A stretch of DNA of 64,000 bases from an uncultured Modestobacter sp. (GTDB lineage: Bacteria; Actinomycetota; Actinomycetes; Mycobacteriales; Geodermatophilaceae): contig NZ_CANKUD010000006.1 of assembly GCF_947486615.1 (NCBI RefSeq), forward strand, positions 1 through 64,000, written 5' to 3'. The notes under the pieces are model-generated. The model was not told the DNA's origin. It saw only the letters and a list, made by a program, of their open reading frames with translations, and did no database searches. How positions within the stretch are numbered: position 1 is the stretch's first letter; every line of letters starts with the position of its first letter. A program made the position numbers and the translations under genes. Positions 1 through 64,000 of this stretch are shown piece by piece.

Positions 1-131
<131 letters not shown>

Positions 132-208
132 GACGGAACTGTACGGCAGCTCTGCGTGTCGCTACGGTACGAGACTCAGCCTCTGCTCTAGGTCAGGCTC
201 CTGTGGTC

Positions 209-400
209 TCATCCGTTGAGCTTCTTCGGGAAGTGCCCACCCAGCTCGCCGGTCGTGAACTGACACCGGTTGGGGCAGTTGATGCCCACCGCGTCTTCCC
301 GGACCGGTCCGGCTGAGCCGAAGGCGTCGGCGCCACTCCAGGTGACGGCGGCGGCCTCGCCGCACTTGGGGCAGGTCTCGGAGGTAGTGCGCTGCGACAT
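209..400 (-). CDS. Small CxxC zinc-ribbon-like protein, 63 aa
   Basis: The 63-residue product has CPKCG near residue 10 and a second cysteine pair, CPNRC, near residue 42. This is the arrangement of a small treble-clef or zinc-ribbon knuckle that would bind one zinc ion. A clear Shine-Dalgarno sequence, GAGGAG, sits six bases before the ATG, which makes the gene credible despite its size. There are no membrane segments. It stands alone between the Ser-Asp repeat gene and a long non-coding stretch. The function is unknown. Nucleic-acid or protein binding is only a guess from the fold. Confidence 0.65.
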   Translation of the reverse strand: MSQRTTSETCPKCGEAAAVTWSGADAFGSAGPVREDAVGINCPNRCQFTTGELGGHFPKKLNG

Positions 401-514
401 GGTGATCTCCTCATGTCTGAACTTGGGTTGGTGTGATGCCGATCACGACGGTAGGTCGAGCATCTGGCAAGGAGCTGTGAGTCGCAGCGAGGCTCCCATT
501 GCGGGTGAACGCAG

Positions 515-546
515 AACGGCCCCGCCTCCCAGGAGACGGGGGCGTT
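515..546. terminator. Imperfect GC-rich hairpin, possible terminator
   Basis: AACGGCCCCG and CGGGGGCGTT face each other across a short loop. The stem is GC-rich with one imperfection. It lies in the non-coding gap upstream of the zinc-ribbon gene and could end transcription from either side. Confidence 0.35.
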
Positions 547-635
547 CTCGTGCGCAGCAGCAGTCAACGTGACGAGCGGAATCGCTCGGGAGCCGCCGGG
601 GGTCCGTGAGTGCTCGGCATCGAAGATCTTGTTTC

Positions 636-860
636 CTAGTTGCGCTGAGAGAACAGGCGGCGTAGCCGCTTCCTCTCGTCGGGCTGCGACGTTGCCGTTC
701 GTTCTTCGTCGACCGTGCGGTGCAGTTCGAGAAGCACCTCGTTCGCTGCCCGCTGCCACTCGGGCAGCGACGAGTCGAGCGTCGCTCGGATCTCATCCAA
801 GGAGTTCTTCGCGCGAACTCGGTAGGCGAGTGCGCCGAGGGCCTGTCGACCCGGTCAACC
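636..860 (-). pseudogene. Possible C-terminal gene remnant, about 75 aa
   Basis: One minus-strand frame ending in TAG at 636-638 reads like real protein: Ala-, Glu-, Arg- and Leu-rich amphipathic helices ending RKRLRRLFSQRN. It has no ATG or GTG start, only a possible internal TTG, and an in-frame TGA stands just upstream, so it appears to be the tail of a decayed gene. I recognise no family. Apart from this fragment and the hairpin at 515-546, I see nothing coding between 401 and 937. Confidence 0.25.
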
Positions 861-937
861 GTGCGGCCTGCCAGGTTGGGTTTGCTTATCGCGATCTGAC
901 CGCGCAAAGGTCAGCCCTTATCAATTGCTGACGAGAG

Positions 938-1405
938 TCACTTGCCATTTTTGGGCCGGGCACGATACAGAAGAACCCCGGTGGTAACACTCAACAACGC
1001 TATGACTCCGTACCAGATCTCTCTCAGGGGAGGGGGTTCAGCTGCTGCAAGAATAGTGACGAAGGCGGCGATTGCTGCCCCGCCGAGGAGGCTCGCAATG
1101 GCTAGCAGCCAAGCCGACCACGCGTCTGGTGGCTCCGAAAGGCTTCGGGCGGCCGTGCGGACGTCCTCAACGTCGACCACCGTCGCGTGTCGGTCGCGGG
1201 CGAACTGAACCGCCGTGACGCCTAAACTTCGCGTGAATTCATCGCCCCTGGCAATCAGTTCGCTCCGCGCTTCAACGACCCATCCGGATAGCGTGGGTGG
1301 GGCGGCCATTGCCTTGTTGATAGCGTCTGTGACTGCGGCCTCTGTCAGCGCTACGGCTGGGCTGATGTCGGCTTCGGGAAGCTTCGGCTCCCTGCTCTCT
1401 GTCAC
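938..1405 (-). CDS. Histone-fold-like protein with two C-terminal membrane helices, 155 aa
   Basis: Start GTG at 1405, two bases after the stop of the upstream gene, so the two are co-transcribed and probably translationally coupled. Residues about 41-89 align without gaps to helix 2, loop 2 and helix 3 of archaeal histones such as HMfB. The visible matches are an EAR start, a FAR segment near residues 68-70, and the VEDVRTAAR stretch near 79-87 that corresponds to the KAEDIELAVRR region. A helix near residues 20-33 could be helix 1. Hydrophobic segments at about 98-121 and 129-147 predict two membrane helices, with a basic tail. The fold assignment is my own alignment by eye. If correct, this is a membrane-linked histone-fold protein, whose role could be dimerisation or tethering of DNA. 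The function is otherwise unknown. Confidence 0.6.
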   Translation of the reverse strand: MTESREPKLPEADISPAVALTEAAVTDAINKAMAAPPTLSGWVVEARSELIARGDEFTRSLGVTAVQFARDRHATVVDVEDVRTAARSLSEPPDAWSAWLLAIASLLGGAAIAAFVTILAAAEPPPLREIWYGVIALLSVTTGVLLYRARPKNGK

Positions 1406-1407
1406 CT

Positions 1408-1812
1408 CTAGGTCTTCTCCCCGTCTTTAGCGACGCCATAGACAGGGCCATCTTCGGGGGGTGATTGCAGTTGATTGGCTATTGTGAATCGGCGACTCAG
1501 CAGCCAATCTTGGATCTCTGGTGCAATATCCGAGTCTAGGCGATGGGCCTCGAAGTTCCTAAGCTCGTTCGGCCCATAAGCTTCAAGTGAGGCCGTTAAG
1601 CGGTCAAGCGCTCTTGCCTGTAGCTCTATTCGAGCCTCCGCGATCAGTCGCTCCGCCTCGTGCGTCCTTCGAGCAGAAAAGAACCCGACGATTCTGCCGA
1701 CGACGCCTGTCGCGGAAGCCCCAGCCAAAAGACCGGACAGTGTGGCAAGCAGGTGCGGGGAGAGGCTCACAAGGTCGATCGGCGCGCTGAGGATGTCGCC
1801 GACGCCTGTCAT
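1408..1812 (-). CDS. Membrane protein with coiled-coil segment, 134 aa
   Basis: This is the first gene of a two-gene minus-strand unit with the histone-fold-like gene. It starts with ATG at 1812. Residues about 18-47 form one hydrophobic stretch with small residues (LSGLLAGASATGVVGRIVGFF). It is followed by a charged, heptad-like helix at about 50-78 and a soluble tail. The product looks like a single-pass anchor with a cytoplasmic coiled coil. I recognise no family. The tight linkage suggests the two products act together, perhaps as a membrane complex. Confidence 0.6.
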   Translation of the reverse strand: MTGVGDILSAPIDLVSLSPHLLATLSGLLAGASATGVVGRIVGFFSARRTHEAERLIAEARIELQARALDRLTASLEAYGPNELRNFEAHRLDSDIAPEIQDWLLSRRFTIANQLQSPPEDGPVYGVAKDGEKT

Positions 1813-1841
1813 GCGGCGAATCTACCCTGCTAACGGATAGA

Positions 1842-2208
1842 TCAGTATGGGATGGCACTGGCATGTGCCCCACCAGCAGTCTCCGGGGTCAACGCGGCGA
1901 TCGGAGTCGCACTGGTTCTCCGGCGTTGCGCGGGCCGCGCCTCGCCAACGCCGTCGAGCAGCTCCGACGCCGCCGTGAGCGGGTAGTTCTCCGCCCGGTC
2001 GGGGCCGTCCTCGACGTCGACCGCGATGCGGCCAGCCTCGAAGTCGGAGGTGGCGCAGGCGAGCGAGGCGTCGGCGGGCGTCGTCGGCTCGACCGTCCTC
2101 CGGCGCTCCCTCCGACTGCTCCGCACCGCCCTCACGGCGACGACGCGCAGCGGCTCGACGGCGGAGGGCGGTCGGCGACAACGGGCTGAACATGGTCATC
2201 GAGGACAC
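1842..2208 (-). other. Non-coding or decayed stretch, no supported gene
   Basis: Between 1813 and 2324 no frame gives a convincing protein. One minus-strand frame contains a protein-like patch with acidic and hydrophobic alternation (DFEAGRIAVDVEDG), and a second frame carries a possible ATG at 2208 followed by Arg-rich nonsense. This could be an old pseudogene with frameshifts. I cannot assign it to a family. Confidence 0.25.
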
Positions 2209-2324
2209 GCAGGCTTCTGCCGAGTAGGCCGCCTACGCTCGGGTCTGCCTCCGCCGGGTACCCCCGTGTCCGGCGGAGGCCCTCGTGTAGCTGCTCACTC
2301 AGCATGGTCCAGCGCTAAGCCTTA

Positions 2325-2366
2325 CGGCACTGAGCCCCATCACCGTAATGACGGGGCTCAGTGCCG
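2325..2366. terminator. Perfect 14-bp hairpin terminator
   Basis: CGGCACTGAGCCCC at 2325-2338 is exactly complementary to GGGGCTCAGTGCCG at 2353-2366, with a 14-base loop. It sits just beyond the 3' end of the broken LGFP/Excalibur gene and is well placed to end its transcript. It could work in both directions. Confidence 0.75.
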
Positions 2367-2384
2367 CACTGTCACTGTTGACCG

Positions 2385-3140
2385 CTAGCGCGGGTCGATC
2401 TCGCAGGCGATTCCGTCGTAGTCGCGGTCAAGCCTCGGCGCCTTATCCCGGTTCCCCGCGGCGGAGCGGACGGTTTCTGGTGTTCCAGACGTCCGTGCAG
2501 TTGTCGTAGTACGCGTTCACTGGAGGAGTGGTGCCGCAGCCGACGACGACAGTGCCGCCGCTTGGGGTCCACTGAATCGATCCGCATTGGAAGTCTTAGG
2601 CGCGACCACCGGGGATGGAGAACTCGTCGGTGACCGGGAAGCCGAGTGCGCTGTTCTCCCAGCCCAGCCGTGCCCAACGGTCGCGAATCGCTCCGCCGAT
2701 GTTGTGCGCTCCGGTGGCGGAGACCAGTAGATCGAGCCGCCCTGGAAGTGGTTGTAGCGCCCGTACTTAAACGGTTTGCCGGACTCGTTGGTCAGCGGGA
2801 AGCCCAGGAACGAGTTCCCCAGCCCTGTGAACTCCACTTCTCCCAGATGGCGCCAGGCACTCCGTGTGCACCTGCCCCCGGCGTCCAGTAGATCCCCCCG
2901 TTCTGGAACAGGCTGTAGCGACCGAAGACAGCTGGGGTGACGCGCTCGTCCGTCAGCGGCAGCCCGAGCGCGCTCGCCGCACCACCGAGCGCACGGTAGT
3001 TGTGGAGGATGGCGCCTACTACTTGCCGGGTGCCACCATCCGGCGACGGATAGGGGTCGGCTGTGGCGGTCGGCGCCAGGGTGACTGCTGCGGCGGTCGT
3101 TCGTTGCTTGGACGCCCCGAGTCAGTACGGCGGGCACTGA
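2385..3140 (-). pseudogene. Broken secreted protein: LGFP repeats plus C-terminal Excalibur domain
   Basis: Reading the minus strand across frames recovers one coherent protein. It starts with the end of a signal-like region (TLAPTATADPYP). Three LGFP-type repeats follow, with motifs [53 protein letters not shown] and a final FQCGSIQWTP. After a linker, an Excalibur calcium-binding motif reads YYDNCTDVW, PLRRGEPG and LDRDYDGIACE, ending in TAG at 2385-2387. At least three single-base frameshifts and one in-frame TAA between GGRA and DFQ break the frame. LGFP repeats occur in actinobacterial exported proteins and are thought to bind the cell envelope. Excalibur domains are small Cys and Asp-rich extracellular modules. 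The lesions mostly fall next to G or C runs, so sequencing indels are a real alternative to gene decay. Confidence 0.7.
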
Positions 3141-3728
3141 GCCCCCGGCCTTGGTCGTTCGCTGGTGGCTGTGGTGCAGTCGGTCACCGCTCTGTTGGCC
3201 CTGTGACCGCTAAAAAGGTACTTGGCCACGCACGGGCCCGTTGGCCCGGAGTCCTGGGTCGACAAGCCACAGCTGCGTACGTGTCGCACGGACCCGAAGA
3301 ACTGGCCCATACGATTCGGGGGCGTCCGTCCGAGAGTTGGCCGACCTGCCTAGCATGCGGGTAGGCATACGCGCCGTGCTGGGGCAGACCGAAGCCGGAC
3401 AGTGCAATTAATCTTGTCGTACAGGCATCGCTTACTCATCGAAAACGTGCTGAGACGAGCTCATGCAGCCAACGTCGCCCAACGGTATACGTGCTGGTGA
3501 GAGCTAATGCTCGCCAATATCCAACGTTGATCAACTACGTCAAGATCAATTCGCAGGGTTATAGGTTCACGTCCTATCGGGGGAGCCGCGTCGGACCGCT
3601 CACCGGCGGAACGTCGATCCGGGGTGTCGGCTCGGCAGCCTCGACGTGATCGGATCGATCGACTTCGTGATCGGGCTCGCTGACTCGGGTCAGGGGCTCC
3701 GCCCTGAGGGCGTTGAGCGATCCAGCAC
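3141..3728. other. Intergenic stretch, no gene seen
   Basis: No frame on either strand carries recognisable protein or a start with a ribosome binding site. I see no strong hairpin or repeat. Base composition is more AT-rich than the DNA to the right. It separates the decayed left-end region from the peptide-transporter island. Confidence 0.4.
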
Positions 3729-5573
3729 CTACCCGGCGGCGCCGCTGCTGCGCGCACCGCTGCCGGACGGCGTCAACTGCTCGAGGCCTCTCGTGTCCGT
3801 CCTCGCCGCGGACCTCGGTGCGACCCCGGCACCATCGACCGCCGCGGTGGCCGGCCAGACGTCGTCGCGTGTCATCGGGGTGGCGCGTTCGGGGACCGAG
3901 TGCACCGCGCTCTCCAGATCGGGGCGGGTCGATGGGTCGTCGAGGCGAAGAACGCGATCCGCCCGGGCGAGGAACGCCGAGGAGTGCGTCGCCACGATCG
4001 TGACGCGGTCGTCGCGCTGCCGGTCGATGATGTCGAGCACCGCGGCTTCGGTGGCTGGGTCCAGGTGAGCGGTGGGCTCGTCGAGCAGCAGCAGTGGCCG
4101 ATCGCTGGCGACGGCTCGAACGATGGACAGGCGTTGCCGTTCTCCGCCCGACAGGCTGGTACCGCTCCGTTCGAGGGGGGTGTTGAGCCCCTCGGCACTG
4201 AGGCGATCGGCGAGTCCGATCGCGGTGAGCAGGTCGAGCAGCGTGGAGTCATCCACCGATCCGGGTCCGCCCGGGGCGAGGAACGTGCGGATCGTGGCCC
4301 CCAGGGTCGGCGTTCCCTGCTCCACGTACGCGATGCTCCGCCAGAGGTCCGTGGGTGACCAGTCGGCCAGTTCGCGGCCCCCCACCGTGATGCGTCCGGA
4401 TCGAAGTGGGGCGAAGCCGGCGATGGCCGACAGCAGCGTGGTCTTCCCCGATCCGCTGGGGCCGACGAGACACACGAGTTCCCCCTTCCTCGCCAGCACG
4501 GACACCGGGCCTATCTCGACGCCTTCACTCGCTGAGACGACGGCCTGCTCGATCTCGACCGAGGGAGCGGGCCGCGGCACATCGAGGGCGCTGTCACGGC
4601 GTTCGGGCCGCGAGGAGTCCGCAGGCAGTTCGTCCAGTCGCGTTTCGGCAGCACGTGCCCGCTGCACCTGCTGCAGCATGTCGGCATACCTCGCCGCGGG
4701 GGCGAGCAGGATCGCGAGCGCGCCGAGGAAGCCGGAGATCTCGGCTCCCGAGGCAGCTCCGCGGGACACGAGGACCATGCCGAACGATCCGAGGGAGATC
4801 AGCAGGAGCAGCGAGGTGGATTTCACGATGAGGTCGACCAGGGCCTGAGCGTGGCCGACCCGGCGTTCCGCCACGGCGACTTCCCCGAGTTTCGTGTCGA
4901 AGCGGCGCAGATAGTCGGGGGCCAGTCCGAAGACGGTCGCAGATCTGATGGACCGCAGGTACTCGCCGATGTCGGCCGTCGTGGCCGCCAACGCGCTGAG
5001 CCCCTGGGACGCGCGCTCCTTGACCGGGCGTATGACCACGCCGATCACGAGACCCACGATGATCAGAGCAGCGAAGAGCGCCAGGGTCAGTCGCCAGTCG
5101 AACACGACCATCAGCCCGAGGCAGCCGACGACGGTGATCACGGCCGTGCGCCGTCGGATCCGGTCGGCGGTCAGGAGCGGTTCGAGCTCGTTGACGTAGT
5201 GGCTGTAGAGCGCCGTGGCCTCTTCGACGCCGAGCCGCTCGACGTTGCGGGGCGCCAGCCGGATGAGGCGCTCTGCGACAGCGACCCGCAGTCGCTTCAT
5301 CTCGGTCGCCGCAACGCGGGTCAGGAGCAGCACCTGCCCGGCCGCGAAGCCGCCGGCGACCAGCACGGCCAGCAGCATGGGGGCCCAGATGGGCGGTCCG
5401 ATGGGGTCACCGTCGAGCACTCGAGCGACGCCGTAGGCGACTGCGACCGGCACGGCCAGCTCGACCACCGCTGCGAGCACCGCGAAGGCCTGCGCGATCC
5501 AGCGAGCTCGCCGGCTGACCCGGGCACCCGCGATCGGCGCTGGTCGACCGTCCTGCCCACTCGAGGTGCTCAT
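3729..5573 (-). CDS. ABC exporter, fused membrane and ATPase domains, 614 aa
   Basis: A half-transporter of the type that exports peptides, lipids or drugs as a homodimer. Residues about 25-290 hold the membrane domain with six hydrophobic segments. The nucleotide-binding domain follows, with Walker A GPSGSGKTT near 371, signature SLSGGERQR near 473, Walker B LLLLDEPTAHLD, and switch His in VATHSS. About 60 residues follow the ATPase core as a low-complexity tail. The ATG overlaps the stop of the upstream permease gene (ATGA), so the two are translationally coupled. It is the last gene of the minus-strand operon that begins with two precursor-like genes, so export of their products is the natural guess. 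No N-terminal C39 peptidase domain is present, so it would not itself cleave a leader. Confidence 0.85.
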   Translation of the reverse strand: MSTSSGQDGRPAPIAGARVSRRARWIAQAFAVLAAVVELAVPVAVAYGVARVLDGDPIGPPIWAPMLLAVLVAGGFAAGQVLLLTRVAATEMKRLRVAVAERLIRLAPRNVERLGVEEATALYSHYVNELEPLLTADRIRRRTAVITVVGCLGLMVVFDWRLTLALFAALIIVGLVIGVVIRPVKERASQGLSALAATTADIGEYLRSIRSATVFGLAPDYLRRFDTKLGEVAVAERRVGHAQALVDLIVKSTSLLLLISLGSFGMVLVSRGAASGAEISGFLGALAILLAPAARYADMLQQVQRARAAETRLDELPADSSRPERRDSALDVPRPAPSVEIEQAVVSASEGVEIGPVSVLARKGELVCLVGPSGSGKTTLLSAIAGFAPLRSGRITVGGRELADWSPTDLWRSIAYVEQGTPTLGATIRTFLAPGGPGSVDDSTLLDLLTAIGLADRLSAEGLNTPLERSGTSLSGGERQRLSIVRAVASDRPLLLLDEPTAHLDPATEAAVLDIIDRQRDDRVTIVATHSSAFLARADRVLRLDDPSTRPDLESAVHSVPERATPMTRDDVWPATAAVDGAGVAPRSAARTDTRGLEQLTPSGSGARSSGAAG

Positions 5574-6367
5574 CGGGCTGCCCGGTCGCGCCGGAGGCTG
5601 AGGACGGCCATGGTGGCGAGCACGAGCGCGCAGGCGACTGTGGGCGCCACGTGCGCCAGATCAGGTCCGGGCACCAGCAGTTCCGATGTCGCTGCCCGGG
5701 GCAGCCACACGCTCCCTCGACCGAGGAGACCGGTGAGCAGAGGTTCGAGTCCGACCAGGTAGACGATCATCGCGATCGTGATCGCGACCCACCGGCGGGT
5801 CAGGGCCGCCAGTCCGAACGCGATGAGACCGATGAGCACCCCTTGCGCGGCCGCTCCGGCAATGGTCGACCCAGCACTGTGCCACGCGGAGAGATGCGCG
5901 ACCTCCGGTGCTCCCGAGATCGCCGCGTCAGTTCCGGCGAGCGCGACCACGGCCGATGCGGCACCAGCGACACCGACGAGGACGAGGACGATCCCGGCGC
6001 GCACGAGGAAGAGGCGCCGCAGGCGTCGGGTCGCCACCGCGAGCTGCAGCAGTGCCCCCGACGACATCTCGCCACCAGCAGCGCGTACGCCGAGGGCGAT
6101 CGCCGCGATGGGGACGAGCATCGTCAGGCTGCTCCGGGCCATCGCGGCGAGCTCGTCGTCGGTGGAGCCGGCGTCGAGGACGGTGCTGGTCTGGAGCTGG
6201 AGTCCACCGCCCCCGGACGACGCGTCTCCCGTGGCGACGTTCACGGCGAGGTAGCTGAGCACCCCGCACAGACCGACGAGGGCGCCCATCGTGACGAGCG
6301 TGACCGGGTCACGGGTCCATCGGGGGAGTTCAGCCTTCACCGTGCGCAGGCTGTCGGGGACGGTCAT
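5570..6367 (-). CDS. ABC-2 type permease, 265 aa
   Basis: A membrane protein with about six hydrophobic segments, starting around residue 25 (LVTMGALVGLCGVLSYLAV) and continuing to the C-terminus. This is the layout of ABC-2 permeases that pair with a separate ATPase. I chose ATG at 6367 because GAGGAG lies six bases upstream. It overlaps the end of the ATPase gene by 38 bases and its own stop overlaps the next ATG, so three transporter genes are tightly coupled. In antibiotic-peptide clusters such ATPase/permease pairs often give producer immunity. That role is inferred from context only. Confidence 0.8.
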   Translation of the reverse strand: MTVPDSLRTVKAELPRWTRDPVTLVTMGALVGLCGVLSYLAVNVATGDASSGGGGLQLQTSTVLDAGSTDDELAAMARSSLTMLVPIAAIALGVRAAGGEMSSGALLQLAVATRRLRRLFLVRAGIVLVLVGVAGAASAVVALAGTDAAISGAPEVAHLSAWHSAGSTIAGAAAQGVLIGLIAFGLAALTRRWVAITIAMIVYLVGLEPLLTGLLGRGSVWLPRAATSELLVPGPDLAHVAPTVACALVLATMAVLSLRRDRAAR

Positions 6368-7310
6368 GGAACCTCTCCTCAAGGGTCGCGTGGCGTTCCT
6401 CGGAAGTGAGCACGGGGATCCCTGCCTCGCCGAGGACCCGGTTCGCGGCGGAGGCGTCGTGGCTGAACACCACCGGGGCTCCGGAGCTGTCTCGTCGGCA
6501 GTGCAGGCCGGCGTGGGTGAGGAGGACCTGGGCGCGGTCCGTGTCGGCCCTGCTCATCCGCAAGATCGTCATCTGGTGCGTGCCGACGAAGTCGTTCGTC
6601 GGACCGCCGAAGACGAGCCGTCCTCGGTCGAGCACCAGCAGGTGGCTGCACGACGACTCGACCTCGTGCAGATCGTGGCTGGACAGCAGCACGGTCCGCC
6701 CCTCACCGGACAGCTGGATGAGGAGCTCACGTATCCGTTGGCGGGCGTCTGGATCCAGCCCGTTCATCGGCTCGTCGAGGAGCACGAGCTCGGTGCCGAC
6801 CAGGATCGCGGCGGCGAGCGACAGGCGTTGCCTGTTGCCCAGCGACAGACGGCTCAGTCGGGTCCGCATCTCCGCGGCGATGTCGACCAGCTCGGCCACG
6901 CGGGCGACGTCCCCTCGTGAAGCGCCGGACAGTCGCGCGAGGTAGGTGAGGTTCTTCCGCACGGTCCACGTCGGCCACATCGCCATGCCGTCGGTGGCCG
7001 CGCCGACGCCCCGCCCCACCGATTCGTGAGCGGAGATGTCGGTGCCGAACTGCTCGACCCTCCCAGCCGATGCCCGCTGGACGCCGGCGAGGATCCGGAG
7101 CAGCGTCGACTTGCCGCTGCCGTTGGCTCCGACCAGGCCGACGACCGTTCCCCGGTGGAGGGAGAACGAGATGTCCTCCAGTGCGGTTCGGTCCCCGTAG
7201 ACGTGGCGGAGGTGCTCGACGGTGCAGATCCCGGCTTCGTTGACGATGATCGTCTTCCTCCTGCATGGAGGGATGCCCCTCCCCCGGCGGGGAGCCGGAG
7301 GGAGGGACAC
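6330..7310 (-). CDS. ABC transporter ATPase subunit, 306-326 aa
   Basis: A stand-alone nucleotide-binding protein: Walker A GANGSGKST, signature LSLGNRQRLS, Walker B LVLLDEPMNGLDP, switch LSSHDLHEV, then a C-terminal region of about 90 residues as in DrrA or BcrA-type ATPases. It should energise the permease encoded next. The start is odd. Homology begins at about VEHLRHVYGDRTALEDISF, and a perfect AGGAGGA sits at 7256-7262 five bases before ATCATCGTC, with no ATG, GTG or TTG there. The only usual in-frame start is GTG at 7310, which lacks a good binding site and adds a Pro/Arg-rich N-terminus. Either ATC at 7250 is used, or a base is wrong. Confidence 0.8.
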   Translation of the reverse strand: MSLPPAPRRGRGIPPCRRKTIIVNEAGICTVEHLRHVYGDRTALEDISFSLHRGTVVGLVGANGSGKSTLLRILAGVQRASAGRVEQFGTDISAHESVGRGVGAATDGMAMWPTWTVRKNLTYLARLSGASRGDVARVAELVDIAAEMRTRLSRLSLGNRQRLSLAAAILVGTELVLLDEPMNGLDPDARQRIRELLIQLSGEGRTVLLSSHDLHEVESSCSHLLVLDRGRLVFGGPTNDFVGTHQMTILRMSRADTDRAQVLLTHAGLHCRRDSSGAPVVFSHDASAANRVLGEAGIPVLTSEERHATLEERFHDRPRQPAHGEG

Positions 7311-7330
7311 CCTGTGAAGGTCGGACCGGC

Positions 7331-7732
7331 TCAGCCGCCGTAGCTGGCGCAGACGACCACACCGACGCTGACGCAGAAGCCCATGCGCGGGTCGAGACCC
7401 GGGCGGACCTGCACGAGCGGCGACTGCGAAGCGTGCCCGTCCTCGGGGAGCTCGAACTCCCGTGTCGTCAGACGGAGTCCCTCCGGGGTGGGCACGCCGT
7501 AGCTCTGGAGCGTGGGCACGTTGGCGGTCTCTGCCGTGTACTCACGCCGCTCCGAGTACGTCGGCATCGCGGCGATGCCGTTCACGTAGTCGAGGAACCC
7601 GTCCGTCGAGATGATGTCGATGAACTGGTCGATCTGCTTCGTGACCGCTTCCTTGTTGACCCGGTGGCGGATCTCGGCGATCGTCCGGTCCACCTCGGTG
7701 GGCTCGGCGGTGCGGGTGTCTGCGAGGGACAT
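7331..7732 (-). CDS. Candidate peptide precursor with NHLP-like leader, 133 aa
   Basis: ATG at 7732 with AAAGGA seven bases upstream. The N-terminal part is helical (KQIDQFIDIISTDGFLDYV near 32-50). It is followed by YGVPTPEGLRLTTREFE at about 78-94, which resembles the G-x-PEG-(V/L)-x-(V/L) segment ending nitrile-hydratase-like leader peptides. The C-terminus is a small-residue and Cys-rich tail, MGFCVSVGVVVCASYGG (117-133), with Cys at 120 and 128 and three Ser. A paralogue of almost the same length lies two genes upstream. This is the architecture of a RiPP precursor, but no recognisable modifying enzyme lies in the window, so the end product is unknown. A short GC-rich stem-loop lies in the 80-base gap before the ATPase gene and could reduce transporter expression relative to this gene. 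Confidence 0.6.
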   Translation of the reverse strand: MSLADTRTAEPTEVDRTIAEIRHRVNKEAVTKQIDQFIDIISTDGFLDYVNGIAAMPTYSERREYTAETANVPTLQSYGVPTPEGLRLTTREFELPEDGHASQSPLVQVRPGLDPRMGFCVSVGVVVCASYGG

Positions 7733-7782
7733 GACAGTTCCTTTCATCGGGGGACCTTCCATTGCTGGAACCTCAGGGAGTG

Positions 7783-8223
7783 CTAGGAGGACTGAGCCGC
7801 GTAGGCCTGGAGAGCGGGAAGCCACGTCGCGTCCTTCGTCGTGCCGGACCACCACGTGTAGCCGACCAGGACGGCGATGCGTTCGCCGCTCCTCAGGTCG
7901 AGCACCAGGGGAGCACCGAGGCGCTTGACGGCGCCGAAGGACGGAAATCCTCCACGGGCTCCGGCAGCGGTGACCCGGCTGTACTGCGGGAGGAACTCCA
8001 TGGAGACGTTCAGCACGTCCGCGGAGGACAGAGTCCGCCACGAGCCGAGCGTGAGGACGTCACCCGCCAACTCGATTCGGCCGCGGTGGGGAAAGAGGAC
8101 CCGCTGGTCCACGACAGCGGCGACCCGGCGGGGTTTCGTGCTCTTCCGGAGCTCGTCGACGGTCGCTGCGTGATAGGTGTCGGACAACGACGTTCGTCCC
8201 TGTGTCACGTTCGCCTCGACCAC
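7783..8223 (-). CDS. Small soluble protein of the precursor operon, 146 aa
   Basis: It lies between the two precursor-like genes and starts three bases after the stop of the first, at GTG 8223. A second GTG at 8208 with GAGG five bases upstream is an alternative start. The sequence is beta-rich, with LFPHRGRIELAGDVLTLGSW near 45-64 and a conserved-looking C-terminal block containing RGGFPSFG, APLVLDLRSGERIAVLVGYTWWSG and a WLPAL end. There are no membrane helices or signal peptide. The pattern suggests a PH-like or lipocalin-like barrel, but I cannot name a family. Its position argues for a role in handling, binding or immunity toward the exported peptide. Confidence 0.6.
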   Translation of the reverse strand: MVEANVTQGRTSLSDTYHAATVDELRKSTKPRRVAAVVDQRVLFPHRGRIELAGDVLTLGSWRTLSSADVLNVSMEFLPQYSRVTAAGARGGFPSFGAVKRLGAPLVLDLRSGERIAVLVGYTWWSGTTKDATWLPALQAYAAQSS

Positions 8224-8226
8224 TTC

Positions 8227-8631
8227 CTACACCCCGGCAGGGATCGAGTCGCTGTCGAAGGTGTACGTGACCTTTCGGACGCCGTCCGGCATGAGCTTGG
8301 TGACGCAGAAGATCGTGGGCCGGTTGTCGCCGAACTGCGACCGCTGGATCTTCATGCCCTCGGGGATCGTGATGTTCCTGGCCCGGAGCCTGGCGCTGTC
8401 GAGCAGCTCGGTCCGGACGAACTCGTCGCGGTCTTCGGGTGCACGGTCGTAGAGGTCGCCCAGCAGGGTGATGAACTCGTCCGTGGTGATGAAGTCCCGG
8501 ATCTCCTCGAGGCCTGCCCGAGCTTCGTTGCGCACTGCTTCACGAGTCAGGGGCGGCAAGGGCGAGTCGTCCTCGACCCTCGGGTAGTCGATCCGTTGCA
8601 GATTGGCGTACGAATGTGTGCGGTCGTCCAT
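8227..8631 (-). CDS. Second candidate peptide precursor, paralogue of the 7331-7732 gene, 134 aa
   Basis: First gene of the minus-strand operon. ATG at 8631 follows GGAGGA by five bases. Residues 41-60 (LEEIRDFITTDEFITLLGDL) match the helical block of the downstream paralogue, and 86-94 (NITIPEGMK) match its PEG segment. The same segment recalls nitrile-hydratase-like leaders, in which a PEGV-type turn is followed by alternating hydrophobics, here TIFCVTKLMP. The C-terminal tail (VTYTFDSDSIPAGV) differs from the paralogue and has no Cys. The only Cys is residue 109. It may be a second precursor, an immunity protein, or a leader-only helper. A perfect palindrome 30 bases upstream is the likely operator. 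Confidence 0.55.
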   Translation of the reverse strand: MDDRTHSYANLQRIDYPRVEDDSPLPPLTREAVRNEARAGLEEIRDFITTDEFITLLGDLYDRAPEDRDEFVRTELLDSARLRARNITIPEGMKIQRSQFGDNRPTIFCVTKLMPDGVRKVTYTFDSDSIPAGV

Positions 8632-8980
8632 CGCCGTCCTCCAGGTGCGAAGCCGAAGTGCGACAGGATGTCCTGTCGAATTCGACCTTGTCAGCGATGG
8701 ACGGTTGGTCACATCGGCCGCCTGGCCAGAGGTCGAGCCCGCCGACCGGGCTACTCCGGGCCTGCGGGAGATCCGCCGAACGGATCGGGCGGGCGTCCCC
8801 CGGCTCCTGTGGGCGGTTGCCGGCTTCGCGCCAATCGGGCAGCGGGAGCGGCCTGCAGACGAGTGGTCGCGGGCCCTCGAGTGGCCTCGCATGATGGCGG
8901 CCGTGGCCGGTCGGCCCACTACGATCGATGCGAGGTGAGACACAACGACCGCGCTGAAGTGACCGAGGGGCGGTGAGGTC
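8632..8980. other. Divergent intergenic region with regulatory palindrome
   Basis: About 350 bases separate the minus-strand peptide/transporter operon from the plus-strand kinase gene. I see no gene in it. Its notable content is the perfect palindrome at 8661-8678. Promoters for both directions should lie here, but I could not identify convincing -35 and -10 boxes. Confidence 0.6.
8661..8678. promoter_or_regulatory. Perfect palindrome, probable response-regulator operator
   Basis: CGACAGGA-TG-TCCTGTCG is an exact inverted repeat of two 8-base arms with a 2-base centre. NarL-type regulators bind two 7-base half sites separated by 2 bases, and the divergent gene pair encodes such a regulator. 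The site ends 30 bases before the ATG of the first operon gene, so it overlaps or abuts the expected promoter. Confidence 0.6.
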
Positions 8981-10201
8981 GTGACCACGAGGTCGGCGCC
9001 GGATCGCGAGCGACGCCTCCGGTCATGGGCGTGGTCTGGGCTCTACCTCGTGGTCATCGCCTCGTTGACCGTCATCGCGACAAGTGGGATGGACGGTTGG
9101 CAGCAGACGGTGTTCCTCGCTCTCGCCGTCGCGGCCGGAGCTGCGACGCTGGTGCGCCATCGATGGCCGCATGCCCTCGTGGTGGTCGCCTGGACCACCA
9201 CCGCGTTCGCGACGCAGGTGCTCCTCATCCCCGCGCTGTTCAACTTGGGCGTCCGGAGACGGCATCGTGGGGACCTGGTCGTGCTGGTCGCAACGGTTCT
9301 CCTGCTGGCGGCTGTTGCCCCCAGGGGAGAACGACTGGTGTCCATCGACGGCGTGGACCTCGAGAGCTGGATGAGTCTCGGCAGTTGGGTGCTCAACGGG
9401 ATCGTCGTCGTCATCGTCCCCTACCTGATCGGCACGGCCATCGGCGTGCGTCGCGACCTGGTGGAGAGCTACCGGCTCCGTGCTGAGCACGCCGAAGCCG
9501 AGCGGACTGCGCGAGCGGCCGAGGCCGTGCTCCTCGAACGCGCTCGGATCGCGCGTGAGGCACACGACGTCCTCGGCCACAAGTTGTCGCTCCTGACCAT
9601 GCAGGCCGGGGGTCTGGAACTCAACGCAGGCGCCGATGCCGAGGTGGTCGAGAAGCAAGCCCGGCTGATCCGGCAGAGTGCCCGCGATGCGCTGCAGGAC
9701 CTGCGGTTCATCATCGGCTCCATCGAGACACCAGATCCACTCGCTCCCGGATACGGTGACCGCTCGCTGACACCCGAGGACCTCTGCGGAATACACAAGC
9801 TGGTGGGAGAGAGCGTGTCCAGTGGCGCGATCGTCGATCTGGCGGAGTCGAACCTCCGTCATCCCGAACAGTTGCCCCAGGACATCTCCCGAGCCGCCTA
9901 TCGGGTGGTACAGGAGGGCCTCACCAATGCTCATCGGCATGCGCCCGGGGCGCCGGTGATCGTCTCGCTCTCCGGCGCCCCGGGGGAGCAGTTCGTGGTC
10001 GAGGTCCGGAACACCGTCACCGTGCCCGAGGGAAAGGACCATGCGGAGCACTCCGGGGGGCGGGGCATACCCGGCCTGGAGGAACGGGCGCGCGTCGTCG
10101 GGGGTGAGCTGACGGTGACGGAGGCCGATTCCGTGTTCATCGTCCGCGCACGGCTGCCATGGCAGGACACCCACGCTCAGCGAACGGAGAGACGACCGTG
10201 A
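8981..10201 (+). CDS. NarL-family sensor histidine kinase, 406 aa
   Basis: Start GTG at 8981. Hydrophobic segments at about 18-33, 42-56, 63-84, 97-113 and 134-155 form a membrane sensor region without a large outside domain. A coiled stretch (159-190) leads to the HisKA_3 dimerisation helix with ARIAREAHDVLGH, where His195 is the expected phosphorylation site. The C-terminal ATPase contains the AYRVVQEGLTNAHRHA N-box and GGRGIPGLEERA G-box. The stop overlaps the regulator start (GTGA). Membrane-embedded sensors of this type often respond to envelope stress or to a membrane-active peptide, which would fit the divergent transporter operon. That link is inferred. Confidence 0.9.
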   Translation: MTTRSAPDRERRLRSWAWSGLYLVVIASLTVIATSGMDGWQQTVFLALAVAAGAATLVRHRWPHALVVVAWTTTAFATQVLLIPALFNLGVRRRHRGDLVVLVATVLLLAAVAPRGERLVSIDGVDLESWMSLGSWVLNGIVVVIVPYLIGTAIGVRRDLVESYRLRAEHAEAERTARAAEAVLLERARIAREAHDVLGHKLSLLTMQAGGLELNAGADAEVVEKQARLIRQSARDALQDLRFIIGSIETPDPLAPGYGDRSLTPEDLCGIHKLVGESVSSGAIVDLAESNLRHPEQLPQDISRAAYRVVQEGLTNAHRHAPGAPVIVSLSGAPGEQFVVEVRNTVTVPEGKDHAEHSGGRGIPGLEERARVVGGELTVTEADSVFIVRARLPWQDTHAQRTERRP

Positions 10202-10860
10202 CGCGCATACTGATCGTCGACGACGACCCGCTCGTGCGGGCCGGTCTGCGTTTCATCCTCGGTACGGCCGACGACTTCGAGGTCGTCGGTGAGGCATCGG
10301 ATGGAGCCGAGGGCATCGAGCAGACCATGCTCGTGGCGCCCGATGTCGTGCTCATGGACCTCCGGATGGCCGGCATGGACGGGCGTGAGGCGACCGCTGA
10401 GCTCATGACGTTGCCCGCTCCGCCGAAGGTCCTCGCCCTCACGACTTTCGACACCGATTCCCACGTCATCTCGGTACTCGATGCCGGGGCCAGTGGGTAC
10501 CTGCTCAAGGACACGCCGCCGGCGGAGATCATCGATGCGGTCCGGGAGACAGCCAGAGGGGGCACGATCCTGTCGTCCCGCCACACCCGAGTCCTCCTGG
10601 ACAAGTACTCCGAGAACAGCATGCACGCGCGTCACCACCAAGCCAGAGAGGCGCTCGACCGACTCACCCAACGTGAACGGGAAGTGGTGCGCTATGTGGC
10701 GGAGGGGCTCACGAACGCGGAGATCTCCGAACGCATCTACTGCTCACCCGCGACCGTGAAGGCGCACCTGGCGAGCATCTTCTCGCAGCTCCAGCTCGCC
10801 AATCGAGTGCGTCTGGCGATCATCGGCCACGACGCAGGCGTGCTCGAGGACAGGAACTAG
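10198..10860 (+). CDS. LuxR/NarL-type response regulator, 220 aa
   Basis: GTG at 10198 overlaps the kinase stop by four bases. The receiver domain (residues 1-120) has the acidic triad D8-D9-D10, the phosphorylation site D54 in VLMDLRM, the conserved Thr in LALTTFD and Lys in YLLKD. A C-terminal LuxR-type helix-turn-helix covers about 152-208 (LTQREREVVRYVAEGLTNAEIS, then TVKAHLASIFSQL). It should bind an inverted repeat as a dimer, and the 8661-8678 palindrome is the obvious candidate. Together with the kinase it probably controls the divergent precursor/transporter operon. Confidence 0.92.
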   Translation: MTRILIVDDDPLVRAGLRFILGTADDFEVVGEASDGAEGIEQTMLVAPDVVLMDLRMAGMDGREATAELMTLPAPPKVLALTTFDTDSHVISVLDAGASGYLLKDTPPAEIIDAVRETARGGTILSSRHTRVLLDKYSENSMHARHHQAREALDRLTQREREVVRYVAEGLTNAEISERIYCSPATVKAHLASIFSQLQLANRVRLAIIGHDAGVLEDRN

Positions 10861-10929
10861 TCCGAATCGCCGATCGCGCAGAGGCGCAGCGACCTGGGTC
10901 CCTCGGCCGGCAGCACGCACCGAGCGGTG

Positions 10930-11329
10930 TGCTGGACCACGTCGGCTCGGTGGGCGACTCCCAGGAGGACTCGACCTGCCGGACGGCGCCGACCCGCTGG
11001 CTGCCTGGGACGACTTCCTCGCCCGGGTCGGCGTGCCCTGAAGCCAGCGGAACTCCAGCTCGGCCCTCGAGGACCCGGACGGCGCCGGCCCGCGGCTGTC
11101 GTTCCAGCAGTCCCCGGAGGGCAAGGTCGCCACGAACCGGCTGCACCTCGACGTCCGGGCCGCTCCGGGGCTGGAGGGGGAGGAGCGGATGGCGGCGCTG
11201 GAGGCCGAGTGCGCCCGGCTCGTCGGGCTGGGCGCGACGCGAGTGCGCCGCGCCGAGCCCGAGCCGCCGTTGAGCCTCGGGTCCATCGTGCTGACCGACG
11301 CCGAGGGCAACGAGTTCTGCCTCGACTGA
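10930..11329 (+). pseudogene. Decayed glyoxalase-like (VOC) domain gene
   Basis: One plus-strand frame ending in TGA at 11327-11329 gives the C-terminal half of a glyoxalase-like domain protein: DPDGAGPRLSFQQSPEG, NRLHLDVRA, a VGLGATRV stretch, and the family-typical end VLTDAEGNEFCLD. Upstream in the same frame is LPDGADPLAAWDDFLARVG, then an in-frame TGA at 11039-11041, and the N-terminal part is not recoverable. The usual length of the family is 120-150 residues, so roughly the first third is lost. It lies convergent with the alpha-glucosidase gene. A sequencing error could explain the stop but not the missing start. Confidence 0.65.
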
Positions 11330-11338
11330 GCCGGGCGC

Positions 11339-12970
11339 TCAGTCCTCCAGCAGCCAGACGGCGGTGTTCGGCGGGAGGGCGATGGTGCCGGCCCGATCGT
11401 GCACCCGCGCGGCCGAGGCCAGCAGCACCGAGCCCGACGTCCGCTCCAGCACGGTCTCGCTGCCCATGTTGACCACGCAGCGCACCACCTCGTCGTCCCC
11501 GACGCAGCGCACGGTCAGCACGTCGCCCTGGGTGCTGACGACCGCTTCGCCGGAGCCGAGGGCCGGGTGTGCCGCCCGCAGCGCGAGCGCCCGGCGGTAG
11601 AGGGTGAGCATCGAGCCGCCGTCACGCGTCTGGGCGGAGACCGCGTAGCGGTCCCAGTCGGCCGGGATGGGCAGCCACGGTTCCGCGGAACCGTCGGGGG
11701 AGAAGCCGACGCCGTCCGAGGCGTTCCACGGCATCGGCACCCGGCAGCCGTCACGGCCGGCGCGGGCCCCGCCGCTGCGGAAGAAGATCGGGTCGGTCTT
11801 CGCCTCGTCCGGCACCACGGCCTGCGGCAGGCCCAGCTCGTCGCCGGCGTACAGGTAGGGCGAGCCGGGCAGCGCCAGCACCATGAGCGCGGCCGCCCGG
11901 GCCCGCGCGGTGCCGAGGTCGCCGCCGCCGAAGCGGGTGACTTGGCGGTCCTTGTCGTGGTTGCCCAGCACCCAGGAGACCGGGGCGCCGACCTGGCTGA
12001 ACGCGTCGAGCGCGGTCTGCACGCCGTCGGCGAAGGCGGCGGTGTCCCACGGCGACTTCAGCAGCCGGAAGGAGAACGACTGGTGCATCTCGTCGGGGCG
12101 GGAGTACAGCGCCACCTGGCTCAGGTCGGCCAGGCAGACCTCGCCGACCAGCATGGCGTCCTCGTACTCGTCGCAGACCGACCGCCACTGGCGCCACACG
12201 TCGTGCACCTCGGGCTGGTTCCAGGTCATCGCCTGCTCCGGGCCGTGGCCGAACAGGGTGGGGGAGTAGGCGCCCGGGTTGTCGCGCAGCTGCGCGTCCT
12301 TGAACAGGCCGTAGGCGACGTCCACCCGGAAGCCGCTGACACCCCGGTCCAGCCAGAACCGCAGGGTCTTCTCGAAGTCGGCGGCCACCGCCGGGTCGCG
12401 CCAGTTCAGGTCGGGCTGCTCGGGGGCGAACAGGTGCAGGTACCAGCGGCCGTCCGGGGTGCGCGACCAGGCCGGCCCGCCGAACAGCGACTGCCAGTTG
12501 TTCGGCGGCTCCTCGGACGCGGGTGCGAAGTGGTAGCGGGACGCCTCGGGGGAGTCCGGGTCGGCCAGTGCCGCCTGGAACCAGGGGTGCCGGTCGGAGG
12601 TGTGGTTCGGGACGACGTCCAGCACCACCCGCAGGCCGAGCCGGCGGGCGTCGGCGACGAGGGCCTCCAGGTCGGCGACGTCGCCGTAGTCGGGGTCGAC
12701 CGCCCGGTAGTCGCAGATGTCGTAGCCGCCGTCGGCACCGCCGGAGGGGTAGTGCGGGTTGATCCACAGCGCGTCGACGCCCAACCAGGACAGGTAGGGC
12801 AGCCGGGCGCGCAGCCCGGCCAGGTCACCGATGCCGTCGCCATTGCTGTCGGCGAACGAACGCAGGTAGACCTGGTAGACCACGGCCGTGCGCCACCAGG
12901 GCGAGGCCGAACGCTCGGGGGCGACCTGCTGCTCGGTCGCGGTCCCCACAGAGGCGAGCCGACGTGACAT
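11339..12970 (-). CDS. GH13 alpha-glucosidase, 543 aa
   Basis: A glycoside hydrolase family 13 enzyme of the oligo-1,6-glucosidase/alpha-glucosidase group that releases glucose from the non-reducing end of alpha-glucosides in the cytoplasm. Visible GH13 regions: VVLDVVPNHTS (region I), GFRVDVA with the nucleophile Asp (region II), MLVGEVC with the acid/base Glu (region III) and VLGNHDKDR with the transition-state Asp (region IV). QPDLNWRDP near the middle is typical of the subfamily. A calcium-loop-like DSNGDGIGDL is present near the start. I place the start at ATG 12970. A TTG at 13021 would add 17 residues. There is no signal peptide. No sugar transporter or LacI regulator is adjacent. Confidence 0.88.
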   Translation of the reverse strand: MSRRLASVGTATEQQVAPERSASPWWRTAVVYQVYLRSFADSNGDGIGDLAGLRARLPYLSWLGVDALWINPHYPSGGADGGYDICDYRAVDPDYGDVADLEALVADARRLGLRVVLDVVPNHTSDRHPWFQAALADPDSPEASRYHFAPASEEPPNNWQSLFGGPAWSRTPDGRWYLHLFAPEQPDLNWRDPAVAADFEKTLRFWLDRGVSGFRVDVAYGLFKDAQLRDNPGAYSPTLFGHGPEQAMTWNQPEVHDVWRQWRSVCDEYEDAMLVGEVCLADLSQVALYSRPDEMHQSFSFRLLKSPWDTAAFADGVQTALDAFSQVGAPVSWVLGNHDKDRQVTRFGGGDLGTARARAAALMVLALPGSPYLYAGDELGLPQAVVPDEAKTDPIFFRSGGARAGRDGCRVPMPWNASDGVGFSPDGSAEPWLPIPADWDRYAVSAQTRDGGSMLTLYRRALALRAAHPALGSGEAVVSTQGDVLTVRCVGDDEVVRCVVNMGSETVLERTSGSVLLASAARVHDRAGTIALPPNTAVWLLED

Positions 12971-13139
12971 GTCGCCATCATCGGCACGCTCGTCGTCGAG
13001 TCGTGTGCTCTGGGTCACCAATGACGAATGAGATGTCTGTCGGATCTCGCCAACCAGCGGGCGTCTGCGCTGGTGGGCCTGGGTGTCCGGTGGTGTGCGA
13101 CCGGATGTGCCACGCTGGGTTCAGGGCCCGACGCGGCCC

Positions 13140-13180
13140 CCGGACGAGGGTGCCGTACCCGGACTGCGACAAGACGGCAC
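13140..13180 (+). promoter_or_regulatory. Guanidine-III riboswitch (ykkC-III / PreQ1-like fold)
   Basis: The segment from CCGGACGAGG through GTGCCGTACCCGG to GACAAGACGGCAC matches the known guanidine-III aptamer almost base for base. GTGCCGT pairs with ACGGCAC, and the conserved CGGACGAGG, ACCCGG and GACAAGA elements form the pseudoknot and ligand pocket. It stops one base short of the ribosome binding site GGAGGAG of the SMR gene, so guanidine binding should open translation of the exporter. The identification rests on my memory of the consensus. Confidence 0.85.
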
Positions 13181-13193
13181 GGAGGAGACCCCC

Positions 13194-13508
13194 ATGTCCT
13201 GGCTCGTGCTCGTGCTGTCCGGCGTCCTCGAGGCCGTCTGGGCCACCGCTCTCGGTCGGTCGGAGGGCTTCACCCGGCTCGTCCCGACGCTCGTGTTCGC
13301 CGTCTCCGTCGTCGCCAGCATGGTCGGCCTCGCCTACGCGATGCGCACGCTCCCGGTGGGAACGTCCTACGCGGTCTGGGTCGGCATCGGCGCCGCGCTC
13401 ACCGTGGCCTACGCGATGGCCACCGGCGAGGAGGCGGCATCGGTGGCCAAGGTGCTGCTGCTGCTCGGCATCGTCGGCTGCGTGATCGGGCTCAAGCTGC
13501 TGCACTGA
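13194..13508 (+). CDS. gdx: SMR-family guanidinium exporter, 104 aa
   Basis: A four-helix small multidrug resistance protein. The conserved Glu in the first helix (GVLEAVWATALG, E13) binds substrate and protons. The helix-3 and helix-4 pattern (VGTSYAVWVGIGA and LLLLGIVGCVIGLKLL) fits the Gdx/SugE branch rather than the EmrE branch. It acts as an antiparallel dimer in the inner membrane, swapping guanidinium for protons. Its leader is a guanidine-III riboswitch, which independently supports guanidine as substrate. The ATG at 13194 follows GGAGGAG closely. Confidence 0.92.
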   Translation: MSWLVLVLSGVLEAVWATALGRSEGFTRLVPTLVFAVSVVASMVGLAYAMRTLPVGTSYAVWVGIGAALTVAYAMATGEEAASVAKVLLLLGIVGCVIGLKLLH

Positions 13509-13559
13509 CGCCGTTCACCTGATGGTTGAGCGGGTGTGGCCTGGGGCACACAGTCGAGC

Positions 13560-13814
13560 GTGAGCACGTACGCCGTCGGATTCGCCCGCCCCGACCGCAG
13601 GTCGTGGGCGCAGCCGGTCGACCAGCCGATGTCCTGGCACGCCGTGGAGGCGCACCGCCCCACCGACGAGCTCGACGGGGAGGTCGAGCTCGCCGTCTGC
13701 GGGGCGATCGTGCAGGTCTGGGGTGCCCAGCGCTGGGACCGGATGAGCGCCGGGCGGTCCACCTGCGGGGAGTGCCGGCAGCGGACCGCACCGGAGCTCC
13801 GGCGCGTCGGTTAG
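13560..13814 (+). CDS. Small conserved-type hypothetical protein, 84 aa
   Basis: GTG at 13560 opens an 84-residue frame with a soluble, Trp-containing sequence (WAQPVDQPMSWHAVEAHRP, later VWGAQRWDRMSAG) and a CGEC pair near the C-terminus. A single CxxC would need a partner or other ligands to bind metal. There is no obvious ribosome binding site. It is convergent with, and overlaps by four bases, the acyl-CoA dehydrogenase gene. Codon use looks like real coding for this genome. I recognise no family. Confidence 0.5.
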   Translation: MSTYAVGFARPDRRSWAQPVDQPMSWHAVEAHRPTDELDGEVELAVCGAIVQVWGAQRWDRMSAGRSTCGECRQRTAPELRRVG

Positions 13815-15037
13815 ATCGACTGCGGCGGCTCGGCCGGCTTCTGCTCCGCGCGGGCCGACCGCCTGCCGGTGATCGCCGAGATTCCGGTGATGTCCCGGCC
13901 CACGATCAGCGCCTGCACGTGGTCGGTGCCCTCGAAGGTGTAGATCGCCTCGATGTCGGCGTGGTGCCGGGCGATGTGGTGCTCCAGCAGGATGCCGTCA
14001 CCACCGAACAGGTCCCGGGCGTCGGCCACGATCTGCCGGGCCTTCTTGCAGTTGTTCATCTTCGCCATCGAGGCCATCGCCGCGGTCATCCGACCCTCGT
14101 CGGCCAGCTTGCTCAACCGCCAGCTCAGCAGCTGCATGCTGGTGATCTCGGCCAGCATCCGGGCCAGCTTCTCCTGCACCAGCTGGTAGCCGGCGATCGG
14201 CTGGCCGAACTGCTCGCGCTGCATCGTGTGCTCCAGCGCCAGCTCGTAGGCGGCCTCCGCGATGCCCAGCGCCCGCCACGCGACGGTGTACCGGGTGCGG
14301 TCCAGCACCACCGACACGTCCTTGAACGAGCGGCAGTTGGCCAGCTTGTTCTCCGCCGGCACCCGCACCTCGTCCAGGGTGATCTCCGCCTGCCACACCG
14401 CCCGCAACGCCGTCTTGCCGGTCATCCGGGTCGCCGTCCAGCCGATCGACCCCTTCGGGACGACGTAGCCGCCGACCGCGCCGTCCTCGTCCCGGGCCCA
14501 GATGAGCACCAGGTCGGCGATGGTGCCGTTGCCGATCCACTTCTTCGCACCCGTCAGCACCCACTCGTCGCCGTCGCGGCGGGCCCGGGTCTCCAGCGCC
14601 ACGGCGTCCGAACCGTGCTGCGGCTCGGTCAGCCCGAAGGCGCCGATCAGCTCCATCCGGGCCATCGCCGGCAGCCAGCGCTCCCGCTGCTCCTCATCGC
14701 CCAGCAGCGCGATCGACTGCATCGCCAGGAAGCTGTGCACGCCATAGAAGGTGCCCAGGCTGCCGTCGGCGCGGGCCCACTCCGCGGCGACCAGGCCGGC
14801 GGCGACCGCGCTCATCCCGGCCGAGCCGTAGCCGGCCACGGTGCCGCCGGCGATGCCCAGCTCGGCAATCTTCGGCACCAGCTCAAAGGGGAACTCGGCC
14901 CGCTCCCAGTAGTCGTTGATCACCGGGGTGACCTCGCGGGTGCAGAACTCCCGGACCCGGTCGCGGACCTCGATCTCCGCAGGCTCCAGCAGGTCCTCGA
15001 GGGCGTAGAAGTCGGGGGTGGTGGCGTCGTTGCTCAC
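13811..15037 (-). CDS. Acyl-CoA dehydrogenase, glutaryl-CoA dehydrogenase-like, 408 aa
   Basis: An FAD enzyme that oxidises an acyl-CoA at the alpha-beta bond. Domains run in the usual order: N-terminal helical (about 1-130), beta-barrel with FGLTEPQHGSD and KKWIGNG flavin/substrate motifs, and C-terminal helical. YTFEGTDHVQALIVGRDITG carries the catalytic Glu in the position used by the glutaryl-CoA dehydrogenase branch. Start GTG at 15037, with TAGCGT seven bases before it and no binding site, so probably leaderless. The neighbours give no pathway. Lysine/tryptophan degradation is possible but not shown. Confidence 0.87.
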   Translation of the reverse strand: MSNDATTPDFYALEDLLEPAEIEVRDRVREFCTREVTPVINDYWERAEFPFELVPKIAELGIAGGTVAGYGSAGMSAVAAGLVAAEWARADGSLGTFYGVHSFLAMQSIALLGDEEQRERWLPAMARMELIGAFGLTEPQHGSDAVALETRARRDGDEWVLTGAKKWIGNGTIADLVLIWARDEDGAVGGYVVPKGSIGWTATRMTGKTALRAVWQAEITLDEVRVPAENKLANCRSFKDVSVVLDRTRYTVAWRALGIAEAAYELALEHTMQREQFGQPIAGYQLVQEKLARMLAEITSMQLLSWRLSKLADEGRMTAAMASMAKMNNCKKARQIVADARDLFGGDGILLEHHIARHHADIEAIYTFEGTDHVQALIVGRDITGISAITGRRSARAEQKPAEPPQSI

Positions 15038-15078
15038 CGTTCGGACGCTACCCGCGGGTGGCACTCAGTGCCGTGTGC

Positions 15079-15588
15079 TCATCGCCGCTCCAGCGAGCCC
15101 CGCAGCAGGGCGGCCTGCCCAGCGTGCTGCAGGTCGTCGGTGATCACGCTGACCAGCCGGACGCCGAGGGTGACCGGCGGGTCCCAGCGCTCGTCCACCA
15201 CCCGGTCCAGGTCGGCGGGGGAGAGGCCGCGGACGAACTCGGCGGTGCGGGCGTGCACGTCGGCGTGGTGGTCGACGAGCAGCTGCGGGTCGGTGATGTG
15301 CGTGCGGGCGACGTCCTCGCTGCTGAACCCGTAGCCGATGGCGCCGGCGTCGAAGGGCAGCGCGAACCGGTCGGCCCAGCCGTTGGCCGTGTAGGCCTGC
15401 TCGACGCCGGCGACCTCGGAGACGTGGTCGTCCTGCACCCGGGTGAGGTGCCAGACCAGCCAGGCGATCGTGTTGGCCTCCGGGTCGACCCGGGCGGTGA
15501 GCAGCTCGGGGTCGATGCCGTCGAGGGCGCCGCGCACGGCCTCCTCGACGTTGTCGAACGCGGTCAGCAGCAGGTCGGTGGCATCCAT
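15079..15588 (-). CDS. DinB/DUF664-type metal-dependent protein, 169 aa
   Basis: A four-helix-bundle protein of the DinB-like superfamily, many actinobacterial members of which act with mycothiol. Family signs are the IAWLVWHLTRVQDDHVSEV segment near 40-60, with the first metal-ligand His, later His residues in LLVDHHADVHARTAEFV, and an end with VITDDLQHAGQAALLRG supplying the third His. Length is normal for the family. TAGCCC lies seven bases before the ATG, suggesting a leaderless transcript. The precise substrate is unknown. Confidence 0.8.
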   Translation of the reverse strand: MDATDLLLTAFDNVEEAVRGALDGIDPELLTARVDPEANTIAWLVWHLTRVQDDHVSEVAGVEQAYTANGWADRFALPFDAGAIGYGFSSEDVARTHITDPQLLVDHHADVHARTAEFVRGLSPADLDRVVDERWDPPVTLGVRLVSVITDDLQHAGQAALLRGSLERR

Positions 15589-15618
15589 GCGCGGCGGGCT
15601 ACCCGAGCCCCGGCGCGG

Positions 15619-15732
15619 TCACTCGTCGGTCGGCTCGCTGGCCTGCTCGAGCTCCTCGACCTGCTCGGGGGTGGCCTGCTCCAGCGCGATGTCGCGGGGC
15701 TCGGGCAGGTCGTCGTCCATCGGGGTGGTCAT
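15619..15732 (-). CDS. Very small acidic peptide, 37 aa
   Basis: ATG at 15732 with a GGGTGG-like sequence upstream encodes a Glu/Asp/Pro-rich 37-residue peptide (MTTPMDDDLPEPRDIALEQA at the start). It lies head to head with the potassium channel gene, separated by about 70 bases. It has no membrane or metal-binding feature. Composition and phase look like coding, but such a short frame could be chance. Confidence 0.4.
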   Translation of the reverse strand: MTTPMDDDLPEPRDIALEQATPEQVEELEQASEPTDE

Positions 15733-15802
15733 GGCACCACCCTGACCCGGGACGGGTGCCCACGCTAGGTTGCCTGGACCCGTCCGCGCTGGCAGGAGAC
15801 CC

Positions 15803-16834
15803 GTGTTCATCTTGTTCTCGCGCTTCACCCGTGTGGTGCAGGCGCGGCTGCACGGCTGGCGGCTGCCGCTGGCCGTGCTGGTCTTCGTCTTCCTGACCAG
15901 CTGGCCGGCGATGGCGCTGGTGGAGCCCGCCGGCAGCGATCTGGCCGCGCCGGGCAACTACTGGTGGTACTTCGTCGTCACCTCCGCGACGGTCGGCTAC
16001 GGGGACTACTTCCCGGAGTCCGCCGCCGGCCACGTGGTCGGCGCGTACGTGATCATCGGTGGCATCGTCACGCTGACGTTGCTGTTCACCCGGCTGGCCG
16101 ACTACCTGCAGTCGGTCCGCAGCAGGCGCCTGAAGGGTGTGGGAACGCTGGAGCTGACCGACCACGTCGTCGTCCTGGGGTACTTCCCGGGCCGGACCGA
16201 GCGGATGCTGGCCGAGCTCGCCGCGGAAGGGCGCAGCCGGGTCGCGCTGTGCGCCTGGGAGGACGTGCCGGAGGACCCGGTGCCCGAGCAGACCGAGGTG
16301 TCCTTCGTCCGCGGCGACCTCAGCCACGCCGACGTGATGACCCGGGCCAACGTGGCCGCGGCCCGGTCGGTGGTGATCGACGGGCGGGACGACAACGAGA
16401 CGCTGGCGATCGCGGTCGCCGTCCACCACGCGGCCCCCGGGGTGCACAAGGTGGCGGCGCTGCGCGACCTCGACCGCCGGGACAACCTGCGCTACGTCGA
16501 CCCCGGGATCGCCTGCGTGCAGTGGCACATGCCCTTCCTGATCACCGAGGAGGCGCTGGACCCCGGGCTCACCGACGTCTACGGCGACCTGATGAGCAGC
16601 CACGGGCACGGGAACACCTACTCGCTCCAGCTGCCCGCCGGGCACCCGTTCCGCACGTTCGGCGACTGCCAGACGCGCTTCGGCGAGGCGTTCGGGGCCA
16701 CGGTCCTGGCACTCCGCGGGCCGGACGGGCTGACGGTCAGCCCGGCCTGGACCACGCCGGTGCCCGAGGGGACGACGCTGTACTACGTGGGCCGCGCCCG
16801 GATCCAACCGCGCGAGGTGCTGGCCTCCCGCTGA
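15803..16834 (+). CDS. Potassium channel with cytoplasmic TrkA-N/RCK domain, 343 aa
   Basis: The N-terminal pore domain has two membrane helices (about 17-40 and 77-98) around the selectivity filter TSATVGYGDYFPES. A regulator-of-K-conductance domain follows, starting DHVVVLGYFPGRTERML, a Rossmann nucleotide-binding fold, with VVIDGRDDNETLAIAVA and a C-terminal TrkA-C-like part. This is the architecture of Kch/MthK-type channels that assemble as membrane tetramers. I chose GTG at 15803 with GGAG five bases upstream rather than an earlier in-frame start. Confidence 0.88.
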   Translation: MFILFSRFTRVVQARLHGWRLPLAVLVFVFLTSWPAMALVEPAGSDLAAPGNYWWYFVVTSATVGYGDYFPESAAGHVVGAYVIIGGIVTLTLLFTRLADYLQSVRSRRLKGVGTLELTDHVVVLGYFPGRTERMLAELAAEGRSRVALCAWEDVPEDPVPEQTEVSFVRGDLSHADVMTRANVAAARSVVIDGRDDNETLAIAVAVHHAAPGVHKVAALRDLDRRDNLRYVDPGIACVQWHMPFLITEEALDPGLTDVYGDLMSSHGHGNTYSLQLPAGHPFRTFGDCQTRFGEAFGATVLALRGPDGLTVSPAWTTPVPEGTTLYYVGRARIQPREVLASR

Positions 16835-16840
16835 GTCCGG

Positions 16841-17299
16841 TCAGTCGGGCAGGAGCGTGCTCAGCATCCGGGCGGTCATCTCCACCAGCGGCAGGTGCCG
16901 GGCCAGCGTGCGGGGCTGCGCGCGGGAGGAGACCCCGCACAGCGTGCCGAAGACCTCGCCGGTCCGGGTGATCAGCGGGACGCCGAGGTAGGCGGCGACC
17001 CGCACCGGGAGTCCGGTCTGCAGGTCGGCGTAGGCCGGGGTCGCCGCGGCGACCGTGGCCACCCGCGGGCCCAGGCCGCTGACCATCGGGCGGCAGAAGC
17101 TGCGCTCCCAGGGCACCTCCGTGCCGCGCGGCATGAGGCCCTGCGGATGGGAGTGCAGCACCACCTGCATCGGCTCCTCGACGTGGGTCACCATCCACAC
17201 GTCCAGCCCCACGGTGCGGTGCAGGAAGGCGACGGAGGCACGGGCCGCCGCCGTCCAGTCCTCGAAGGGGACGACGTCGTCCACGACGAGCGGGAACAT
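16841..17299 (-). CDS. GAF-domain protein, 152 aa
   Basis: The whole protein is a single GAF domain: a central sheet with VWMVTHVEEPMQVVLHSHP, a helix with SFCRPMVSGLGP, then PVRVAAYLGVPLITRTGEVFGTLCGVSS, typical of GAF strands and the Gly-rich turn before the last helix. There is no output domain or membrane segment, so it is a sensor module or a partner for another signalling protein. It is convergent with the K+ channel gene, six bases apart. Confidence 0.78.
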   Translation of the reverse strand: MFPLVVDDVVPFEDWTAAARASVAFLHRTVGLDVWMVTHVEEPMQVVLHSHPQGLMPRGTEVPWERSFCRPMVSGLGPRVATVAAATPAYADLQTGLPVRVAAYLGVPLITRTGEVFGTLCGVSSRAQPRTLARHLPLVEMTARMLSTLLPD

Positions 17300-17430
17300 G
17301 ACCGCGATGATCCTCGCTGTCGGTCGCGGGTCAATGCTCCCGGCCGCTCGGGATCCGGTACGGCGGCGTCCTTCCCCATGGTGATCACGTGAGCGCTGGC
17401 TGTGAACGGGGCGTGCGGTACACAGGACGG

Positions 17431-17880
17431 GTGCCTCCCGAGCAGCCGACGACGGCCGACCAGCTCCACCGCCCCGGTCCGCTGCGCTGGCTCTGGTACG
17501 CCCTCGGCGGCGGGCTCCCCGCCCGGCACCGCAGCTGGGTGCTGCACGACACGACCACCGGCACCTGGGCGTACCGGCACGTGGCCCGCGCCGCCGTGCA
17601 GATGAGCATCCCGATCGCGCTGGTGCTGCTGCTGGTGCCCGGCCCGTTCTGGATCCGCGGCATGACCGCCCTCGGCGGGGTGCTGTTGGGGCTGATCTTC
17701 TCCACCGCCTACATGACCGAGACCACCGAGAACCGGGTGCGCAAGGCCGGCTACCCGGCCGGGACGGCGCAGGCGGTGCGGGACGAGGCGCAGCTGGGCC
17801 GGCAGGCCGCCGAGACGGCGAAGCGGCGGGCGGCCGCGGAGAAGCGCGCGGCCCGGTACCGCGAACGCCAGGGCCGCTGA
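17431..17880 (+). CDS. DUF5313 membrane protein, 149 aa
   Basis: The PGPLRWLWYALGGGLPARHRSWVLHDTT segment is the hallmark of the actinobacterial DUF5313 family. Two hydrophobic helices follow (about 58-74 and 79-95), then a charged Ala/Arg/Glu helix to the C-terminus (AAETAKRRAAAEKRAARYRE). I place the start at GTG 17431. A TACACA box six bases upstream and no binding site suggest a leaderless message. The family function is unknown. It is convergent with the next gene, one base between stops. Confidence 0.75.
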   Translation: MPPEQPTTADQLHRPGPLRWLWYALGGGLPARHRSWVLHDTTTGTWAYRHVARAAVQMSIPIALVLLLVPGPFWIRGMTALGGVLLGLIFSTAYMTETTENRVRKAGYPAGTAQAVRDEAQLGRQAAETAKRRAAAEKRAARYRERQGR

Positions 17881-17881
17881 G

Positions 17882-18262
17882 TCACCGCGGGTCGAAGAGC
17901 GAGACCCGGTCCGGCTGCGCGGTGAACGGGTTGGCCCACTCCGAAGCGGTGCCGGTGATCGGCTGGGCGTCGGTGACCACGACGAACGGCGTGCCTGGGT
18001 AGATCGCCAGCACCCGGGTGGGGGAGGAGAGCTCCTCGGTGCGCTCGATCAGCTCACCGCGGCGCAGCTGCTGCGTCGTCCGGCGGCCGCGCAGCTCCTC
18101 ACCGACCGCGGCGACCCACTCGGCGCCGTCCTGGGGAAAGGCGATCCACCGCACGCGCTCCCCGGGCGGCGCCGGTTCGCAGCCGGCGAACTCGGCCAGC
18201 GCGTCGTAGAGGCGTTCGGCCTGCTCGTCGTCGTCGGCGCGCGGGAGGAAGAAGGCCACCAT
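17882..18262 (-). CDS. Hypothetical soluble protein, 126 aa
   Basis: ATG at 18262 is preferred over 18271 because GAGG then sits nine bases upstream. The product is soluble, with a helical N-terminus (DDEQAERLYDALAEFAG), a WIAFPQDGAEWVAAVGEEL stretch, and a beta-rich end (VLAIYPGTPFVVVTDA). I recognise no family. It lies just downstream of the DUF2505 gene on the same strand with a short gap, so the two may be co-transcribed. Confidence 0.6.
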   Translation of the reverse strand: MVAFFLPRADDDEQAERLYDALAEFAGCEPAPPGERVRWIAFPQDGAEWVAAVGEELRGRRTTQQLRRGELIERTEELSSPTRVLAIYPGTPFVVVTDAQPITGTASEWANPFTAQPDRVSLFDPR

Positions 18263-18293
18263 GCCCGCCATCCTCGCCGGTGGTGCTGACGGT

Positions 18294-18773
18294 TCAGCCC
18301 AGCCGGCGGCGGAGCAGCTCGTCCTCCTTGCGCAGCACGACCGCCATCAGCTCACGGACGGCGCCCTCCGCCTGCCGGCCGATCAGCGGGGCGTCGACCG
18401 TGACGTCGCCGGTGACCGTCGACCGGGTGCCGTCGCCGTCGGGGACGAGGCGCCGCTCCCCGGTCACCCGCACCTGGCGGCCGAAGACCTCGCTCGTCAC
18501 GTCCAGGTCGCTGCGGTGACCGCCGGCGCCGTCCGGGGTCCAATCGCTGCGCTCGGTGACCGACACCGAGTCGCCGACGAAGCGGGCGAACACCGGCGGG
18601 ATGCCGGTGGTGGGCGCCGACAGGCGGGTGGTCGTGGTCGCGCCCGACGTGCTCGCCTCCTGCACCTGCGCGCCGAGCGCCGCGGCTCGGTCGCGGAGGA
18701 ACTGCTCGTCGGTGAGCAGGGCGAGGACGGCGTCCGGGGTCGCGGGGTAGGTGTTCGAGATGTCGATGGCCAC
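18294..18773 (-). CDS. DUF2505 (SRPBCC-like) protein, 159 aa
   Basis: A START/SRPBCC-type fold: an N-terminal strand and helix with YPATPDAVLALLTDEQFLRD, a long beta region with alternating Thr/Val, and a C-terminal helix GAVRELMAVVLRKEDELLR. This is the layout of DUF2505, common in actinobacteria. Such proteins bind hydrophobic ligands in a cavity. The actual ligand is unknown. Length is normal for the family. Confidence 0.75.
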   Translation of the reverse strand: MAIDISNTYPATPDAVLALLTDEQFLRDRAAALGAQVQEASTSGATTTTRLSAPTTGIPPVFARFVGDSVSVTERSDWTPDGAGGHRSDLDVTSEVFGRQVRVTGERRLVPDGDGTRSTVTGDVTVDAPLIGRQAEGAVRELMAVVLRKEDELLRRRLG

Positions 18774-18910
18774 AGCCCCATCCTCTGCCGAGGAGGAACG
18801 GCCCGCCCGCGCGGATGCACAGCGACGCGATCACCTGGCCCGCCCGCTGCGGCGAGGCCGACGACGCACCGTCGAGGAGCCGAGACCCGGGGCGGCCTCT
18901 GCTCCGGAGG

Positions 18911-20218
18911 TCAGTGGCGGCGGGCCAGTTCGTCGTCCCGGGGCGGGCACTTCCACTCGATGAGGAGGAGCGAGGCGTCGTCGCTGGTGCGTCCGCCGCG
19001 GGCGTCCATCAGGGCGTGGCTGAGCCGTCGGATGGTCTCCGCGGGGCTGAGTTCGTCCGCCGAGGCGTTCTCGATCAGCTCGCGCAGCCGCCCCTCCCCG
19101 AACTGGCGGCCGTCGTCGAGGCGTTCCTCGACGACACCGTCGGTGAAGAAGAGCACCCGGTCCCCGGGTTCCAACTGGGTGGTCTGGAGGCGGGCCCTGC
19201 CCTCACCGAACCCGACCGGCCGGGTGATGGGTCCGGTGAGCTCGGCGATGACCGTGCTGTCGCGGACCAGGAGGGCGGCCGGGTGTCCGGCATTGACCCA
19301 CGTGAGCTGCCCGGTGACCGAGTCCAGCTCAGCCAGCTGCGCGGTGGCGAACCGCCCGGGGAACATCGTGCCCAGGACGTCGTCCATGTGCGTGTAGATG
19401 TCGGCCAGGGAGTTGTCGGAGCGACGGCCGTGCCGGTAGGCGGCCACGATCATGGTGGCCATCATGGCGGCCTCCAGGCCGTGGCCCATGGCGTCGAAGA
19501 CCGCCAGGTGCAGGACGTGGTCGTTGAGCGCGTAGTCGAAGCTGTCCCCGCCGACGTCGTAGGCCGGTTCCAGGATGCCGGCCAGGGCGATGTCGGGGGT
19601 GGTCATCACCAGCGGGGGGAGCGTCTGCCACTGCAGGTGTGCCGGCAGGCTCATCGGCTGTGCGGTGCGCACCCGGGCGAAGGTATCGGTGTAGCCGGAC
19701 TTGGTGACGACCAGATCCGCGGCGAGTCCGGCGATGCGCTGGGCGAGTCGCCGGTCGTTGTCGTCGACCTCGGGCAGCGTCAGGGCGAGCACCCCGACCC
19801 GGTCGGAGCCATCGAGCATCGGGACGTACATCCGGGTGGAGCCGTCGGGCTGTTCCTGCTCCTGCCGTGCGTCGGTCCGGAACGCCAGGCCGGCCCAGCT
19901 GGCGTCGATCGGGACCGCTTCACCGCTCAGCCCCGGGCCGGCCAGTGGCTGCATCGTGTTGTGGTCGTAGTCCTGCAGGTAGATGCTCACGTCGCTCCCA
20001 CCGATCGACTCGAGCTCCTGGGCGATCAGCTGCCCGACCAGCCGCGGGGGCATGAGGTGCGCCCGGTCCAGCAACGACCCGAGGATGCGCTCGCCCAGGC
20101 TCTCCGTGCGTGACCGTTCGCGGGCATCGGCGAACCCCGCACCGCGGCTGCCGTCCGCTGCGCTGTCGGGGCCGAGGTCGGCCTGCTGCTCGTCGTGCGG
20201 CGCCGCGTGCTGGGTCAT
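18911..20218 (-). CDS. SpoIIE-type PP2C serine phosphatase with GAF-like sensor, 435 aa
   Basis: After a disordered N-terminus (about 1-35), residues about 50-190 form a GAF-like sensor. The C-terminal SpoIIE phosphatase domain begins near AGILEPAYDVGGDSFDYAL, which holds the first metal-binding Asp residues, continues with FDAMGHGLEAAMMATM and NAGHPAALL, FFTDGVVEERLDD, and ends TSDDASLLLIEW with the last metal Asp. Such phosphatases reset anti-anti-sigma factors in stress and light signalling. No anti-sigma partner is adjacent. GGAGATAC before the ATG at 20218 gives the ribosome binding site. Confidence 0.87.
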   Translation of the reverse strand: MTQHAAPHDEQQADLGPDSAADGSRGAGFADARERSRTESLGERILGSLLDRAHLMPPRLVGQLIAQELESIGGSDVSIYLQDYDHNTMQPLAGPGLSGEAVPIDASWAGLAFRTDARQEQEQPDGSTRMYVPMLDGSDRVGVLALTLPEVDDNDRRLAQRIAGLAADLVVTKSGYTDTFARVRTAQPMSLPAHLQWQTLPPLVMTTPDIALAGILEPAYDVGGDSFDYALNDHVLHLAVFDAMGHGLEAAMMATMIVAAYRHGRRSDNSLADIYTHMDDVLGTMFPGRFATAQLAELDSVTGQLTWVNAGHPAALLVRDSTVIAELTGPITRPVGFGEGRARLQTTQLEPGDRVLFFTDGVVEERLDDGRQFGEGRLRELIENASADELSPAETIRRLSHALMDARGGRTSDDASLLLIEWKCPPRDDELARRH

Positions 20219-20479
20219 GTATCTCCTACGCAGTCGAGCCGTGCAGTGCGACGCCGTGGTGGTCTGCCTGCACGGCCTGCAGCGGTGTGAGACGTGCCGG
20301 TCGCGGCACGACCCAGCCGGTGCTGGTGTCGTTGCGATCGAGCCTAGCAACGGCGGAAGGACCCTCCGGCGGACGAGAACGACTCCCGGCTGGTGTCACT
20401 GCAGGCAGCGCCGGAGAACGACGAGGCGAGTCTCGGCTCTGCCCACCGGAGCCGTTGCTGGGCGTGACAGGCTCGGCCG

Positions 20480-21388
20480 GTGCTCACGGAGATCGCCCTG
20501 CGACCGGCCAGGCCGGAGGAGGCGCCGTTGCTCAGTGAGCTGGCGCTGCGCAGCAAGGGCCACTGGGGCTACCCGCCCGACTTCCTGGCCGCCTGCCGGG
20601 CCGAGCTCACCGTCGAGCCCGCCGACTGCGACGGCGTCACGGTCCGCCTCGCCGAGCGCGACGGTCGTCTGCTCGGGTTCTCTCGAGTCGTCTCCACCGA
20701 CGACCCGGTGCGCGGCGAGCTGGCCGACCTGTTCGTCGACCCGGGGTCCATCGGCACGGGTGTCGGCCGGCTGCTGCTGACCGACGCACTGGACGGTGCC
20801 CGGGCGCGCGGCTGGCTCAGCCTCGAACTGGACGCCGACCCGCACGCCGAGGCCTTCTACCGGCGCCTGGGGGCCGTACGGATCGGGGAGTCCGCGAGCA
20901 CGGCCGTGCCGGACCGTTCGTTGCCCCGGATGTCGCTGGCCGTGCGCCTGGCGCACCACGTCGTCTGCGGCGCACTCGTCCGCGACGGGCGCGTGCTGCT
21001 GGCACACCGGGCGCCCGGCCGGCGCTGGTACCCCGACGTGTGGGACCTGCCCGGTGGCCACGTCGAGGACGGCGAGGACGAGCTCGACGCACTCCGCCGA
21101 GAGCTGTGGGAAGAGCTCGGTGTGACGGTCACCGAGCTGGAGACAGAGCCGGTCGCCCGGCTGACGGAGGACGGCGTCCAGCTCGGGATCTGGCACGTGC
21201 ACGGCTGGTCGGGCCGGCCGGTGAACCGCAGTCCTGACGAACACGACGAACTTCGTTGGGTCTCCGCCGACGAGTTGCGACGGCTCGACCTGGCGGACGG
21301 CCGGTACGTCGGAGTCTTGACACAGCTGCTCGGTGCGGCCGCGCTCGAGGAGAGCGGCGCATCCGCGGGGCCAGTGACCATGCGATGA
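20480..21388 (+). CDS. Fusion of GNAT acetyltransferase and NUDIX hydrolase, 302 aa
   Basis: Residues 1-145 are a GNAT domain with the acetyl-CoA loop DLFVDPGSIGTGVGRLLL and the C-terminal AEAFYRRLGAVRIGES. Residues 150-290 are a NUDIX domain whose Nudix box runs GGHVEDGEDELDALRRELWEELGV, with the metal-binding REXXEE core as RRELWEELG. The two usually exist as separate proteins, and joining them in one chain suggests linked modification of a nucleotide or an aminated substrate. Start GTG at 20480. The stop is five bases before the tRNA-Met gene on the other strand. Confidence 0.85.
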   Translation: MLTEIALRPARPEEAPLLSELALRSKGHWGYPPDFLAACRAELTVEPADCDGVTVRLAERDGRLLGFSRVVSTDDPVRGELADLFVDPGSIGTGVGRLLLTDALDGARARGWLSLELDADPHAEAFYRRLGAVRIGESASTAVPDRSLPRMSLAVRLAHHVVCGALVRDGRVLLAHRAPGRRWYPDVWDLPGGHVEDGEDELDALRRELWEELGVTVTELETEPVARLTEDGVQLGIWHVHGWSGRPVNRSPDEHDELRWVSADELRRLDLADGRYVGVLTQLLGAAALEESGASAGPVTMR

Positions 21389-21392
21389 GGCC

Positions 21393-21469
21393 TGGTGGGG
21401 CGGGTGGGGCTCGAACCCACGACCCAGGGATTATGAGTCCCATGCTCTGACCGGCTGAGCTACCGCCCC
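21393..21469 (-). tRNA. tRNA-Met (CAT), elongator type
   Basis: The minus strand folds as a 77-nt tRNA: acceptor GGGGCGG pairs with CCGCCCC, the D arm is AGCTCAGCCGGTCAGAGC, the anticodon loop CTCATAA has CAT, the T arm is GTGGGTTCGAGCCCCAC, and CCA is encoded. The acceptor does not have the mismatched first pair of initiator tRNA, so elongator Met is likely. A lysidine-modified Ile tRNA also has CAT in the gene but usually different identity bases. Confidence 0.9.
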
Positions 21470-21494
21470 AGGGCGATCACGCTAGCGGTCGACC

Positions 21495-22955
21495 TCAGTC
21501 GCCCAGCACGGTGCTGCCCAGCACGGCGCCATCGGCGTCCAGCGCCTCCACCGCCAGGTACGCCGGGTCGCCGTCCACCGGCAGTTGCGTCTCGAAGCCG
21601 TCGCGGGCGACGGGCTGCCCGGGCGTCGCGCTCGCCTCGTCGTCCCCGGTGACCAGTCGCCAGGACGCCACCTCGGTCGCCCCGTTCCAGCTGACGTGCA
21701 CCGACCCGTCGGCCAGCACCGCGTCCGGCGGGTCGGCCGGGGCGCCGGTCCAGGGAGCCCGCGAGGCGCGGTAGTTGTCGCCGCTGCCCAGGGCGACGTC
21801 GTAGAGCAGGGTGCCGTCGGCGGTGAACTCCGAGTAGAACGGCCGCGAGCCCCAGCCGATCAGCACGTTCCCGTCCGGCAGTTGCTCGAGGTTGCCCTGG
21901 CTGCCGGCGAGCCGGTCGGGGTCCGGGGGCAGGTACTCGGTCACCAGCGTCGCCGTCCGGGTGGCCTCGTCCAGTGTCAGGCGCAGGCCACGTGAGGTCG
22001 GGCCGATGTCGGGCTCGGACTGGTTGTCGAACAGCGTCAGCGTGCCGTCGGCCTGACGCTGGGCGTCGTGCTGCCAGGCGAACTCGACACCCGCACCGAG
22101 GGAGAAGTCGCTGGCCTCGCCACCCAGCGTCCACTGGACCTCGCCGGTGGTGCGGTCGATGTCGTACACGGCCCAGGTGTTGCGCGCCGACACCAGCAGC
22201 GACCCGTCGGCGTCCTCGGCGACCGAGTTGACGTGGAAGTAGTCGAACGGCTGCTCCTCCGTGCCGCCGTCCTCCGGAAGCTCGCTCTTGGTCTCCTCCA
22301 GCGGCACGTGGTCCAGCGACCGCCAGGTGAGCAGCACCTCGCCGGTGGCGACGTCCACCTCCTGGACGACGCCCTCCCACACCCAGCCGTCCGCCGGCCC
22401 GCCGACCGGGGTGAGGTCGGCCGGCTCCTTGACGTAGGCGGTGATCAGCGCGGTGCCCGCCGGGGTGAGCCGGCCCTCGTGGAAGTCGGCCTGTCCCGGA
22501 TCGATGTCCCCGCCGGTCGTGATGGTGGCGATCTCCCGGTAGGAGTCGTCGACGACGACGAACTCGCCGGCGCCCAGGCCGACGCTCGGGCTGGTGCCCC
22601 GCCACCAGGTCAGCACTGGCTCGCCGTCGAGCTCCTGCACCCGGACGTCGTAGACCCGGCCCTCGGTCGGGCGCACCCAGATCGGCTCGCCGGCGTCGTC
22701 CACGAGCAGCGCACCGGTGAGCGGTGCGTCCTCACCCTTCGGTCCCAGGACGACGACCGTGCCGTCCGGCGTCCGGGGCGACACCGACCACGTGACGTCC
22801 AGGTCGGGCGGCGTGAGGTCGGGCCGGCTCAGGTAGGTCAGGCCCTCGACCGGGGGTGGTGCGGCCGCCTCGTCCGCGCTGCCGCAACCGGTCATCAGGG
22901 CGCCCAGGCAGGCTAGGGTCAGCAGGCCGACCAGCCGGCCGCGAGGACGTCGCAT
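21495..22955 (-). CDS. Arylsulfotransferase-like (ASST) lipoprotein, 486 aa
   Basis: ATG at 22955 with GAGAAG upstream starts an Arg-rich signal, a hydrophobic stretch and the lipobox LGALMTGCG, so the mature protein should be anchored to the outside of the membrane through its Cys. The rest is a beta-propeller with features of the ASST family: DFHEGRLTPAGTALITAY, VQEVDVATGEVLLTW, a DYFHVNSV block with the conserved His, WQHDAQRQADGTLTLFDNQ, and LPDGNVLIGWGS. Propeller members transfer sulfate between phenols, but many actinobacterial relatives are not characterised and may only bind. It stands alone. Confidence 0.8.
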   Translation of the reverse strand: MRRPRGRLVGLLTLACLGALMTGCGSADEAAAPPPVEGLTYLSRPDLTPPDLDVTWSVSPRTPDGTVVVLGPKGEDAPLTGALLVDDAGEPIWVRPTEGRVYDVRVQELDGEPVLTWWRGTSPSVGLGAGEFVVVDDSYREIATITTGGDIDPGQADFHEGRLTPAGTALITAYVKEPADLTPVGGPADGWVWEGVVQEVDVATGEVLLTWRSLDHVPLEETKSELPEDGGTEEQPFDYFHVNSVAEDADGSLLVSARNTWAVYDIDRTTGEVQWTLGGEASDFSLGAGVEFAWQHDAQRQADGTLTLFDNQSEPDIGPTSRGLRLTLDEATRTATLVTEYLPPDPDRLAGSQGNLEQLPDGNVLIGWGSRPFYSEFTADGTLLYDVALGSGDNYRASRAPWTGAPADPPDAVLADGSVHVSWNGATEVASWRLVTGDDEASATPGQPVARDGFETQLPVDGDPAYLAVEALDADGAVLGSTVLGD

Positions 22956-23249
22956 GGTCGGGAGCTTCTCACCGGACGGCGCAGCGGGCATCCGGGCGAC
23001 ACGGTGGACGATCGTCGGCAGAATCGTCCACGTGTCGCGGCGGTTAGCGCTCTGACCTGCTAGATCATCCGCCTCGTTGGACGCATCCCGTCACATCCGT
23101 CTCATCTGCACCGACTCGGGCTGGCGCGATCGGGTCACGATCCGGCAAACTCTTGCTCGGTTGCTCTGAGAGCCGCCGAGGTACGACCGCAGCATCGCGC
23201 GACAGGTCCGTTGGGGAAGACGAACCAGTCGAGTCGATGGAGGTGCGCC

Positions 23250-23750
23250 GTGCAGCGACGGTCAACCCAGGGTGTCGTCTTCGTGCATGCGTGCCCGAAG
23301 GCGCTCTGCCAGCATGTCGAATGGGCGCTCGAGCGCGTCGTCGGCGCGCCGGTGTCTTTGTCGTGGGCCGAACAGCCCGTGACGCACGGGTCCTACCGTG
23401 CCGAGGTCGCCTGGACGGGCGCGCCCGGCACCGGGGCCAAGCTCGTCGCTGCCCTCAAGCAGTGGCCGATGCTGCGCTTCGAGGTCACCGAAGAGGCCAG
23501 CCACGGCAACGACGGCGAGCGCATGTCCTACGTGCCCGGCCACGGCGTGCACCGCTCGCCGGTCAGCGCCAACGGCGACCTGATCATCACCGAGCAGCAG
23601 CTGCGCCACCTCGCGGCCACCGCCAGCTCGGTCGAGGCCTTCCGGCACGGGGTCGACCAGCTCCTGGGCGCCGCCTGGGACGCCGACCTCGAGGCCTACC
23701 GCCACGCCGGCGACGCCACCCCCGTCACCTGGCTGCACCAGGTCGTCTGA
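23250..23750 (+). CDS. DUF3145 protein, 166 aa
   Basis: The start TQGVVFVHACPKALCQHVEWAL and the rest (SWAEQPVTHGSYRAEVAW, MLRFEVTEEASHGNDGERMSYVPG) are those of DUF3145, a conserved actinobacterial family usually found next to fatty-acid synthesis genes. GTG at 23250 lies seven bases after GGAGG. Here the FAS operon begins 2.2 kb to the right, and the gap is the inserted island described below. The function is unknown. Confidence 0.85.
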   Translation: MQRRSTQGVVFVHACPKALCQHVEWALERVVGAPVSLSWAEQPVTHGSYRAEVAWTGAPGTGAKLVAALKQWPMLRFEVTEEASHGNDGERMSYVPGHGVHRSPVSANGDLIITEQQLRHLAATASSVEAFRHGVDQLLGAAWDADLEAYRHAGDATPVTWLHQVV

Positions 23751-23852
23751 CGTAGGACCCCGCTGTCTCGCAGCGGGGCCGGTGTCCCTCACGCTGCTGA
23801 GGACGCCCCGCGAACGACACGGCCCGGCACCCTCACGGGGGTTCCGGGCCGC
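23731..23852. repeat. Left copy of duplicated DUF3145 tail/terminator segment
   Basis: The end of the DUF3145 gene and its downstream hairpins recur, diverged, at 25834-25962. Shared blocks include ACCAGGTCGT, AGGACCCCGCTG, GCGCTGCTGAGGACGCCCCGC (first G absent here) and CGGCCCGGCAC. The two copies bracket about 2.1 kb of inserted DNA. Confidence 0.75.
23758..23778 (+). terminator. Terminator hairpin after DUF3145
   Basis: CCCCGCTG and CAGCGGGG form a perfect 8-bp stem with a 5-base loop starting seven bases after the stop codon. Confidence 0.7.
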
Positions 23853-23928
23853 AGGCGTGGCCGCATGATCGGACTGTGTCTCCAAGACGCGCGGCTGACA
23901 GGTGGGCGATCCTGGTGGGGTCACGCTC

Positions 23929-24063
23929 ATGTCCGAGATCAGTGATCGCCGCTGGGCCTTGATCGAGTCGTTGATGCCGTCGGCGAACGGCCGAGCGATG
24001 CTGTACCGGGCTCACCGTCAGGTCGTCGAGGGCGTGTTGTACCGCTGCGGGATGGCCTGGTGA
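23929..24063 (+). pseudogene. IS5-type transposase N-terminal remnant, 44 aa
   Basis: ATG at 23929 opens MSEISDRRWALIESLMPS, then RAHRQVVEGVLYRCGMAW and a stop. This is the N-terminal DUF4096-like start of IS5-group transposases, with an internal deletion between the MPS and HRQVVEG blocks and loss of the whole catalytic part. It is direct evidence of past transposition at this site. I could not identify terminal inverted repeats. Confidence 0.7.
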
Positions 24064-24100
24064 ACCTCTGCAAGCGGTTCGAGCCGCTGGGAGATGATGA

Positions 24101-24141
24101 CCGGATGCCCAGTGTCTGGGTGTCAGACACTGGGCATCCGG
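24101..24141. terminator. Perfect 18-bp inverted repeat with 5-base loop
   Basis: CCGGATGCCCAGTGTCTG at 24101-24118 is exactly complementary to 24124-24141. Only GGTGT separates the arms. It lacks a T run. It might be a strong bidirectional terminator downstream of the exported-protein genes, or a hairpin belonging to the mobile element whose transposase scrap ends 37 bases to the left. Confidence 0.6.
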
Positions 24142-24290
24142 TTGAGCGCTGATCGATGTCATGGACGGAGGGGGCGAGCTCCGCCCTCCAGCTCCGGTGA
24201 GCTCAGCGGGGTGGGTAGCGCACCTGGTCCCTGTGGTGGGAGATCTCCCTCATCCCACGGCCTCCGACCCGGGCGGGGGATCGCAGTCGC

Positions 24291-24803
24291 TCAGCTGTGG
24301 ATGAAGTCCGGGCTGCTGGTGGTCCCCGACAGATCTCCCTGGGAGGTCTTCACCCAGGTGCATGGGCTGTTGTAGTGCCCCTTCTCCCAGTGGATCTGGT
24401 AGCCGTAGCTGCCCATCTCGACCCAACCCTGGCCCGTCCCCGGGACGGTCCAGCTGTAGCCAGCGGTGGTCGTGACGGCCTTGCTCAAGGCGACCGACAC
24501 TCCGACGGACGCGCTCACCTTCGAGAAGATGACACCGGCTTCGACCGATGCCGTGGTCTGCAGAGTGCCGGTGGTGGTGGTGGTCTGCCCCTTGGTGATG
24601 GTGATCGTGCCCCCACCCTGTCCGTAGGCGCGGTAGGCGCCCTTGGAGATGTGGATGCCCCTCTGGGTGGTCTGGGTCTGCGTTCCCGGCGCGGAGCACG
24701 CCTGGGTGGACATCGGGGCGGCCATGGCCGGTGTCGCCCCCCCGAGAACGATCGCGGCAGCTGCGCACAGCGCGGTCAGAGCGGACTTACCCTTGCGGCT
24801 CAT
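24291..24803 (-). CDS. Secreted protein of unknown family, 170 aa
   Basis: ATG at 24803 (AAAGGA eight bases upstream) begins MSRKGKSALTALCAAAAIVL, a classical Sec signal with likely cleavage after AMA near residue 28. The mature part of about 140 residues is Thr/Ser/Gly-rich with alternating small residues (TITITKGQTTTTTGTLQTTA, then SVEAGVIFSKVSASVGVSVAL). A C-terminal block follows with YSWTVPGTGQGWVEMGSYGYQIHWEKG and two Cys that could pair. The amphipathic alternating stretch resembles membrane-inserting segments of beta-pore-forming proteins, but this is only suggestive. It lies in a small insertion beside a lipoprotein gene on the same strand. Confidence 0.7.
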   Translation of the reverse strand: MSRKGKSALTALCAAAAIVLGGATPAMAAPMSTQACSAPGTQTQTTQRGIHISKGAYRAYGQGGGTITITKGQTTTTTGTLQTTASVEAGVIFSKVSASVGVSVALSKAVTTTAGYSWTVPGTGQGWVEMGSYGYQIHWEKGHYNSPCTWVKTSQGDLSGTTSSPDFIHS

Positions 24804-24827
24804 CTCTTCCATCCTTTGTCGTGGTAA

Positions 24828-25391
24828 TCACCTGGGAACTCCGTAGACAGTCACGAAGTATTCAATGCCGGCTGGAATGTCCGTCGTCAGTTCGGTGGGG
24901 ACGGCTGTCTTCTCGATGGGAGGTGTCTCATAACTGACGACAGCGCCGCCGCTGCAGTCATCCGCGCCGGTGTAAGCCCCGGGGACCGCATTTTCATCAA
25001 TGAGTTGCACTCGATATCTCGCTGGCTCCGCACACGTCAGAGAGAGGATCAGCGTTCCGGAGTTCGACGTCTCTTCTGGCAGTGTCAGGCTGGCCGGACC
25101 TGTCAACTTCTCGTTGACCAGGAGCTCGGCCCCCGCCAGATGAGGCGGGGCTTTGTCCGGGTTCTCTTCCCAGTAGTCAACCGGGTTGATCAACGGAGCC
25201 GAGGAGGTGGTCGGGTCGTTCCCCGTGTCGGTGGTCGGTTCCCCCCCGGGGTTGGAGGGGGGCGTGGCTGACGGAGATCCGTTCTCCGACGGATCTGCTT
25301 GCACGGCCGCTTCCCCCGTGCAGGCGACAAGGAGACAGCCGCCGGCGAATGCGAGAACCGTGGTCGCGGCCACTTGCCGCATTGCATTCAT
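24828..25391 (-). CDS. Lipoprotein of unknown family, 187 aa
   Basis: ATG at 25391 with AAGGTGGG upstream. The N-terminus has a hydrophobic signal ending in the lipobox LLVACTGE, then a Pro/Ser/Thr-rich linker (about 30-68). The folded domain contains SLTCAEPARYRVQLID and a DDCSGGAVVSYE stretch, with two Cys likely forming a disulphide, and ends with EYFVTVYGVPR. The layout is of a small envelope-exposed beta domain on a flexible stalk. It is followed by the secreted-protein gene 24 bases downstream, so the two are probably co-expressed. Confidence 0.75.
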   Translation of the reverse strand: MNAMRQVAATTVLAFAGGCLLVACTGEAAVQADPSENGSPSATPPSNPGGEPTTDTGNDPTTSSAPLINPVDYWEENPDKAPPHLAGAELLVNEKLTGPASLTLPEETSNSGTLILSLTCAEPARYRVQLIDENAVPGAYTGADDCSGGAVVSYETPPIEKTAVPTELTTDIPAGIEYFVTVYGVPR

Positions 25392-25833
25392 GGTCAACCC
25401 ACCTTCATTGCAGAATGCGGCGCCGGCTGAGTCGGCGAACTCGTGATGCGGCGTCGGGCTGCGTCAGAGCATTGCATGAGGGAGGGTGGGTGGCCAGCAC
25501 TTGTGGCGAGTCTTTTCGCGTCGGCACAGATGGGCCGGACAATCTCTCTCAGTCTTGAATGACCGGGTCATACGCCACCGCATTGGGATCGTTTTCAAGG
25601 CCCTCGCCCTGCGGAATTCCTTGACAGGACACAGTCCAAGCTGATAACAGGCTGTAGCTCGCCGATCACAAATCGTATTACCCGGGCGTCGGCGACGAAG
25701 GGGTGCCGCAGGCTGCCCGGGGCCACCGGGGACGGCAGTTCCCGGAGCCCGGCACAGCCGGCCCAGGTGCCGGCGAGCGTGGCGCTCTCGGCGCCGCCCC
25801 GTGCCGTCTGAGGCGAGGGAGGTCGACCCGATC
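25392..25833. other. Intergenic part of the inserted island, no gene seen
   Basis: No frame has a start with a binding site or a recognisable family. A minus-strand frame near 25600-25780 has protein-like patches (LRELPSPVAPGSLRHPFVADA) and could be a decayed gene. Base composition between 25470 and 25680 is clearly more AT-rich than the flanking core genes. Confidence 0.35.
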
Positions 25834-25962
25834 GGCTGGACCAGGTCGTGCGACGCAGGACCCCGCTGCTCTCGCGGCGGGACCGGGACCGACGTCCCGC
25901 GCGCTGCTGAGGACGCCCCGCAAATGACAACGGCCCGGCACCTCCGCGAGGTGCCGGGCCGC
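25834..25962. repeat. Right copy of duplicated DUF3145 tail/terminator segment
   Basis: Homologous to 23731-23852. The copy begins inside what corresponds to the last codons of DUF3145 but has lost the stop. It keeps AGGACCCCGCTG and GCGCTGCTGAGGACGCC and then carries a better-preserved hairpin next to accD. Confidence 0.75.
25931..25961 (-). terminator. Terminator hairpin of the FAS operon
   Basis: CGGCCCGGCACCT and AGGTGCCGGGCCG form a perfect 13-bp stem with a 5-base loop, 17 bases beyond the accD stop codon. Confidence 0.85.
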
Positions 25963-25978
25963 TGTCGTGCTCGTCGGA

Positions 25979-27394
25979 CTACAGCGGGATGTTGCCGTGC
26001 GCCCCGCGCCCGGACGGCGCCTCGGCCAGCGCCGCCACCAGCCGGCGCTTGGTCTGCGCGGGGTCCACGACGTCGTCGACGACGCCGATCTCCCGCGCCC
26101 GGTTGACCCCACCGGCGATCAGCTCGTGCTCGGCGGCCAGCTGGGCGTGCAGCGCCTCGCGCTCCCCGGGCGGGGCGGCGGCGAGCTTCTTGCGGTGCAG
26201 GATGCCGACCGCGGCCTTCGCGCCCATGACGGCGACCTCGGCACCCGGCCAGGCGAACACCGCGGTCGCGCCCAGCGAGCGGGCGTTCATCGCGATGTAG
26301 GCGCCGCCGTAGGACTTGCGGGTCACCAGCGTCACCCGCGGCACCACCGCCTCGGCGAAGGCGTGCAGCAGCTTCGCGCCGCGGCGCACCACGCCGTCCC
26401 ACTCCTGGCCGACGCCGGGCAGGTAGCCGGGGACGTCGACCAGCACGACCAGCGGCACCCCGAAGGCGTCGCACATCCGCACGAACCGGGCCGCCTTCTC
26501 CGCCGAGGCGGAGTCCAGGCAGCCGCCCAGCCGCAGCGGGTTGTTCGCGATGACCCCGACGGTGCGCCCGGCCAGCCGGCCCAGCGTGGTGACCACGTTG
26601 GGGGCGAACCGCGGGTGCAGCTCCAGCCCCGGCCCGTCCAGCAGCGAGGCCACCACGGGCTTGACGTCGTAGGCCCGGTTGCGCTGCTCGGGCAGCAGCG
26701 CCATCAGGTCGACGGCCGGCTCGTCGGCGGCCGGGGCGAACGTGCCCTGGGCGGCCAGCAGGTCGACCGCGGTGCGCGCGGTCTCCAGCGCCTCGGCTTC
26801 GGTGTCGGTGACCACGTGCACGACGCCGGAGCGCCGTCCGTGGGTGTCCGGGCCACCGAGCTGCTCCTGGTCCACGACCTCGCCGGTCACCGAGCGGACG
26901 ACGTCCGGGCCGGTGACGAAGACCCGCCCGGCCGGCCCCATGACCACCAGGTCGGTGAGCGCCGGGCCGTAGGCGGCGCCACCGGCGGCCGCGCCGAGCA
27001 CGACGGAGACCTGCGGCACCCGCCCGGAGGCCCGCACCATGGCGGCGAACACCTCACCGACCGCGTGCAGGGCGGTGACGCCCTCGGCCAGCCGGGCACC
27101 GCCGGAGTGCCAGATGCCGACGACCGGCACCCGCTCGCGCAGTGCGGTGTCGATGGCGTCGACGATGTGCCGGCAGCCGTCGACGCCCATCGCGCCGCCC
27201 ATGATCGTGGCGTCGGTGCAGTAGGCGATCGTGGGCGAGCCGGCCACGGTGCCGCGGGCGGCCAGCACACCTGAGGTGTCCCGGGCCGCCAGCGTCTGCA
27301 TCGAGCCGGGGTCGAAGAACCGGGCCAGCCGGTCCTCGGGGTCGCGGGGGTCGACGGTGGTGGCCGGCGCCGGTGCGGCGTGCACGGTGGTCAT
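25979..27394 (-). CDS. accD: Acyl-CoA carboxylase carboxyltransferase beta subunit (AccD6-like), 471 aa
   Basis: Biotin-dependent carboxyltransferase that moves CO2 from carboxybiotin to an acyl-CoA, giving malonyl-CoA for fatty-acid synthesis. N-terminal half: GIWHSGGARLAEGVTALHAVG and SVVLGAAAGGAAYGPAL, an oxyanion-hole Gly pair of the crotonase fold. C-terminal half: VVLVDVPGYLPGVGQEWDGVVRRGAKLL and YGGAYIAMNARSLGA with the second oxyanion hole. Position at the end of the fab operon parallels accD6 of mycobacteria, which favours acetyl-CoA as substrate. The biotinylated alpha chain is not in the window. GAGGAG precedes the ATG. Confidence 0.9.
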   Translation of the reverse strand: MTTVHAAPAPATTVDPRDPEDRLARFFDPGSMQTLAARDTSGVLAARGTVAGSPTIAYCTDATIMGGAMGVDGCRHIVDAIDTALRERVPVVGIWHSGGARLAEGVTALHAVGEVFAAMVRASGRVPQVSVVLGAAAGGAAYGPALTDLVVMGPAGRVFVTGPDVVRSVTGEVVDQEQLGGPDTHGRRSGVVHVVTDTEAEALETARTAVDLLAAQGTFAPAADEPAVDLMALLPEQRNRAYDVKPVVASLLDGPGLELHPRFAPNVVTTLGRLAGRTVGVIANNPLRLGGCLDSASAEKAARFVRMCDAFGVPLVVLVDVPGYLPGVGQEWDGVVRRGAKLLHAFAEAVVPRVTLVTRKSYGGAYIAMNARSLGATAVFAWPGAEVAVMGAKAAVGILHRKKLAAAPPGEREALHAQLAAEHELIAGGVNRAREIGVVDDVVDPAQTKRRLVAALAEAPSGRGAHGNIPL

Positions 27395-27427
27395 GAGCAG
27401 CTCCTCAGAGCGTTCGAGCGGTGCCGG

Positions 27428-27483
27428 CCCCGTTGCAGGGGCCCGCCGCGAGCCTGCGAGTGATGGGGGGCAACGGGGTCCTT
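27428..27483 (+). repeat. Structured dispersed element, copy 1
   Basis: Outer stem CCCCGTTGC/GCAACGGGG (27428-27436 and 27470-27478) encloses a 33-nt segment with inner stem CCCGCCGC/GTGATGGG and loop GAGCCTGCGA, followed by TCCTT. It lies in the gap between fabF and accD, antisense to the operon. See copies at 28781, 38472, 52115 and 63818. Confidence 0.85.
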
Positions 27484-27485
27484 CA

Positions 27486-28727
27486 TCAGACCGTCGTGAA
27501 GACCAGGGCCATGTTGTGGCCGCCGAAGCCGAACGAGTCGTTCAGCGCCGCGGAGAAGGTCGCCTTCCGCGGCTCGCGGCGGACGATGTCCAGCGCATGG
27601 ACGGCCGGGTTGTCGTCCAGGTCGTCGAGGTTCGCCGTGGCCGGCACGATCTGGTCGCGCAGCGCCAGGATCGCGAACACCGACTCCAGGGCCCCGGCGG
27701 CGCCGAGCAGGTGGCCGGTCTGGCTCTTCGTGGCCGTGACCAGGGTGTGGTCGCCGATCGCGTCCCGGATGGCGGTGGCCTCGGCGGTGTCGCCCAGCGG
27801 CGTCGACGTGGCGTGCGCGTTGACGTGGCCGATGTCGGCGGGGGTCAGCCCGGCGTCCCGGATGGCGGCGCCGATCGCCCGGGCGGCGCCCTCGCCCTCC
27901 GGGTGCGGCGCGACGAGGTCGTAGCCGTCGGAGGTGCCGGCCGCGCCGGCGAGGCGGGCGTAGATCGTGGCGCCGCGGGCCTGGGCGGCGTCGGCGCGCT
28001 CCAGCACCAGCGCCGCGGCGCCCTCGCCGAGCACGAAGCCGTCGCGGCCCTTGTCGAACGGGCGGGAGGCGCGCTCGGGCTCGTCGTTGCGGGTGCTCAT
28101 CGCGCGCATCGCGGCGAACCCGGCCATCGGCAGCGGGTGCACGCAGGCCTCGGTGCCACCGACCACGACCATGTCGGCGCGGCCCAGGCGCAGCAGGTCC
28201 AGGCCCCAGCGGATGGCCTCGGCGCCGGAGGCACAGGCGCTGACCGGGGCGTGCACGCCGGCGCGGGCGCCGACGGCCAGCCCGACCGCGGCGGCCGGAC
28301 CGTTGGGCATGAGCATCGGGATGGTGAAGGGGGAGACCCGCTTGGGGCCCTTCTCCTCCAGGATGTCGTCCTGGCCGAGCAGGGTGAGCGCGCCGCCGAT
28401 GCCGGTGCCGAAGACGACGGCGATCCGCTCGGGGGCGACACCGGAGTCGGCCCCGGCCGCGTCGCGCCAGGCCTCCTCGGCGGCGACGACGGCGACCTGC
28501 TGGCTGCGGTCGAGGCGCCGGGTGCGGACCCGGTCGAGGGTCTCGGCCGGCTCGCTGGTGAGCCGGGCGACGAGCTGGGCGGGGAACTCCTTGACCCAGT
28601 CGTCGGTGAGGCGGCTCACCCCGGACCGGCCGGCCAGCAGTGCCTCCCAGGTGGAGGCCACGTCACCACCGAGGGGCGTGGTGGCGCCGAGCCCGGTGAC
28701 GACGACGTCGGCTGTGGGCGTGCTCAT
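27486..28727 (-). CDS. fabF: 3-oxoacyl-ACP synthase II, 413 aa
   Basis: Elongating ketosynthase of type II fatty-acid synthesis, condensing malonyl-ACP with acyl-ACP. Catalytic Cys in VSACASGAEAI, first His in NAHATSTPLGDT, Lys in TKSQTGHLLGAAG and second His in FGFGGHN, the complete Cys-His-His set. Length is normal. ATG at 28727 follows GGAACG. It is fourth in the fabD-fabH-acpP-fabF-accD operon and is flanked on both sides by copies of the structured repeat. Confidence 0.93.
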   Translation of the reverse strand: MSTPTADVVVTGLGATTPLGGDVASTWEALLAGRSGVSRLTDDWVKEFPAQLVARLTSEPAETLDRVRTRRLDRSQQVAVVAAEEAWRDAAGADSGVAPERIAVVFGTGIGGALTLLGQDDILEEKGPKRVSPFTIPMLMPNGPAAAVGLAVGARAGVHAPVSACASGAEAIRWGLDLLRLGRADMVVVGGTEACVHPLPMAGFAAMRAMSTRNDEPERASRPFDKGRDGFVLGEGAAALVLERADAAQARGATIYARLAGAAGTSDGYDLVAPHPEGEGAARAIGAAIRDAGLTPADIGHVNAHATSTPLGDTAEATAIRDAIGDHTLVTATKSQTGHLLGAAGALESVFAILALRDQIVPATANLDDLDDNPAVHALDIVRREPRKATFSAALNDSFGFGGHNMALVFTTV

Positions 28728-28780
28728 GGGACGTTCCTTCCTGGGACTGTCTGGCCGGACGGCCTGGTGCGGTGCTTCGG

Positions 28781-28836
28781 CCACCCTTCAGGGGCCCGCG
28801 CCGAGCCTGCGAGGCGTGGGGGGAAGGGTGGTCCTC
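28781..28836 (+). repeat. Structured dispersed element, copy 2
   Basis: Outer stem CCACCCTTC/GAAGGGTGG (28781-28789 and 28823-28831), inner stem CCCGCGCC/GGCGTGGG, same loop GAGCCTGCGA, then TCCTCC. Both stems differ in sequence from copy 1 yet pair fully. It lies between acpP and fabF. Confidence 0.85.
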
Positions 28837-29079
28837 CTACTGGTTCTTCTCGATGTAGGACATGGCGTCGCCGACGGTCTTGATGTTGGCGAGCTCGTCG
28901 TCCGGGATCGCGACGCCGAACTTGTCCTCGACGGCGGTGGCGATCTCGACCATCGACAGCGAGTCGACGTCGAGGTCCTCGGTGAAGGACTTCTCCGGGG
29001 TGGCGTCGGCGGGGGTGACGCCGGCGACCTCCTCCAGGATCTCGGCGAGACCGGCCTGGATGTCTGCGGTGCTGGGCAC
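28837..29079 (-). CDS. acpP: Acyl carrier protein, 80 aa
   Basis: A four-helix carrier with the phosphopantetheine Ser in EDLDVDSLSMVEIATAVEDK and the typical acidic helix II. It carries the growing acyl chain for the flanking enzymes. Start GTG at 29079. Length and motif are normal. It lies between fabH and fabF in the operon. Confidence 0.95.
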   Translation of the reverse strand: MPSTADIQAGLAEILEEVAGVTPADATPEKSFTEDLDVDSLSMVEIATAVEDKFGVAIPDDELANIKTVGDAMSYIEKNQ

Positions 29080-29168
29080 GCGGGGTCCTCTCTCTGGCTG
29101 GTGGCGGCGGCCCGGGTGCGGTCCGCCGTCGTCGTCCGGGACGGGTGTCCCGGCAGTTGGTGTGCCCC

Positions 29169-30137
29169 TCAGGGCAGCCGGATCACCTGACCGGCGAAGG
29201 TGAGCCCGGCGCCGTAGCCGAGTACCAGGGCCAGGTCGCCGGACTTGGCCTCGCCGGACTCCATCAGCGCGGTCAGCGCCAGCGGGACGGAGGCGGCCGA
29301 GGTGTTGCCCGACTGCACGATGTCGCGGGCGATCGCGGTGTCGGGACCGAAGCCGAGCTTCTTGGTCATCGACTCGACGATGCGCAGGTTGGCCTGGTGC
29401 GGGGCGAAGACGTCGATGTCGGCGGCGGTGACGCCGGCCTTCGCCATCGCCTCCTCCAGCGTGGCGGTGAGCTTGGTGGTGGCCCAGCGGTAGACCGCCT
29501 GGCCGGCCATCGTCATCGTGGAGCGACCGGCGGCGATCTCGATGGCGCTGTACTGGTCGCCGTCCGAGCCCCAGGCGACCGGGCCGATGCCGGGCTCGTC
29601 GGACGCGCCGATCACGGCGGCCCCCGCCCCGTCGGCGAAGATCACCGCGGTGCCGCGGTCGGTCTGGTCGGTGACGTCGGTCAGCCGCTCGACCCCGACC
29701 ACCAGCGCGTTGCGCGAGGAGCCGCTGCGGATGGCGTCGTTGGCCACGCCGAGGGCGTAGCAGAACCCGGCGCAACCGGCGTTCAGGTCGAAGGCGCCCG
29801 GCCGGGGGATGCCGAGGCGGTGCGCCACCTGCGGGCCGATGCCCGGGATGGGGGCCTGGAGGCTGGCGCTGGCCAGGATCACCAGGTCGACCTCGTCGGG
29901 GGCCAGGCCGCTGGCCGCGAGCGCCTTGCCGCCGGCGGCGACGGCCATCTCGACGAGGGTCTCGTCCTCGGAGGCCCAGCGGCGCTCGGCGATGCCGACC
30001 CGGCTCTGGATCCACTCGTCGTTGGTGTCCATCACCTGGGCGAGCTCGTCGTTGGTGACCCGGCGGCGCGGGCGATAGGCGCCCAGGCCGAGGATCCGCG
30101 CGCCGGGCGTGCCTTCCTGCAGCTCGATCGTGCTCAC
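29169..30137 (-). CDS. fabH: 3-oxoacyl-ACP synthase III, 322 aa
   Basis: Initiating ketosynthase that condenses an acyl-CoA primer with malonyl-ACP. Catalytic Cys in FDLNAGCAGFCYALG, His in FAPHQANLRI, and Asn in QSGNTSAASVPLAL, the complete Cys-His-Asn triad. The C-terminus GYGAGLTFAGQVIRLP is characteristic. GTG at 30137 overlaps the fabD stop as GTGA, so translation is coupled. Actinobacterial FabH enzymes often prefer branched primers. The sequence alone does not decide this. Confidence 0.95.
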   Translation of the reverse strand: MSTIELQEGTPGARILGLGAYRPRRRVTNDELAQVMDTNDEWIQSRVGIAERRWASEDETLVEMAVAAGGKALAASGLAPDEVDLVILASASLQAPIPGIGPQVAHRLGIPRPGAFDLNAGCAGFCYALGVANDAIRSGSSRNALVVGVERLTDVTDQTDRGTAVIFADGAGAAVIGASDEPGIGPVAWGSDGDQYSAIEIAAGRSTMTMAGQAVYRWATTKLTATLEEAMAKAGVTAADIDVFAPHQANLRIVESMTKKLGFGPDTAIARDIVQSGNTSAASVPLALTALMESGEAKSGDLALVLGYGAGLTFAGQVIRLP

Positions 30138-31336
30138 TGGGACACCTCCGGGTAGAGACGGGCGATCGGGTCCCCGGCGTCGACCAGGTCCCCCTCGTGC
30201 ACCAGCCACTCGGCGAGGACGCCGTCGTAGCCGGCCGAGACGTTGACCTCTTCGCGCCGGCTGCGGATGGACCCCAGCGGGCTGCCGGCGGGCAACCGGG
30301 TGCCCTCGGCGACGTCGGCCGGGCTGACGGTGCCGCGCACCGGGGAGACCACCACCCGCCAGTCGGGGGAGTGCTCGGCCTCCGCGCGGCCGCGCTCGGC
30401 GGCGATGAGCTCGCGGGCGCGGTCCAGCTCGGCCGGGCCGGTCAGGGCCAGCACCTCGATGCCGGCGCCCTTCCACTCCCGCTTGGCCAGGCCGGCCAGC
30501 GCGCCGGCCGGCGGCAGCTCGAGGACGGCGGTGACGCCCAGGTCCCGCAGGGTGGCCAGGCACGCGTCGAAGCGCACCGGGCTGGTCACCTGGCTGACCA
30601 GCCGGGAGACGACCTCGGCACCGCTGCTGACGGCCGCGCCGTCGGCGTTGGACAGCAGCAGCCGGCTCGGGTCGGCCGGGCGCAGACCGCCGACCAGCGC
30701 CTCGAGCTCCTCGCGGGCGCTGGCCATGTACCGGGTGTGGAAGGCGCCGGCCACCGACAGCGGCATGATCCGGGCCTTCGCGGGCGGGTCGGCCTTGAGC
30801 GCGGCCAGGCCGTCCAGCGAGCCTGCGGCCACGATCTGGCCGCCGCCGTTGCGGTTGGCCGGCACCAGGCCGTGCCGCTCGATCGCGGCCAGCACCTCGG
30901 CCTCGTCGCCGCCCAGGACGGCGGACATGCCGGTCGGCGTCTGGGCGCAGGAGCGGGCCATCGCCCGGCCGCGGACCGCGGTCAGCGCGATCGCCGCCTC
31001 GACGGAGAGGACGCCGGCCAGCGCGGCCGCGGTCAGCTCGCCGACGCTGTGCCCGGTGATGACGACGTCCCGGCCGGCGTGCGGGGAGTGGACCACCGGG
31101 CCGGGCATGCCGCCCAGCTCGCGGGCGATGAACAGGCTCATCGCGACGACCAGCGGCTGGGTCACCGCGGTGTCCTTGATGGCCTCGGCGTCGCCGGTGG
31201 TGCCCAGGGTCAGCAGGTCGGCGTCGGCGATCGCCCCGGCCCAGCGGAAGAACGACTCCGCTCCGGGCAGGTCGAGCCAATCGGTGAGCATCCCGGGCTT
31301 CTGAGCACCCTGTCCGGGGGCGAGTACGGCCAGCAC
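30134..31336 (-). CDS. fabD: Malonyl-CoA:ACP transacylase with C-terminal biotinyl-like domain, 400 aa
   Basis: Loads malonyl groups onto ACP. The transacylase core (residues 1-305) has PGQGAQKPGM at the start, the nucleophile Ser in VITGHSVGELTAAAL and the catalytic His in VAGAFHTRYM. FabD usually ends near 310 residues. Here about 80 more form a complete biotinyl/lipoyl-type domain: VVVSPVRGTVSPADVAEGTRL, then a hairpin turn with RREEVNVSAGYDGVLAEWL and VHEGDLVDAGDPIARLYP. The position of the biotin-accepting EAMKM reads EEVNV, with no Lys, so it should not be biotinylated. It may be a docking module. GTG at 31336. First gene of the operon. Confidence 0.9.
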   Translation of the reverse strand: MLAVLAPGQGAQKPGMLTDWLDLPGAESFFRWAGAIADADLLTLGTTGDAEAIKDTAVTQPLVVAMSLFIARELGGMPGPVVHSPHAGRDVVITGHSVGELTAAALAGVLSVEAAIALTAVRGRAMARSCAQTPTGMSAVLGGDEAEVLAAIERHGLVPANRNGGGQIVAAGSLDGLAALKADPPAKARIMPLSVAGAFHTRYMASAREELEALVGGLRPADPSRLLLSNADGAAVSSGAEVVSRLVSQVTSPVRFDACLATLRDLGVTAVLELPPAGALAGLAKREWKGAGIEVLALTGPAELDRARELIAAERGRAEAEHSPDWRVVVSPVRGTVSPADVAEGTRLPAGSPLGSIRSRREEVNVSAGYDGVLAEWLVHEGDLVDAGDPIARLYPEVSQ

Positions 31337-31393
31337 CCGTTCACCGTGCCAGCAACGTGGGCTCGGCAGGGGTGGGATGCCCGACGAAGAACC

Positions 31394-31403
31394 ACACCGG
31401 TGT
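31394..31403. promoter_or_regulatory. Palindrome ACACCGGTGT upstream of fabD
   Basis: A perfect 10-base palindrome lies about 60 bases before fabD and 70 bases after the regulator gene, in the only sizeable gap in front of the operon. It is a candidate site for the adjacent PucR-type regulator. No binding data support it. Confidence 0.3.
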
Positions 31404-31475
31404 CTTGGAGGATCCCTACAAGAGGGAGACGCGCAAGCCGGGTCGGGCCCGCGTGTCGGTGGGGGAGGGCACAAC

Positions 31476-32666
31476 TCAGTGCCAGAGCGAGCGGTCACCC
31501 TCCAGCTGGGCCAGGGCCAGCGCGACCTGCAGCGTCCACGCCCCGCGCGGGTCGGTGGCGGAGTAGCCGGTGAGCTCGCCGGCCCGCTTCAGCCGGTACC
31601 GCACGGTGTTGGTGTGCACGAACAGCGCGCGGGCGGTGGCCTCCAGGTTGCCGCCGTTGCCGAGCACCGCGCGCACCGTCTCCAGCACCTCACCGCCGGC
31701 GCCCTGCAGTCGGAGCGCGACCCGTTCGGCCAGCGCGGTGCGGGCCAGCGGGTCGCCGTCCAGAGCGCGTTCGGGCAGCAGGTCCTCGGACTCGACCGGG
31801 CGGGGAGCGTCGGGCCAGGCGGGCGCGGCGCGCAGCCCGGCCAGCGCGGTGGCCGCGGACTCCCCGGCATGAGCGAGGGAGTCCACCCGCGGGCCGAGGA
31901 CGACCGGCCCGGGGCCGAACTCGCGGCACACCCGGCTGGTGACCGCGGCGAGGTCGGTCGCGCCGCCGAGGACGACGACCAGCTCGTCGGCGTGCACCCC
32001 GACCAGCACCTCGCAGCCCAGTGACCGGGCCGCCCGGCGGACCGCGGCCCGGGAGTCCTCCGCCCCCGGCGGCGCCGAGCCGACCAGGACGGCGACCGGC
32101 TCGGTCTCCGTCCAGCCCAGCGCCGCCGCCCGGCCGGGGAGCTCGTCGGAGCGGTCACCGCGCACCAGGGCGTCGACGACCAGCGCCTCCAGCCGCGCGT
32201 CCCAGGCGCCGCGGTTCTCGGCGAAGCTGGCGTAGACGTGCGCCGCGGCGAAGGCGATCTCCCGGCTGAACTGCAGCACGGTGATCCGCAGCCGCTCGGC
32301 GTCCCCGGGCTCGGCGACCTGGTCGACCCGGTCCTCGACGACCTCCACGGTCACCTTGATCAGGTCGACCGAGCGCTTGAGCGGCACGGCGTGCATCAGC
32401 TCGCGGGGGGCGGCGCCGAACACCTCGCCGGTCAGCCGCGGCGGCCGGCCGGGGTTGCGGCACCACTCGACCAGGGAGGCGATGCCGGCCTGCGCGACGA
32501 GGGTGACCCAGGAGCGCTGGGCCGCCGGCATGGAGCGGAACCAGCTCAGCTCGTCGTCCATCCGGGCCACCGCCTGGGTGGCCAGCGCACCGGAAGCCCG
32601 CTCGAGCCGGCGCAGCGTCGCTTCCGAGGGGTGCGTGGCCCCCCGGGCTGCCGCTGCGTCCTCCAC
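31476..32666 (-). CDS. fasR: PucR-type transcription regulator of fatty-acid synthesis (FasR-like), 396 aa
   Basis: The C-terminal helix-turn-helix reads LGNGGNLEATARALFVHTNTVRYRLKRAGELTG, the signature of the PucR/CdaR family, preceded by a GGDEF-like ligand domain (about 170-290). In Streptomyces a regulator of this type sits directly before fabD-fabH-acpP-fabF and activates it. The identical position here supports the same role. GTG start at 32666. The 140-base gap to fabD should hold the operon promoter. Confidence 0.85.
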   Translation of the reverse strand: MEDAAAARGATHPSEATLRRLERASGALATQAVARMDDELSWFRSMPAAQRSWVTLVAQAGIASLVEWCRNPGRPPRLTGEVFGAAPRELMHAVPLKRSVDLIKVTVEVVEDRVDQVAEPGDAERLRITVLQFSREIAFAAAHVYASFAENRGAWDARLEALVVDALVRGDRSDELPGRAAALGWTETEPVAVLVGSAPPGAEDSRAAVRRAARSLGCEVLVGVHADELVVVLGGATDLAAVTSRVCREFGPGPVVLGPRVDSLAHAGESAATALAGLRAAPAWPDAPRPVESEDLLPERALDGDPLARTALAERVALRLQGAGGEVLETVRAVLGNGGNLEATARALFVHTNTVRYRLKRAGELTGYSATDPRGAWTLQVALALAQLEGDRSLWH

Positions 32667-32768
32667 CGCTCCAGCGTGTCATGACGCCGGCGCGTCGGGG
32701 GTCGCGGCGCCGGGCGCACCGCCCGTCCGGGTACCTCCGCCGTCCCGGTGCGGGTGGCGTCGACCCGG

Positions 32769-32820
32769 CGGTCGGGCGGCATCGCACCCCCGGTCGGGCG
32801 GCATCGCGCCCCCGGTCGGG
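32769..32820. repeat. 22-bp tandem repeat, 2.4 copies
   Basis: CGGTCGGGCGGCATCGC(A/G)CCCC occurs at 32769-32790 and 32791-32812, followed by a partial third unit. It ends 12 bases before the start of the pirin-like gene and could hold regulator half-sites or be simple slippage. Confidence 0.7.
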
Positions 32821-32832
32821 GACGATGGCCGC

Positions 32833-33369
32833 ATGACCGGACTCGACTCCCGGGTGCTGCTGGACCCTGCCGACGGCTCGCTGGGCCCGCTGCTGCGGCT
32901 GGCCGACGACCGGCTGGACGGCGGCGCGGGGTACGGGCGGCACGCGCACGCCGCCGTCGACGTGGTCGCGGTCGTGCTGGCCGGGTCGCTGCGGCACGCC
33001 TGGGGCCGCGAGGCCGTGCTCGGCCCGGGGGACGTCGCGGTGCTGCGTGCCGGGCGGGGCCTGGAGCACGACGAGGTCGCGGGTGCCGACGGCGCGCACG
33101 TGCTGCAGACCTACCTGCGGTCGGCGGAGCCGGGTGCACAGCCGGCGCACGACGCGCTGCTGCGACCCCGCGGCTGGGTCGACCTGGGCCGCGCCGACGC
33201 CCGGCTGTGGGTCGGCTCCTCCGACGACGCCGACGACGTCCCGCCCGGCCTGCGGGTGGTGCTGCGGGACGGCGAGGTGACCGCCACGCCGGGGGAGGGG
33301 CCGGTGGCGGACGCCGCGACCGTGCTCGTCTGGCAGCTGGACGCCGCCCGCCCGGCGTGGGCCGAGTGA
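32833..33369 (+). CDS. Pirin-like cupin protein, 178 aa
   Basis: The N-terminal cupin has the pirin-type metal site as GRHAHAAVDVVAVVLAGSLRHAWG and later RAGRGLEHDEVAGADG, giving His and Glu ligands. Pirins are about 230-290 residues, so this is a short version holding mainly one cupin domain. The C-terminal half (RGWVDLGRADARLWVG) is less conserved. A related pirin oxidises quercetin, but the role here is unknown. ATG at 32833 follows a 22-bp tandem repeat. Confidence 0.7.
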   Translation: MTGLDSRVLLDPADGSLGPLLRLADDRLDGGAGYGRHAHAAVDVVAVVLAGSLRHAWGREAVLGPGDVAVLRAGRGLEHDEVAGADGAHVLQTYLRSAEPGAQPAHDALLRPRGWVDLGRADARLWVGSSDDADDVPPGLRVVLRDGEVTATPGEGPVADAATVLVWQLDAARPAWAE

Positions 33370-33408
33370 CCCTTCCACGATCGTGAGCACTGCTACAGAC
33401 TGAGCCGC

Positions 33409-34623
33409 ATGCCCGCCGACGCATCCGTTGCCGCTGACCTGCTCGCCGCCGCCACCGCCGACGCCGCCTTCACCGTCGACCTGCGCCGCCGGCTGCACCG
33501 CCACCCCGAGATCGGGCTGCAGCTGCCCACCACCCAGGCGATGGTCCTGGAGGCGCTGGCCGACCTGCCGATCGAGGTCAGCACCGGCACCACCACCAGC
33601 TCGGTGGTCGGGGTGCTGCGCGGCGCCCGCCCCGGCCCGACCTACCTGCTGCGCGGGGACATGGACGCCCTGCCCGTGGCCGAGGACACCGGCCTGGACT
33701 TCGCCTCCGAGGTGCCCGGCGTGATGCACGCCTGCGGCCACGACACCCACGTCGCGATGCTCGCCGGCGCCGCCCGGCTGCTGTCCGCGCGCCGCGACTC
33801 CCTCGCCGGGCAGGTCGTGTTCATGTTCCAGCCCGGTGAGGAGGGCTTCCACGGCGCCCGGTTCATGCTCGAGGAAGGGCTGCTGGACGTCGTCCCGGAG
33901 GCTCCGGTCAGCGGCGCGTTCGCGCTGCACATCACCACGATGTTCCCCACCGGCACGATCAACGTGCGGCCCGGCCCGATGATGGCCTCGGCCGACCAGT
34001 TCCGGATCACCCTGCACGGCCGGGGCGGGCACGCCTCCACCCCGCACATGGCCGCCGACCCGGTGCCGGTCGCCGCGGAGGTCATCCTGGCGCTGCAGTC
34101 GATGGTGACCCGCCGCGTCGACGTCTTCGACCCCGCCGTCGTCACCGTCGGGCACCTGGAGGCCGGCCGGACCGACAACATCATCCCGGAGACCGCGCTG
34201 GTGCACGGCACGATCCGCACCCTGTCCGCGGAGCGCCGGGCCGACATGGTGGCCTCGGTGCAGCGGGTGGGGGAGCACGTCGCCGCCGCCCACGAGCTGC
34301 GGGGCGAGTTCGAGCGGGTCGAGGGCTACCCGGTCACCGTGAACGACGCCGGCGTCGCCGCGCAGGTCACCGCCACCGCCGCCGCACTGCTGGGCGAGGA
34401 CGCCAGCGCCGTCATGGAGTGGCCGCTGATGGGCGCCGAGGACTTCTCCTACGTCCTGGAGCGGGTGCCCGGCGCGATGGCGTTCCTCGGCGCCTGCCCG
34501 CCCGACCTCGACCCGGCCACCGCGCCGGGCAACCACTCCAACCTGGTCGTCTTCGACGAGGCGTCCTTCCCGGCCGGCGTCGCGATGTACGCCCAGATGG
34601 CCCTCACCGCCCTCGCCGGCTGA
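33409..34623 (+). CDS. M20-family amidohydrolase, 404 aa
   Basis: A metal-dependent hydrolase of the hippurate/IAA-amino-acid hydrolase branch. Metal ligands are visible in VMHACGHDTHVAML (Cys, His, Asp/His), QPGEEG (Glu-Glu), the HIT motif before TTMFPTG, and PGNHSNLVVFDE near the end (His). The dimerisation domain contains HGRGGHASTPHMAADPV. It should release an acyl or aryl group from an amide-linked amino acid. The substrate is not determined. Start ATG 33409, with TACAGA nine bases upstream and no binding site. Confidence 0.88.
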   Translation: MPADASVAADLLAAATADAAFTVDLRRRLHRHPEIGLQLPTTQAMVLEALADLPIEVSTGTTTSSVVGVLRGARPGPTYLLRGDMDALPVAEDTGLDFASEVPGVMHACGHDTHVAMLAGAARLLSARRDSLAGQVVFMFQPGEEGFHGARFMLEEGLLDVVPEAPVSGAFALHITTMFPTGTINVRPGPMMASADQFRITLHGRGGHASTPHMAADPVPVAAEVILALQSMVTRRVDVFDPAVVTVGHLEAGRTDNIIPETALVHGTIRTLSAERRADMVASVQRVGEHVAAAHELRGEFERVEGYPVTVNDAGVAAQVTATAAALLGEDASAVMEWPLMGAEDFSYVLERVPGAMAFLGACPPDLDPATAPGNHSNLVVFDEASFPAGVAMYAQMALTALAG

Positions 34624-34800
34624 CCGGGCTCGCCCCCCCCGGCTGACCTGGGTCGACCCCCGCCTGACCTGGGTCGTCCTCGCCGGCTGACCGGGTCGAC
34701 CCGCTCGGGTCGGGGTGGAGCCGCGGTCGCACGCGGCCCCACCCTGCCCGACGCGGCTCAACCCTGACGCGGCTCAACCCCGGTGCGGCTCCGCCTGGTC
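34624..34800. repeat. Low-complexity short repeats between convergent genes
   Basis: CTGACCTGGGTCG-like units occur about four times (34622-34700), then GACGCGGCTCAACCC twice near 34750-34781. No gene or recognised element is present. Confidence 0.5.
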
Positions 34801-34815
34801 CGGGGCGGACGACGG

Positions 34816-34849
34816 AACGGCCCGCCTCCCCGAGGGGAGACGGGCCGTT
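34816..34849. terminator. Bidirectional terminator between M20 gene and aceE
   Basis: AACGGCCCG pairs with CGGGCCGTT around an inner CCCC/GGGG stem. The hairpin sits between two convergent genes, 18 bases from the aceE stop. Confidence 0.8.
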
Positions 34850-34867
34850 CGTGTCCACGACCTGCGG

Positions 34868-37672
34868 TCAGGTGGCCGGGTGGTCGTCCGTGCGCTCCTC
34901 GGCGGGCGCGGCCTGCTCGTCGCGCTCCTGGTACTTCTCCAGGGCCTGCCGGACGACGTCGCGGTCGATCTCACCGCGCTGCGCCAGCGAGGCCAGCGTG
35001 CGGACGACGATCGCCTCGGCGTCGACGTGGAAGTGCCGCCGCAGCGCCGGGCGGGTGTCGGAGAGCCCGAACCCGTCGGTGCCCAGGCTGGCCATCCCAC
35101 CGGGGACGAAGGGCGCGATGAGGTCGGGGACGGCCTTCATCCAGTCCGACACCGCGACGATCGGGCCCTCGACGCCGGAGAGCTTCTGGGTGACGAAGGG
35201 GACCTTCGGCTCCTCGGCCGGGTGCAGCAGGTTCCACTCGTCGGCCTCGAGCGCCTCGCGGCGCAGCTCGGTCCACGAGGTCACCGACCACACGTCGGCC
35301 GACACCCCCCAGTCGTTGGCCAGCAGCTCCTGGGCGCGCAGCGCCCACGGCACGGCGACACCCGAGGCCAGCACCTGCGCCTTGGGGCCCTTCACGTCGG
35401 GGCCCTCGGCGTAGCGGTACATGCCGGCCAGCAGTGAGGCGACGTCCAGGTCCTCGGGCTCGGCCGGCTGCCGGTAGGGCTCGTTGTAGATCGTCAGGTA
35501 GTACATGACGTTCGGGTCGCGGTGCCCACCGAGCGGGGCGCCCGGGTCGTTGCCGTACATCCGCGCCAGGGCGTCCCTGGTGATGGCCCCGACCTCGAAG
35601 GAGAACGCGGGGTCGTAGGTGACGACGGCGGGGTTGGTCGCCGCCAGCAGCAGCGAGTGCCCGTCCTCGTGCTGCAGGCCCTCGCCGTTCAGCGTGGTGC
35701 GGCCGGCGGTGGCGCCGAGCAGGAAGCCCCGGGTCATCTGGTCGGCGGCCGCCCAGATGGAGTCGGCGGTGCGCTGGAACCCGAACATCGAGTAGAAGAT
35801 GTAGATCGGGATCATCGCCTCGCCGTGCGTGGCGTAGGAGCTGCCCGCGGCGATGAAGGAGGCCGTGGAGCCGGCCTCGTTGATCCCCTCGTGCAGGATC
35901 TGGCCCTGCTCGGACTCCTTGTAGGCCAGCATGAGCTCGCGGTCGACCGACGTGTAGTTCTGCCCGTGCGGGTTGTAGATCTTGATGCTCGGGAAGAGCG
36001 AGTCCATCCCGAAGGTGCGGGCCTCGTCGGGGATGATCGGCACGAACCGCGGAGCCAGCTCCTTGTCCTTCATCAGCTCCTTGAGCAGCCGGACGAAGGC
36101 CATCGTGGTGGCCACCTCCTGCTTGCCCGAGCCGCGCTTGAGGACGTCGAAGGCCTTGTCTTCCGGGGCCTTGAGCGGCTTGTGCTCCGACCGGCGGCGG
36201 GGCACCGCCCCACCCAGCTGACGACGCCGCTCGAGCATGTACTGCATCTCGGGGGAGTCCGGGTCGGGCTTGTAGTAGGGCGGCAGCGTCTTGTCCAGCT
36301 GCTCGTCCGGGATCGGGATCTCCAGCCGGTCGCGGAAGCCCACGATGTCCTCGGCGGTCAGCTTCTTCATCTGGTGCGTGGAGTTGCGGCCCTCGAAGTG
36401 GCTGCCCAGCGTCCAGCCCTTGATCGTCTTGGCGAGGATGACCGTGGGCTGGCCCTTGTGGTCCATCGCGGCCTTGTAGGCGGCGTAGACCTTGCGGTAG
36501 TCGTGCCCGCCACGGGCGAGGTCCCAGACCTCCTGGTCCGACATGCCCTCGACCAGCTTGCGGGTGCGCGGGTCACGGCCGAAGAAGTGCTCGCGGACGA
36601 AGGCGCCGTCCTCGGCCTTGTAGGTCTGGTAGTCGCCGTCCGGGGTGCTGTTCATCAGGTTGACCAGCGCGCCGTCGCGGTCGGCGGCCAGCAGCTTGTC
36701 CCAGCCGTGGCCCCAGATCACCTTGATGACGTTCCAGCCGGCGCCGCGGAAGAAGGACTCCAGCTCCTGGATGACCTTGCCGTTGCCGCGGACCGGGCCG
36801 TCCAGGCGCTGCAGGTTGCAGTTGATGACGAAGGTGAGGTTGTCCAGCTCCTCACGCGCGGCCAGGCCGATCGGGCCCAGCGACTCCGGCTCGTCGGTCT
36901 CGCCGTCGCCGAGGAAGGCCCACACGTGCTGGTCGGCGGTGTCGGCGATACCGCGGTTGTGCAGGTAGCGGTTGAACCGCGCCTGGTAGATCGCGTTCAT
37001 CGGGCCGAGGCCCATCGAGACGGTGGGGAACTCCCAGAAGTCCGGCATCAGCCGGGGGTGCGGGTAGGACGACAGCCCGCCGCCGGGGTGGCTGACCTCC
37101 TGGCGGAACCCGTCGAGCTGGTGTTCGGTCAGCCGGCCCTCGAGGAAGGCGCGGGCGTAGATGCCGGGGGAGGCGTGGCCCTGGAAGTAGATCTGGTCCC
37201 CGCCGCCGGGGTGGTCCTTGCCGCGGAAGAAGTGGTTGAAGCCGACCTCGTACAGCATCGCGGACGACGCGTAGGAGGAGATGTGGCCGCCGACGCCGAT
37301 CCCCGGCCGCTGCGCCCGGTGCACCATGATCGCGGCGTTCCAGCGGATGGCGTGGCGGATCTTCCGCTCCGCCTCCAGGTCGCCGGGGAACCACGGCTCC
37401 TGCTCCGGGGAGATCGTGTTGATGTAGTCGGTGCTGCGGAGCGCGGGGACGCCGACCTGCTGCTCACGGCTGCGCTCGAGCATCCGGAGCATGAGGTAGC
37501 GGGCCCGGTTGCGACCGGCGTGGTCGACGACCGCGTCGAGCGACTCGATCCACTCCTGGGTCTCGTCCGGGTCGGTGTCGGGGAGTTGGCTGGCCCGCCC
37601 ATCGGTGATGACCGCGCGGGGGGTGCCGATGGTGCGGGCGGGGTCTCCGTCCGACTGCTGCGGTGCGCTCAT
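34868..37672 (-). CDS. aceE: Pyruvate dehydrogenase E1 component, homodimeric type, 934 aa
   Basis: Thiamine-diphosphate enzyme that decarboxylates pyruvate and passes the acetyl group to lipoyl E2. Length and sequence are those of the single-chain E1 used by actinobacteria and proteobacteria. Visible blocks: the N-terminal [20 protein letters not shown], the cofactor Mg site [14 protein letters not shown] with [16 protein letters not shown], and the C-terminal [23 protein letters not shown] at 37672. E2 and E3 are not adjacent, as is common in actinobacteria. Confidence 0.95.
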
Positions 37673-38042
37673 GCCCCCATCGTCTCCTGCCGGGGCGGCG
37701 TACGTCACGTCTGCCCCGTGTCGCGTCCTGCCAGACGGGACGACGGCCCGCCCACCGACCTCGTCGCGGGGCCTTGCGCGTGGTCCTCCATGGCCTACGC
37801 TCCGCTCCAACGGTGGCCCCGGTGGTGGTCGACCCGGAACGCCGGCCGAGCCGGGGGACGGGCTCCGCAGGGCCTCCGTCACCCCACGGAACGGGTGGCT
37901 GGGGGGTCCCGGGCGGGCAGGACGGCCCGGGACAAGGCACCATCCCCCCAGAGCCAACGCCCCGCCGCACACCGCGACGGGGCACCGCACACCGCACCGC
38001 CCGAGCAGACCGGGCAGACGAGCACACGGAGGAACAGCAGGG
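37673..38042. other. Divergent intergenic region between aceE and DUF3052 gene
   Basis: About 370 bases with no gene. It contains CGCACACCGC repeats at about 37971-38008 and GGAGGAACAG just before the DUF3052 ATG. Promoters for both genes are expected here. I see no clear riboswitch. Confidence 0.5.
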
Positions 38043-38468
38043 ATGAGCGTCGACTCGGGGAGCACCAGCATGGCTGCCCGGCTGGGGATCAAGCCGGGCA
38101 TGGTCGTGCAGGAGCTCGGCTGGGACGAGGACGCCGACGAGGACCTGCGTGACTCGGTCGTCGAGCTGTCCGGTGGTGAGATGGTCGACGAGGACTCCGA
38201 CGAGGTGGCCGACGTCGTCCTGCTGTGGTGGCGCGAGGAGGACGGCGACCTGATCGACGCCCTCGTCGACTCCATCGCCTCCCTTGCCGAGGACGGTGTG
38301 GTCTGGCTGCTCGTGCCCAAGTCCGGGCGCCCCGGCCACGTGGAGCCCGGTGACGTCACCGAGGCCGCCCCCACCGCCGGGCTGCAGCAGACCTCCAGCA
38401 TCTCCGCGGCCAAGGACTGGTCGGGGATCCGGCTGGTCACCCCGAAGGCCGCCCGCTCCCGCCGCTGA
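38043..38468 (+). CDS. DUF3052 protein, 141 aa
   Basis: The sequence [29 protein letters not shown] at the start and the C-terminal [11 protein letters not shown] are characteristic of DUF3052, an actinobacterial family that nearly always lies divergently from aceE and before an AhpE-like peroxiredoxin, as here. It is acidic and soluble. GGAGGAACAG precedes the ATG. The function is unknown. Confidence 0.88.
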
Positions 38469-38471
38469 ACA

Positions 38472-38525
38472 AGGACCCCCTCGCCCCCACGCCTCGCAAG
38501 CTCGGCGCGGGCCCCTGCGAGGGGG
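38472..38525 (-). repeat. Structured dispersed element, copy 3
   Basis: On the minus strand the outer stem is CCCCCTCGC/GCGAGGGGG (38517-38525 and 38476-38484), the inner stem CCCGCGCC/GGCGTGGG, loop GAGCTTGCGA, then TCCTT. It directly follows the DUF3052 stop codon and could end that transcript. Confidence 0.85.
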
Positions 38526-38566
38526 CCGGAGGGTGCTGCCCGTCGTGGGTGCGGCACCATCGGGGG

Positions 38567-39034
38567 ATGACCGTCTCCGTCGGTGACACCGCGCCTGAGT
38601 TCAGCCTCCGCGACCAGGACAAGCAGGTCGTCTCGCTGTCCGGGCTGCGGGGTGCCCCGGTGCTGGTGGTGTTCTTCCCGTTCGCCTTCTCCGGCACCTG
38701 CACCGGCGAGCTCTGCCAGCTGCGCGACGAGCTGACCACCTACACCGACGCCGGAGTGCAGGTGGTGGCGATCTCCACCGACCCGACCTTCAGCCTCAAG
38801 GCCTTCCGCGAGGCCCAGGGGCTCACCTTCCCGCTGCTGTCGGACTTCTGGCCGCACGGGGCGGCCGCCCAGGCCTACGGGGTGTTCAACGAGCGGGCCG
38901 GGATGCCGCTGCGCGGCACGTTCCTGGTCGACGCCGCGGGCACCGTCGTGTTCACCGAGGTGAACGAGGTCGGCGACCCGAGGCCGCAGTCGGGCTGGAA
39001 GGACGCCGTCGCGCAGCTGGCCACGGCGGCCTGA
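38567..39034 (+). CDS. ahpE: AhpE-type peroxiredoxin, 155 aa
   Basis: A thiol peroxidase. The peroxidatic Cys lies in [21 protein letters not shown], with the peroxiredoxin PxxxTxxC pattern present as PFAFSGTC. A second Cys follows four residues later. The family in actinobacteria reduces hydroperoxides and is recycled by mycothiol or thioredoxin-type partners. ATG at 38567, possible CACCAT box six bases upstream. Context with aceE and DUF3052 is standard. Confidence 0.88.
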
Positions 39035-39068
39035 TGCACACCCCCGTCCTCCTCGGGACGGGGCCGAC

Positions 39069-39140
39069 GGGCGCGTAGCTCAGCGGTAGAGCGCTCGCCT
39101 TACAAGCGAGTGGTCGGGGGTTCGAACCCCTCCGCGCCCA
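39069..39140 (+). tRNA. tRNA-Val (TAC)
   Basis: GGGCGCG (39069-39075) pairs with CGCGCCC (39133-39139). The D arm is AGCTCAGCGGTAGAGC, the anticodon stem CTCGC/GCGAG has loop CTTACAA (anticodon TAC at 39101-39103), and the T arm is GGGGGTTCGAACCCC. Discriminator A at 39140. CCA is not encoded (CCC follows), so the nucleotidyltransferase must add it. Confidence 0.92.
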
Positions 39141-39221
39141 CCCCGCCGCCGCCCCGCGCCGGTTCACCCGGAGGGGTGGCCCCAGCTCAGCCGGCGTCCG
39201 CACCGCGTCGATCACCACGCC

Positions 39222-41879
39222 ATGCGCCTCCAGCCGTCGTCCCGACCGCGCCGTGGCGTGCCCCTGTGGGTGCACCTGCTGGCACTCGTCCTGGTGCCGC
39301 TGGTGGGCGTGCTGGCGCTGACCGCGGTGATCGTCCGGACGGCGGTCTCCGAGGCGCGGACCGCCGAGCGGGCCGAGGCCGCCGTGCAGGCCGTGGCGCA
39401 GCTGGACGCCGCGCGCAGCGGGATCGAGCACGAGATCGTGCCGGTGCTGTCCGTCGCGGTGCTCAGCGACCCGGCGTTCTCCGCGGCGGTGGGCATCAGC
39501 CCGCTGCAGGCCCAGGTGCAGCTGGTGAACGTGGAGCGCACCCGGGACGAGGCGCAGGTGCTCACCGACCTGGCGCTGGCCGCGGTGCCGGCCGGTTCGC
39601 CGGGTGCCGCATCGGTCGAGCTGGCCGCCGGCCGGCTCGCCGACCTGCGGGCCGGTTCCGCGGCGCAGCAGGCCGCCCCCCAGGACACCTACGCGGGGTA
39701 CTTCGCCGTCTCCGGCATGCTGATGGACGCCCAGCAGGCCGCGGCGGCGTCCACCACCGGGGAGGACGTCTCGATCGGCACCTACGAGGCGGCGCACGAC
39801 GTGGCGCTGGTGGCCCGGGCAGCCCGCACGGCCAGCCGGATGATCCCGCTCTACGTCGGCACCCAGCTCCCCCTCGGCGGGGCCGAGGGCGGGCAGGCGG
39901 GGTGGCACGCCGCCTGGCAGGACTACCTCGACGCCAAGCGCGGGCTCGACCAGCTCGCCACACCCGGGGCAGCGGCGGCCTGGGAGGTCGTCCGGAACTC
40001 CCTGGCGGTCGTCCAGGTGGACGCCCAGCTCGCCGAGCAGCACGCCGCGGGGACGGCTGCCCCGCTCGCGCAGGTGGTCTCGCTGGTCAGCCAGAGCACC
40101 GTGCGGGACGCCGCCTACACCGACCTGCTGGACAGCGCGGTCGGCACCGCCCGCGCCGCTGCTGCTGCCGACCGCGACGCCGCCACCGACCGCCGGACGA
40201 GGACCCTGCTGGCCGGGCTGGGCGTGCTGCTGGTCGCCGGCCTGGCCGTCGGCCTCCTCGGCCGCAGCGTCACCCGCTCGCTCCGGGTGCTGGCCGGGCA
40301 GGCCGTCCGGGTCAGCCGGGGCGAGCTGGTCGAGGTCGGCAGCGGCGGTCCGCGCGAGGTGCGCACCGTCTCCGCGGCGCTCGACTCCGCGGTGGCCAGC
40401 CTCCGCCGGATCCAGGACCAGGCCCGCGCGGTCGCCCGCGGGGACCTGTCCAACGCCCTGCTCGACGAGCCGTTGCCCGGCCCGCTCGGTGAGGTCGTGC
40501 ACGCCTCGGTCCGGCAGATCGTGTCCTCCGTCCGCCAGCGCGAGGAGCTGCAGTCCGCCCTGGCCCACCAGGCCTCGCACGACCCGCTCACCGAGCTGCC
40601 CAACCGGGCGCAGGCGCTGCAGCTCACCGCGGCGGCGCTGTCCCGTGGTCAGCGGTCGGGGTCGATGACCGGGCTGCTGTTCGTCGACCTGGACGGCTTC
40701 AAGGCGGTCAACGACAGCCTGGGGCACGCCGCCGGCGACGACGTCCTGTGCGAGGTCGCCGTCCGGCTGCGGGACGCCGTGCGCGCCGGGGACGTCGTCT
40801 GCCGGCTGGGCGGCGACGAGTTCGTGGTGCTGGTCGAGGGGGTGGACGACGAACGGACGCTGGTCGAGCTGGCCGAACGGCTGATCGACGCGGTCAGCGG
40901 TCCGCTGCTCGTCGGGGGCCAGCCGGCGTCGGTCGGCGCGAGCGTCGGGGTGGCGGTCAGCCGGGACGGCGTCACCGATCCCGACGTCCTCCTCGTCGAG
41001 GCCGACACCGCCGCCTACCGGGCCAAGCGGCACGGTCGCGGCCGGGCGGAGGTCTTCGACGAGGCGCTGCGGGCTCAGCTCGCCGAGCGCGCCGCCCTCG
41101 AGGCGGCGATCGCCGCTGGGCTGGCCGGCGGGGAGATGGTGCTGCACTACCAGCCGGTGATCGACGTGGCCGGCAGCCGGCTCACCGGTTACGAGGCGCT
41201 GGTGCGCTGGGAGCGGCCGGGCCACGGCATGGTCCCGCCGGACCTGTTCATCCCGGCGGCCGAGGAGTCTCGGCTGATCTGCGAGCTGGACCGCTGGGTG
41301 CTGCACGAGGCCACCCGGCAGCTGGCCGAGTGGCGGGCCGACGCCGGGGTGGCGGACGGCGAGCCCGAGCCGACCATCGCCGTGAACATCTCCGGCCGGC
41401 ATCTCGCCGACCGGCGGGTGGTGGCCGACGTCGCCGACGCGCTGGCCGCCTCCGGGCTGCCGGCCCACCTGCTGGTCCTCGAGGTCACCGAGACGGTGCT
41501 GGTCGACGACCCGTCGGCGATCGACAACCTGGCCGCCCTGCGCGCGCTGGGCGCGGCCATCGCCATCGACGACTTCGGCACCGGGTACACGTCGATCGGC
41601 CAGCTCCGGCACATGCCGGTGGACACCCTGAAGATCGACCGCAGCTTCATCGCCTCGGGAGAGCCGGGGCACGGCGAGCTCGTGGCACTGATGATCCGCG
41701 CAGCGCACACCTTCGGCATGACCGTGGTCGCCGAGGGCGTGGAGGAGCCGGCGCAGCTGGCCCGGCTGCGGGCGGAGTCCTGCGACCAGGCCCAGGGCTA
41801 CCTGCTGCACCGGCCGCTGCCGGCCGCCGCTGCCGGTGCGCTGCTGCAGGCCCGGCACCCGGTGGCCGGCCCGGCCTGA
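39222..41879 (+). CDS. Membrane GGDEF-EAL cyclic-di-GMP enzyme, 885 aa
   Basis: A transmembrane helix at about 15-38, an external sensor domain of about 270 residues, a second helix (about 328-346), then a HAMP-like linker (SLRVLAGQAVRVSRGELVEV), a GGDEF domain with the intact catalytic loop RLGGDEFVVL and a C-terminal EAL domain with YEALVRWERP, the NISGRHL Asn site, IAIDDFGTGYTS and the KIDRSF loop. Both domains keep catalytic residues, so it may make and degrade cyclic di-GMP in response to an outside signal. It starts 81 bases after tRNA-Val. Confidence 0.9.
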   Translation: MRLQPSSRPRRGVPLWVHLLALVLVPLVGVLALTAVIVRTAVSEARTAERAEAAVQAVAQLDAARSGIEHEIVPVLSVAVLSDPAFSAAVGISPLQAQVQLVNVERTRDEAQVLTDLALAAVPAGSPGAASVELAAGRLADLRAGSAAQQAAPQDTYAGYFAVSGMLMDAQQAAAASTTGEDVSIGTYEAAHDVALVARAARTASRMIPLYVGTQLPLGGAEGGQAGWHAAWQDYLDAKRGLDQLATPGAAAAWEVVRNSLAVVQVDAQLAEQHAAGTAAPLAQVVSLVSQSTVRDAAYTDLLDSAVGTARAAAAADRDAATDRRTRTLLAGLGVLLVAGLAVGLLGRSVTRSLRVLAGQAVRVSRGELVEVGSGGPREVRTVSAALDSAVASLRRIQDQARAVARGDLSNALLDEPLPGPLGEVVHASVRQIVSSVRQREELQSALAHQASHDPLTELPNRAQALQLTAAALSRGQRSGSMTGLLFVDLDGFKAVNDSLGHAAGDDVLCEVAVRLRDAVRAGDVVCRLGGDEFVVLVEGVDDERTLVELAERLIDAVSGPLLVGGQPASVGASVGVAVSRDGVTDPDVLLVEADTAAYRAKRHGRGRAEVFDEALRAQLAERAALEAAIAAGLAGGEMVLHYQPVIDVAGSRLTGYEALVRWERPGHGMVPPDLFIPAAEESRLICELDRWVLHEATRQLAEWRADAGVADGEPEPTIAVNISGRHLADRRVVADVADALAASGLPAHLLVLEVTETVLVDDPSAIDNLAALRALGAAIAIDDFGTGYTSIGQLRHMPVDTLKIDRSFIASGEPGHGELVALMIRAAHTFGMTVVAEGVEEPAQLARLRAESCDQAQGYLLHRPLPAAAAGALLQARHPVAGPA

Positions 41880-41904
41880 CGGGACGGCGGGCCGGTTCCG
41901 CAGC

Positions 41905-41943
41905 CCGGTGTGCCGGCGGCCCGCACGGCCACCGGCACACCGG
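41905..41943. terminator. Bidirectional terminator between convergent genes
   Basis: CCGGTGTGCCGG (41905-41916) and CCGGCACACCGG (41932-41943) form a perfect 12-bp stem with a 15-base loop between the GGDEF-EAL and SPFH stop codons. Confidence 0.8.
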
Positions 41944-41944
41944 T

Positions 41945-42622
41945 TCAGCTGATCGGCGCCCCGGAGGTGGTCTGGCCCGGTGCGGTGGTGAGGACGACGG
42001 TCGCGCCCCCGGCCTCCACCGCCTGCAGCGTCCGCAGCTGCAGCAGGGCCGGCTGCTCGGCGACCATCCGGGCCGCGTTGGCCAGCGCCCGGGTCGCCGC
42101 CACCTCCGACCGCGCCCGCTCCAGGGCGGCCAGCCCCTGCGCCCGGGCGGTGGCGACCTCCGCCGCGGCCCGCCGCAGCTCGGCCGGCACCATCACGTCG
42201 CGCACCGCGACGTCCGCCACGGTGACGCCGACCGCCGCCGCCCGGGCCGCGACCGGCTCGCGCACCGCGGACGGCAGCGACTCGCGGTCGGTCAGCAGCT
42301 CGTCGAGGGTCCGGCCCGCGACCGCCTCCCGCAGCGCCACCTGGAGGGCTGCGTAGACGAACGCGTCGGCGTCCTGGACCGCCTCGTGCCAGCGGCGGGG
42401 GTCGGTCGTGGCGCAGGTGGCGAAGAGGCTCACCCGGACGGTCAGCCCGTCGGCGGTCAGCACCTCCTGACCCGGCACCACCAGCAGCCGCGGGCGGACG
42501 GCGACCCGGACGTACCGCTGCCGCCGCCGCGGCCGGCGGTGCCGCCCCGGTGCCAGCACCTCGGTGAAGCGGCCGTCCCGGTAGGCCAGGACCCGCTCCC
42601 ACTCCTCGACGACGATGCGCAC
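41945..42622 (-). CDS. SPFH/band-7 (slipin-like) protein, 225 aa
   Basis: The sequence from MRIVVEEWERVLAYRDGRF through a beta-rich domain with VVPGQEVLTADGLTVRVSLF, then YAALQVALREAVAGRTLDELL and a helical end RDVMVPAELRRAAAEVATARAQGLAALERARSE, is the stomatin/slipin band-7 fold. Unlike most slipins it lacks an N-terminal membrane helix and begins directly with the domain. Start GTG 42622. Such proteins scaffold membrane microdomains and often work with NfeD-type proteases. None is adjacent. Confidence 0.8.
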   Translation of the reverse strand: MRIVVEEWERVLAYRDGRFTEVLAPGRHRRPRRRQRYVRVAVRPRLLVVPGQEVLTADGLTVRVSLFATCATTDPRRWHEAVQDADAFVYAALQVALREAVAGRTLDELLTDRESLPSAVREPVAARAAAVGVTVADVAVRDVMVPAELRRAAAEVATARAQGLAALERARSEVAATRALANAARMVAEQPALLQLRTLQAVEAGGATVVLTTAPGQTTSGAPIS

Positions 42623-42908
42623 GTCCCCGCCTCCCTCCACTGCTCGCTCGGCTGCCTGCGCCGGGGCGACCGGCCGGCGCGTGGTCGGGCACGGACGGGG
42701 GACGCCGAGACGCCGCAGGCCGACCGCACCGCCGATGACCGCGCGCCGGACGGCCTGGGGAGTCGAACCCCGGACGTTCCGCAGACGTCTGCCCTGACAT
42801 GGCACGTCCGGGGCCGACCCGCAGGACCTGCGACGGCGATGCCACCCGGCTGCTGACCCCGAACGGGGAGGACGGTAGGCGGCCGGCCGGTGCCCCGGCC
42901 AGCGGTTT

Positions 42909-44867
42909 TCAGTCGTCGGCGCCCCGGACGCCGGTGCGCCGTCCGGGGGTGGTCTCCCGGACCAGCCGGCGGGCGGCGTCGACCTCCCGGGCGACCGGGG
43001 CGAGCACCCCCTCGGCGTGGATCTCCGCGTCGTCGGGGAGCCGGTGCTCGCGCAGGTCCTGCTCCAGCTCCCGGACCGCCTTGCGCAGCACGGCCACCTG
43101 CGCGGGGTCGGGGGTGGGCTCACCGGCGCGCATCGCGATCACCGCCTCGGTCACGGCGTCCGACGTCCGCTCCAGCTGCACGATCACCGGCCACCAGGCG
43201 GCGGCGCGGGTGCTGATCGGCGGCGGCTCGGCGAGCCGGCGCTGGAGCTGGGTCTGCACCTCGGTCAGCGCCCGGTAGCTGCCCCGCCGGGCGCGGCGGG
43301 TGGCGTCCGGGCCGGCGGTGAACGCGGCGTCGACGAACCGGTCCAGGGCCAGGGTGGCGGCGCGCAGGGCGTCGTCCAGCGGGGCCCGCCAGGTCTGCGG
43401 CCACAGCAGGTAGCCGAACACCAGCACGATGCCGCAGCCGATCAGGGTGTCCACCAGCCGGGCGCCGACCAGCTCCGCGCCGCTGGGGGTGGCCAGGTCC
43501 AGCAGCAGGATGATGAACGGCGTCTGGAAGACCGAGAACAGGCCGAAGTTGCCGCTGCGGGCCCACGGCAGCGCGCCGGCGGCCAGCGCCATCGGCAGCA
43601 GCACCCAGGCGTCCCGGTGCAGGAAGGTCAGCAGCAGCGACCCGATCAGCACGCCGAGCAGCGTGCCGGCCCCGCGCTGCACGGCGCGGGTGAACACCGA
43701 GCCGTAGTCGGGCTTGAGGATGATCGCCACGGTCAGCAGCACCCAGTAGGGCCGCTCGATCGGCAGCAGCTGCCGGGCCACCTCGGCCACCGTCATGCAC
43801 AGCGTCAGCCGGACGACGAAGGCGCGGGAGTCGGCGTTGCCCACGGTGCGGTCCAGCAGGTCGTGCCACCGCACCCGCCACTCCAGCTCGGCGCGCACCA
43901 CCGCCGCCGAGGCCCGCTCCTCGGGGTCGCCGACGACGTTCCAGACCAGGCGCAGGCCGTGCCGCACCGCGCGGCGGGGGGCGGGCCCGTCCTCCACCGG
44001 GGGCGGCCGCTCGCCGAGCAGGGGACGCCGCTCGGTGACGGCGGTGGCCAGCGCGTGCGCGGCGCCGATGTCGCGGGAGTCCGGCGTCACTCCGCCGCGA
44101 GCGCTGGCCACGGCGGCCTCGATCAGCGGCGCGGCGGCGTTGAGCACCCCGGCCAGCTCCGCGAGCTCCCGGCTGCGGCCGGCCGAGCGGCTGCGCGCGT
44201 GGATGACCCGGTCGTACCCGGCGTTCAACGCCAGGGTGAGCTCCCGGCGGGCCTCCTCGACACGGTCGCCGCCGATCGCCTCGAGCAGCTCGGCGACCCG
44301 GCGGAAGACCGCCCCCACCGCCGACCGGTCCGGGTCGACCTGTTCGGTGCGCGCCTGCACCAGCACGGCGAGGGTGCCCCAGGCGGCGCCGGCCAGGAAG
44401 AAGCCCAGCTCGACCACCGGCGACAGCGGGGTGACCAGCCCGGAGGAGATGGCGGTGTAGACCAGCAGCTGCAGCGCGCCGAGGGAGAACGCCCCGCTGA
44501 TCGAGCTGAGCAGGGCCGCGATCGCCGACACCGCCGCGAGCAGCAGCACCGGCTGCCAGCCGCCGCCGGTGAGCGCGTGCCCGACGAGCAGGCCGGTGCC
44601 GCCCAGCAGCGAGGCGGCGGCGACCCGGCGCAGCCGCACCCGCAGCGGCCCCGACTGCGGGGCGAGGGTGGCCGCCAGCGACCCCATGGTGGCGAACACC
44701 CCGGCGCCCAGCGCCGAGCCCTGCATGCCGCCGACCGCCAGCGCGAGGGCCAGCGGTGCGGGGATCACCAGGGCGAAGCGGACGACGTCGCGCCACGGCA
44801 CCCCGGCCGGGCTGGTGCGCACCAGCTCCTCCAGCCACGCCGGTGCCCGCAACCCCCGCTCCGCCAC
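42909..44867 (-). CDS. FUSC-family membrane transporter, 652 aa
   Basis: Two sets of about five to six membrane helices (about 18-150 and 330-470) with soluble segments after each, the layout of the FUSC/aromatic acid exporter family (YccS, AaeB). The repeat shows in WVLLTVAIILKPDYGSVFTRAVQRGAGTLLGVLIG, a hallmark of the C-terminal FUSC domain. It probably exports aromatic acids or related compounds. GTG at 44867, chosen because earlier in-frame residues are Arg/Pro nonsense. It is divergent from the ABC exporter gene with about 100 bases between. Confidence 0.82.
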   Translation of the reverse strand: MAERGLRAPAWLEELVRTSPAGVPWRDVVRFALVIPAPLALALAVGGMQGSALGAGVFATMGSLAATLAPQSGPLRVRLRRVAAASLLGGTGLLVGHALTGGGWQPVLLLAAVSAIAALLSSISGAFSLGALQLLVYTAISSGLVTPLSPVVELGFFLAGAAWGTLAVLVQARTEQVDPDRSAVGAVFRRVAELLEAIGGDRVEEARRELTLALNAGYDRVIHARSRSAGRSRELAELAGVLNAAAPLIEAAVASARGGVTPDSRDIGAAHALATAVTERRPLLGERPPPVEDGPAPRRAVRHGLRLVWNVVGDPEERASAAVVRAELEWRVRWHDLLDRTVGNADSRAFVVRLTLCMTVAEVARQLLPIERPYWVLLTVAIILKPDYGSVFTRAVQRGAGTLLGVLIGSLLLTFLHRDAWVLLPMALAAGALPWARSGNFGLFSVFQTPFIILLLDLATPSGAELVGARLVDTLIGCGIVLVFGYLLWPQTWRAPLDDALRAATLALDRFVDAAFTAGPDATRRARRGSYRALTEVQTQLQRRLAEPPPISTRAAAWWPVIVQLERTSDAVTEAVIAMRAGEPTPDPAQVAVLRKAVRELEQDLREHRLPDDAEIHAEGVLAPVAREVDAARRLVRETTPGRRTGVRGADD

Positions 44868-44972
44868 GGACCGGAGCCTCCCACCCCGGGCAGGGCGCGG
44901 CCGGGCAGGGCGTCGCACACTGGACGTCGTGCCGCGCCCCCTCGTCGTCCCGCCCGGGCCGGCGGGACACCG

Positions 44973-47900
44973 GTGACGGCCACCGCCGAGCGGGCGCCGG
45001 GCCGGCGGTCGGTGCCGGTCGAGCCGGTGCCCGAGGGCGGCTGGTTCCGCCGGCTGGTCGGCTACTGCCTGCGCCACCGGGGCGACCTGGTCGGGGCGTT
45101 CACCGCAGCGCTGATCGGCTCGGTGATCGCCGCCGGGGTGCCGCTGCTGACCCGCGAGGTGGTCGACCGGGTGGTCGCCGGCGCCGAGGCGGGCACGCCG
45201 GTCGACGTCACCCCGTTCGTGGTCGCCCTGGTGCTGGCCGGCGTGGTGCGGTTCGCCGCCGGGTTCGTCCGCCGCTACCTGGCCGGGCGGCTGTCCCTGG
45301 ACGTGCAGGTCGACCTGCGCAACGACGTGGCCACGGCGCTGTCCCGGCTGGACGGCCCGGGGCAGGACCGGCTGCAGACCGGCCAGACGGTCAGCCGGTC
45401 GATCAGCGACATCACCCTGGTGCAGGGGCTGCTGGCCTTCCTGCCCAACCTCGCCGGCAACGCGCTGCTGTTCGTCGTCTCCCTCGGCGTGATGGCCTGG
45501 CTCTCCCCGCTGCTCACGGTGGTGGCGCTGGCCGTGGGCCCGGCGCTGTGGTGGCTGGCGCTGCGCTCCCGCCGCGACCTCTTCCCGGCCAACTGGGCCG
45601 CGCAGCAGCAGGCCGGGGTGGTCGCCGGCGACGTGGAGGCCGCGGTCAGCGGCGTCCGGGTGGTCAAGGGCTTCGGCCAGGAGGACCGCGAGCTCGACCG
45701 GGTCGAGGGCGACGCCCGTCGGCTGTTCGGCGCCCGGATGCGGGTCGTGCGGTACACCGCCCGCTACAACCCGCTGCTGCAGGCCGTCCCCGCGCTGGGC
45801 CAGGTCGGCGTGCTCGCGCTGGGCGGCTGGCTGGCCCTGCGCGGGTCGATCACCCTGGGCACGTTCCTGGCCTTCGCCACCTACCTCGCCGCGCTGGTGT
45901 CACCGGTGCGGCAGCTGGCCGCGGTGCTCACCATCGGCCAGCAGGCCCGGGCCGGGGTCGAGCGGGTGCTGGAGATCGTCGACGCCCGCCCCACGCTGGT
46001 CTCCGGCACCCGGCCGCTCCCCGCCGGCCCGCTGACCGTCGAGCTGGACGAGGTCACCTTCGGCCACTCCGCCGACCGGCCGGTGCTGTCGGGGGTGTCG
46101 CTGCGGATCGAGCCGGGGGAGACCCTCGCCCTGGTCGGCAGCTCCGGGGCGGGGAAGTCCAGCGTGGTCAGCCTGCTGCCGCGCTTCTACGACGTCTCCG
46201 CCGGCGCGGTGCGGGTCGGCGGCATCGACGTCCGCGACCTGGAGCTGGGCTCGTTGCGCTCGGCGCTCGGCGTGGTCTTCGAGGACAGCTTCCTGTTCTC
46301 CGACACGGTGCGCGCCAACATCGCCTTCGGCCGCCCGGACGCCACCGACGCCGAGGTGCGCGCCGCCGCCCGCGCCGCGCAGGCCGACGGGTTCATCAGC
46401 GAGCTGCCCGAGGGCTACGACACCGTCGTCGGCGAGCAGGGGCTCACCCTCTCCGGCGGGCAGCGGCAACGGGTCTCACTGGCCCGCGCGCTGCTCACCG
46501 ACCCGCGGGTGCTGGTGCTCGACGACGCCACCTCCGCGGTCGACGCCGCGGTCGAGGCCCGCATCCACGCCGCGCTGCGCACCGCCGTCCGGGGCCGGAC
46601 GACGCTGCTGGTGGCGCACCGCCGCTCGACGCTGGCCCTGGCCGACCGGGTCGCGGTGCTGGACGGCGGCCGGGTGGTCGACGTCGGCACCGCCGCCGAG
46701 CTGGAGGCCCGCTCCCCGCTGTTCCGCCTCCTGCTCTCCGGCGACGGCCCCACCCCCGACCACCAGGATGGCCGTTCTGGTGGTGGTGAGGTGACGCCGG
46801 AGGGCACCACCCCGGCGGCGTGGCCGGACCCCGCGCCGGTCACCGAGGACGGCGGCCCGGCGCGGCCGGCGGCCACCTCGATCGGGGGGCGCGGCTCCGC
46901 GCTGGCCTCCGCTGCGCCCACCCCGGCGCTGCGGGCCCTGGTGGACCGGCTGCCCCCGACGGTGGACGAACCCGACGTGCCGACCGGCCGGGCCCGCGCC
47001 GCCGACCCGCACTTCTCGCTGTGGGGGCTGATCCGCCCCTTCCGCTGGGCGCTGGCGGGCGCGCTGGTGCTGGTCGCGCTGGACACCGGCGCCCAGCTGG
47101 CCATCCCGGCGCTGGTGCGCGAGGGAGTCGACGACGGGATCGTGGCCGGCTCGACGTCGCTGCTGCTCGGCGTGGCCGGCATCGCGCTCGCCGTCGTGCT
47201 GGCCGACCTCGTCGTCGCCCGGGGAGCGGCCTGGCTGACCGGTCGCACGGGTGAGCGGCTGCTCTACACGCTGCGGGTGAAGACCTTCGCCCAGCTCCAG
47301 CGGCTCGGTCTGGACTACTACGAGCGCGAGCTCGGCGGTCGGATCATGACCCGGATGACCACCGACGTCGACGCGCTGTCGGCGTTCCTGCAGACCGGGC
47401 TGACCACCGCGGTGATCAGCGTGCTCACCCTGGCCGGGGTGCTGGTCGTGGTCTTCGTCTACGACGTCGAGCTGGCCCTGGTGCTGGTCGCCTCGCTGCC
47501 GGTGCTGGTGGTGGCCACCGTGTGGTTCCGCGCCCGCTCGGTGCCGGCCTACACCGAGGCCCGTGAGCGGGTGAGTGCGGTCAACGCCCGGCTGCAGGAG
47601 GACGTCGCCGGGCTGCGCACCACCCAGGTGTTCGACCGCACCGAGCGCTCCACCGAGGTGTTCCGCGAGCACGCCCAGGCCTACCGGGACGTGCGGCTGC
47701 GGGCGCAGCGCTACATCGCCACCTACTTCCCGTTCGTGGAGTTCCTCTCCGAGGTGGCCGCGGCCGCGGTGCTGGCGGTGGGTGCCGCCCGGCTGGCCGA
47801 CGGCGACATCACCGCCGGCGTGCTGCTGGCCTTCGTCCTCTACGTCTCCACGTTCTTCGCACCCGTCCAGCAGCTGTCCCAGGTGTTCGACAGCTACCAG

Positions 47901-48749
47901 CAGGCCGCCGTGGGCCTGCGCCGGCTGCGCGACCTGCTGCGCACCCCGACGTCCACCCCGGCCGCCGCCGACCCGGCACCGGTGGGCCGGCTGCGCGGTG
48001 AGGTGCGGCTGGCCGACGTCACCTTCACCTACCGCGGCGCCCCGGCGCCGGCGCTGCGCGGGGTCTCGCTGACCGTCGCGCCGGGGGAGACGCTCGCGCT
48101 GGTCGGGGAGACGGGGGCCGGGAAGTCCACGGTGGTGAAGCTGGTGGCCCGGTTCTACGACCCGACGTCCGGTGCGGTGTGCGTGGACGGCGCGGACCTG
48201 CGCTCGCTGGACCTGCTGCAGTACCGGGCCCGGCTGGGCGTCGTCCCGCAGGAGGCGTTCCTGTTCGCCGGCACGGTGCGCGACGCGATCGCCTACGGCC
48301 GGCCGGACGCCTCCGACGCCGAGGTGGAGGCCGCCGCCCGGGCCGTGGGCGCGCACGAGATGGTGGCCGGGCTGGAGCACGGCTACCGGACCCGGGTGGG
48401 GGAGCGCGGCCGGTCGCTGTCGGCCGGGCAGCGTCAGCTGCTGGCACTCGCCCGCGCCGAACTGGTCGACCCCGACGTGCTGCTGCTGGACGAGGCCACC
48501 GCCTCCCTCGACCTGGCCACCGAGGCGGCGGTGACCCGCGCGTCCGACGCCGTCGCCCGGCGGCGGACCACGCTGGTCGTCGCCCACCGGCTCACCACCG
48601 CCGCCCGGGCCGACCGGGTCGCGGTGCTGGACGGCGGCCGGGTGCTCGAGGTCGGCACGCACGCCGAGCTGCTGGCCGCCGGCGGCGCCTACGCCACGTT
48701 GTGGGCGGCCTACACCGCCGACGAGGACGCCGACCCGCTGATGGACTGA
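44973..48749 (+). CDS. Single-chain heterodimer-type ABC exporter, 1258 aa
   Basis: Two complete half-transporters in one chain: membrane domain 1 (about 25-330), NBD 1 (350-590), linker, membrane domain 2 (690-980), NBD 2 (1000-1245). NBD 1 has Walker A GSSGAGKSS, signature LSGGQRQR, but Walker B is VLVLDDATS with Asp in place of catalytic Glu, and the Q-loop reads VVFEDSF. NBD 2 has Walker A GETGAGKST, VLLLDEATAS with the normal Glu, but a degenerate signature LSAGQRQ. So ATP site 1 is non-hydrolytic and site 2 active, as in TM287/288 or BmrCD. Tandem fusions such as mycobacterial Rv0194 export drugs. GTG at 44973. Confidence 0.92.
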   Translation: MTATAERAPGRRSVPVEPVPEGGWFRRLVGYCLRHRGDLVGAFTAALIGSVIAAGVPLLTREVVDRVVAGAEAGTPVDVTPFVVALVLAGVVRFAAGFVRRYLAGRLSLDVQVDLRNDVATALSRLDGPGQDRLQTGQTVSRSISDITLVQGLLAFLPNLAGNALLFVVSLGVMAWLSPLLTVVALAVGPALWWLALRSRRDLFPANWAAQQQAGVVAGDVEAAVSGVRVVKGFGQEDRELDRVEGDARRLFGARMRVVRYTARYNPLLQAVPALGQVGVLALGGWLALRGSITLGTFLAFATYLAALVSPVRQLAAVLTIGQQARAGVERVLEIVDARPTLVSGTRPLPAGPLTVELDEVTFGHSADRPVLSGVSLRIEPGETLALVGSSGAGKSSVVSLLPRFYDVSAGAVRVGGIDVRDLELGSLRSALGVVFEDSFLFSDTVRANIAFGRPDATDAEVRAAARAAQADGFISELPEGYDTVVGEQGLTLSGGQRQRVSLARALLTDPRVLVLDDATSAVDAAVEARIHAALRTAVRGRTTLLVAHRRSTLALADRVAVLDGGRVVDVGTAAELEARSPLFRLLLSGDGPTPDHQDGRSGGGEVTPEGTTPAAWPDPAPVTEDGGPARPAATSIGGRGSALASAAPTPALRALVDRLPPTVDEPDVPTGRARAADPHFSLWGLIRPFRWALAGALVLVALDTGAQLAIPALVREGVDDGIVAGSTSLLLGVAGIALAVVLADLVVARGAAWLTGRTGERLLYTLRVKTFAQLQRLGLDYYERELGGRIMTRMTTDVDALSAFLQTGLTTAVISVLTLAGVLVVVFVYDVELALVLVASLPVLVVATVWFRARSVPAYTEARERVSAVNARLQEDVAGLRTTQVFDRTERSTEVFREHAQAYRDVRLRAQRYIATYFPFVEFLSEVAAAAVLAVGAARLADGDITAGVLLAFVLYVSTFFAPVQQLSQVFDSYQQAAVGLRRLRDLLRTPTSTPAAADPAPVGRLRGEVRLADVTFTYRGAPAPALRGVSLTVAPGETLALVGETGAGKSTVVKLVARFYDPTSGAVCVDGADLRSLDLLQYRARLGVVPQEAFLFAGTVRDAIAYGRPDASDAEVEAAARAVGAHEMVAGLEHGYRTRVGERGRSLSAGQRQLLALARAELVDPDVLLLDEATASLDLATEAAVTRASDAVARRRTTLVVAHRLTTAARADRVAVLDGGRVLEVGTHAELLAAGGAYATLWAAYTADEDADPLMD

Positions 48750-48956
48750 GCCGGTCCCCGCTCGCCAGCCCCCGAGCCGGCCATGTTGGCGGACATGGCC
48801 GGGGATCAGGACTGGTCGGCCGGGCAGTGTGCGGTGGCGGCCCACTCCGGCCCGGTATTGGGCACCCCGTGCACATCGCCCAGCGCGACGGCACGTCGAG
48901 GGCGCGGTCGACCGACGCAGCCGCACGTGGCGGGCGCCGCATGGCACCGTGGCGCC

Positions 48957-49448
48957 GTGACCGTCGTGCGCGTCGCCCGCCCCGCGGACCTGGCCCGGCT
49001 CCGCGACGTCGAGGTCGCCGCCGACGAGCTGTTCGTCCCCCTCGGGATCACCGACCTGCCTGCGCCCGCGTCGGCAACCGAGCGGGCGCGGTCCTGGCGG
49101 GTGCTGGTGGTCGGTGAGCCGGTGCAGGGTTTCGCCGTCCTCGAGTTGCTCGACGGGGCGGTGCACCTGGAGCAGCTGTCGGTCGACCCGGAGCACGGCC
49201 GGCGCGGTCTGGGTGCCGCCCTGCTCGCGGCCACGGTGCAGGCCGCGGCGGAGCAGGGCGCCGACCGGGTCACCCTGCTCACCTACGCCGACGTGCCGTG
49301 GAACGCGCCGTTCTACGCCCGGCACGGCTGGCGGGAGACCGGCGAGCTCACGCCGGGCCTGCGGGCGCTGCGCCGCCGCGAGGAGGAGCTGGGGCTGGAC
49401 CGGCACGGACGCCGGGTGGCGATGGTGCGGTCGCTCACCACCGGTTAG
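48957..49448 (+). CDS. GNAT acetyltransferase, 163 aa
   Basis: A single GNAT fold with the acetyl-CoA loop LEQLSVDPEHGRRGLGAALLAATV (RRGLGAALL) and the C-terminal WNAPFYARHGWRETGEL typical of the family. An extended basic tail of about 25 residues follows (RALRRREEELGLDRHGRR). The substrate is unknown. Start GTG at 48957. Followed 30 bases later by the beta-propeller gene on the same strand, which may be co-transcribed. Confidence 0.82.
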   Translation: MTVVRVARPADLARLRDVEVAADELFVPLGITDLPAPASATERARSWRVLVVGEPVQGFAVLELLDGAVHLEQLSVDPEHGRRGLGAALLAATVQAAAEQGADRVTLLTYADVPWNAPFYARHGWRETGELTPGLRALRRREEELGLDRHGRRVAMVRSLTTG

Positions 49449-49478
49449 CGCCGCGCCCGCAGTGGGCACCGGTCGTGC

Positions 49479-50621
49479 ATGACCGAGATGCGCACCGTCC
49501 CCTCGACCGACGCCGACGGGCTCCAGACCGACCGCCCGCTGGGCGAGCTGGAGGTCGTCCACGCCTTCACCGAGGGTCCGATGCCGACCGGTGTCTCGGT
49601 GTCGCACACCGGCCGGGTGTTCGTGAACTTCCCGAAGTGGGGCGACGACGTGCAGTTCACCGTCGCCGAGATCCGCGACGGCCAGGTCGTCGCCTTCCCC
49701 GACCAGGCCTGGAACGACCCGCGCACGGACGACGACCGCGAGGCGTTCGTCAGCGTGCAGAGCATCGTCGTCGACCCCGCCGACCGGCTCTGGGTGCTGG
49801 ACACCGGCTCCCCGCTGTTCCAGCCCACGCAGGTCGGCGGCCCGAAGCTCGTCTGCATCGACCTGAGCACCGACACCGTGGTGCAGACCATCGTCTTCCC
49901 CCGGGAGGTCGCGCTGGAGACGACCTACCTCAACGACGTCCGCTTCGACCTGCGGCGCGGGGAGGCCGGCGTCGCCTACATCACCGACTCGGCCGACTCC
50001 GGCGAGAACGCGATCATCGTGGTCGACCTGGCCACCGGGGAGTCCTGGCGGCGGCTGCGCGACCACGCCTCGACCAAGGCCGTCACCCCGCCAGAGCTGC
50101 TCCTGATGGTGGAGGGCCGGCCCTTCCTCGAGCAGCCCGAGCCCGACGCCGAGCCGCAGCCGGTCGCGATGGGCGCCGACGGCATCGCCATCTCCGCCGA
50201 CGGTGAGCGGCTCTGGTACTGCCCGCTCGCCGCACGGCACTGGTACAGCGTGGCCACCGACGCCCTCCTCGACCGGAACCTGGACGACGACGCGGTTGCG
50301 GCCACCGTCGTGGACGAGGGCGACAAGGGCAGCGCCGGCGACGGCCTGGAGACCGATGACGCCGGCAACCTCTACGCCACCGCCGGTGAGCAGAACGCCG
50401 TGCTGCGGCGCCGCCCCGACGGCACGATCGAGACGGTGCTGCACGACCCGCGGCTGCTGTGGCCGGACACCATGTCCGTGGCGGCAGACGGCCACCTCTA
50501 CGTCACCGCCAACCAGCTGCACAGGCAGGCCCGGTACGCAGGTGGCGTGGACGGACGCCGGTACCCCTACCTCCTCGTGCGCACCCCCATCGGCGCCGGC
50601 CCCGTGCGGCTGGTCCGTTGA
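49479..50621 (+). CDS. Major-royal-jelly/yellow-type beta-propeller protein, 380 aa
   Basis: Repeated propeller blades with VSVSHTGRVFVNFPKWGD, SIVVDPADRLWVLDTGS, TTYLNDVRFDL, YITDSADSGENAIIVVDLATG, DGIAISADGERLWYCPL and LETDDAGNLYATA resemble the MRJP/yellow family and SMP-30-like lactonases. There is no signal peptide, unlike the insect proteins, so it should be cytoplasmic. Bacterial members are uncharacterised. A lactonase or binding role is possible. Confidence 0.75.
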   Translation: MTEMRTVPSTDADGLQTDRPLGELEVVHAFTEGPMPTGVSVSHTGRVFVNFPKWGDDVQFTVAEIRDGQVVAFPDQAWNDPRTDDDREAFVSVQSIVVDPADRLWVLDTGSPLFQPTQVGGPKLVCIDLSTDTVVQTIVFPREVALETTYLNDVRFDLRRGEAGVAYITDSADSGENAIIVVDLATGESWRRLRDHASTKAVTPPELLLMVEGRPFLEQPEPDAEPQPVAMGADGIAISADGERLWYCPLAARHWYSVATDALLDRNLDDDAVAATVVDEGDKGSAGDGLETDDAGNLYATAGEQNAVLRRRPDGTIETVLHDPRLLWPDTMSVAADGHLYVTANQLHRQARYAGGVDGRRYPYLLVRTPIGAGPVRLVR

Positions 50622-50809
50622 CCGCGGGAGCGGCGTCCGCCGACCGGCAGATGCGGCACGCCGACCCATCCGGAGCGGACTCCGGACACGAAGAACGGAA
50701 CGTGACCACGGTGAGCCATCCCCCGTCCGAGGGACTTCCGGCCGATGCGACGTCGATCATGTCGCGCACAACGGGCCGGCTCCGGCGGGCTGACCTACAG
50801 TCCGATCTC

Positions 50810-52033
50810 GTGGCTCTCCCGGTGTCCGACGAGACGGCGACGGCCCAGGTCCGGGAGCTGCCGCTCCCCGGCGTGGCCCTCGGCGAGGTGATCGCCGCGC
50901 TGGAGTCGCGCTACGACCCGGCGCTGGCCGAGGACTGGGACGCCGTCGGCCTGGTCTGCGGAGACCCCGAGGAGCCCGTCCGGTCGGTGATGTTCGCCGT
51001 CGACCCGACCACGGAGGTCGTCGACGAGGCGATCGCCGCCGGGGTCGACCTGCTGGTGACCCACCACCCGCTGCTGCTCACGCCGGTGCACGGCGTCCCG
51101 GCCAGCGACCCGAAGGGCCGGTTGGTGCACCGCATGGTCCGCGCGGGTGTGGCCCACTTCGTGGCGCACACCAACGCCGACCGGGCCGCCGACCACGGCG
51201 TGAACGACGCGCTGGCGGCCGCGCTCGGCCTGGTCGACACCCGGCCGCTGGAGTCGGTCCCGGCCCCGGACACCGACACCCTCGTCGTCTTCGTCCCGGT
51301 CGGGGTGACCGACGAGCTGGTCGACGCGCTCTCCGACGCCGGCGCGGGGGTGATCGGCGACTACACCCGCTGCGTCTGGCAGACCACCGGTACCGGCACG
51401 TTCATCCCGGGGGAGGACGCCCACCCCACCATCGGCCGGGAGGGGCACGTCGAGCGGGTGCCCGAGGTGCGGCTGGAGATGGTCGTCCCGCGCGACCGGC
51501 GTGCCGCGGTGCTGCGCGCCCTCCGTGATCTGCACCCCTACGAGGACCCGGGCTACACCTTCTTCGAGAACTCGGTCACGCCCAGCCGGGCGGGGCTCGG
51601 CCGGGTGGGGGAGCTGCCCTTGCCGGTGACCCTGCGGGAGTTCGCCGAGCGGGCGGCCACGGCGCTGCCCACCACGCCCGGTGGCGTGCGGGTCGCCGGC
51701 GACCCCGAGCGGCTCGTGCGCACCGTCGCCGTCTGCGGCGGCAGCGGCAGCTCGCTGCTCGGTGAGGCGACGTCGGCCGGCGCCGACGTCTTCCTCACCA
51801 GCGACCTGAAGCACCACACGGTGTCCGAGGCCATGGAGGCCCCCGGCCCGGCCCTGTGCGACGTGGCGCACTTCGCCTCCGAGCACCCCTGGCTGTCCTG
51901 CGCGGCCGACCTGCTGCGCCGTGACCTGGGTGCGCGGGTCGAGGTGACGGTCTCTGCCCGGCGCACCGACCCGTGGACCTGGCAGGCCGGGGGCGCCGGT
52001 GCCGACCCCACCCGCCTGCACCCGGCCGACTGA
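50810..52033 (+). CDS. Nif3-like dinuclear metal-centre protein, 407 aa
   Basis: The NIF3 family (YbgI, YqfO). Metal-binding motifs: DLLVTHHPLLLTPV near the N-terminus, FVAHTNADRAADHGVNDALA, and the C-terminal ADVFLTSDLKHHTVSEAME with VAHFASEHPW. The central PII-like insert (VPEVRLEMVVPRDRRAAVLRALRDLHPYEDPGYTF) makes it the long form. Other Nif3 proteins are linked to GTP cyclohydrolase-like or metal-hydrolase activity, not firmly known. I place the start at GTG 50810 because TACAGT lies eight bases before it, suggesting a leaderless message. ATG 50759 would add 17 residues. Confidence 0.88.
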   Translation: MALPVSDETATAQVRELPLPGVALGEVIAALESRYDPALAEDWDAVGLVCGDPEEPVRSVMFAVDPTTEVVDEAIAAGVDLLVTHHPLLLTPVHGVPASDPKGRLVHRMVRAGVAHFVAHTNADRAADHGVNDALAAALGLVDTRPLESVPAPDTDTLVVFVPVGVTDELVDALSDAGAGVIGDYTRCVWQTTGTGTFIPGEDAHPTIGREGHVERVPEVRLEMVVPRDRRAAVLRALRDLHPYEDPGYTFFENSVTPSRAGLGRVGELPLPVTLREFAERAATALPTTPGGVRVAGDPERLVRTVAVCGGSGSSLLGEATSAGADVFLTSDLKHHTVSEAMEAPGPALCDVAHFASEHPWLSCAADLLRRDLGARVEVTVSARRTDPWTWQAGGAGADPTRLHPAD

Positions 52034-52047
52034 GGCCGCACGACCTC

Positions 52048-52080
52048 CGGGCCCGCTCCGCGCTGCGCGGAGCGGGCCCG
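52048..52080 (+). terminator. Perfect 15-bp terminator hairpin after the Nif3-like gene
   Basis: CGGGCCCGCTCCGCG and CGCGGAGCGGGCCCG pair exactly around a 3-base loop, 15 bases after the stop codon. Confidence 0.88.
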
Positions 52081-52114
52081 GTGTGTCTCGGCGGCCGGTG
52101 CACGCGGGTAGTCG

Positions 52115-52170
52115 AAGGACCCCCGTGCCCCCCACCACTCGCAGGCTCGCGGCGGGATCCTGCACGGGGG
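52115..52170 (-). repeat. Structured dispersed element, copy 4
   Basis: On the minus strand the outer stem is CCCCCGTGC/GCACGGGGG (52162-52170 and 52120-52128), the inner stem CCCGCCGC/GTGGTGGG, loop GAGCCTGCGA, then TCCTTCGA. It lies between the terminator of the Nif3-like gene and the zinc-ribbon gene. Confidence 0.85.
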
Positions 52171-52205
52171 CCGACGAGCGAGGATGCGCCCGGTAGGTTG
52201 TCGGG

Positions 52206-52946
52206 GTGCAGGCTGATCACTTCGTCCAGCAGAGACTGCTGACCCTCGCTGCGGAGGACGTCGCCCTCGCGCAACTCGCCCACCGCAAGCGCACCCTCCC
52301 CGAGCTCGCCGCCGTCGACGCCGCCGTGGAGGCGCAGCGGGCCCTGGCCGACGACGTCGTCCGGGCCGAGACGCAGGTGCGCGACCTCGACCGCGAGCAG
52401 AAGCGGCTGGAGTCCGACGTCGACACGGTGCGCCAGCGCGCCGCGCGTGACCAGGCGCGGATCGACTCCGGTGGGGCCACGCCGAAGGAGATCACCGGCC
52501 TGCAGCACGAGCTGGAGTCGCTGAACCGGCGGCAGGGCGACCTGGAGGACCAGGTGCTCGAGCTGATGGAGCGCCGCGAGGCCGCCGACGCGGCCCTGGC
52601 CACCGCTCAGGGCGGGCTGGCCGGCGCGCAGGCCCAGCAGGAGCGGGCCGAACAGGCACGGGACGAGGCCCTGGCGCAGATCGCCGAGGCCACCACGGCC
52701 CACCAGGCCACCCGCGACGAGGTGGCCGCCACCATCCCCGCCGACCTGCTCAAGGTCTACGACCGGGTCGCCGCGCAGACCGGGAGCACCGGCGCGGCCG
52801 AGCTCAAGGCCCGCCGCTGCCAGGGCTGCCGGATCGAGTTCTACGGCACCGAGCTGGCCTCCTACCGCAACGCCGACCCGCACACCGTGCTGCGCTGCGA
52901 GAACTGCGGCCGGGTGCTGGTGCGCACCGCCGAGTCCGGGCTGTGA
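52206..52946 (+). CDS. Coiled-coil protein with C4 zinc ribbon (CT398/DUF-type), 246 aa
   Basis: Residues about 15-190 form long alpha-helical coiled coils (LDREQKRLESDVDTVRQRAARDQ and LQHELESLNRRQGDLEDQVLELMERR). The C-terminus has a zinc ribbon with CQGCRIEF and CENCGRVL. This is the domain order of the zf-RING_7/CT398 family, which in actinobacteria sits between the Nif3 gene and the RNase H/phosphatase gene, as here. GTG at 52206 with TAGGTT six bases upstream suggests a leaderless transcript. Function unknown, possibly nucleic-acid linked. The next gene overlaps its stop by four bases. Confidence 0.87.
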   Translation: MQADHFVQQRLLTLAAEDVALAQLAHRKRTLPELAAVDAAVEAQRALADDVVRAETQVRDLDREQKRLESDVDTVRQRAARDQARIDSGGATPKEITGLQHELESLNRRQGDLEDQVLELMERREAADAALATAQGGLAGAQAQQERAEQARDEALAQIAEATTAHQATRDEVAATIPADLLKVYDRVAAQTGSTGAAELKARRCQGCRIEFYGTELASYRNADPHTVLRCENCGRVLVRTAESGL

Positions 52947-54037
52947 CCCGGCGCGTCATCGTCGAGGCCGACGGCGGGTCGCGGGGCAACCCGGGGCCGG
53001 CCGGCTACGGCGCCCTGGTCCGGGACGCCGAGACCGGCCGGGTGCTCGCCGAGCGGGCCGAGTCGGTCGGCCGGGCCACCAACAACGTCGCCGAGTACGG
53101 CGGCCTGGTCGCCGGGCTGCAGGCCGTGCTCGACCTCGACCCCACCGCCAGCGTCGAGGTCCGGATGGACAGCAAGCTGGTCGTCGAGCAGATGTCGGGG
53201 CGCTGGCAGATCAAGCACCCGGACATGAAGAAGCTCGCCGTGCAGGCCCGCGACATCGCCCGTCAGCTCGGCTCGGTCCGCTACACCTGGGTGCCCCGCG
53301 CGCAGAACGGCGCCGCGGACGCGCTGGCCAACAGCGCGATGGACGGCAAGCCGGTCCGCCGGGACCTGGCCGCCGAGCCGGTCGTGGTCGAGGACGACGT
53401 CCAGCCGGCCACCGAACCCGCCCCCGTGGTCACCACGCTCACCCACCTGCTGCGGCACGGGCGCACCGAGCACACCCCCGAGCGCCGGTTCAGCGGCAGC
53501 AGCGACCTGCCGCTGTCCGAGCTGGGCCGGGCGGATGCGGCCGCCGCGGCCCAGCACCTGGCCGGCCGGGGCATCGACGTGATCGTCAGCTCGCCGCTGC
53601 AGCGCACCCGGCAGACCGCCGAGGCCGCCGCCGCGGTGCTCGGCGTCCCGGTGGAGGTCGACACCGACCTGCGCGAGCTGGACTTCGGCGCCTGGGAGGG
53701 GCTCACCGCCGCGGAGGCCCAGCAGAAGAGCCCGCTGGCGTTCCGGCGCTGGTCCGGGGCCACCGACGTCCGCCCACCCGGTGGCGAGTCGATCGCGGAC
53801 GTCTCCGCCCGGGTGGCCCGTGCCCGAACCCGCATCCTGGAGCGGCACGCCGGGAAGACGGTGCTGCTGGTCAGCCACATGATGCCGATCAAGCTGCTGC
53901 TGGCCGCCGGGCTCGGGGTCGGTGACGACGTCGTCCACCGGGTGTTCCTGGAGGCGGCCTCGCTGTGCACGGTGACCTGGTCCTCCGACGGCCGCGCCAC
54001 CGTGCGGCTGGTCAACGACACCAGCCACCTCGGCTGA
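52943..54037 (+). CDS. Bifunctional RNase H / histidine phosphatase, 364 aa
   Basis: Residues 1-140 are an RNase H type I domain with catalytic acids in [39 protein letters not shown] and [12 protein letters not shown]. The second domain (about 160-360) is a phosphoglycerate-mutase-like phosphatase starting [17 protein letters not shown], with the phosphorylated His, and [13 protein letters not shown] with the second His. Mycobacterial Rv2228c has this fusion and removes RNA in hybrids as well as acting as a phosphatase. GTG overlaps the upstream stop as GTGA. Confidence 0.93.
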
Positions 54038-54135
54038 CCCAGCCGCCCCACCCGCAGGTCACGCCCACCGGCACCGGCCCGGGAGCGTGGACACTGGGTC
54101 CGACAGGTGACCAGCCGCCAGCCAGGAGCGCCCGC

Positions 54136-55161
54136 ATGACCGTCACGACCGCGCCAGCCACCCTCGTCGGGGACGAGCGCACGATGAGCGCCGCCGAGTA
54201 CGAGAGATGGGCTGCCGAGGTGCGCCGGCTGGCCGACGAGCGTGGTGCCGTCGTCCTGGCGCACAACTACCAGGTGCCCGAGATCCAGGACGTCGCCCAC
54301 CACACCGGCGACTCCCTCTACCTGTCCCGGGTCGCCGCGCAGACCGACGCCCGGGAGATCGTCTTCTGCGGCGTCCACTTCATGGCCGAGACGGCGAAGA
54401 TCCTCTCGCCGGACAAGACCGTGCTGCTGCCCGACCACGCGGCCGGCTGCTCGCTGGCCGACAGCATCACCGCCGAGCAGCTGCGCGAGTGGAAGGCCGA
54501 GCACCCCGGCGCCGTCGTGGTCAGCTACGTGAACACCACGGCCGCGGTGAAGGCCGAGACCGACATCTGCTGCACCTCGTCCAACGCCGCCGACGTGATC
54601 CGGTCCATCCCGGCCGACCGGGAGATCCTGTTCCTGCCCGACCAGTTCCTCGGTGCGCACGTCAAGCGGGTCACCGGGCGGTCGAACATCTCGATCTGGG
54701 CAGGGGAGTGCCACGTGCACGCCGGCATCAGCCCGGCCGACGTCCGGTCGCAGGTCGCCGCCCACCCGGACGCCGACATCCTGGTGCACCCCGAGTGCGG
54801 CTGCACCACCTCGGTGCTGGACCTGGTCAGCCACGGTGACCTGCCCGCCGAGCGCACCCGGGTGCTCTCCACCGGCGGCATGGCCGAGGCCGCGGCGGCC
54901 ACCCGCGCACCCCAGGTGCTGGTCGCCACCGAGGTCGGCATCCTGCACCAGCTGCGGGCGCTGAACACCGGCACCCAGTTCATCCCGATGAACGACCGGG
55001 CCGCCTGCCGCTACATGAAGATGATCACCCCGGCGAAGCTGCTGCACACGCTGCGCACCGGCGAGGGCGCGATCGACGTGGACGCCGAGGTGGCCACCCG
55101 CGCCCGTCGTGCGGTCGAGGCGATGATCGCCATCGGCGAGCCGGGCCGCGGCGGCGAGTAG
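54136..55161 (+). CDS. nadA: Quinolinate synthase A, 341 aa
   Basis: [4Fe-4S] enzyme that condenses iminoaspartate with dihydroxyacetone phosphate to quinolinate in NAD synthesis. Cluster and substrate motifs: [58 protein letters not shown] and [10 protein letters not shown], with three conserved Cys. GGAG lies eight bases before ATG 54136. nadB and nadC are not next to it, though actinobacteria usually have nadABC together, so the pathway here is split. Confidence 0.93.
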
Positions 55162-55197
55162 CCGCCTCCTCGGGCCCCCAGCCGGCGGCCCCCTGGG

Positions 55198-55953
55198 TCA
55201 GCCGCGGAAGAACAGGTAGATCGAGACCGCGACGCCGAAGACGACGATCAGGACCCGCAGCGGGGTGCTCGGGATGCGCGTGGCGACCCTGGCGCCCAGG
55301 AACCCACCGAGCAGGCTGGCCGGGGCGCAGACCGCGACGTACTCCCAGGCGACCGGGCCCCAGATGCCGAAGACGACCACCGTCACCGATGCGGTGACCA
55401 GCGAGATCGCGCTCTTCATCGCGTTGGCCAGCTTCAGCCGGCCCAGCCCCAGGCCCAGCACGCCGACCAGGATCACGCCGAGCGCGCCGCCGAAGTAGCC
55501 GCCGTAGACGGTGGCCAGGAACAGGGCGACGTAGAGCCAGGCCGGGTCGCCGGGGCGGCCGGCCTCATCCCGGCGCTTGAGCCGGGTGGTCACCAGGGGC
55601 TGGGCGGCCAGCAGCAGGCTGGCCAGCAGCACCAGCACCGGGACGACGGTGTCGAAGGCCTCCGACGGCGTGGTGAGCAGCAGCACCGACCCGGCTGTGC
55701 CGCCGAGCACCGCGACGAGCCCGAACCGGATCATCCGGCCGCGCTGGCCCGCGTACTCCTTGCGGAAGCCGAGGACGCCGCCCACGTACCCGGGCCACTG
55801 GGCGATCGAGTTGGTGACGTTCGCGGCGACGGTGCCCAGGCCGAGGCCGACCAGGACGGGGAAGAGGATCAGCGACCCGCCGCCGGCGATGGAGTTGATC
55901 CCGCCGGCGAGGAGGGCGACCCCGGCGGCGATGAGGAGGTCGGCAACGGACAC
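55198..55953 (-). CDS. TauE/SafE-type membrane transporter, 251 aa
   Basis: About eight hydrophobic helices with the family's small-residue motif AGGINSIAGGGSLILFPVLVGLGLGTVAANVTNSIA near the N-terminus and GGYFGGALGVILVGVLGLGLGRLKLANAMK in the second half. This family carries sulfite, taurine or sulfoacetate-type anions across the inner membrane. The substrate is not determined. I chose GTG 55953, eight bases after TAGGCT on the minus strand, over an ATG at 55980 that would overlap the divergent gene. Confidence 0.82.
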   Translation of the reverse strand: MSVADLLIAAGVALLAGGINSIAGGGSLILFPVLVGLGLGTVAANVTNSIAQWPGYVGGVLGFRKEYAGQRGRMIRFGLVAVLGGTAGSVLLLTTPSEAFDTVVPVLVLLASLLLAAQPLVTTRLKRRDEAGRPGDPAWLYVALFLATVYGGYFGGALGVILVGVLGLGLGRLKLANAMKSAISLVTASVTVVVFGIWGPVAWEYVAVCAPASLLGGFLGARVATRIPSTPLRVLIVVFGVAVSIYLFFRG

Positions 55954-55961
55954 GGCCGCCG

Positions 55962-55971
55962 AGCCTACGGT
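55962..55971. promoter_or_regulatory. Overlapping divergent -10 boxes
   Basis: AGCCTACGGT holds TACGGT for the plus gene at 55979 (seven bases before its ATG) and, on the other strand, TAGGCT for the minus gene at 55953 (eight bases before its GTG). The two hexamers share two bases, so transcription in the two directions should compete. Confidence 0.55.
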
Positions 55972-55978
55972 GTCGGGC

Positions 55979-56338
55979 ATGCCGAAGGACGTGCGCGCAC
56001 TGGTCATGGCCGCCGGGATGACCGGCACCGGGGTGTTCCACCTGGTCCGCCCGCAGGCCTACGACTGGATGATCCCGCCGGAGCTGGGCCCGGCCCGCCC
56101 GTGGGTGCTGGGCAGCGGCGTGGCCGAGCTGGTCACCGCCGGGCTGCTGGCCGCGCCGGCCACGCGCCGGGCCGGGGGATGGGCGGCGGTGGGGCTGCTG
56201 CTCGGCGTCCTCCCCGCGCACGCGCAGACGCTGCGGGTGTTCCGCCACCGGCCGGGCAAGCTGGCGGTCGCTGCGGCCCGGATCCCGTTCCAGGTGCCGA
56301 TGCTGCAGGCCGCCCTCCGCGTCGCCCGCGCCCGCTGA
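55979..56338 (+). CDS. DoxX-like small membrane protein, 119 aa
   Basis: Four hydrophobic segments, with FHLVRPQAYDWMIPPELGPARPWVLGSGVAEL near the start, as in DoxX-like/DUF4345-type small membrane proteins. It contains a GLLLGVLPAHAQTLRVFRHRP turn and a C-terminal RIPFQVPMLQAALRVAR. ATG at 55979 overlaps the promoter region of the divergent TauE gene. The probable transcript is leaderless. No specific function can be given. Confidence 0.75.
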   Translation: MPKDVRALVMAAGMTGTGVFHLVRPQAYDWMIPPELGPARPWVLGSGVAELVTAGLLAAPATRRAGGWAAVGLLLGVLPAHAQTLRVFRHRPGKLAVAAARIPFQVPMLQAALRVARAR

Positions 56339-56347
56339 CCGCGGGGC

Positions 56348-57346
56348 TCAGCGGCCGCGGGCCGGTGGCGGCTCGGGGTCGGTGAGCCGGGGGCCGTCCA
56401 TCCGGCTGCCGGCCTGCTTGACCCGGCGCAGCACGGTGGCGGTCTCCATGCTGCGCACCGGCAGCGCGCCCACCCGCTCGGTGAGGAAGCGGTAGAGGTG
56501 CGCGGTGTCCCGGCAGGTCACCGCCACCATCAGGTTGACCGGGCCGGTGACCACCGCGGTGAAGGCGGTCTCCGGCTCGCGGGCCAGTGACTCCCCGACG
56601 TGGGCGATGTCGGCGGGGGCCACGCCCAGCCAGAGCATCGCGCTGACCGGGTGCCCGAGCAGCTCGTTGGCGATCTCCAGGTCGAAGTACAGCGCCCCGG
56701 CCGCGCGCAGCGCCTCCACGCGGCGGGCGACCCGGCTCTCCGACCAGCCGGTCACCCCGGCCAGTTCGGCGTAGGTCAACCGCCCGTCGGTGGCCAGCGC
56801 CGCGAAGAGCAGCTCGTCGTCGGTGTCCAGGGCCAGCGGGCTGGTCGGCGTCGTGGCCGGGACGGGCCGCAGCGCGGCGAGCTGGTCGTCGGTCAGCGGG
56901 TCCTCGAACCCGGTCCACTCGTACTTGCCGCCGACGTAGGCGTGCAGCACCGAGAACGCGGTCAGGTCGATCACCTGCACGGTGCGGGGCAGCCGGTCCA
57001 GCAGCAGCGCGTCGCGCTGGCGGGGCGTGCGGGGCCGGGTCGAGCAGGTGATCTCCGCACCCCCGGCGGTGATGCTGACCCAGGAGACCTCCGGACGACG
57101 GGCCAGCGCCTCGGCCACCGCGCCGGCCGCGGCCGGCTGGACCCGCACCCGGATGTGCCAGCTCGGCTCGGTGGTGGCGGGCGTCGCGAGGCCCAGGACG
57201 CGGACCACGCCGTCGGCCCGCAGTCGCCGCCAGCGGCGGGCCACCGTCTGCTCGGAGACGCCCAGCACGCCGGCCACCCGGCTGAAGGGCGCCCGACCGT
57301 CCACCTGCATGGCGTGCACGATCTGGCGGTCGATGGCGTCGATCAC
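56348..57346 (-). CDS. Double Lrp/AsnC-type transcription regulator, 332 aa
   Basis: Two AsnC-type halves in one chain. Half 1: helix-turn-helix with DAIDRQIVHAMQVDGRAPFSRVAGVLGVSEQTVARR and a RAM-type effector domain. Half 2: LDTDDELLFAALATDGRLTYAELAGVTGWSESRVARRVEALRAAG and a second effector domain (VTGPVNLMVAVTC). Lrp proteins normally have about 150 residues and dimerise, so this is an in-line dimer. GTG at 57346. It is divergent from the MFS gene, whose promoter it probably controls. Confidence 0.85.
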   Translation of the reverse strand: MIDAIDRQIVHAMQVDGRAPFSRVAGVLGVSEQTVARRWRRLRADGVVRVLGLATPATTEPSWHIRVRVQPAAAGAVAEALARRPEVSWVSITAGGAEITCSTRPRTPRQRDALLLDRLPRTVQVIDLTAFSVLHAYVGGKYEWTGFEDPLTDDQLAALRPVPATTPTSPLALDTDDELLFAALATDGRLTYAELAGVTGWSESRVARRVEALRAAGALYFDLEIANELLGHPVSAMLWLGVAPADIAHVGESLAREPETAFTAVVTGPVNLMVAVTCRDTAHLYRFLTERVGALPVRSMETATVLRRVKQAGSRMDGPRLTDPEPPPARGR

Positions 57347-57416
57347 GGTGACGATCCTGCACCAGTCGGGTCTGCCGTGGAGGATCCCGTCACGACCGCC
57401 AGGTCGGTACGCGTGT

Positions 57417-57436
57417 TGTCACGGGCAACCGTCACA
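57417..57436. promoter_or_regulatory. Near-perfect inverted repeat in front of the MFS gene
   Basis: TGTCACGG and CCGTCACA face each other across GCAA with one mismatch. The site ends eight bases before the MFS ATG and lies between it and the divergent Lrp-type regulator, so it is a likely operator for that regulator. Confidence 0.45.
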
Positions 57437-57444
57437 GTGGCGAC

Positions 57445-58974
57445 ATGCGCAAGTGGTTGCCGCTGGTCGCGATCTGCACCGGCACGTTCATGCTCCTCAT
57501 CGACGTCACCATCGTGAACGTCGCACTGCCCGACATGGCCACCGACCTGGACACCAGCTTCGGGCAGCTGCAGTGGGTGGTGGACGTCTACGCCCTCGCC
57601 CTCGCCGCGCTCGTGCTCGGCGCCGGCTCGCTCGCCGACCTGTTCGGCCGGCGGAAGCTGTACCTGATCGGGCTGGTGCTCTTCGCCGTCGCGTCACTGG
57701 GCTCGGGCCTGGCCCCCGACGCGGGCTCCCTCATCGCGGCCCGCGCCCTGCAGGGCGTCGGCGGGGCGGTCATGTTCGCCACCACCATCGCCCTGATCAA
57801 CACCAGCTACGAGGGTCGCGACCGGGGGACCGCCTTCGGCATCTGGGGCGCGGTGGTCGGTGCCTCGGCCGCGCTGGGGCCGATCCTCGGCGGCGCGCTC
57901 ACCGAGCTCTCCTGGCGGTGGATCTTCTTCGTCAACCTGCCGGTCTGCGTCCTCGCCGTGGGGCTGACGCTGGCCGCGGTGCAGGAGGCCCGGCAGCCGA
58001 ACGCCCCGCGCCCCGACGTCCCGGGGATCGCGCTGTTCACCCTCGGTGCCGGTGGGGTCGTGTTCGGCCTGGTGCGGGCGGCATCGGACGGGTGGAGCGC
58101 GCCGGTCTCCTGGGGGCCGCTGGTCGCCGGCCTCGCCGTCCTGGCCGGTTGGGTGCTGGTGGAGCTGCGCCGCCCGGCGCCGATGCTGGACGTCCGGTTG
58201 TTCGGCAGCCGGTCCTTCACCGGGATCATGGTCGGGGCGCTGGTGCTCAACGGAGCCGCCTTCGCCAACCTGATCTACACCTCGCTGTGGCTGCAGTCGA
58301 TCGGTGGGCTGTCCCCGCTGCAGGCCGGCTGCGTGTTCATCCCGCTGTCGGCACTGAGCTTCGGCGTCGCCGCAGGGGCCGGCCGCTTCCTGCAGACCCG
58401 GCCGCCGCGGCTGGTCCTCGGCGGCGGGCTGCTGCTGGTCGGTGCCGGCGGGCTGCTGCTGGGCCTGGTCGACGCCGACTCCACCTGGCGGGTGCTGGTG
58501 CCCGGTCTCGCCGTCCTGGGCGCCGGCGTCGGGATGGCCAACCCGACCCTGGCGTCCGCGGCGCTGGCCGCGGTGCCGCGCGAGCGCAGCGGGATGGCCT
58601 CCGGTGCGGTGAACACCGCCCGGCAGCTCGGCTTCGCCCTCGGCGTCGCGGTGCTGGGCAGCATCTTCACCGCCCAGGCCGCCTCGGTGCTCCGCGACGC
58701 CGGCGCGACCGACCCGGCCGACACCGCCTCGGCCCTCACCGCCGGGCAGGCCGGTCAGCTGATCGGCTCCGCCCCGTCCTCGGCACGGGCCGACCTCGCC
58801 GACCTGCTGGGCACCGCCTACGCCGGCGGCCTGCGCGAGGTCTTCCTCGCCTGTGGGGTGAGCGGCATCGTCGGCGGGCTGCTGGTGCTGTGGCTGGTCC
58901 GCGCCGCCGCGCCGAGTCAGGGCCACCAGGCGCCGCGGCCGGCGGAGCGGCCGCAGGACGTGGCGGCGCACTGA
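57445..58974 (+). CDS. MFS drug:proton antiporter, DHA2 (EmrB/QacA) family, 509 aa
   Basis: Fourteen membrane helices. The DHA2 signs are visible: motif D1-like DVTIVNVALPDMATDL in helix 1, motif A LADLFGRRKLYLIGLVLFAVASL, motif C GASAALGPILGGALTELSWRWIFFVN in helix 5 and GMASGAVNTARQLGFALGVAVLG. It should export toxic compounds or antibiotics across the inner membrane with proton entry. Its neighbour is a divergent Lrp-type regulator with a candidate operator between them. Confidence 0.92.
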   Translation: MRKWLPLVAICTGTFMLLIDVTIVNVALPDMATDLDTSFGQLQWVVDVYALALAALVLGAGSLADLFGRRKLYLIGLVLFAVASLGSGLAPDAGSLIAARALQGVGGAVMFATTIALINTSYEGRDRGTAFGIWGAVVGASAALGPILGGALTELSWRWIFFVNLPVCVLAVGLTLAAVQEARQPNAPRPDVPGIALFTLGAGGVVFGLVRAASDGWSAPVSWGPLVAGLAVLAGWVLVELRRPAPMLDVRLFGSRSFTGIMVGALVLNGAAFANLIYTSLWLQSIGGLSPLQAGCVFIPLSALSFGVAAGAGRFLQTRPPRLVLGGGLLLVGAGGLLLGLVDADSTWRVLVPGLAVLGAGVGMANPTLASAALAAVPRERSGMASGAVNTARQLGFALGVAVLGSIFTAQAASVLRDAGATDPADTASALTAGQAGQLIGSAPSSARADLADLLGTAYAGGLREVFLACGVSGIVGGLLVLWLVRAAAPSQGHQAPRPAERPQDVAAH

Positions 58975-58991
58975 CCGGGCAGACTCCGGGC

Positions 58992-59720
58992 ATGGCCACC
59001 GACTCGCTCCCGTTCCCCGACGACTGGCACCGCGCGCTGGTCGTGGCGGCACATCCGGACGACATCGAGTACGGCGCGGCGGCGGCGGTCGCGGCGTGGA
59101 CGGCGGCCGGCAAGGAGGTGCACTACCTGCTGGCGACCCGCGGCGAGGCGGGCATCGCCGGGCTGCCGCCCACCGAGGCCGGCCCGCTCCGGGAGGACGA
59201 GGAGCGGCGGTCCGCAGCCGTGGTGGGTGTGTCGGAGGTGGAGTTCCTCGACCACCGGGACGGCGTCCTGGTCGCCGACCTCGAGCTGCGCCGGGACCTG
59301 GCCGCGGCGATCCGCCGGCACCGCCCGGACCTGGTGGTCACCACGTGGGGCGGGGACACCTGGACCCCGCCGGCGGTGTCGCCGGGGGCGCTCAACAGCC
59401 CCGACCACCGGGCGCTCAGCCGGTCGGTCCTCGATGCGGTGGCCGACGCGGCCAACGAGTGGATCTTCCCCGACCTGGCGGAGACGCCGTGGTCGGGCGT
59501 GGAGTACGTCGCCGTCCACACCGTCGAGCGGCCGGCGCCGCACGTCGTCGACGTCGGCGATGCGGTCGAGACCGCGGTCGCCTCGCTCACCGAGCACCGC
59601 CGGTACCTGGCGGCGCTGTCCGACGACCCGGTCGAGGAGCAGGCCCGTCGACAGGTCGACATGGCGACGCTGACCGAGGACGGCGACCGCCGGGTGGGCT
59701 TCCGGCTGTTCTGGGGATGA
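58992..59720 (+). CDS. PIG-L family N-deacetylase, 242 aa
   Basis: A zinc deacetylase of the GlcNAc-PI/LmbE family. The AHPDDIEYG motif near residue 20 supplies metal ligands and the catalytic Asp, and a later NSPDHRALSRSVL gives the third His. ATG at 58992, 17 bases after the MFS stop. In actinobacteria relatives include the mycothiol enzymes MshB and Mca, but the sequence lacks enough specific signs to assign either. The substrate is unknown. Confidence 0.82.
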   Translation: MATDSLPFPDDWHRALVVAAHPDDIEYGAAAAVAAWTAAGKEVHYLLATRGEAGIAGLPPTEAGPLREDEERRSAAVVGVSEVEFLDHRDGVLVADLELRRDLAAAIRRHRPDLVVTTWGGDTWTPPAVSPGALNSPDHRALSRSVLDAVADAANEWIFPDLAETPWSGVEYVAVHTVERPAPHVVDVGDAVETAVASLTEHRRYLAALSDDPVEEQARRQVDMATLTEDGDRRVGFRLFWG

Positions 59721-59745
59721 CCGCCAGGTAGGCTGCCCGGCACGA

Positions 59746-60151
59746 CGGACGAGTCGGCTGGGCGGTCGCGTCGGTGGGGGAGACCCTGCCGCCGAGGAAC
59801 GTCCGGGCTCCACAGGGCAGGGTGGTCGTCAACAGCGACCCGGGGTGACCCGCGGGAAAGTGCCACAGAGAACAGACCGCCAGTGCTCGCACTGGTAAGG
59901 GTGAAACGGCGGTGTAAGAGACCACCGCACACCGGGTGACCGGTGTGGCTCGGTAAACCCCACCCGGAGCAAGGTCGAAAAGGGACGGCGGCCCGCCGTC
60001 GTCCTGCGCAGGCGATCGAGGGCTGCCCGCCCGAGCCTGCGGGTGGACCGCTCGAGCCTGCCGGCAACGGCAGGCCTAGATGGATGACCGCCCATCGGGA
60101 CGCCGCGAGGCGCCCGGGGACAGAACCCGGCGTACAGGCCGACTCGTCCGT
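59746..60151 (+). ncRNA. rnpB: RNase P RNA (class A)
   Basis: The RNA subunit that cleaves 5' leaders from tRNA precursors. Universally conserved blocks are present: GAGGAACGTCCGGGCTCC, then GGGTGACCCGCGGGAAAGTG with CCACAGAGAACAGACCGCC, and the end ACAGAACCCGGCGTACAGGC. The 5' segment CGGACGAGTCGGC is exactly complementary to the 3' GCCGACTCGTCCG, the P1 helix, which sets the ends at about 59746 and 60151. Strand is plus. Confidence 0.95.
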
Positions 60152-60197
60152 CGCCCCCGTCGCACCCGGGCCGCCAGCCCGCGGTGCGGCGTTCCCG

Positions 60198-60404
60198 TCA
60201 GCGCAGCGAGTCGCCGGCGACGTCGTCCACGATCGCCCGGAACGTGCGGGTGTCCACCTCGTCGTCCACCGTGACCCGGACGATGTCGCTCACCTGCTGC
60301 CGGGACGTCGTGCGGCAGGCGCTGACCCGCGCGGCGGCGATCAGCCGCAACTGGTGCAGGCGGGCGGTGGAGTCGGGGACCGGGGGAAGGCGGCGCTCGG
60401 GCAT
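60198..60404 (-). CDS. Small hypothetical protein, 68 aa
   Basis: ATG at 60404 opens a 68-residue basic-then-acidic frame (MPERRLPPVPDSTARLHQLR, later VRVTVDDEVDTRTFRAIVDDV) between rnpB and a GGDEF-EAL gene. TACCGT lies six bases before the ATG, compatible with a leaderless message. No family recognised. The reading-frame base bias looks like coding. Confidence 0.4.
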   Translation of the reverse strand: MPERRLPPVPDSTARLHQLRLIAAARVSACRTTSRQQVSDIVRVTVDDEVDTRTFRAIVDDVAGDSLR

Positions 60405-60509
60405 GGACGGACGGTAGGCAGTCCGTCCACCGTCGTCCGGCAGGTTCCGGCACCGTGTCGTCTCGAGTTCGTCCCTCCCGTCCCACCCGGCGCCAGGGCC
60501 CCGGTGGTG

Positions 60510-62759
60510 TCAGGCCCGGACGCCGGCGCGCAGCCGCTCGCGGACGGCGAGCCAGGCCTCCAGCTCGGCGGCCGGCAGCGGTGGGGAGTGCAGGTAGCCC
60601 TGGCTCTCGTCGCACTCCAGCGCACGCAGGTGCACCAGGGTGGCGGGGTCCTCGACGCCCTCGGCGACCACCCGCAGCCCCAGCTGGTGCGCCAGCCGGA
60701 TGGTGCTGGCCACGATCGCCGCCGCGCGGTCGTCGGTGAGCAGGTCGGCGGTGAACGACCGGTCCAGCTTGAGCTCGGCCACCGGCAGCCGGTGCAGGTA
60801 GGTCAGCGACGCGTAGCCGGTGCCGAAGTCGTCGATGCTCACCGTCGCCCCGAGGTCGGCCAGCGCCGCGACAACGGCGAGGCTGCGGTCGGGATCGCTG
60901 AGCAGCACCGTCTCGGTCACCTCGAGCACGAGGGCGGACGACGGCAGGTCGTGGACGCGCAGCAGCTCGGCGACCCGCTGGGGCAGGCCGGTGTCGAGCA
61001 GGTTGCTGGCCGACAGGTTCACCGAGACCCGCAGGTCCCGGCCGGCCCGGTGCCAGACCGCTGCCTGGGCGACGGCCTGGGCCAGCACCTCGTTGGTCAG
61101 CGGGCCCATCAGCCCGTGCACCTCGGCCAGCGGCAGGAAGTCGCCGGGCTGCAGCAGCCCGCGGGTGGGGTGCTGCCAGCGGACGAGCGCCTCGACGCCC
61201 ACGGTGCGTCCGGTCGCCACGTCGACCTGCGGCTGGTGGTGCAGCACGAGCTCACCGCCGACCACCCCGGCCCGCAGCTCCTCGACCAGGGCCAGCCGGC
61301 CGCTGCTGTCCCCGTGCCGGTCGGCCTCGTAGTGCACGACCCGGCTGCCCGACCGCTTGGCGTCGTACATCGCGGCGTCGGCCTGGCGGAGCAGCGCCTC
61401 CGGTGGCACGGGGGCGCCGGCGTGGCAGGTCAGCCCGAGGCTGAGCGCCACGTGCACGGTCAGCCCGCCGACCTCGAACGGCGCAGCCATGCAGTGCTGC
61501 AGCTCCCGGCCCAGGGCAGCGGCGCGTTCGGCGGGCGAGCCACCGGGGGACACCGTGGCGATGAGGGCGAACTCGTCGCCGCCCAGCCGGCCGAGCGCGT
61601 CGTCGGTGCCGAGCACCTGCTGCAGCCGCTGGGCCACCAGGCGCAGCAGGTCGTCGCCGGCGGAGTGGCCGAGGCCGTCGTTGACCTCCTTGAACTTGTC
61701 CAGGTCCAGCACGCCGACCGCCAGCGGGGTGCCCTGGGCGCACAGCTCCTCCACCCGGCGGAGCACGGCCCGGCGGTTGGCCAGGCCGGTGAGGTCGTCG
61801 GTGAGCGCCTCCCGGCGGCTCTGGGTCAGCTGGGCGAGATCGCGCACGTTGAGCAGCAGCCGGATGCCGGAACCGGTCGCGGCGATGCCACCGCACCAGG
61901 CCGCGGTGGGCCCGGCGTCGCAGAGCGCGAGCACCACCAGCACCACGGTCGAGGCGACGAGCACCACGAAGGCGCCGATGGTCGTGGTCGAGGGGTCGGT
62001 CGTCGTCCGGGGGACCGGAGTGCTCCGGAGGACGGCGGCCACGCTGAGGCAGCAGGCCCCGACGGCGGCCGCCGCCCAGCCCTGTGGGTGGCCCGCGGCG
62101 ACGGCCGCGCCGGCGGTCACCTGGGCGGCCAGCGCCGCCGTCAGCCACCAGGCGCGCGGGTCGCGGGACATCCCGGAGATGAAGGGCACGGTCGCGGCCG
62201 TCCCCAGCAGCACGAGGCCGGCGGCCGTCTGCATCAGCGCCGGCTGCACCTGCCACCAGGAGGCCGTGGTCAGGCCGCCGACGTGGCCGAGCACGGTGTC
62301 GGTGACGGCGACGACGGCCAGTACCGCGGCGGCACCGAGCAGGGTGTCGCTCGGGTCGGCGACGGCCGTGCTGTCCCGGTTCCAGAGCACCATCCCGCCG
62401 TAGACGAGCGGGAACGCAGCGAGGTGGGCGACGGCCAGCGGCACGGTGGTGGCGGTGCCGGCACCGTGGGCGGCGGTGAGCACGGCGGAGGTGGCCAGCC
62501 CGGCGGCAACCAGCCCGGCGGCGACGGCCAGGCGCTGCCACAGCGAGCGGTCGGCACCGCCTCGGCGCACCCGCCAGACCAGCAGTGCGGCAACGGCGAG
62601 CTGGAGGGTGAGTGCGAGGACCAGCAGCACCACCCCGCCGGCGAGCTCGCGGCCAGGGGAGAGCGCCAGCGCGACCTGGGCGCCGGCCAGGACGCCGACG
62701 GTGCAGACCAGCCCACGCGGCATCCCGGTGAGGAGCTGCGGGCTGCGGGCGGCGGGCAT
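60510..62759 (-). CDS. Membrane GGDEF-EAL cyclic-di-GMP enzyme, 749 aa
   Basis: The first 300 residues hold about nine hydrophobic helices with almost no outside loop, a MASE-like integral sensor. A GGDEF domain follows with GRLGGDEFALI intact and the DLTGLANRRAVL start. The C-terminal EAL domain has VEALVRWQHP, the NLSASNL Asn site, VSIDDFGTGYAS and ELKLDRSF. Both activities are possible. It differs from the other GGDEF-EAL protein here, which senses with an extracytoplasmic domain. Confidence 0.9.
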   Translation of the reverse strand: MPAARSPQLLTGMPRGLVCTVGVLAGAQVALALSPGRELAGGVVLLVLALTLQLAVAALLVWRVRRGGADRSLWQRLAVAAGLVAAGLATSAVLTAAHGAGTATTVPLAVAHLAAFPLVYGGMVLWNRDSTAVADPSDTLLGAAAVLAVVAVTDTVLGHVGGLTTASWWQVQPALMQTAAGLVLLGTAATVPFISGMSRDPRAWWLTAALAAQVTAGAAVAAGHPQGWAAAAVGACCLSVAAVLRSTPVPRTTTDPSTTTIGAFVVLVASTVVLVVLALCDAGPTAAWCGGIAATGSGIRLLLNVRDLAQLTQSRREALTDDLTGLANRRAVLRRVEELCAQGTPLAVGVLDLDKFKEVNDGLGHSAGDDLLRLVAQRLQQVLGTDDALGRLGGDEFALIATVSPGGSPAERAAALGRELQHCMAAPFEVGGLTVHVALSLGLTCHAGAPVPPEALLRQADAAMYDAKRSGSRVVHYEADRHGDSSGRLALVEELRAGVVGGELVLHHQPQVDVATGRTVGVEALVRWQHPTRGLLQPGDFLPLAEVHGLMGPLTNEVLAQAVAQAAVWHRAGRDLRVSVNLSASNLLDTGLPQRVAELLRVHDLPSSALVLEVTETVLLSDPDRSLAVVAALADLGATVSIDDFGTGYASLTYLHRLPVAELKLDRSFTADLLTDDRAAAIVASTIRLAHQLGLRVVAEGVEDPATLVHLRALECDESQGYLHSPPLPAAELEAWLAVRERLRAGVRA

Positions 62760-62938
62760 GCAGCAGTCATCGGGTGCCCTGGCGGCGGAGTGGAGCGGGA
62801 TCCGGGGGATTCACCCGATGGAGCGCTCCGGGCACGGCCGCGGGACGGGAGCCGACCCGGCCCCTCGGTGCGCTCCGGACCGCCGGAGCCCCGCCACCTG
62901 CACCTCGTCCGGAGCTCCGACTGCGCCAGGATGGTGCC

Positions 62939-63337
62939 GTGGACGCCTGGTGGCGCGGTCTGGCCGTGGTCGCCGTCGGGGTGCTGCTGAGCTGGTCGGT
63001 GCTCGTGCTGCTGGCCCGCCGGCTGCCGCCGGGCACGGCCCGGGACCTCGCCCGGTTCCTCCCGGACTCGGTGACCGCGGTCCGGCGGCTGCGCCGGCAT
63101 CCGGCGGTGCCGCGGCGGGCGAGGGCGGCGCTGCTCGTCGCCGGGCTGTGGGTGCTCTCCCCGGTCGACCTGATCCCCGAGTTCCTGCCGGTGATCGGTC
63201 CGCTGGACGACGTCGTGGTGGTGGCGCTGGCCCTGCGCTACGCCGGCCGCCGGGTCCCGCGGGACGTGCTGCTGGCTGCCTGGCCGGGGGACCACCGGCT
63301 GCTGGAGCGGCTGCTGGGCCCTGCCGCCGCACCCTGA
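62939..63337 (+). CDS. DUF1232 membrane protein, 132 aa
   Basis: One N-terminal helix (about 5-25), then the DUF1232 core RAALLVAGLWVLSPVDLIPEFLPVIGPLDDVVVVALALRYAG. The SPVDLIPEF(L)P..G..DD pattern is the family hallmark, a short membrane hairpin. The function is unknown. Start GTG at 62939. Followed by a strong terminator. Confidence 0.88.
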   Translation: MDAWWRGLAVVAVGVLLSWSVLVLLARRLPPGTARDLARFLPDSVTAVRRLRRHPAVPRRARAALLVAGLWVLSPVDLIPEFLPVIGPLDDVVVVALALRYAGRRVPRDVLLAAWPGDHRLLERLLGPAAAP

Positions 63338-63346
63338 TCGACGAGG

Positions 63347-63389
63347 CGCCGGCGCCCGGCGGGCCGAGCTGGCCTGCCGGGCGCCGGCG
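63347..63389 (+). terminator. 19-bp terminator hairpin after DUF1232
   Basis: 63347-63365 and 63371-63389 are complementary over 19 bp with one G-T wobble and a 5-base loop, starting ten bases after the stop codon. Confidence 0.88.
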
Positions 63390-63453
63390 CGCGACGTCGA
63401 GCAGCGTGCGGCCCGGCGGCATCACGACGCCGCCGGGCCGGACCGACCGGACC

Positions 63454-63789
63454 TCAGCGGGGCTGCGCCGGGTTGGTCGGGTCGCCCTGCGACGGCGGGT
63501 TGATCTTCGGGCCGGTGGTCGCCTCGGAGACGGCCGAGCCACCGGACGGTGCGGGGGCCTGCTCCGGCTGGGTGCCGGCCGGGTCGCCACCGGAGGGCTG
63601 CGCGCCCGCCGACAGCTGGCCGAGCCGGTGGTCCATCGCCTGCACCACCTGGATGCGGTTGGCGTGGGCCTTCTCGTAGCTCAGCAACGTCCGCAGGTCG
63701 TCGACGTCCAGCGTGCGGATGCGGGAGGTGAGGCTCCCCACGGGCAGGTGGTCGTAGTCGGGCAGCGGGAGGGTCTCGTGCTCGGGCAT
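63454..63789 (-). CDS. Conserved actinobacterial protein, 111 aa
   Basis: The N-terminal half is a conserved helical block starting MPEHETLPLPDYDHLPVGSL, then RIRTLDVDDLRTLLSYEKAHANR and VQAMDHRLGQL. The C-terminal half is a Pro/Gly/Ser-rich disordered tail. The LPDYD-LP-GSL-RIR-L pattern recurs in a small actinobacterial family without known function, as I recall. A GGAAGGAGCC ribosome binding site precedes the ATG. The structured repeat copy 5 lies 29 bases upstream. Confidence 0.7.
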   Translation of the reverse strand: MPEHETLPLPDYDHLPVGSLTSRIRTLDVDDLRTLLSYEKAHANRIQVVQAMDHRLGQLSAGAQPSGGDPAGTQPEQAPAPSGGSAVSEATTGPKINPPSQGDPTNPAQPR

Positions 63790-63817
63790 CCCGGCTCCTT
63801 CCTGTTGTGCTTCTCGG

Positions 63818-63873
63818 CCCTCCTGCAGGGTCCCGCCGCGAGCTGGCGAGTGGTGGGGGGCAGGAGGGTCCTT
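63818..63873 (+). repeat. Structured dispersed element, copy 5
   Basis: Outer stem CCCTCCTGC/GCAGGAGGG (63818-63826 and 63860-63868), inner stem CCCGCCGC/GTGGTGGG, loop GAGCTGGCGA, then TCCTTCTGC. It lies upstream of the small conserved gene. Nothing else is supported from 63874 to 64000. Confidence 0.85.
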
Positions 63874-64000
63874 CTGCTACCCGGGCGGCGCGGGATGACA
63901 CACGGGTGTGAACGGGTCGCCGGCGTGGGTAGGCCGCGACGACGCACCGTCCGGGGCCCAGCCACGGCCCCGCCCGTACTCCCGAACACACGAAGGAGCT

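Follow-up and report, generated by a model that had tools for sequence, protein, structure and literature searches.

A rare mobile operon with a paralogous pair of small proteins, ABC transporter genes, and a two-component system: a possible bacteriocin-like effector locus in Modestobacter

What is produced or controlled by an operon in which two related small proteins, separated by a third, precede three ABC transporter genes and stand divergent to a two-component system? An earlier note, made from the letters alone, had described this arrangement at positions 3729-10860 of the window, i.e., the whole 64,000-nt stretch of Modestobacter DNA that was analyzed. The claimed genes were all present, with open reading frames (Table 1). 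Models of Pfam and NCBIfam identified the ATPase and the fused exporter, the permease was recognized by its hydrophobic spans and its relatives, and the divergent pair belonged to the HisKA_3 and NarL/LuxR-type families. The operator-like palindrome was indeed perfect, with no mismatch over its 18 bp. The start of sp3 was set where its relatives begin; with the ATG at 7747, further upstream, the protein would have 138 aa. The reading that we favor, although we hold it at somewhat short of an even chance, is that the operon is mobile, is governed by a switch, and encodes a bacteriocin-like effector (or signal) made of two cysteine-bearing proteins.

Table 1. Positions of genes and sequence features of the locus, numbered from the first letter of the window
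Feature	Position	Strand	Remarks
sp1	8227..8631	-	134 aa, paralogue of sp3
sp2	7783..8223	-	146 aa, small protein
sp3	7331..7732	-	133 aa, paralogue of sp1
ABC ATPase, DrrA-like	6330..7244	-	304 aa with GTG 7244 as start; 7310 in the ORF list
ABC-2 type permease	5570..6367	-	265 aa, 6 hydrophobic spans
Fused transmembrane-ATPase exporter	3729..5573	-	614 aa, peptidase domain not seen
Membrane histidine kinase	8981..10201	+	HisKA_3 type, 4 hydrophobic spans
Response regulator, NarL/LuxR-type	10198..10860	+	GTG start overlaps kinase stop
Palindrome, operator candidate	8661..8678	.	Perfect 18 bp
RNA hairpin between sp3 and ATPase genes	7270..7313	-	Strong by prediction, without U-run
sp1 residues 104-112 (RPTIFCVTK)	8296..8322	-	Kept across phyla; includes Cys109
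sp3 C-terminal tail GFCVSVGVVVCASYGG	7334..7381	-	Doubled C-x-S-x-G motif

Paralogy of sp1 and sp3, which the earlier note had asserted, was not visible by pairwise BLASTP (E 0.11) and was recovered by profile-to-profile comparison (63 columns, E 3.1e-10). The score of 62 compared with a maximum of 20.2 in 100 column shuffles and with 9.9 for a reversed profile. Both proteins have a common N-terminal helical domain and divergent, Cys-bearing tails, and the proposed PEG turn was found as IPEG in sp1 and TPEG in sp3. Near its C-terminus sp1 carries the motif RPTxFCV (R104, P105, T106, F108, C109, V110, and K112 were invariant in all seven alignment rows), and sp3 terminates in a doubled C-x-[ST]-x-G. 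These tail motifs were kept across phyla and were not hypervariable. The N-terminal extension of sp1 (residues 1-28) was confined to ABC-linked members, and no hydrophobic span was present in sp1, sp2, or sp3. Sequence comparison places both paralogues under purifying selection (dN/dS between the window and locus L003 of 0.20 for sp1 and 0.19 for sp3; other pairs, up to 0.36), and they ranked among the best-conserved proteins of the locus. Overall, the data support a real paralogous pair that forms an undescribed family.

No credible match to sp1, sp2, or sp3 was found in Pfam, NCBIfam, PHROGs, or PADLOC, or by sequence among solved structures; thus, the known enzyme family that was to speak against the earlier proposal did not appear. 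The RedH model was matched at its N-terminus by two rows of the sp3 type (E 0.03 and 0.15), and a phosphoenolpyruvate synthase chain was matched by the sp3 profile (E 0.08); all these matches fall on the G-x-P-x-P-x-G stretch and were rejected as likeness in a short motif. The predicted model of sp3 was poor (mean pLDDT 58.5) and its structure search uninformative (best Z 3.4). The model of sp1 was fair (mean pLDDT 76.9), with helices above 85 and a tail for which the prediction gave folded strands at a pLDDT of about 78-83. For this model Foldseek listed no PDB match below E 0.5, in a list whose misses do not exclude a fold; VIA-align gave none at Z 5 or more (best 4.4), and a viral structure library gave none below E 0.28. 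Dimethylformamidase (6lvv) reached E 4.4 only. A literature search that included sequence strings found nothing on the sp1/sp3 family; Brevibacterium bacteriocins are described in PMC5719810, the supplements of which lay outside the scope of that search.

The earlier note had taken sp1 and sp3 for NHLP-like precursors. A RiPP pathway of this type, in which NHLP-type leader-core precursors would be modified at Cys, Ser, or Thr by an enzyme encoded elsewhere and then ABC-exported, appears improbable to us. The helical domain does close in a PEG turn, in the same register as in NHLP leaders, and hhalign against NHLP/NHase-alpha sequences gave scores of 20.7 and 21.5 vs. maxima of 17.0 and 15.8 in 100 shuffles, with probabilities of 7.5% and 9.9% over 18-26 columns. 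In addition, a proteusin precursor (8tb1) stood in the Foldseek list for sp1 (rank 50, E 5.1, not significant), and the tail of sp3 bears Cys, Ser, and Gly. However, no NHLP-type NCBIfam model matched any of the 14 family rows (E ≤ 10), TIGR03795 (NHLP-Burk) included; because of this and because the tails are conserved, NHLP membership is not supported. Nothing exceeded the TIGR03793 cut-off of 50.9 bits in five carrier genomes and one phage record (G954 left out). The common operon also lacks an enzyme gene. In agreement with the earlier note, Pfam and NCBIfam showed no known modifying enzyme among the eight genes of 3729-10860; nor did they show a cyclodehydratase-docking protein there, and Pfam detected none in five flanking ORFs. 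LANC_like and MNIO families were absent from the genome of the window; across carriers, LANC_like was absent from five of six and MNIO from all six.

With NHLP leader precursors (TIGR03793) the pair shares a helical leader-like domain, a G-x-x-x-P-x-G turn, and a trio of ABC genes, but it differs in lacking a Gly-Gly site ahead of the tails and a hypervariable core. For motif 1 (IKKAWSDEEFKQALLNN in Table 3 of PMC2887384), inspection by eye shows DEFITLL in sp1 and no Trp, in a stretch that the hhalign match stops short of. An exporter of the C39 type was likewise not seen: no C39 peptidase was among the matches listed for the fused exporter (25 of 31 Pfam families), and its match to TIGR03796 begins at model position 161. 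There is also a likeness to NHLP-Burk, as that family is presented in PMC2887384. Tandem precursor pairs are known there, one partner has a C-terminal Cys, a proline turn lies past the common domain, and, by eye, sp1 and sp3 have an additional stretch ahead of the turn relative to NHLP, which the paper describes for NHLP-Burk too; the cleavage-region motif of NHLP-Burk is given as N/A in Table 3. Unlike NHLP-Burk, the sp1/sp3 operon has no cyclodehydratase, sp2 intervenes between the partners in ABC-linked operons, and the contexts are Actinomycetota, phage contigs, and Bacteroidota; in Actinomycetota the pair is joined by sp2, by ABC genes, and by a two-component system.

Five further genomes carried the unit, one of Curtobacterium and two each of Brevibacterium (B. 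linens ATCC 9172 among the carriers) and Corynebacterium, which together with the window gave six bacterial-genome carriers (the window, L003-L006, and L024; L003 and L004 are near-identical islands). Neighborhood comparison showed the small genes beside ABC genes as had been claimed, in the order sp1-sp2-sp3-ATPase-permease in six of six carriers. Operon GC was lower than that of both flanks in all five relative loci; in the window it was below that of the downstream 11.3-64 kb and above that of the 1-3.7 kb stretch. The two Corynebacterium loci shared 6.2 kb at 95% identity, other aligned pieces being mostly 75-87% identical, and the B. linens copy was adjoined by recombinase, Fic, and TrwC relaxase genes. 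Searches with the sp2 sequence in genomes of the same family (1/112), with an sp3 alignment in those of the class (1/394), and with an sp1 alignment in those of the phylum (1/396) each returned only the window itself, these genome sets being overlapping. Judged from its sequence, the unit is a rare, horizontally spread gene island in bacteria.

The palindrome core ACAGGANNTCCTGT (8663-8676, 31 bp ahead of the sp1 start) had one copy in the 4.7 Mb genome of the window. In three of three genomes (the window's and two Brevibacterium) it occurred once, always 31 bp before sp1; this conservation rests on two genera because both Brevibacterium copies represent one lineage. The sequence was not found in Curtobacterium or C. 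gottingense (L024 lay outside the scan). The hairpin between the sp3 and ATPase genes was predicted in five of six carriers, with z-scores of -3.9 in the window, -4.65 in L003, -4.3 in L006, and -3.2 in L024 and the same stem in L004; it was absent from Curtobacterium. An orthologous kinase/regulator pair stood beside the operon in five of six carriers, and in Curtobacterium the usual two-component position held a diverged regulator only.

LiaRS/NarL-type two-component systems with a divergent ABC pump operon are a familiar layout, and the combination of a HisKA_3 kinase, a NarL-type regulator, a DrrA-like ATPase, and an ABC-2 type permease, all present here, is usual for resistance. The locus could be a common kind of resistance operon against a drug or peptide, built of a two-component system and ABC genes, with the small proteins as accessory sensors or adaptors, the reading to which we give the lowest probability. 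Kinase and regulator are of the same families as in LiaRS/NarL-type systems, but here three small genes, whose family is undescribed, open the pump operon. Moreover, sp1 and sp3 were 76% and 80% identical to their B. linens counterparts vs. 60-65% for the transporter proteins, and they are found elsewhere without a visible pump. Among the transporter genes, the permease had nothing significant in Pfam (best E 1.1) and had relatives in four loci; no close orthologue of the fused exporter stood beside the operon in either Corynebacterium. Genes for sp2 were seen in ABC-linked operons only, with no relatives in the viral_contigs collection and no PH-domain match in Pfam.

Adjacent sp3-sp1 pairs were also found on two phage contigs (L014 and L015), whose terminases match different phages, and on one Hymenobacter plasmid. 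Neither the pump nor sp2 was seen beside these pairs; in L015 a pump may lie beyond the end of the contig, which comes 74 bases after sp1. Scans of viral_contigs kept returning the same two contigs, one scan giving none. Queried with sp1 and sp3 of the phage type, taken from L014 and L015, 50,697 phage records yielded no relatives. Only 1 of 72,556 plasmid records had relatives, and sp3 of the window as query gave none. These phage and plasmid copies may point to a new weapon or signal of bacteriocin-like type. They also fit a module of two folded proteins that acts inside the cell (in stress response, phage defence, or superinfection exclusion, or as toxin-antitoxin) and that in Actinomycetota would have become wired to a kinase and an ABC pump responding to the same stress. 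Tight coupling (the two genes overlap by ATGA in L014), the confidently predicted helices of sp1, conserved tails, and the lack of hydrophobic spans agree with such a module. Nevertheless, we consider it rather unlikely: an export-type ATPase and permease always accompanied the pair in the six bacterial-genome carriers, PADLOC gave no match for the eight proteins scanned, and the hairpin could favor small protein in excess of pump. Paralogous toxin-antitoxin partners are, in addition, unusual.

The bacteriocin-like effector operon remains our preferred reading, as no other family fits and as five-gene synteny, purifying selection, divergent Cys-bearing tails, a unique operator sequence, the hairpin, island GC, recombinase/relaxase neighbors, and phage and plasmid copies argue for it. 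On the other side, neither a secretion signal nor a cleavage site nor a peptidase could be recognized in the operon. The tails show strong conservation across phyla, in contrast to most bacteriocin cores, and that of sp1 is predicted to be folded. Also against it are the pairs without visible pump or sp2, the lack of operator and hairpin in Curtobacterium and of the operator in C. gottingense, and the missing fused-exporter orthologue in Corynebacterium. In the mechanism that we propose, the operon would regulate itself, and stimulation of the kinase would cause the regulator to act at the palindrome upstream of sp1. The three small genes would be transcribed first, and the hairpin past sp3 may hold the yield of small protein above that of the pump genes. 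The ATPase and permease, with the fused exporter where present, could export sp1 and sp3, protect the producer, or both, and sp2 may be a dedicated partner, either a chaperone or an immunity protein. The tail cysteines might form a disulfide or undergo other chemistry, and the exported pair would have antibacterial or signal activity. On phage contigs the pair has no visible pump, and lysis could release it. A narrower version, for which the odds are clearly unfavorable, is that sp1 and sp3 found a new family of unmodified, folded two-protein effectors with a common domain and conserved Cys tails, exported in Actinomycetota islands by a dedicated ABC operon under switch control, lysis-released in phages, and carried also by a Bacteroidota plasmid. 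If the effector reading is right, islands, phages, and a plasmid would share an undescribed pair of small proteins that escapes the curated family models used here and that in Actinomycetota has a switch, an operator, and a pump of its own.

Among known systems without a modifying enzyme, enterocin DD14, a two-peptide leaderless bacteriocin with PH-domain proteins (PMC8657885), likewise combines two effector genes, partner proteins, and an ABC transporter. Leaderless bacteriocins of that type are short, unlike sp1 and sp3 with their 133-134 aa, and blastn against B. linens gave no conserved stretch within 8643-9324; for sp2, Pfam gave no PH-domain match. The PH-domain leaderless bacteriocins of the same source have a parallel in the Hymenobacter plasmid, where the pair is adjoined by a gene for a bPH_2 protein.

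The gene order sp1-sp2-sp3-ATPase-permease was identical in all six carriers, the window included. Searches of the three small proteins (sp1, 134 aa; sp2, 146 aa; sp3, 133 aa) against Pfam, NCBIfam, PHROGs and PADLOC gave no credible family match. Four relatives of sp3 were found in a scan of genome contigs with 70 pattern stretches (Brevibacterium sp. S111, B. linens ATCC 9172, Curtobacterium pusillum and Corynebacterium gottingense), and a further Corynebacterium genome (locus L024) also carried the operon. The system is rare: carriers were 2 of 57 Brevibacterium genomes, 2 of 242 Corynebacterium genomes and 1 of 299 genomes drawn from the family of Curtobacterium, and the window was the only carrier among 112 family, 394 class and 396 phylum genomes. 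Orthologues of the fused exporter were present in the two Brevibacterium loci (65%) and in Curtobacterium (52%). Matches to it in C. gottingense reached just 27-29%, and two full-length exporters followed the operon in both Corynebacterium.

Features of the operon and its divergent regulatory genes in the window
Feature	Position	Strand	Remark
Fused transmembrane-ATPase exporter	3729-5573	minus	last in transcription order
ABC-2 type permease	5570-6367	minus	fifth
ABC ATPase	6330-7244	minus	fourth
sp3	7331-7732	minus	third
sp2	7783-8223	minus	second
sp1	8227-8631	minus	first
Perfect palindrome, candidate operator	8661-8678		before sp1
HisKA_3 kinase	8981-10201	plus	divergent from sp1 operon
NarL/LuxR-type regulator	10198-10860	plus	divergent from sp1 operon

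Several signs of mobility were observed. The GC content of the operon was 68.7% in the window, compared with 74.1% for 11.3-64 kb. GC was still lower (64.3%) in the first 3.7 kb, a stretch (1-3700) that is probably island or remnant DNA adjoining the operon. This stretch contained few convincing genes, with an LGFP-repeat ORF on the minus strand (2517-3137). In all five related loci the GC content of the operon was below that of both flanks by about 3-7 points, and in Corynebacterium the gap was 9-12 points (operon 53.4%, flanks 62-66%). The two Corynebacterium loci had 6.2 kb in common at 95% identity, extending into the next exporter gene; their other aligned pieces were mostly 75-87% identical. 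In L024, 527 bp from the start of this exporter gene recur on the opposite flank of the operon (5469-5994 and 11512-12037, 96% identical), a possible scar of insertion. The B. linens copy was surrounded by genes for a serine recombinase, a Fic protein and a TrwC-type relaxase. The two Brevibacterium loci were 96.8% identical across 15.4 kb and thus are not independent.

Pairwise comparison of sp1 and sp3 revealed no recognizable likeness. Their profiles (hhalign, seven rows each) aligned over 63 columns (E 3.1e-10) with a score of 62, whereas none of 100 column-shuffled profiles exceeded 20.2 and the reversed profile scored 9.9, which bears out the paralogy proposed in the earlier note. Both proteins had a helical domain closing in a G-x-x-x-P-x-G turn, followed by different tails. 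The R-P-T-x-F-C-V motif of the sp1 tail was kept in 7/7 rows, as were two cysteines of sp3, each the start of a C-x-[ST]-x-G motif. Spacing of these cysteines was 8 in the Actinomycetota carriers and in phage contig L015, 9 in phage contig L014 and 12 in Hymenobacter. Ratios of dN/dS (0.15-0.24 for sp1, 0.19-0.36 for sp3) indicate clear purifying selection on both coding sequences; the comparison between Corynebacterium loci L006 and L024, with few differing sites, carries little weight. For sp2 the ratio was 0.18 between the window and Brevibacterium locus L003, and looser toward Curtobacterium (about 0.5). The predicted structure of sp1 (mean pLDDT 76.9) had four helices and three strands. 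Its last two strands correspond to the conserved tail, which favors a folded protein over a leader carrying a loose core. The predicted structure of sp3 was too poor for use. Kinship of sp3 with phosphoenolpyruvate synthase or RedH was rejected: the likeness was short, lying over the N-terminal G-x-P-x-P-x-G stretch of those proteins (E 0.03-0.15), and this similarity around the PEG turn of the sp3 family is probably convergent.

The earlier note had also regarded sp1 and sp3 as precursors resembling nitrile-hydratase-like leader peptides (NHLP), a claim that was not supported. None of the 14 family alignment rows of sp1 and sp3 matched an NHLP-type model in NCBIfam, and the Gly-Gly site and hypervariable core of NHLP systems were missing. 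By eye the Trp of motif 1 was also absent, and no C39 peptidase was among the 25 of 31 Pfam families listed for the fused exporter. When compared with twelve rows made up of genuine NHLP leaders and segments of nitrile hydratase alpha, the two proteins aligned in register at the proline turn; the scores exceeded those of 100 shuffles, but the probabilities were low (7.5 and 9.9%). The nearest published layout is NHLP-Burk, in which the precursors form tandem pairs and about 15 residues are inserted ahead of a proline motif (PMC2887384). Sp1 and sp3, likewise in tandem, somewhat resemble such a pair; when tested, they fell outside the NHLP-Burk model. LANC_like was found in 1/6 carriers and MNIO in 0/6, evidence against both of these routes of modification. 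Separately, an annotated NHLP precursor on a Spirosoma oryzicola plasmid (Bacteroidota; L031, 133-468) had a core start, STPFCAIGYGF, loosely like the sp3 tail.

Scans of viral contigs recovered the sp3-like and sp1-like pair on two contigs, whose terminases matched different phages. In L014 the pair lay between HNH endonuclease and terminase genes, sp3-like before sp1-like with an ATGA overlap. In L015 it was downstream of a terminase-like gene that had no Pfam match and was about 25% identical to annotated terminases. The 15-kb Hymenobacter monticola plasmid NZ_CP094539.1 carried sp3-like and sp1-like genes followed by a CPBP/Rce1-like protease gene, with a divergent bPH_2 protein gene upstream of the pair; its sp1-like gene spans the record origin and is absent from the PLSDB gene table. 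No sp2, ATPase or permease gene was seen adjoining the pair among ORFs across 5-12 kb of the L014 locus, on L015 (which stops 74 bases past sp1) or in the plasmid gene table, which may be incomplete. Only ABC-linked members had the sp1 N-terminal extension (residues 1-28, containing RIDYP..E.D...PPL), a distribution that suggests a role toward sp2 or the pump. The most likely reading, still tentative, is that the operon encodes an exported two-protein effector under switch control, either bacteriocin-like or a signal: sp1 and sp3 would be exported, sp2 would be their partner or immunity protein, and the phage-borne pair could be released by lysis. A working analogue is provided by two-peptide leaderless bacteriocins, which come with ABC genes and PH-domain partners (PMC8657885). 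The occurrence on phage contigs fits an intracellular module as well as it fits release by lysis, and we consider such a module somewhat less likely overall than the exported effector.

Under the exported-effector reading, the switch would be the kinase and regulator, orthologues of which adjoined the operon in the two Brevibacterium and the two Corynebacterium loci. The palindrome of the window had a Brevibacterium counterpart, ACAGGAAATCCTGT; in both cases the distance to sp1 was 31 bp. The pattern ACAGGANNTCCTGT occurred exactly once per genome in the three genomes searched, always before sp1, and its reverse had zero copies there; its presence there follows from the pattern design, so that absence elsewhere is the informative part. 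The window palindrome was absent from the upstream regions of Curtobacterium and C. gottingense. Curtobacterium (L005) had a perfect palindrome, GTAGGCCGTTCGGCCTAC, about 125 bp before sp1 (about 6948-6965), with the identical 8+2+8 geometry, another sequence and a position further upstream. A lone regulator (6230-6940, 39% identity) occupied the usual place beside sp1, and past the exporter (12456-14105) lay a second regulator (40%) together with a partial match to the kinase (28%); control of the operon may therefore differ in Curtobacterium.

A strong hairpin was predicted between sp3 and the ATPase gene, with z scores against 200 dinucleotide shuffles of -3.9 in the window, -4.65 in L003, and -4.3 and -3.2 in the Corynebacterium loci L006 and L024; Curtobacterium had none (z -0.25). 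The other Brevibacterium locus (L004) had the same stem, and hairpin sequences differed among the three genera. Since it has no U-run, the predicted hairpin is more likely an attenuator or processing site than a full terminator.
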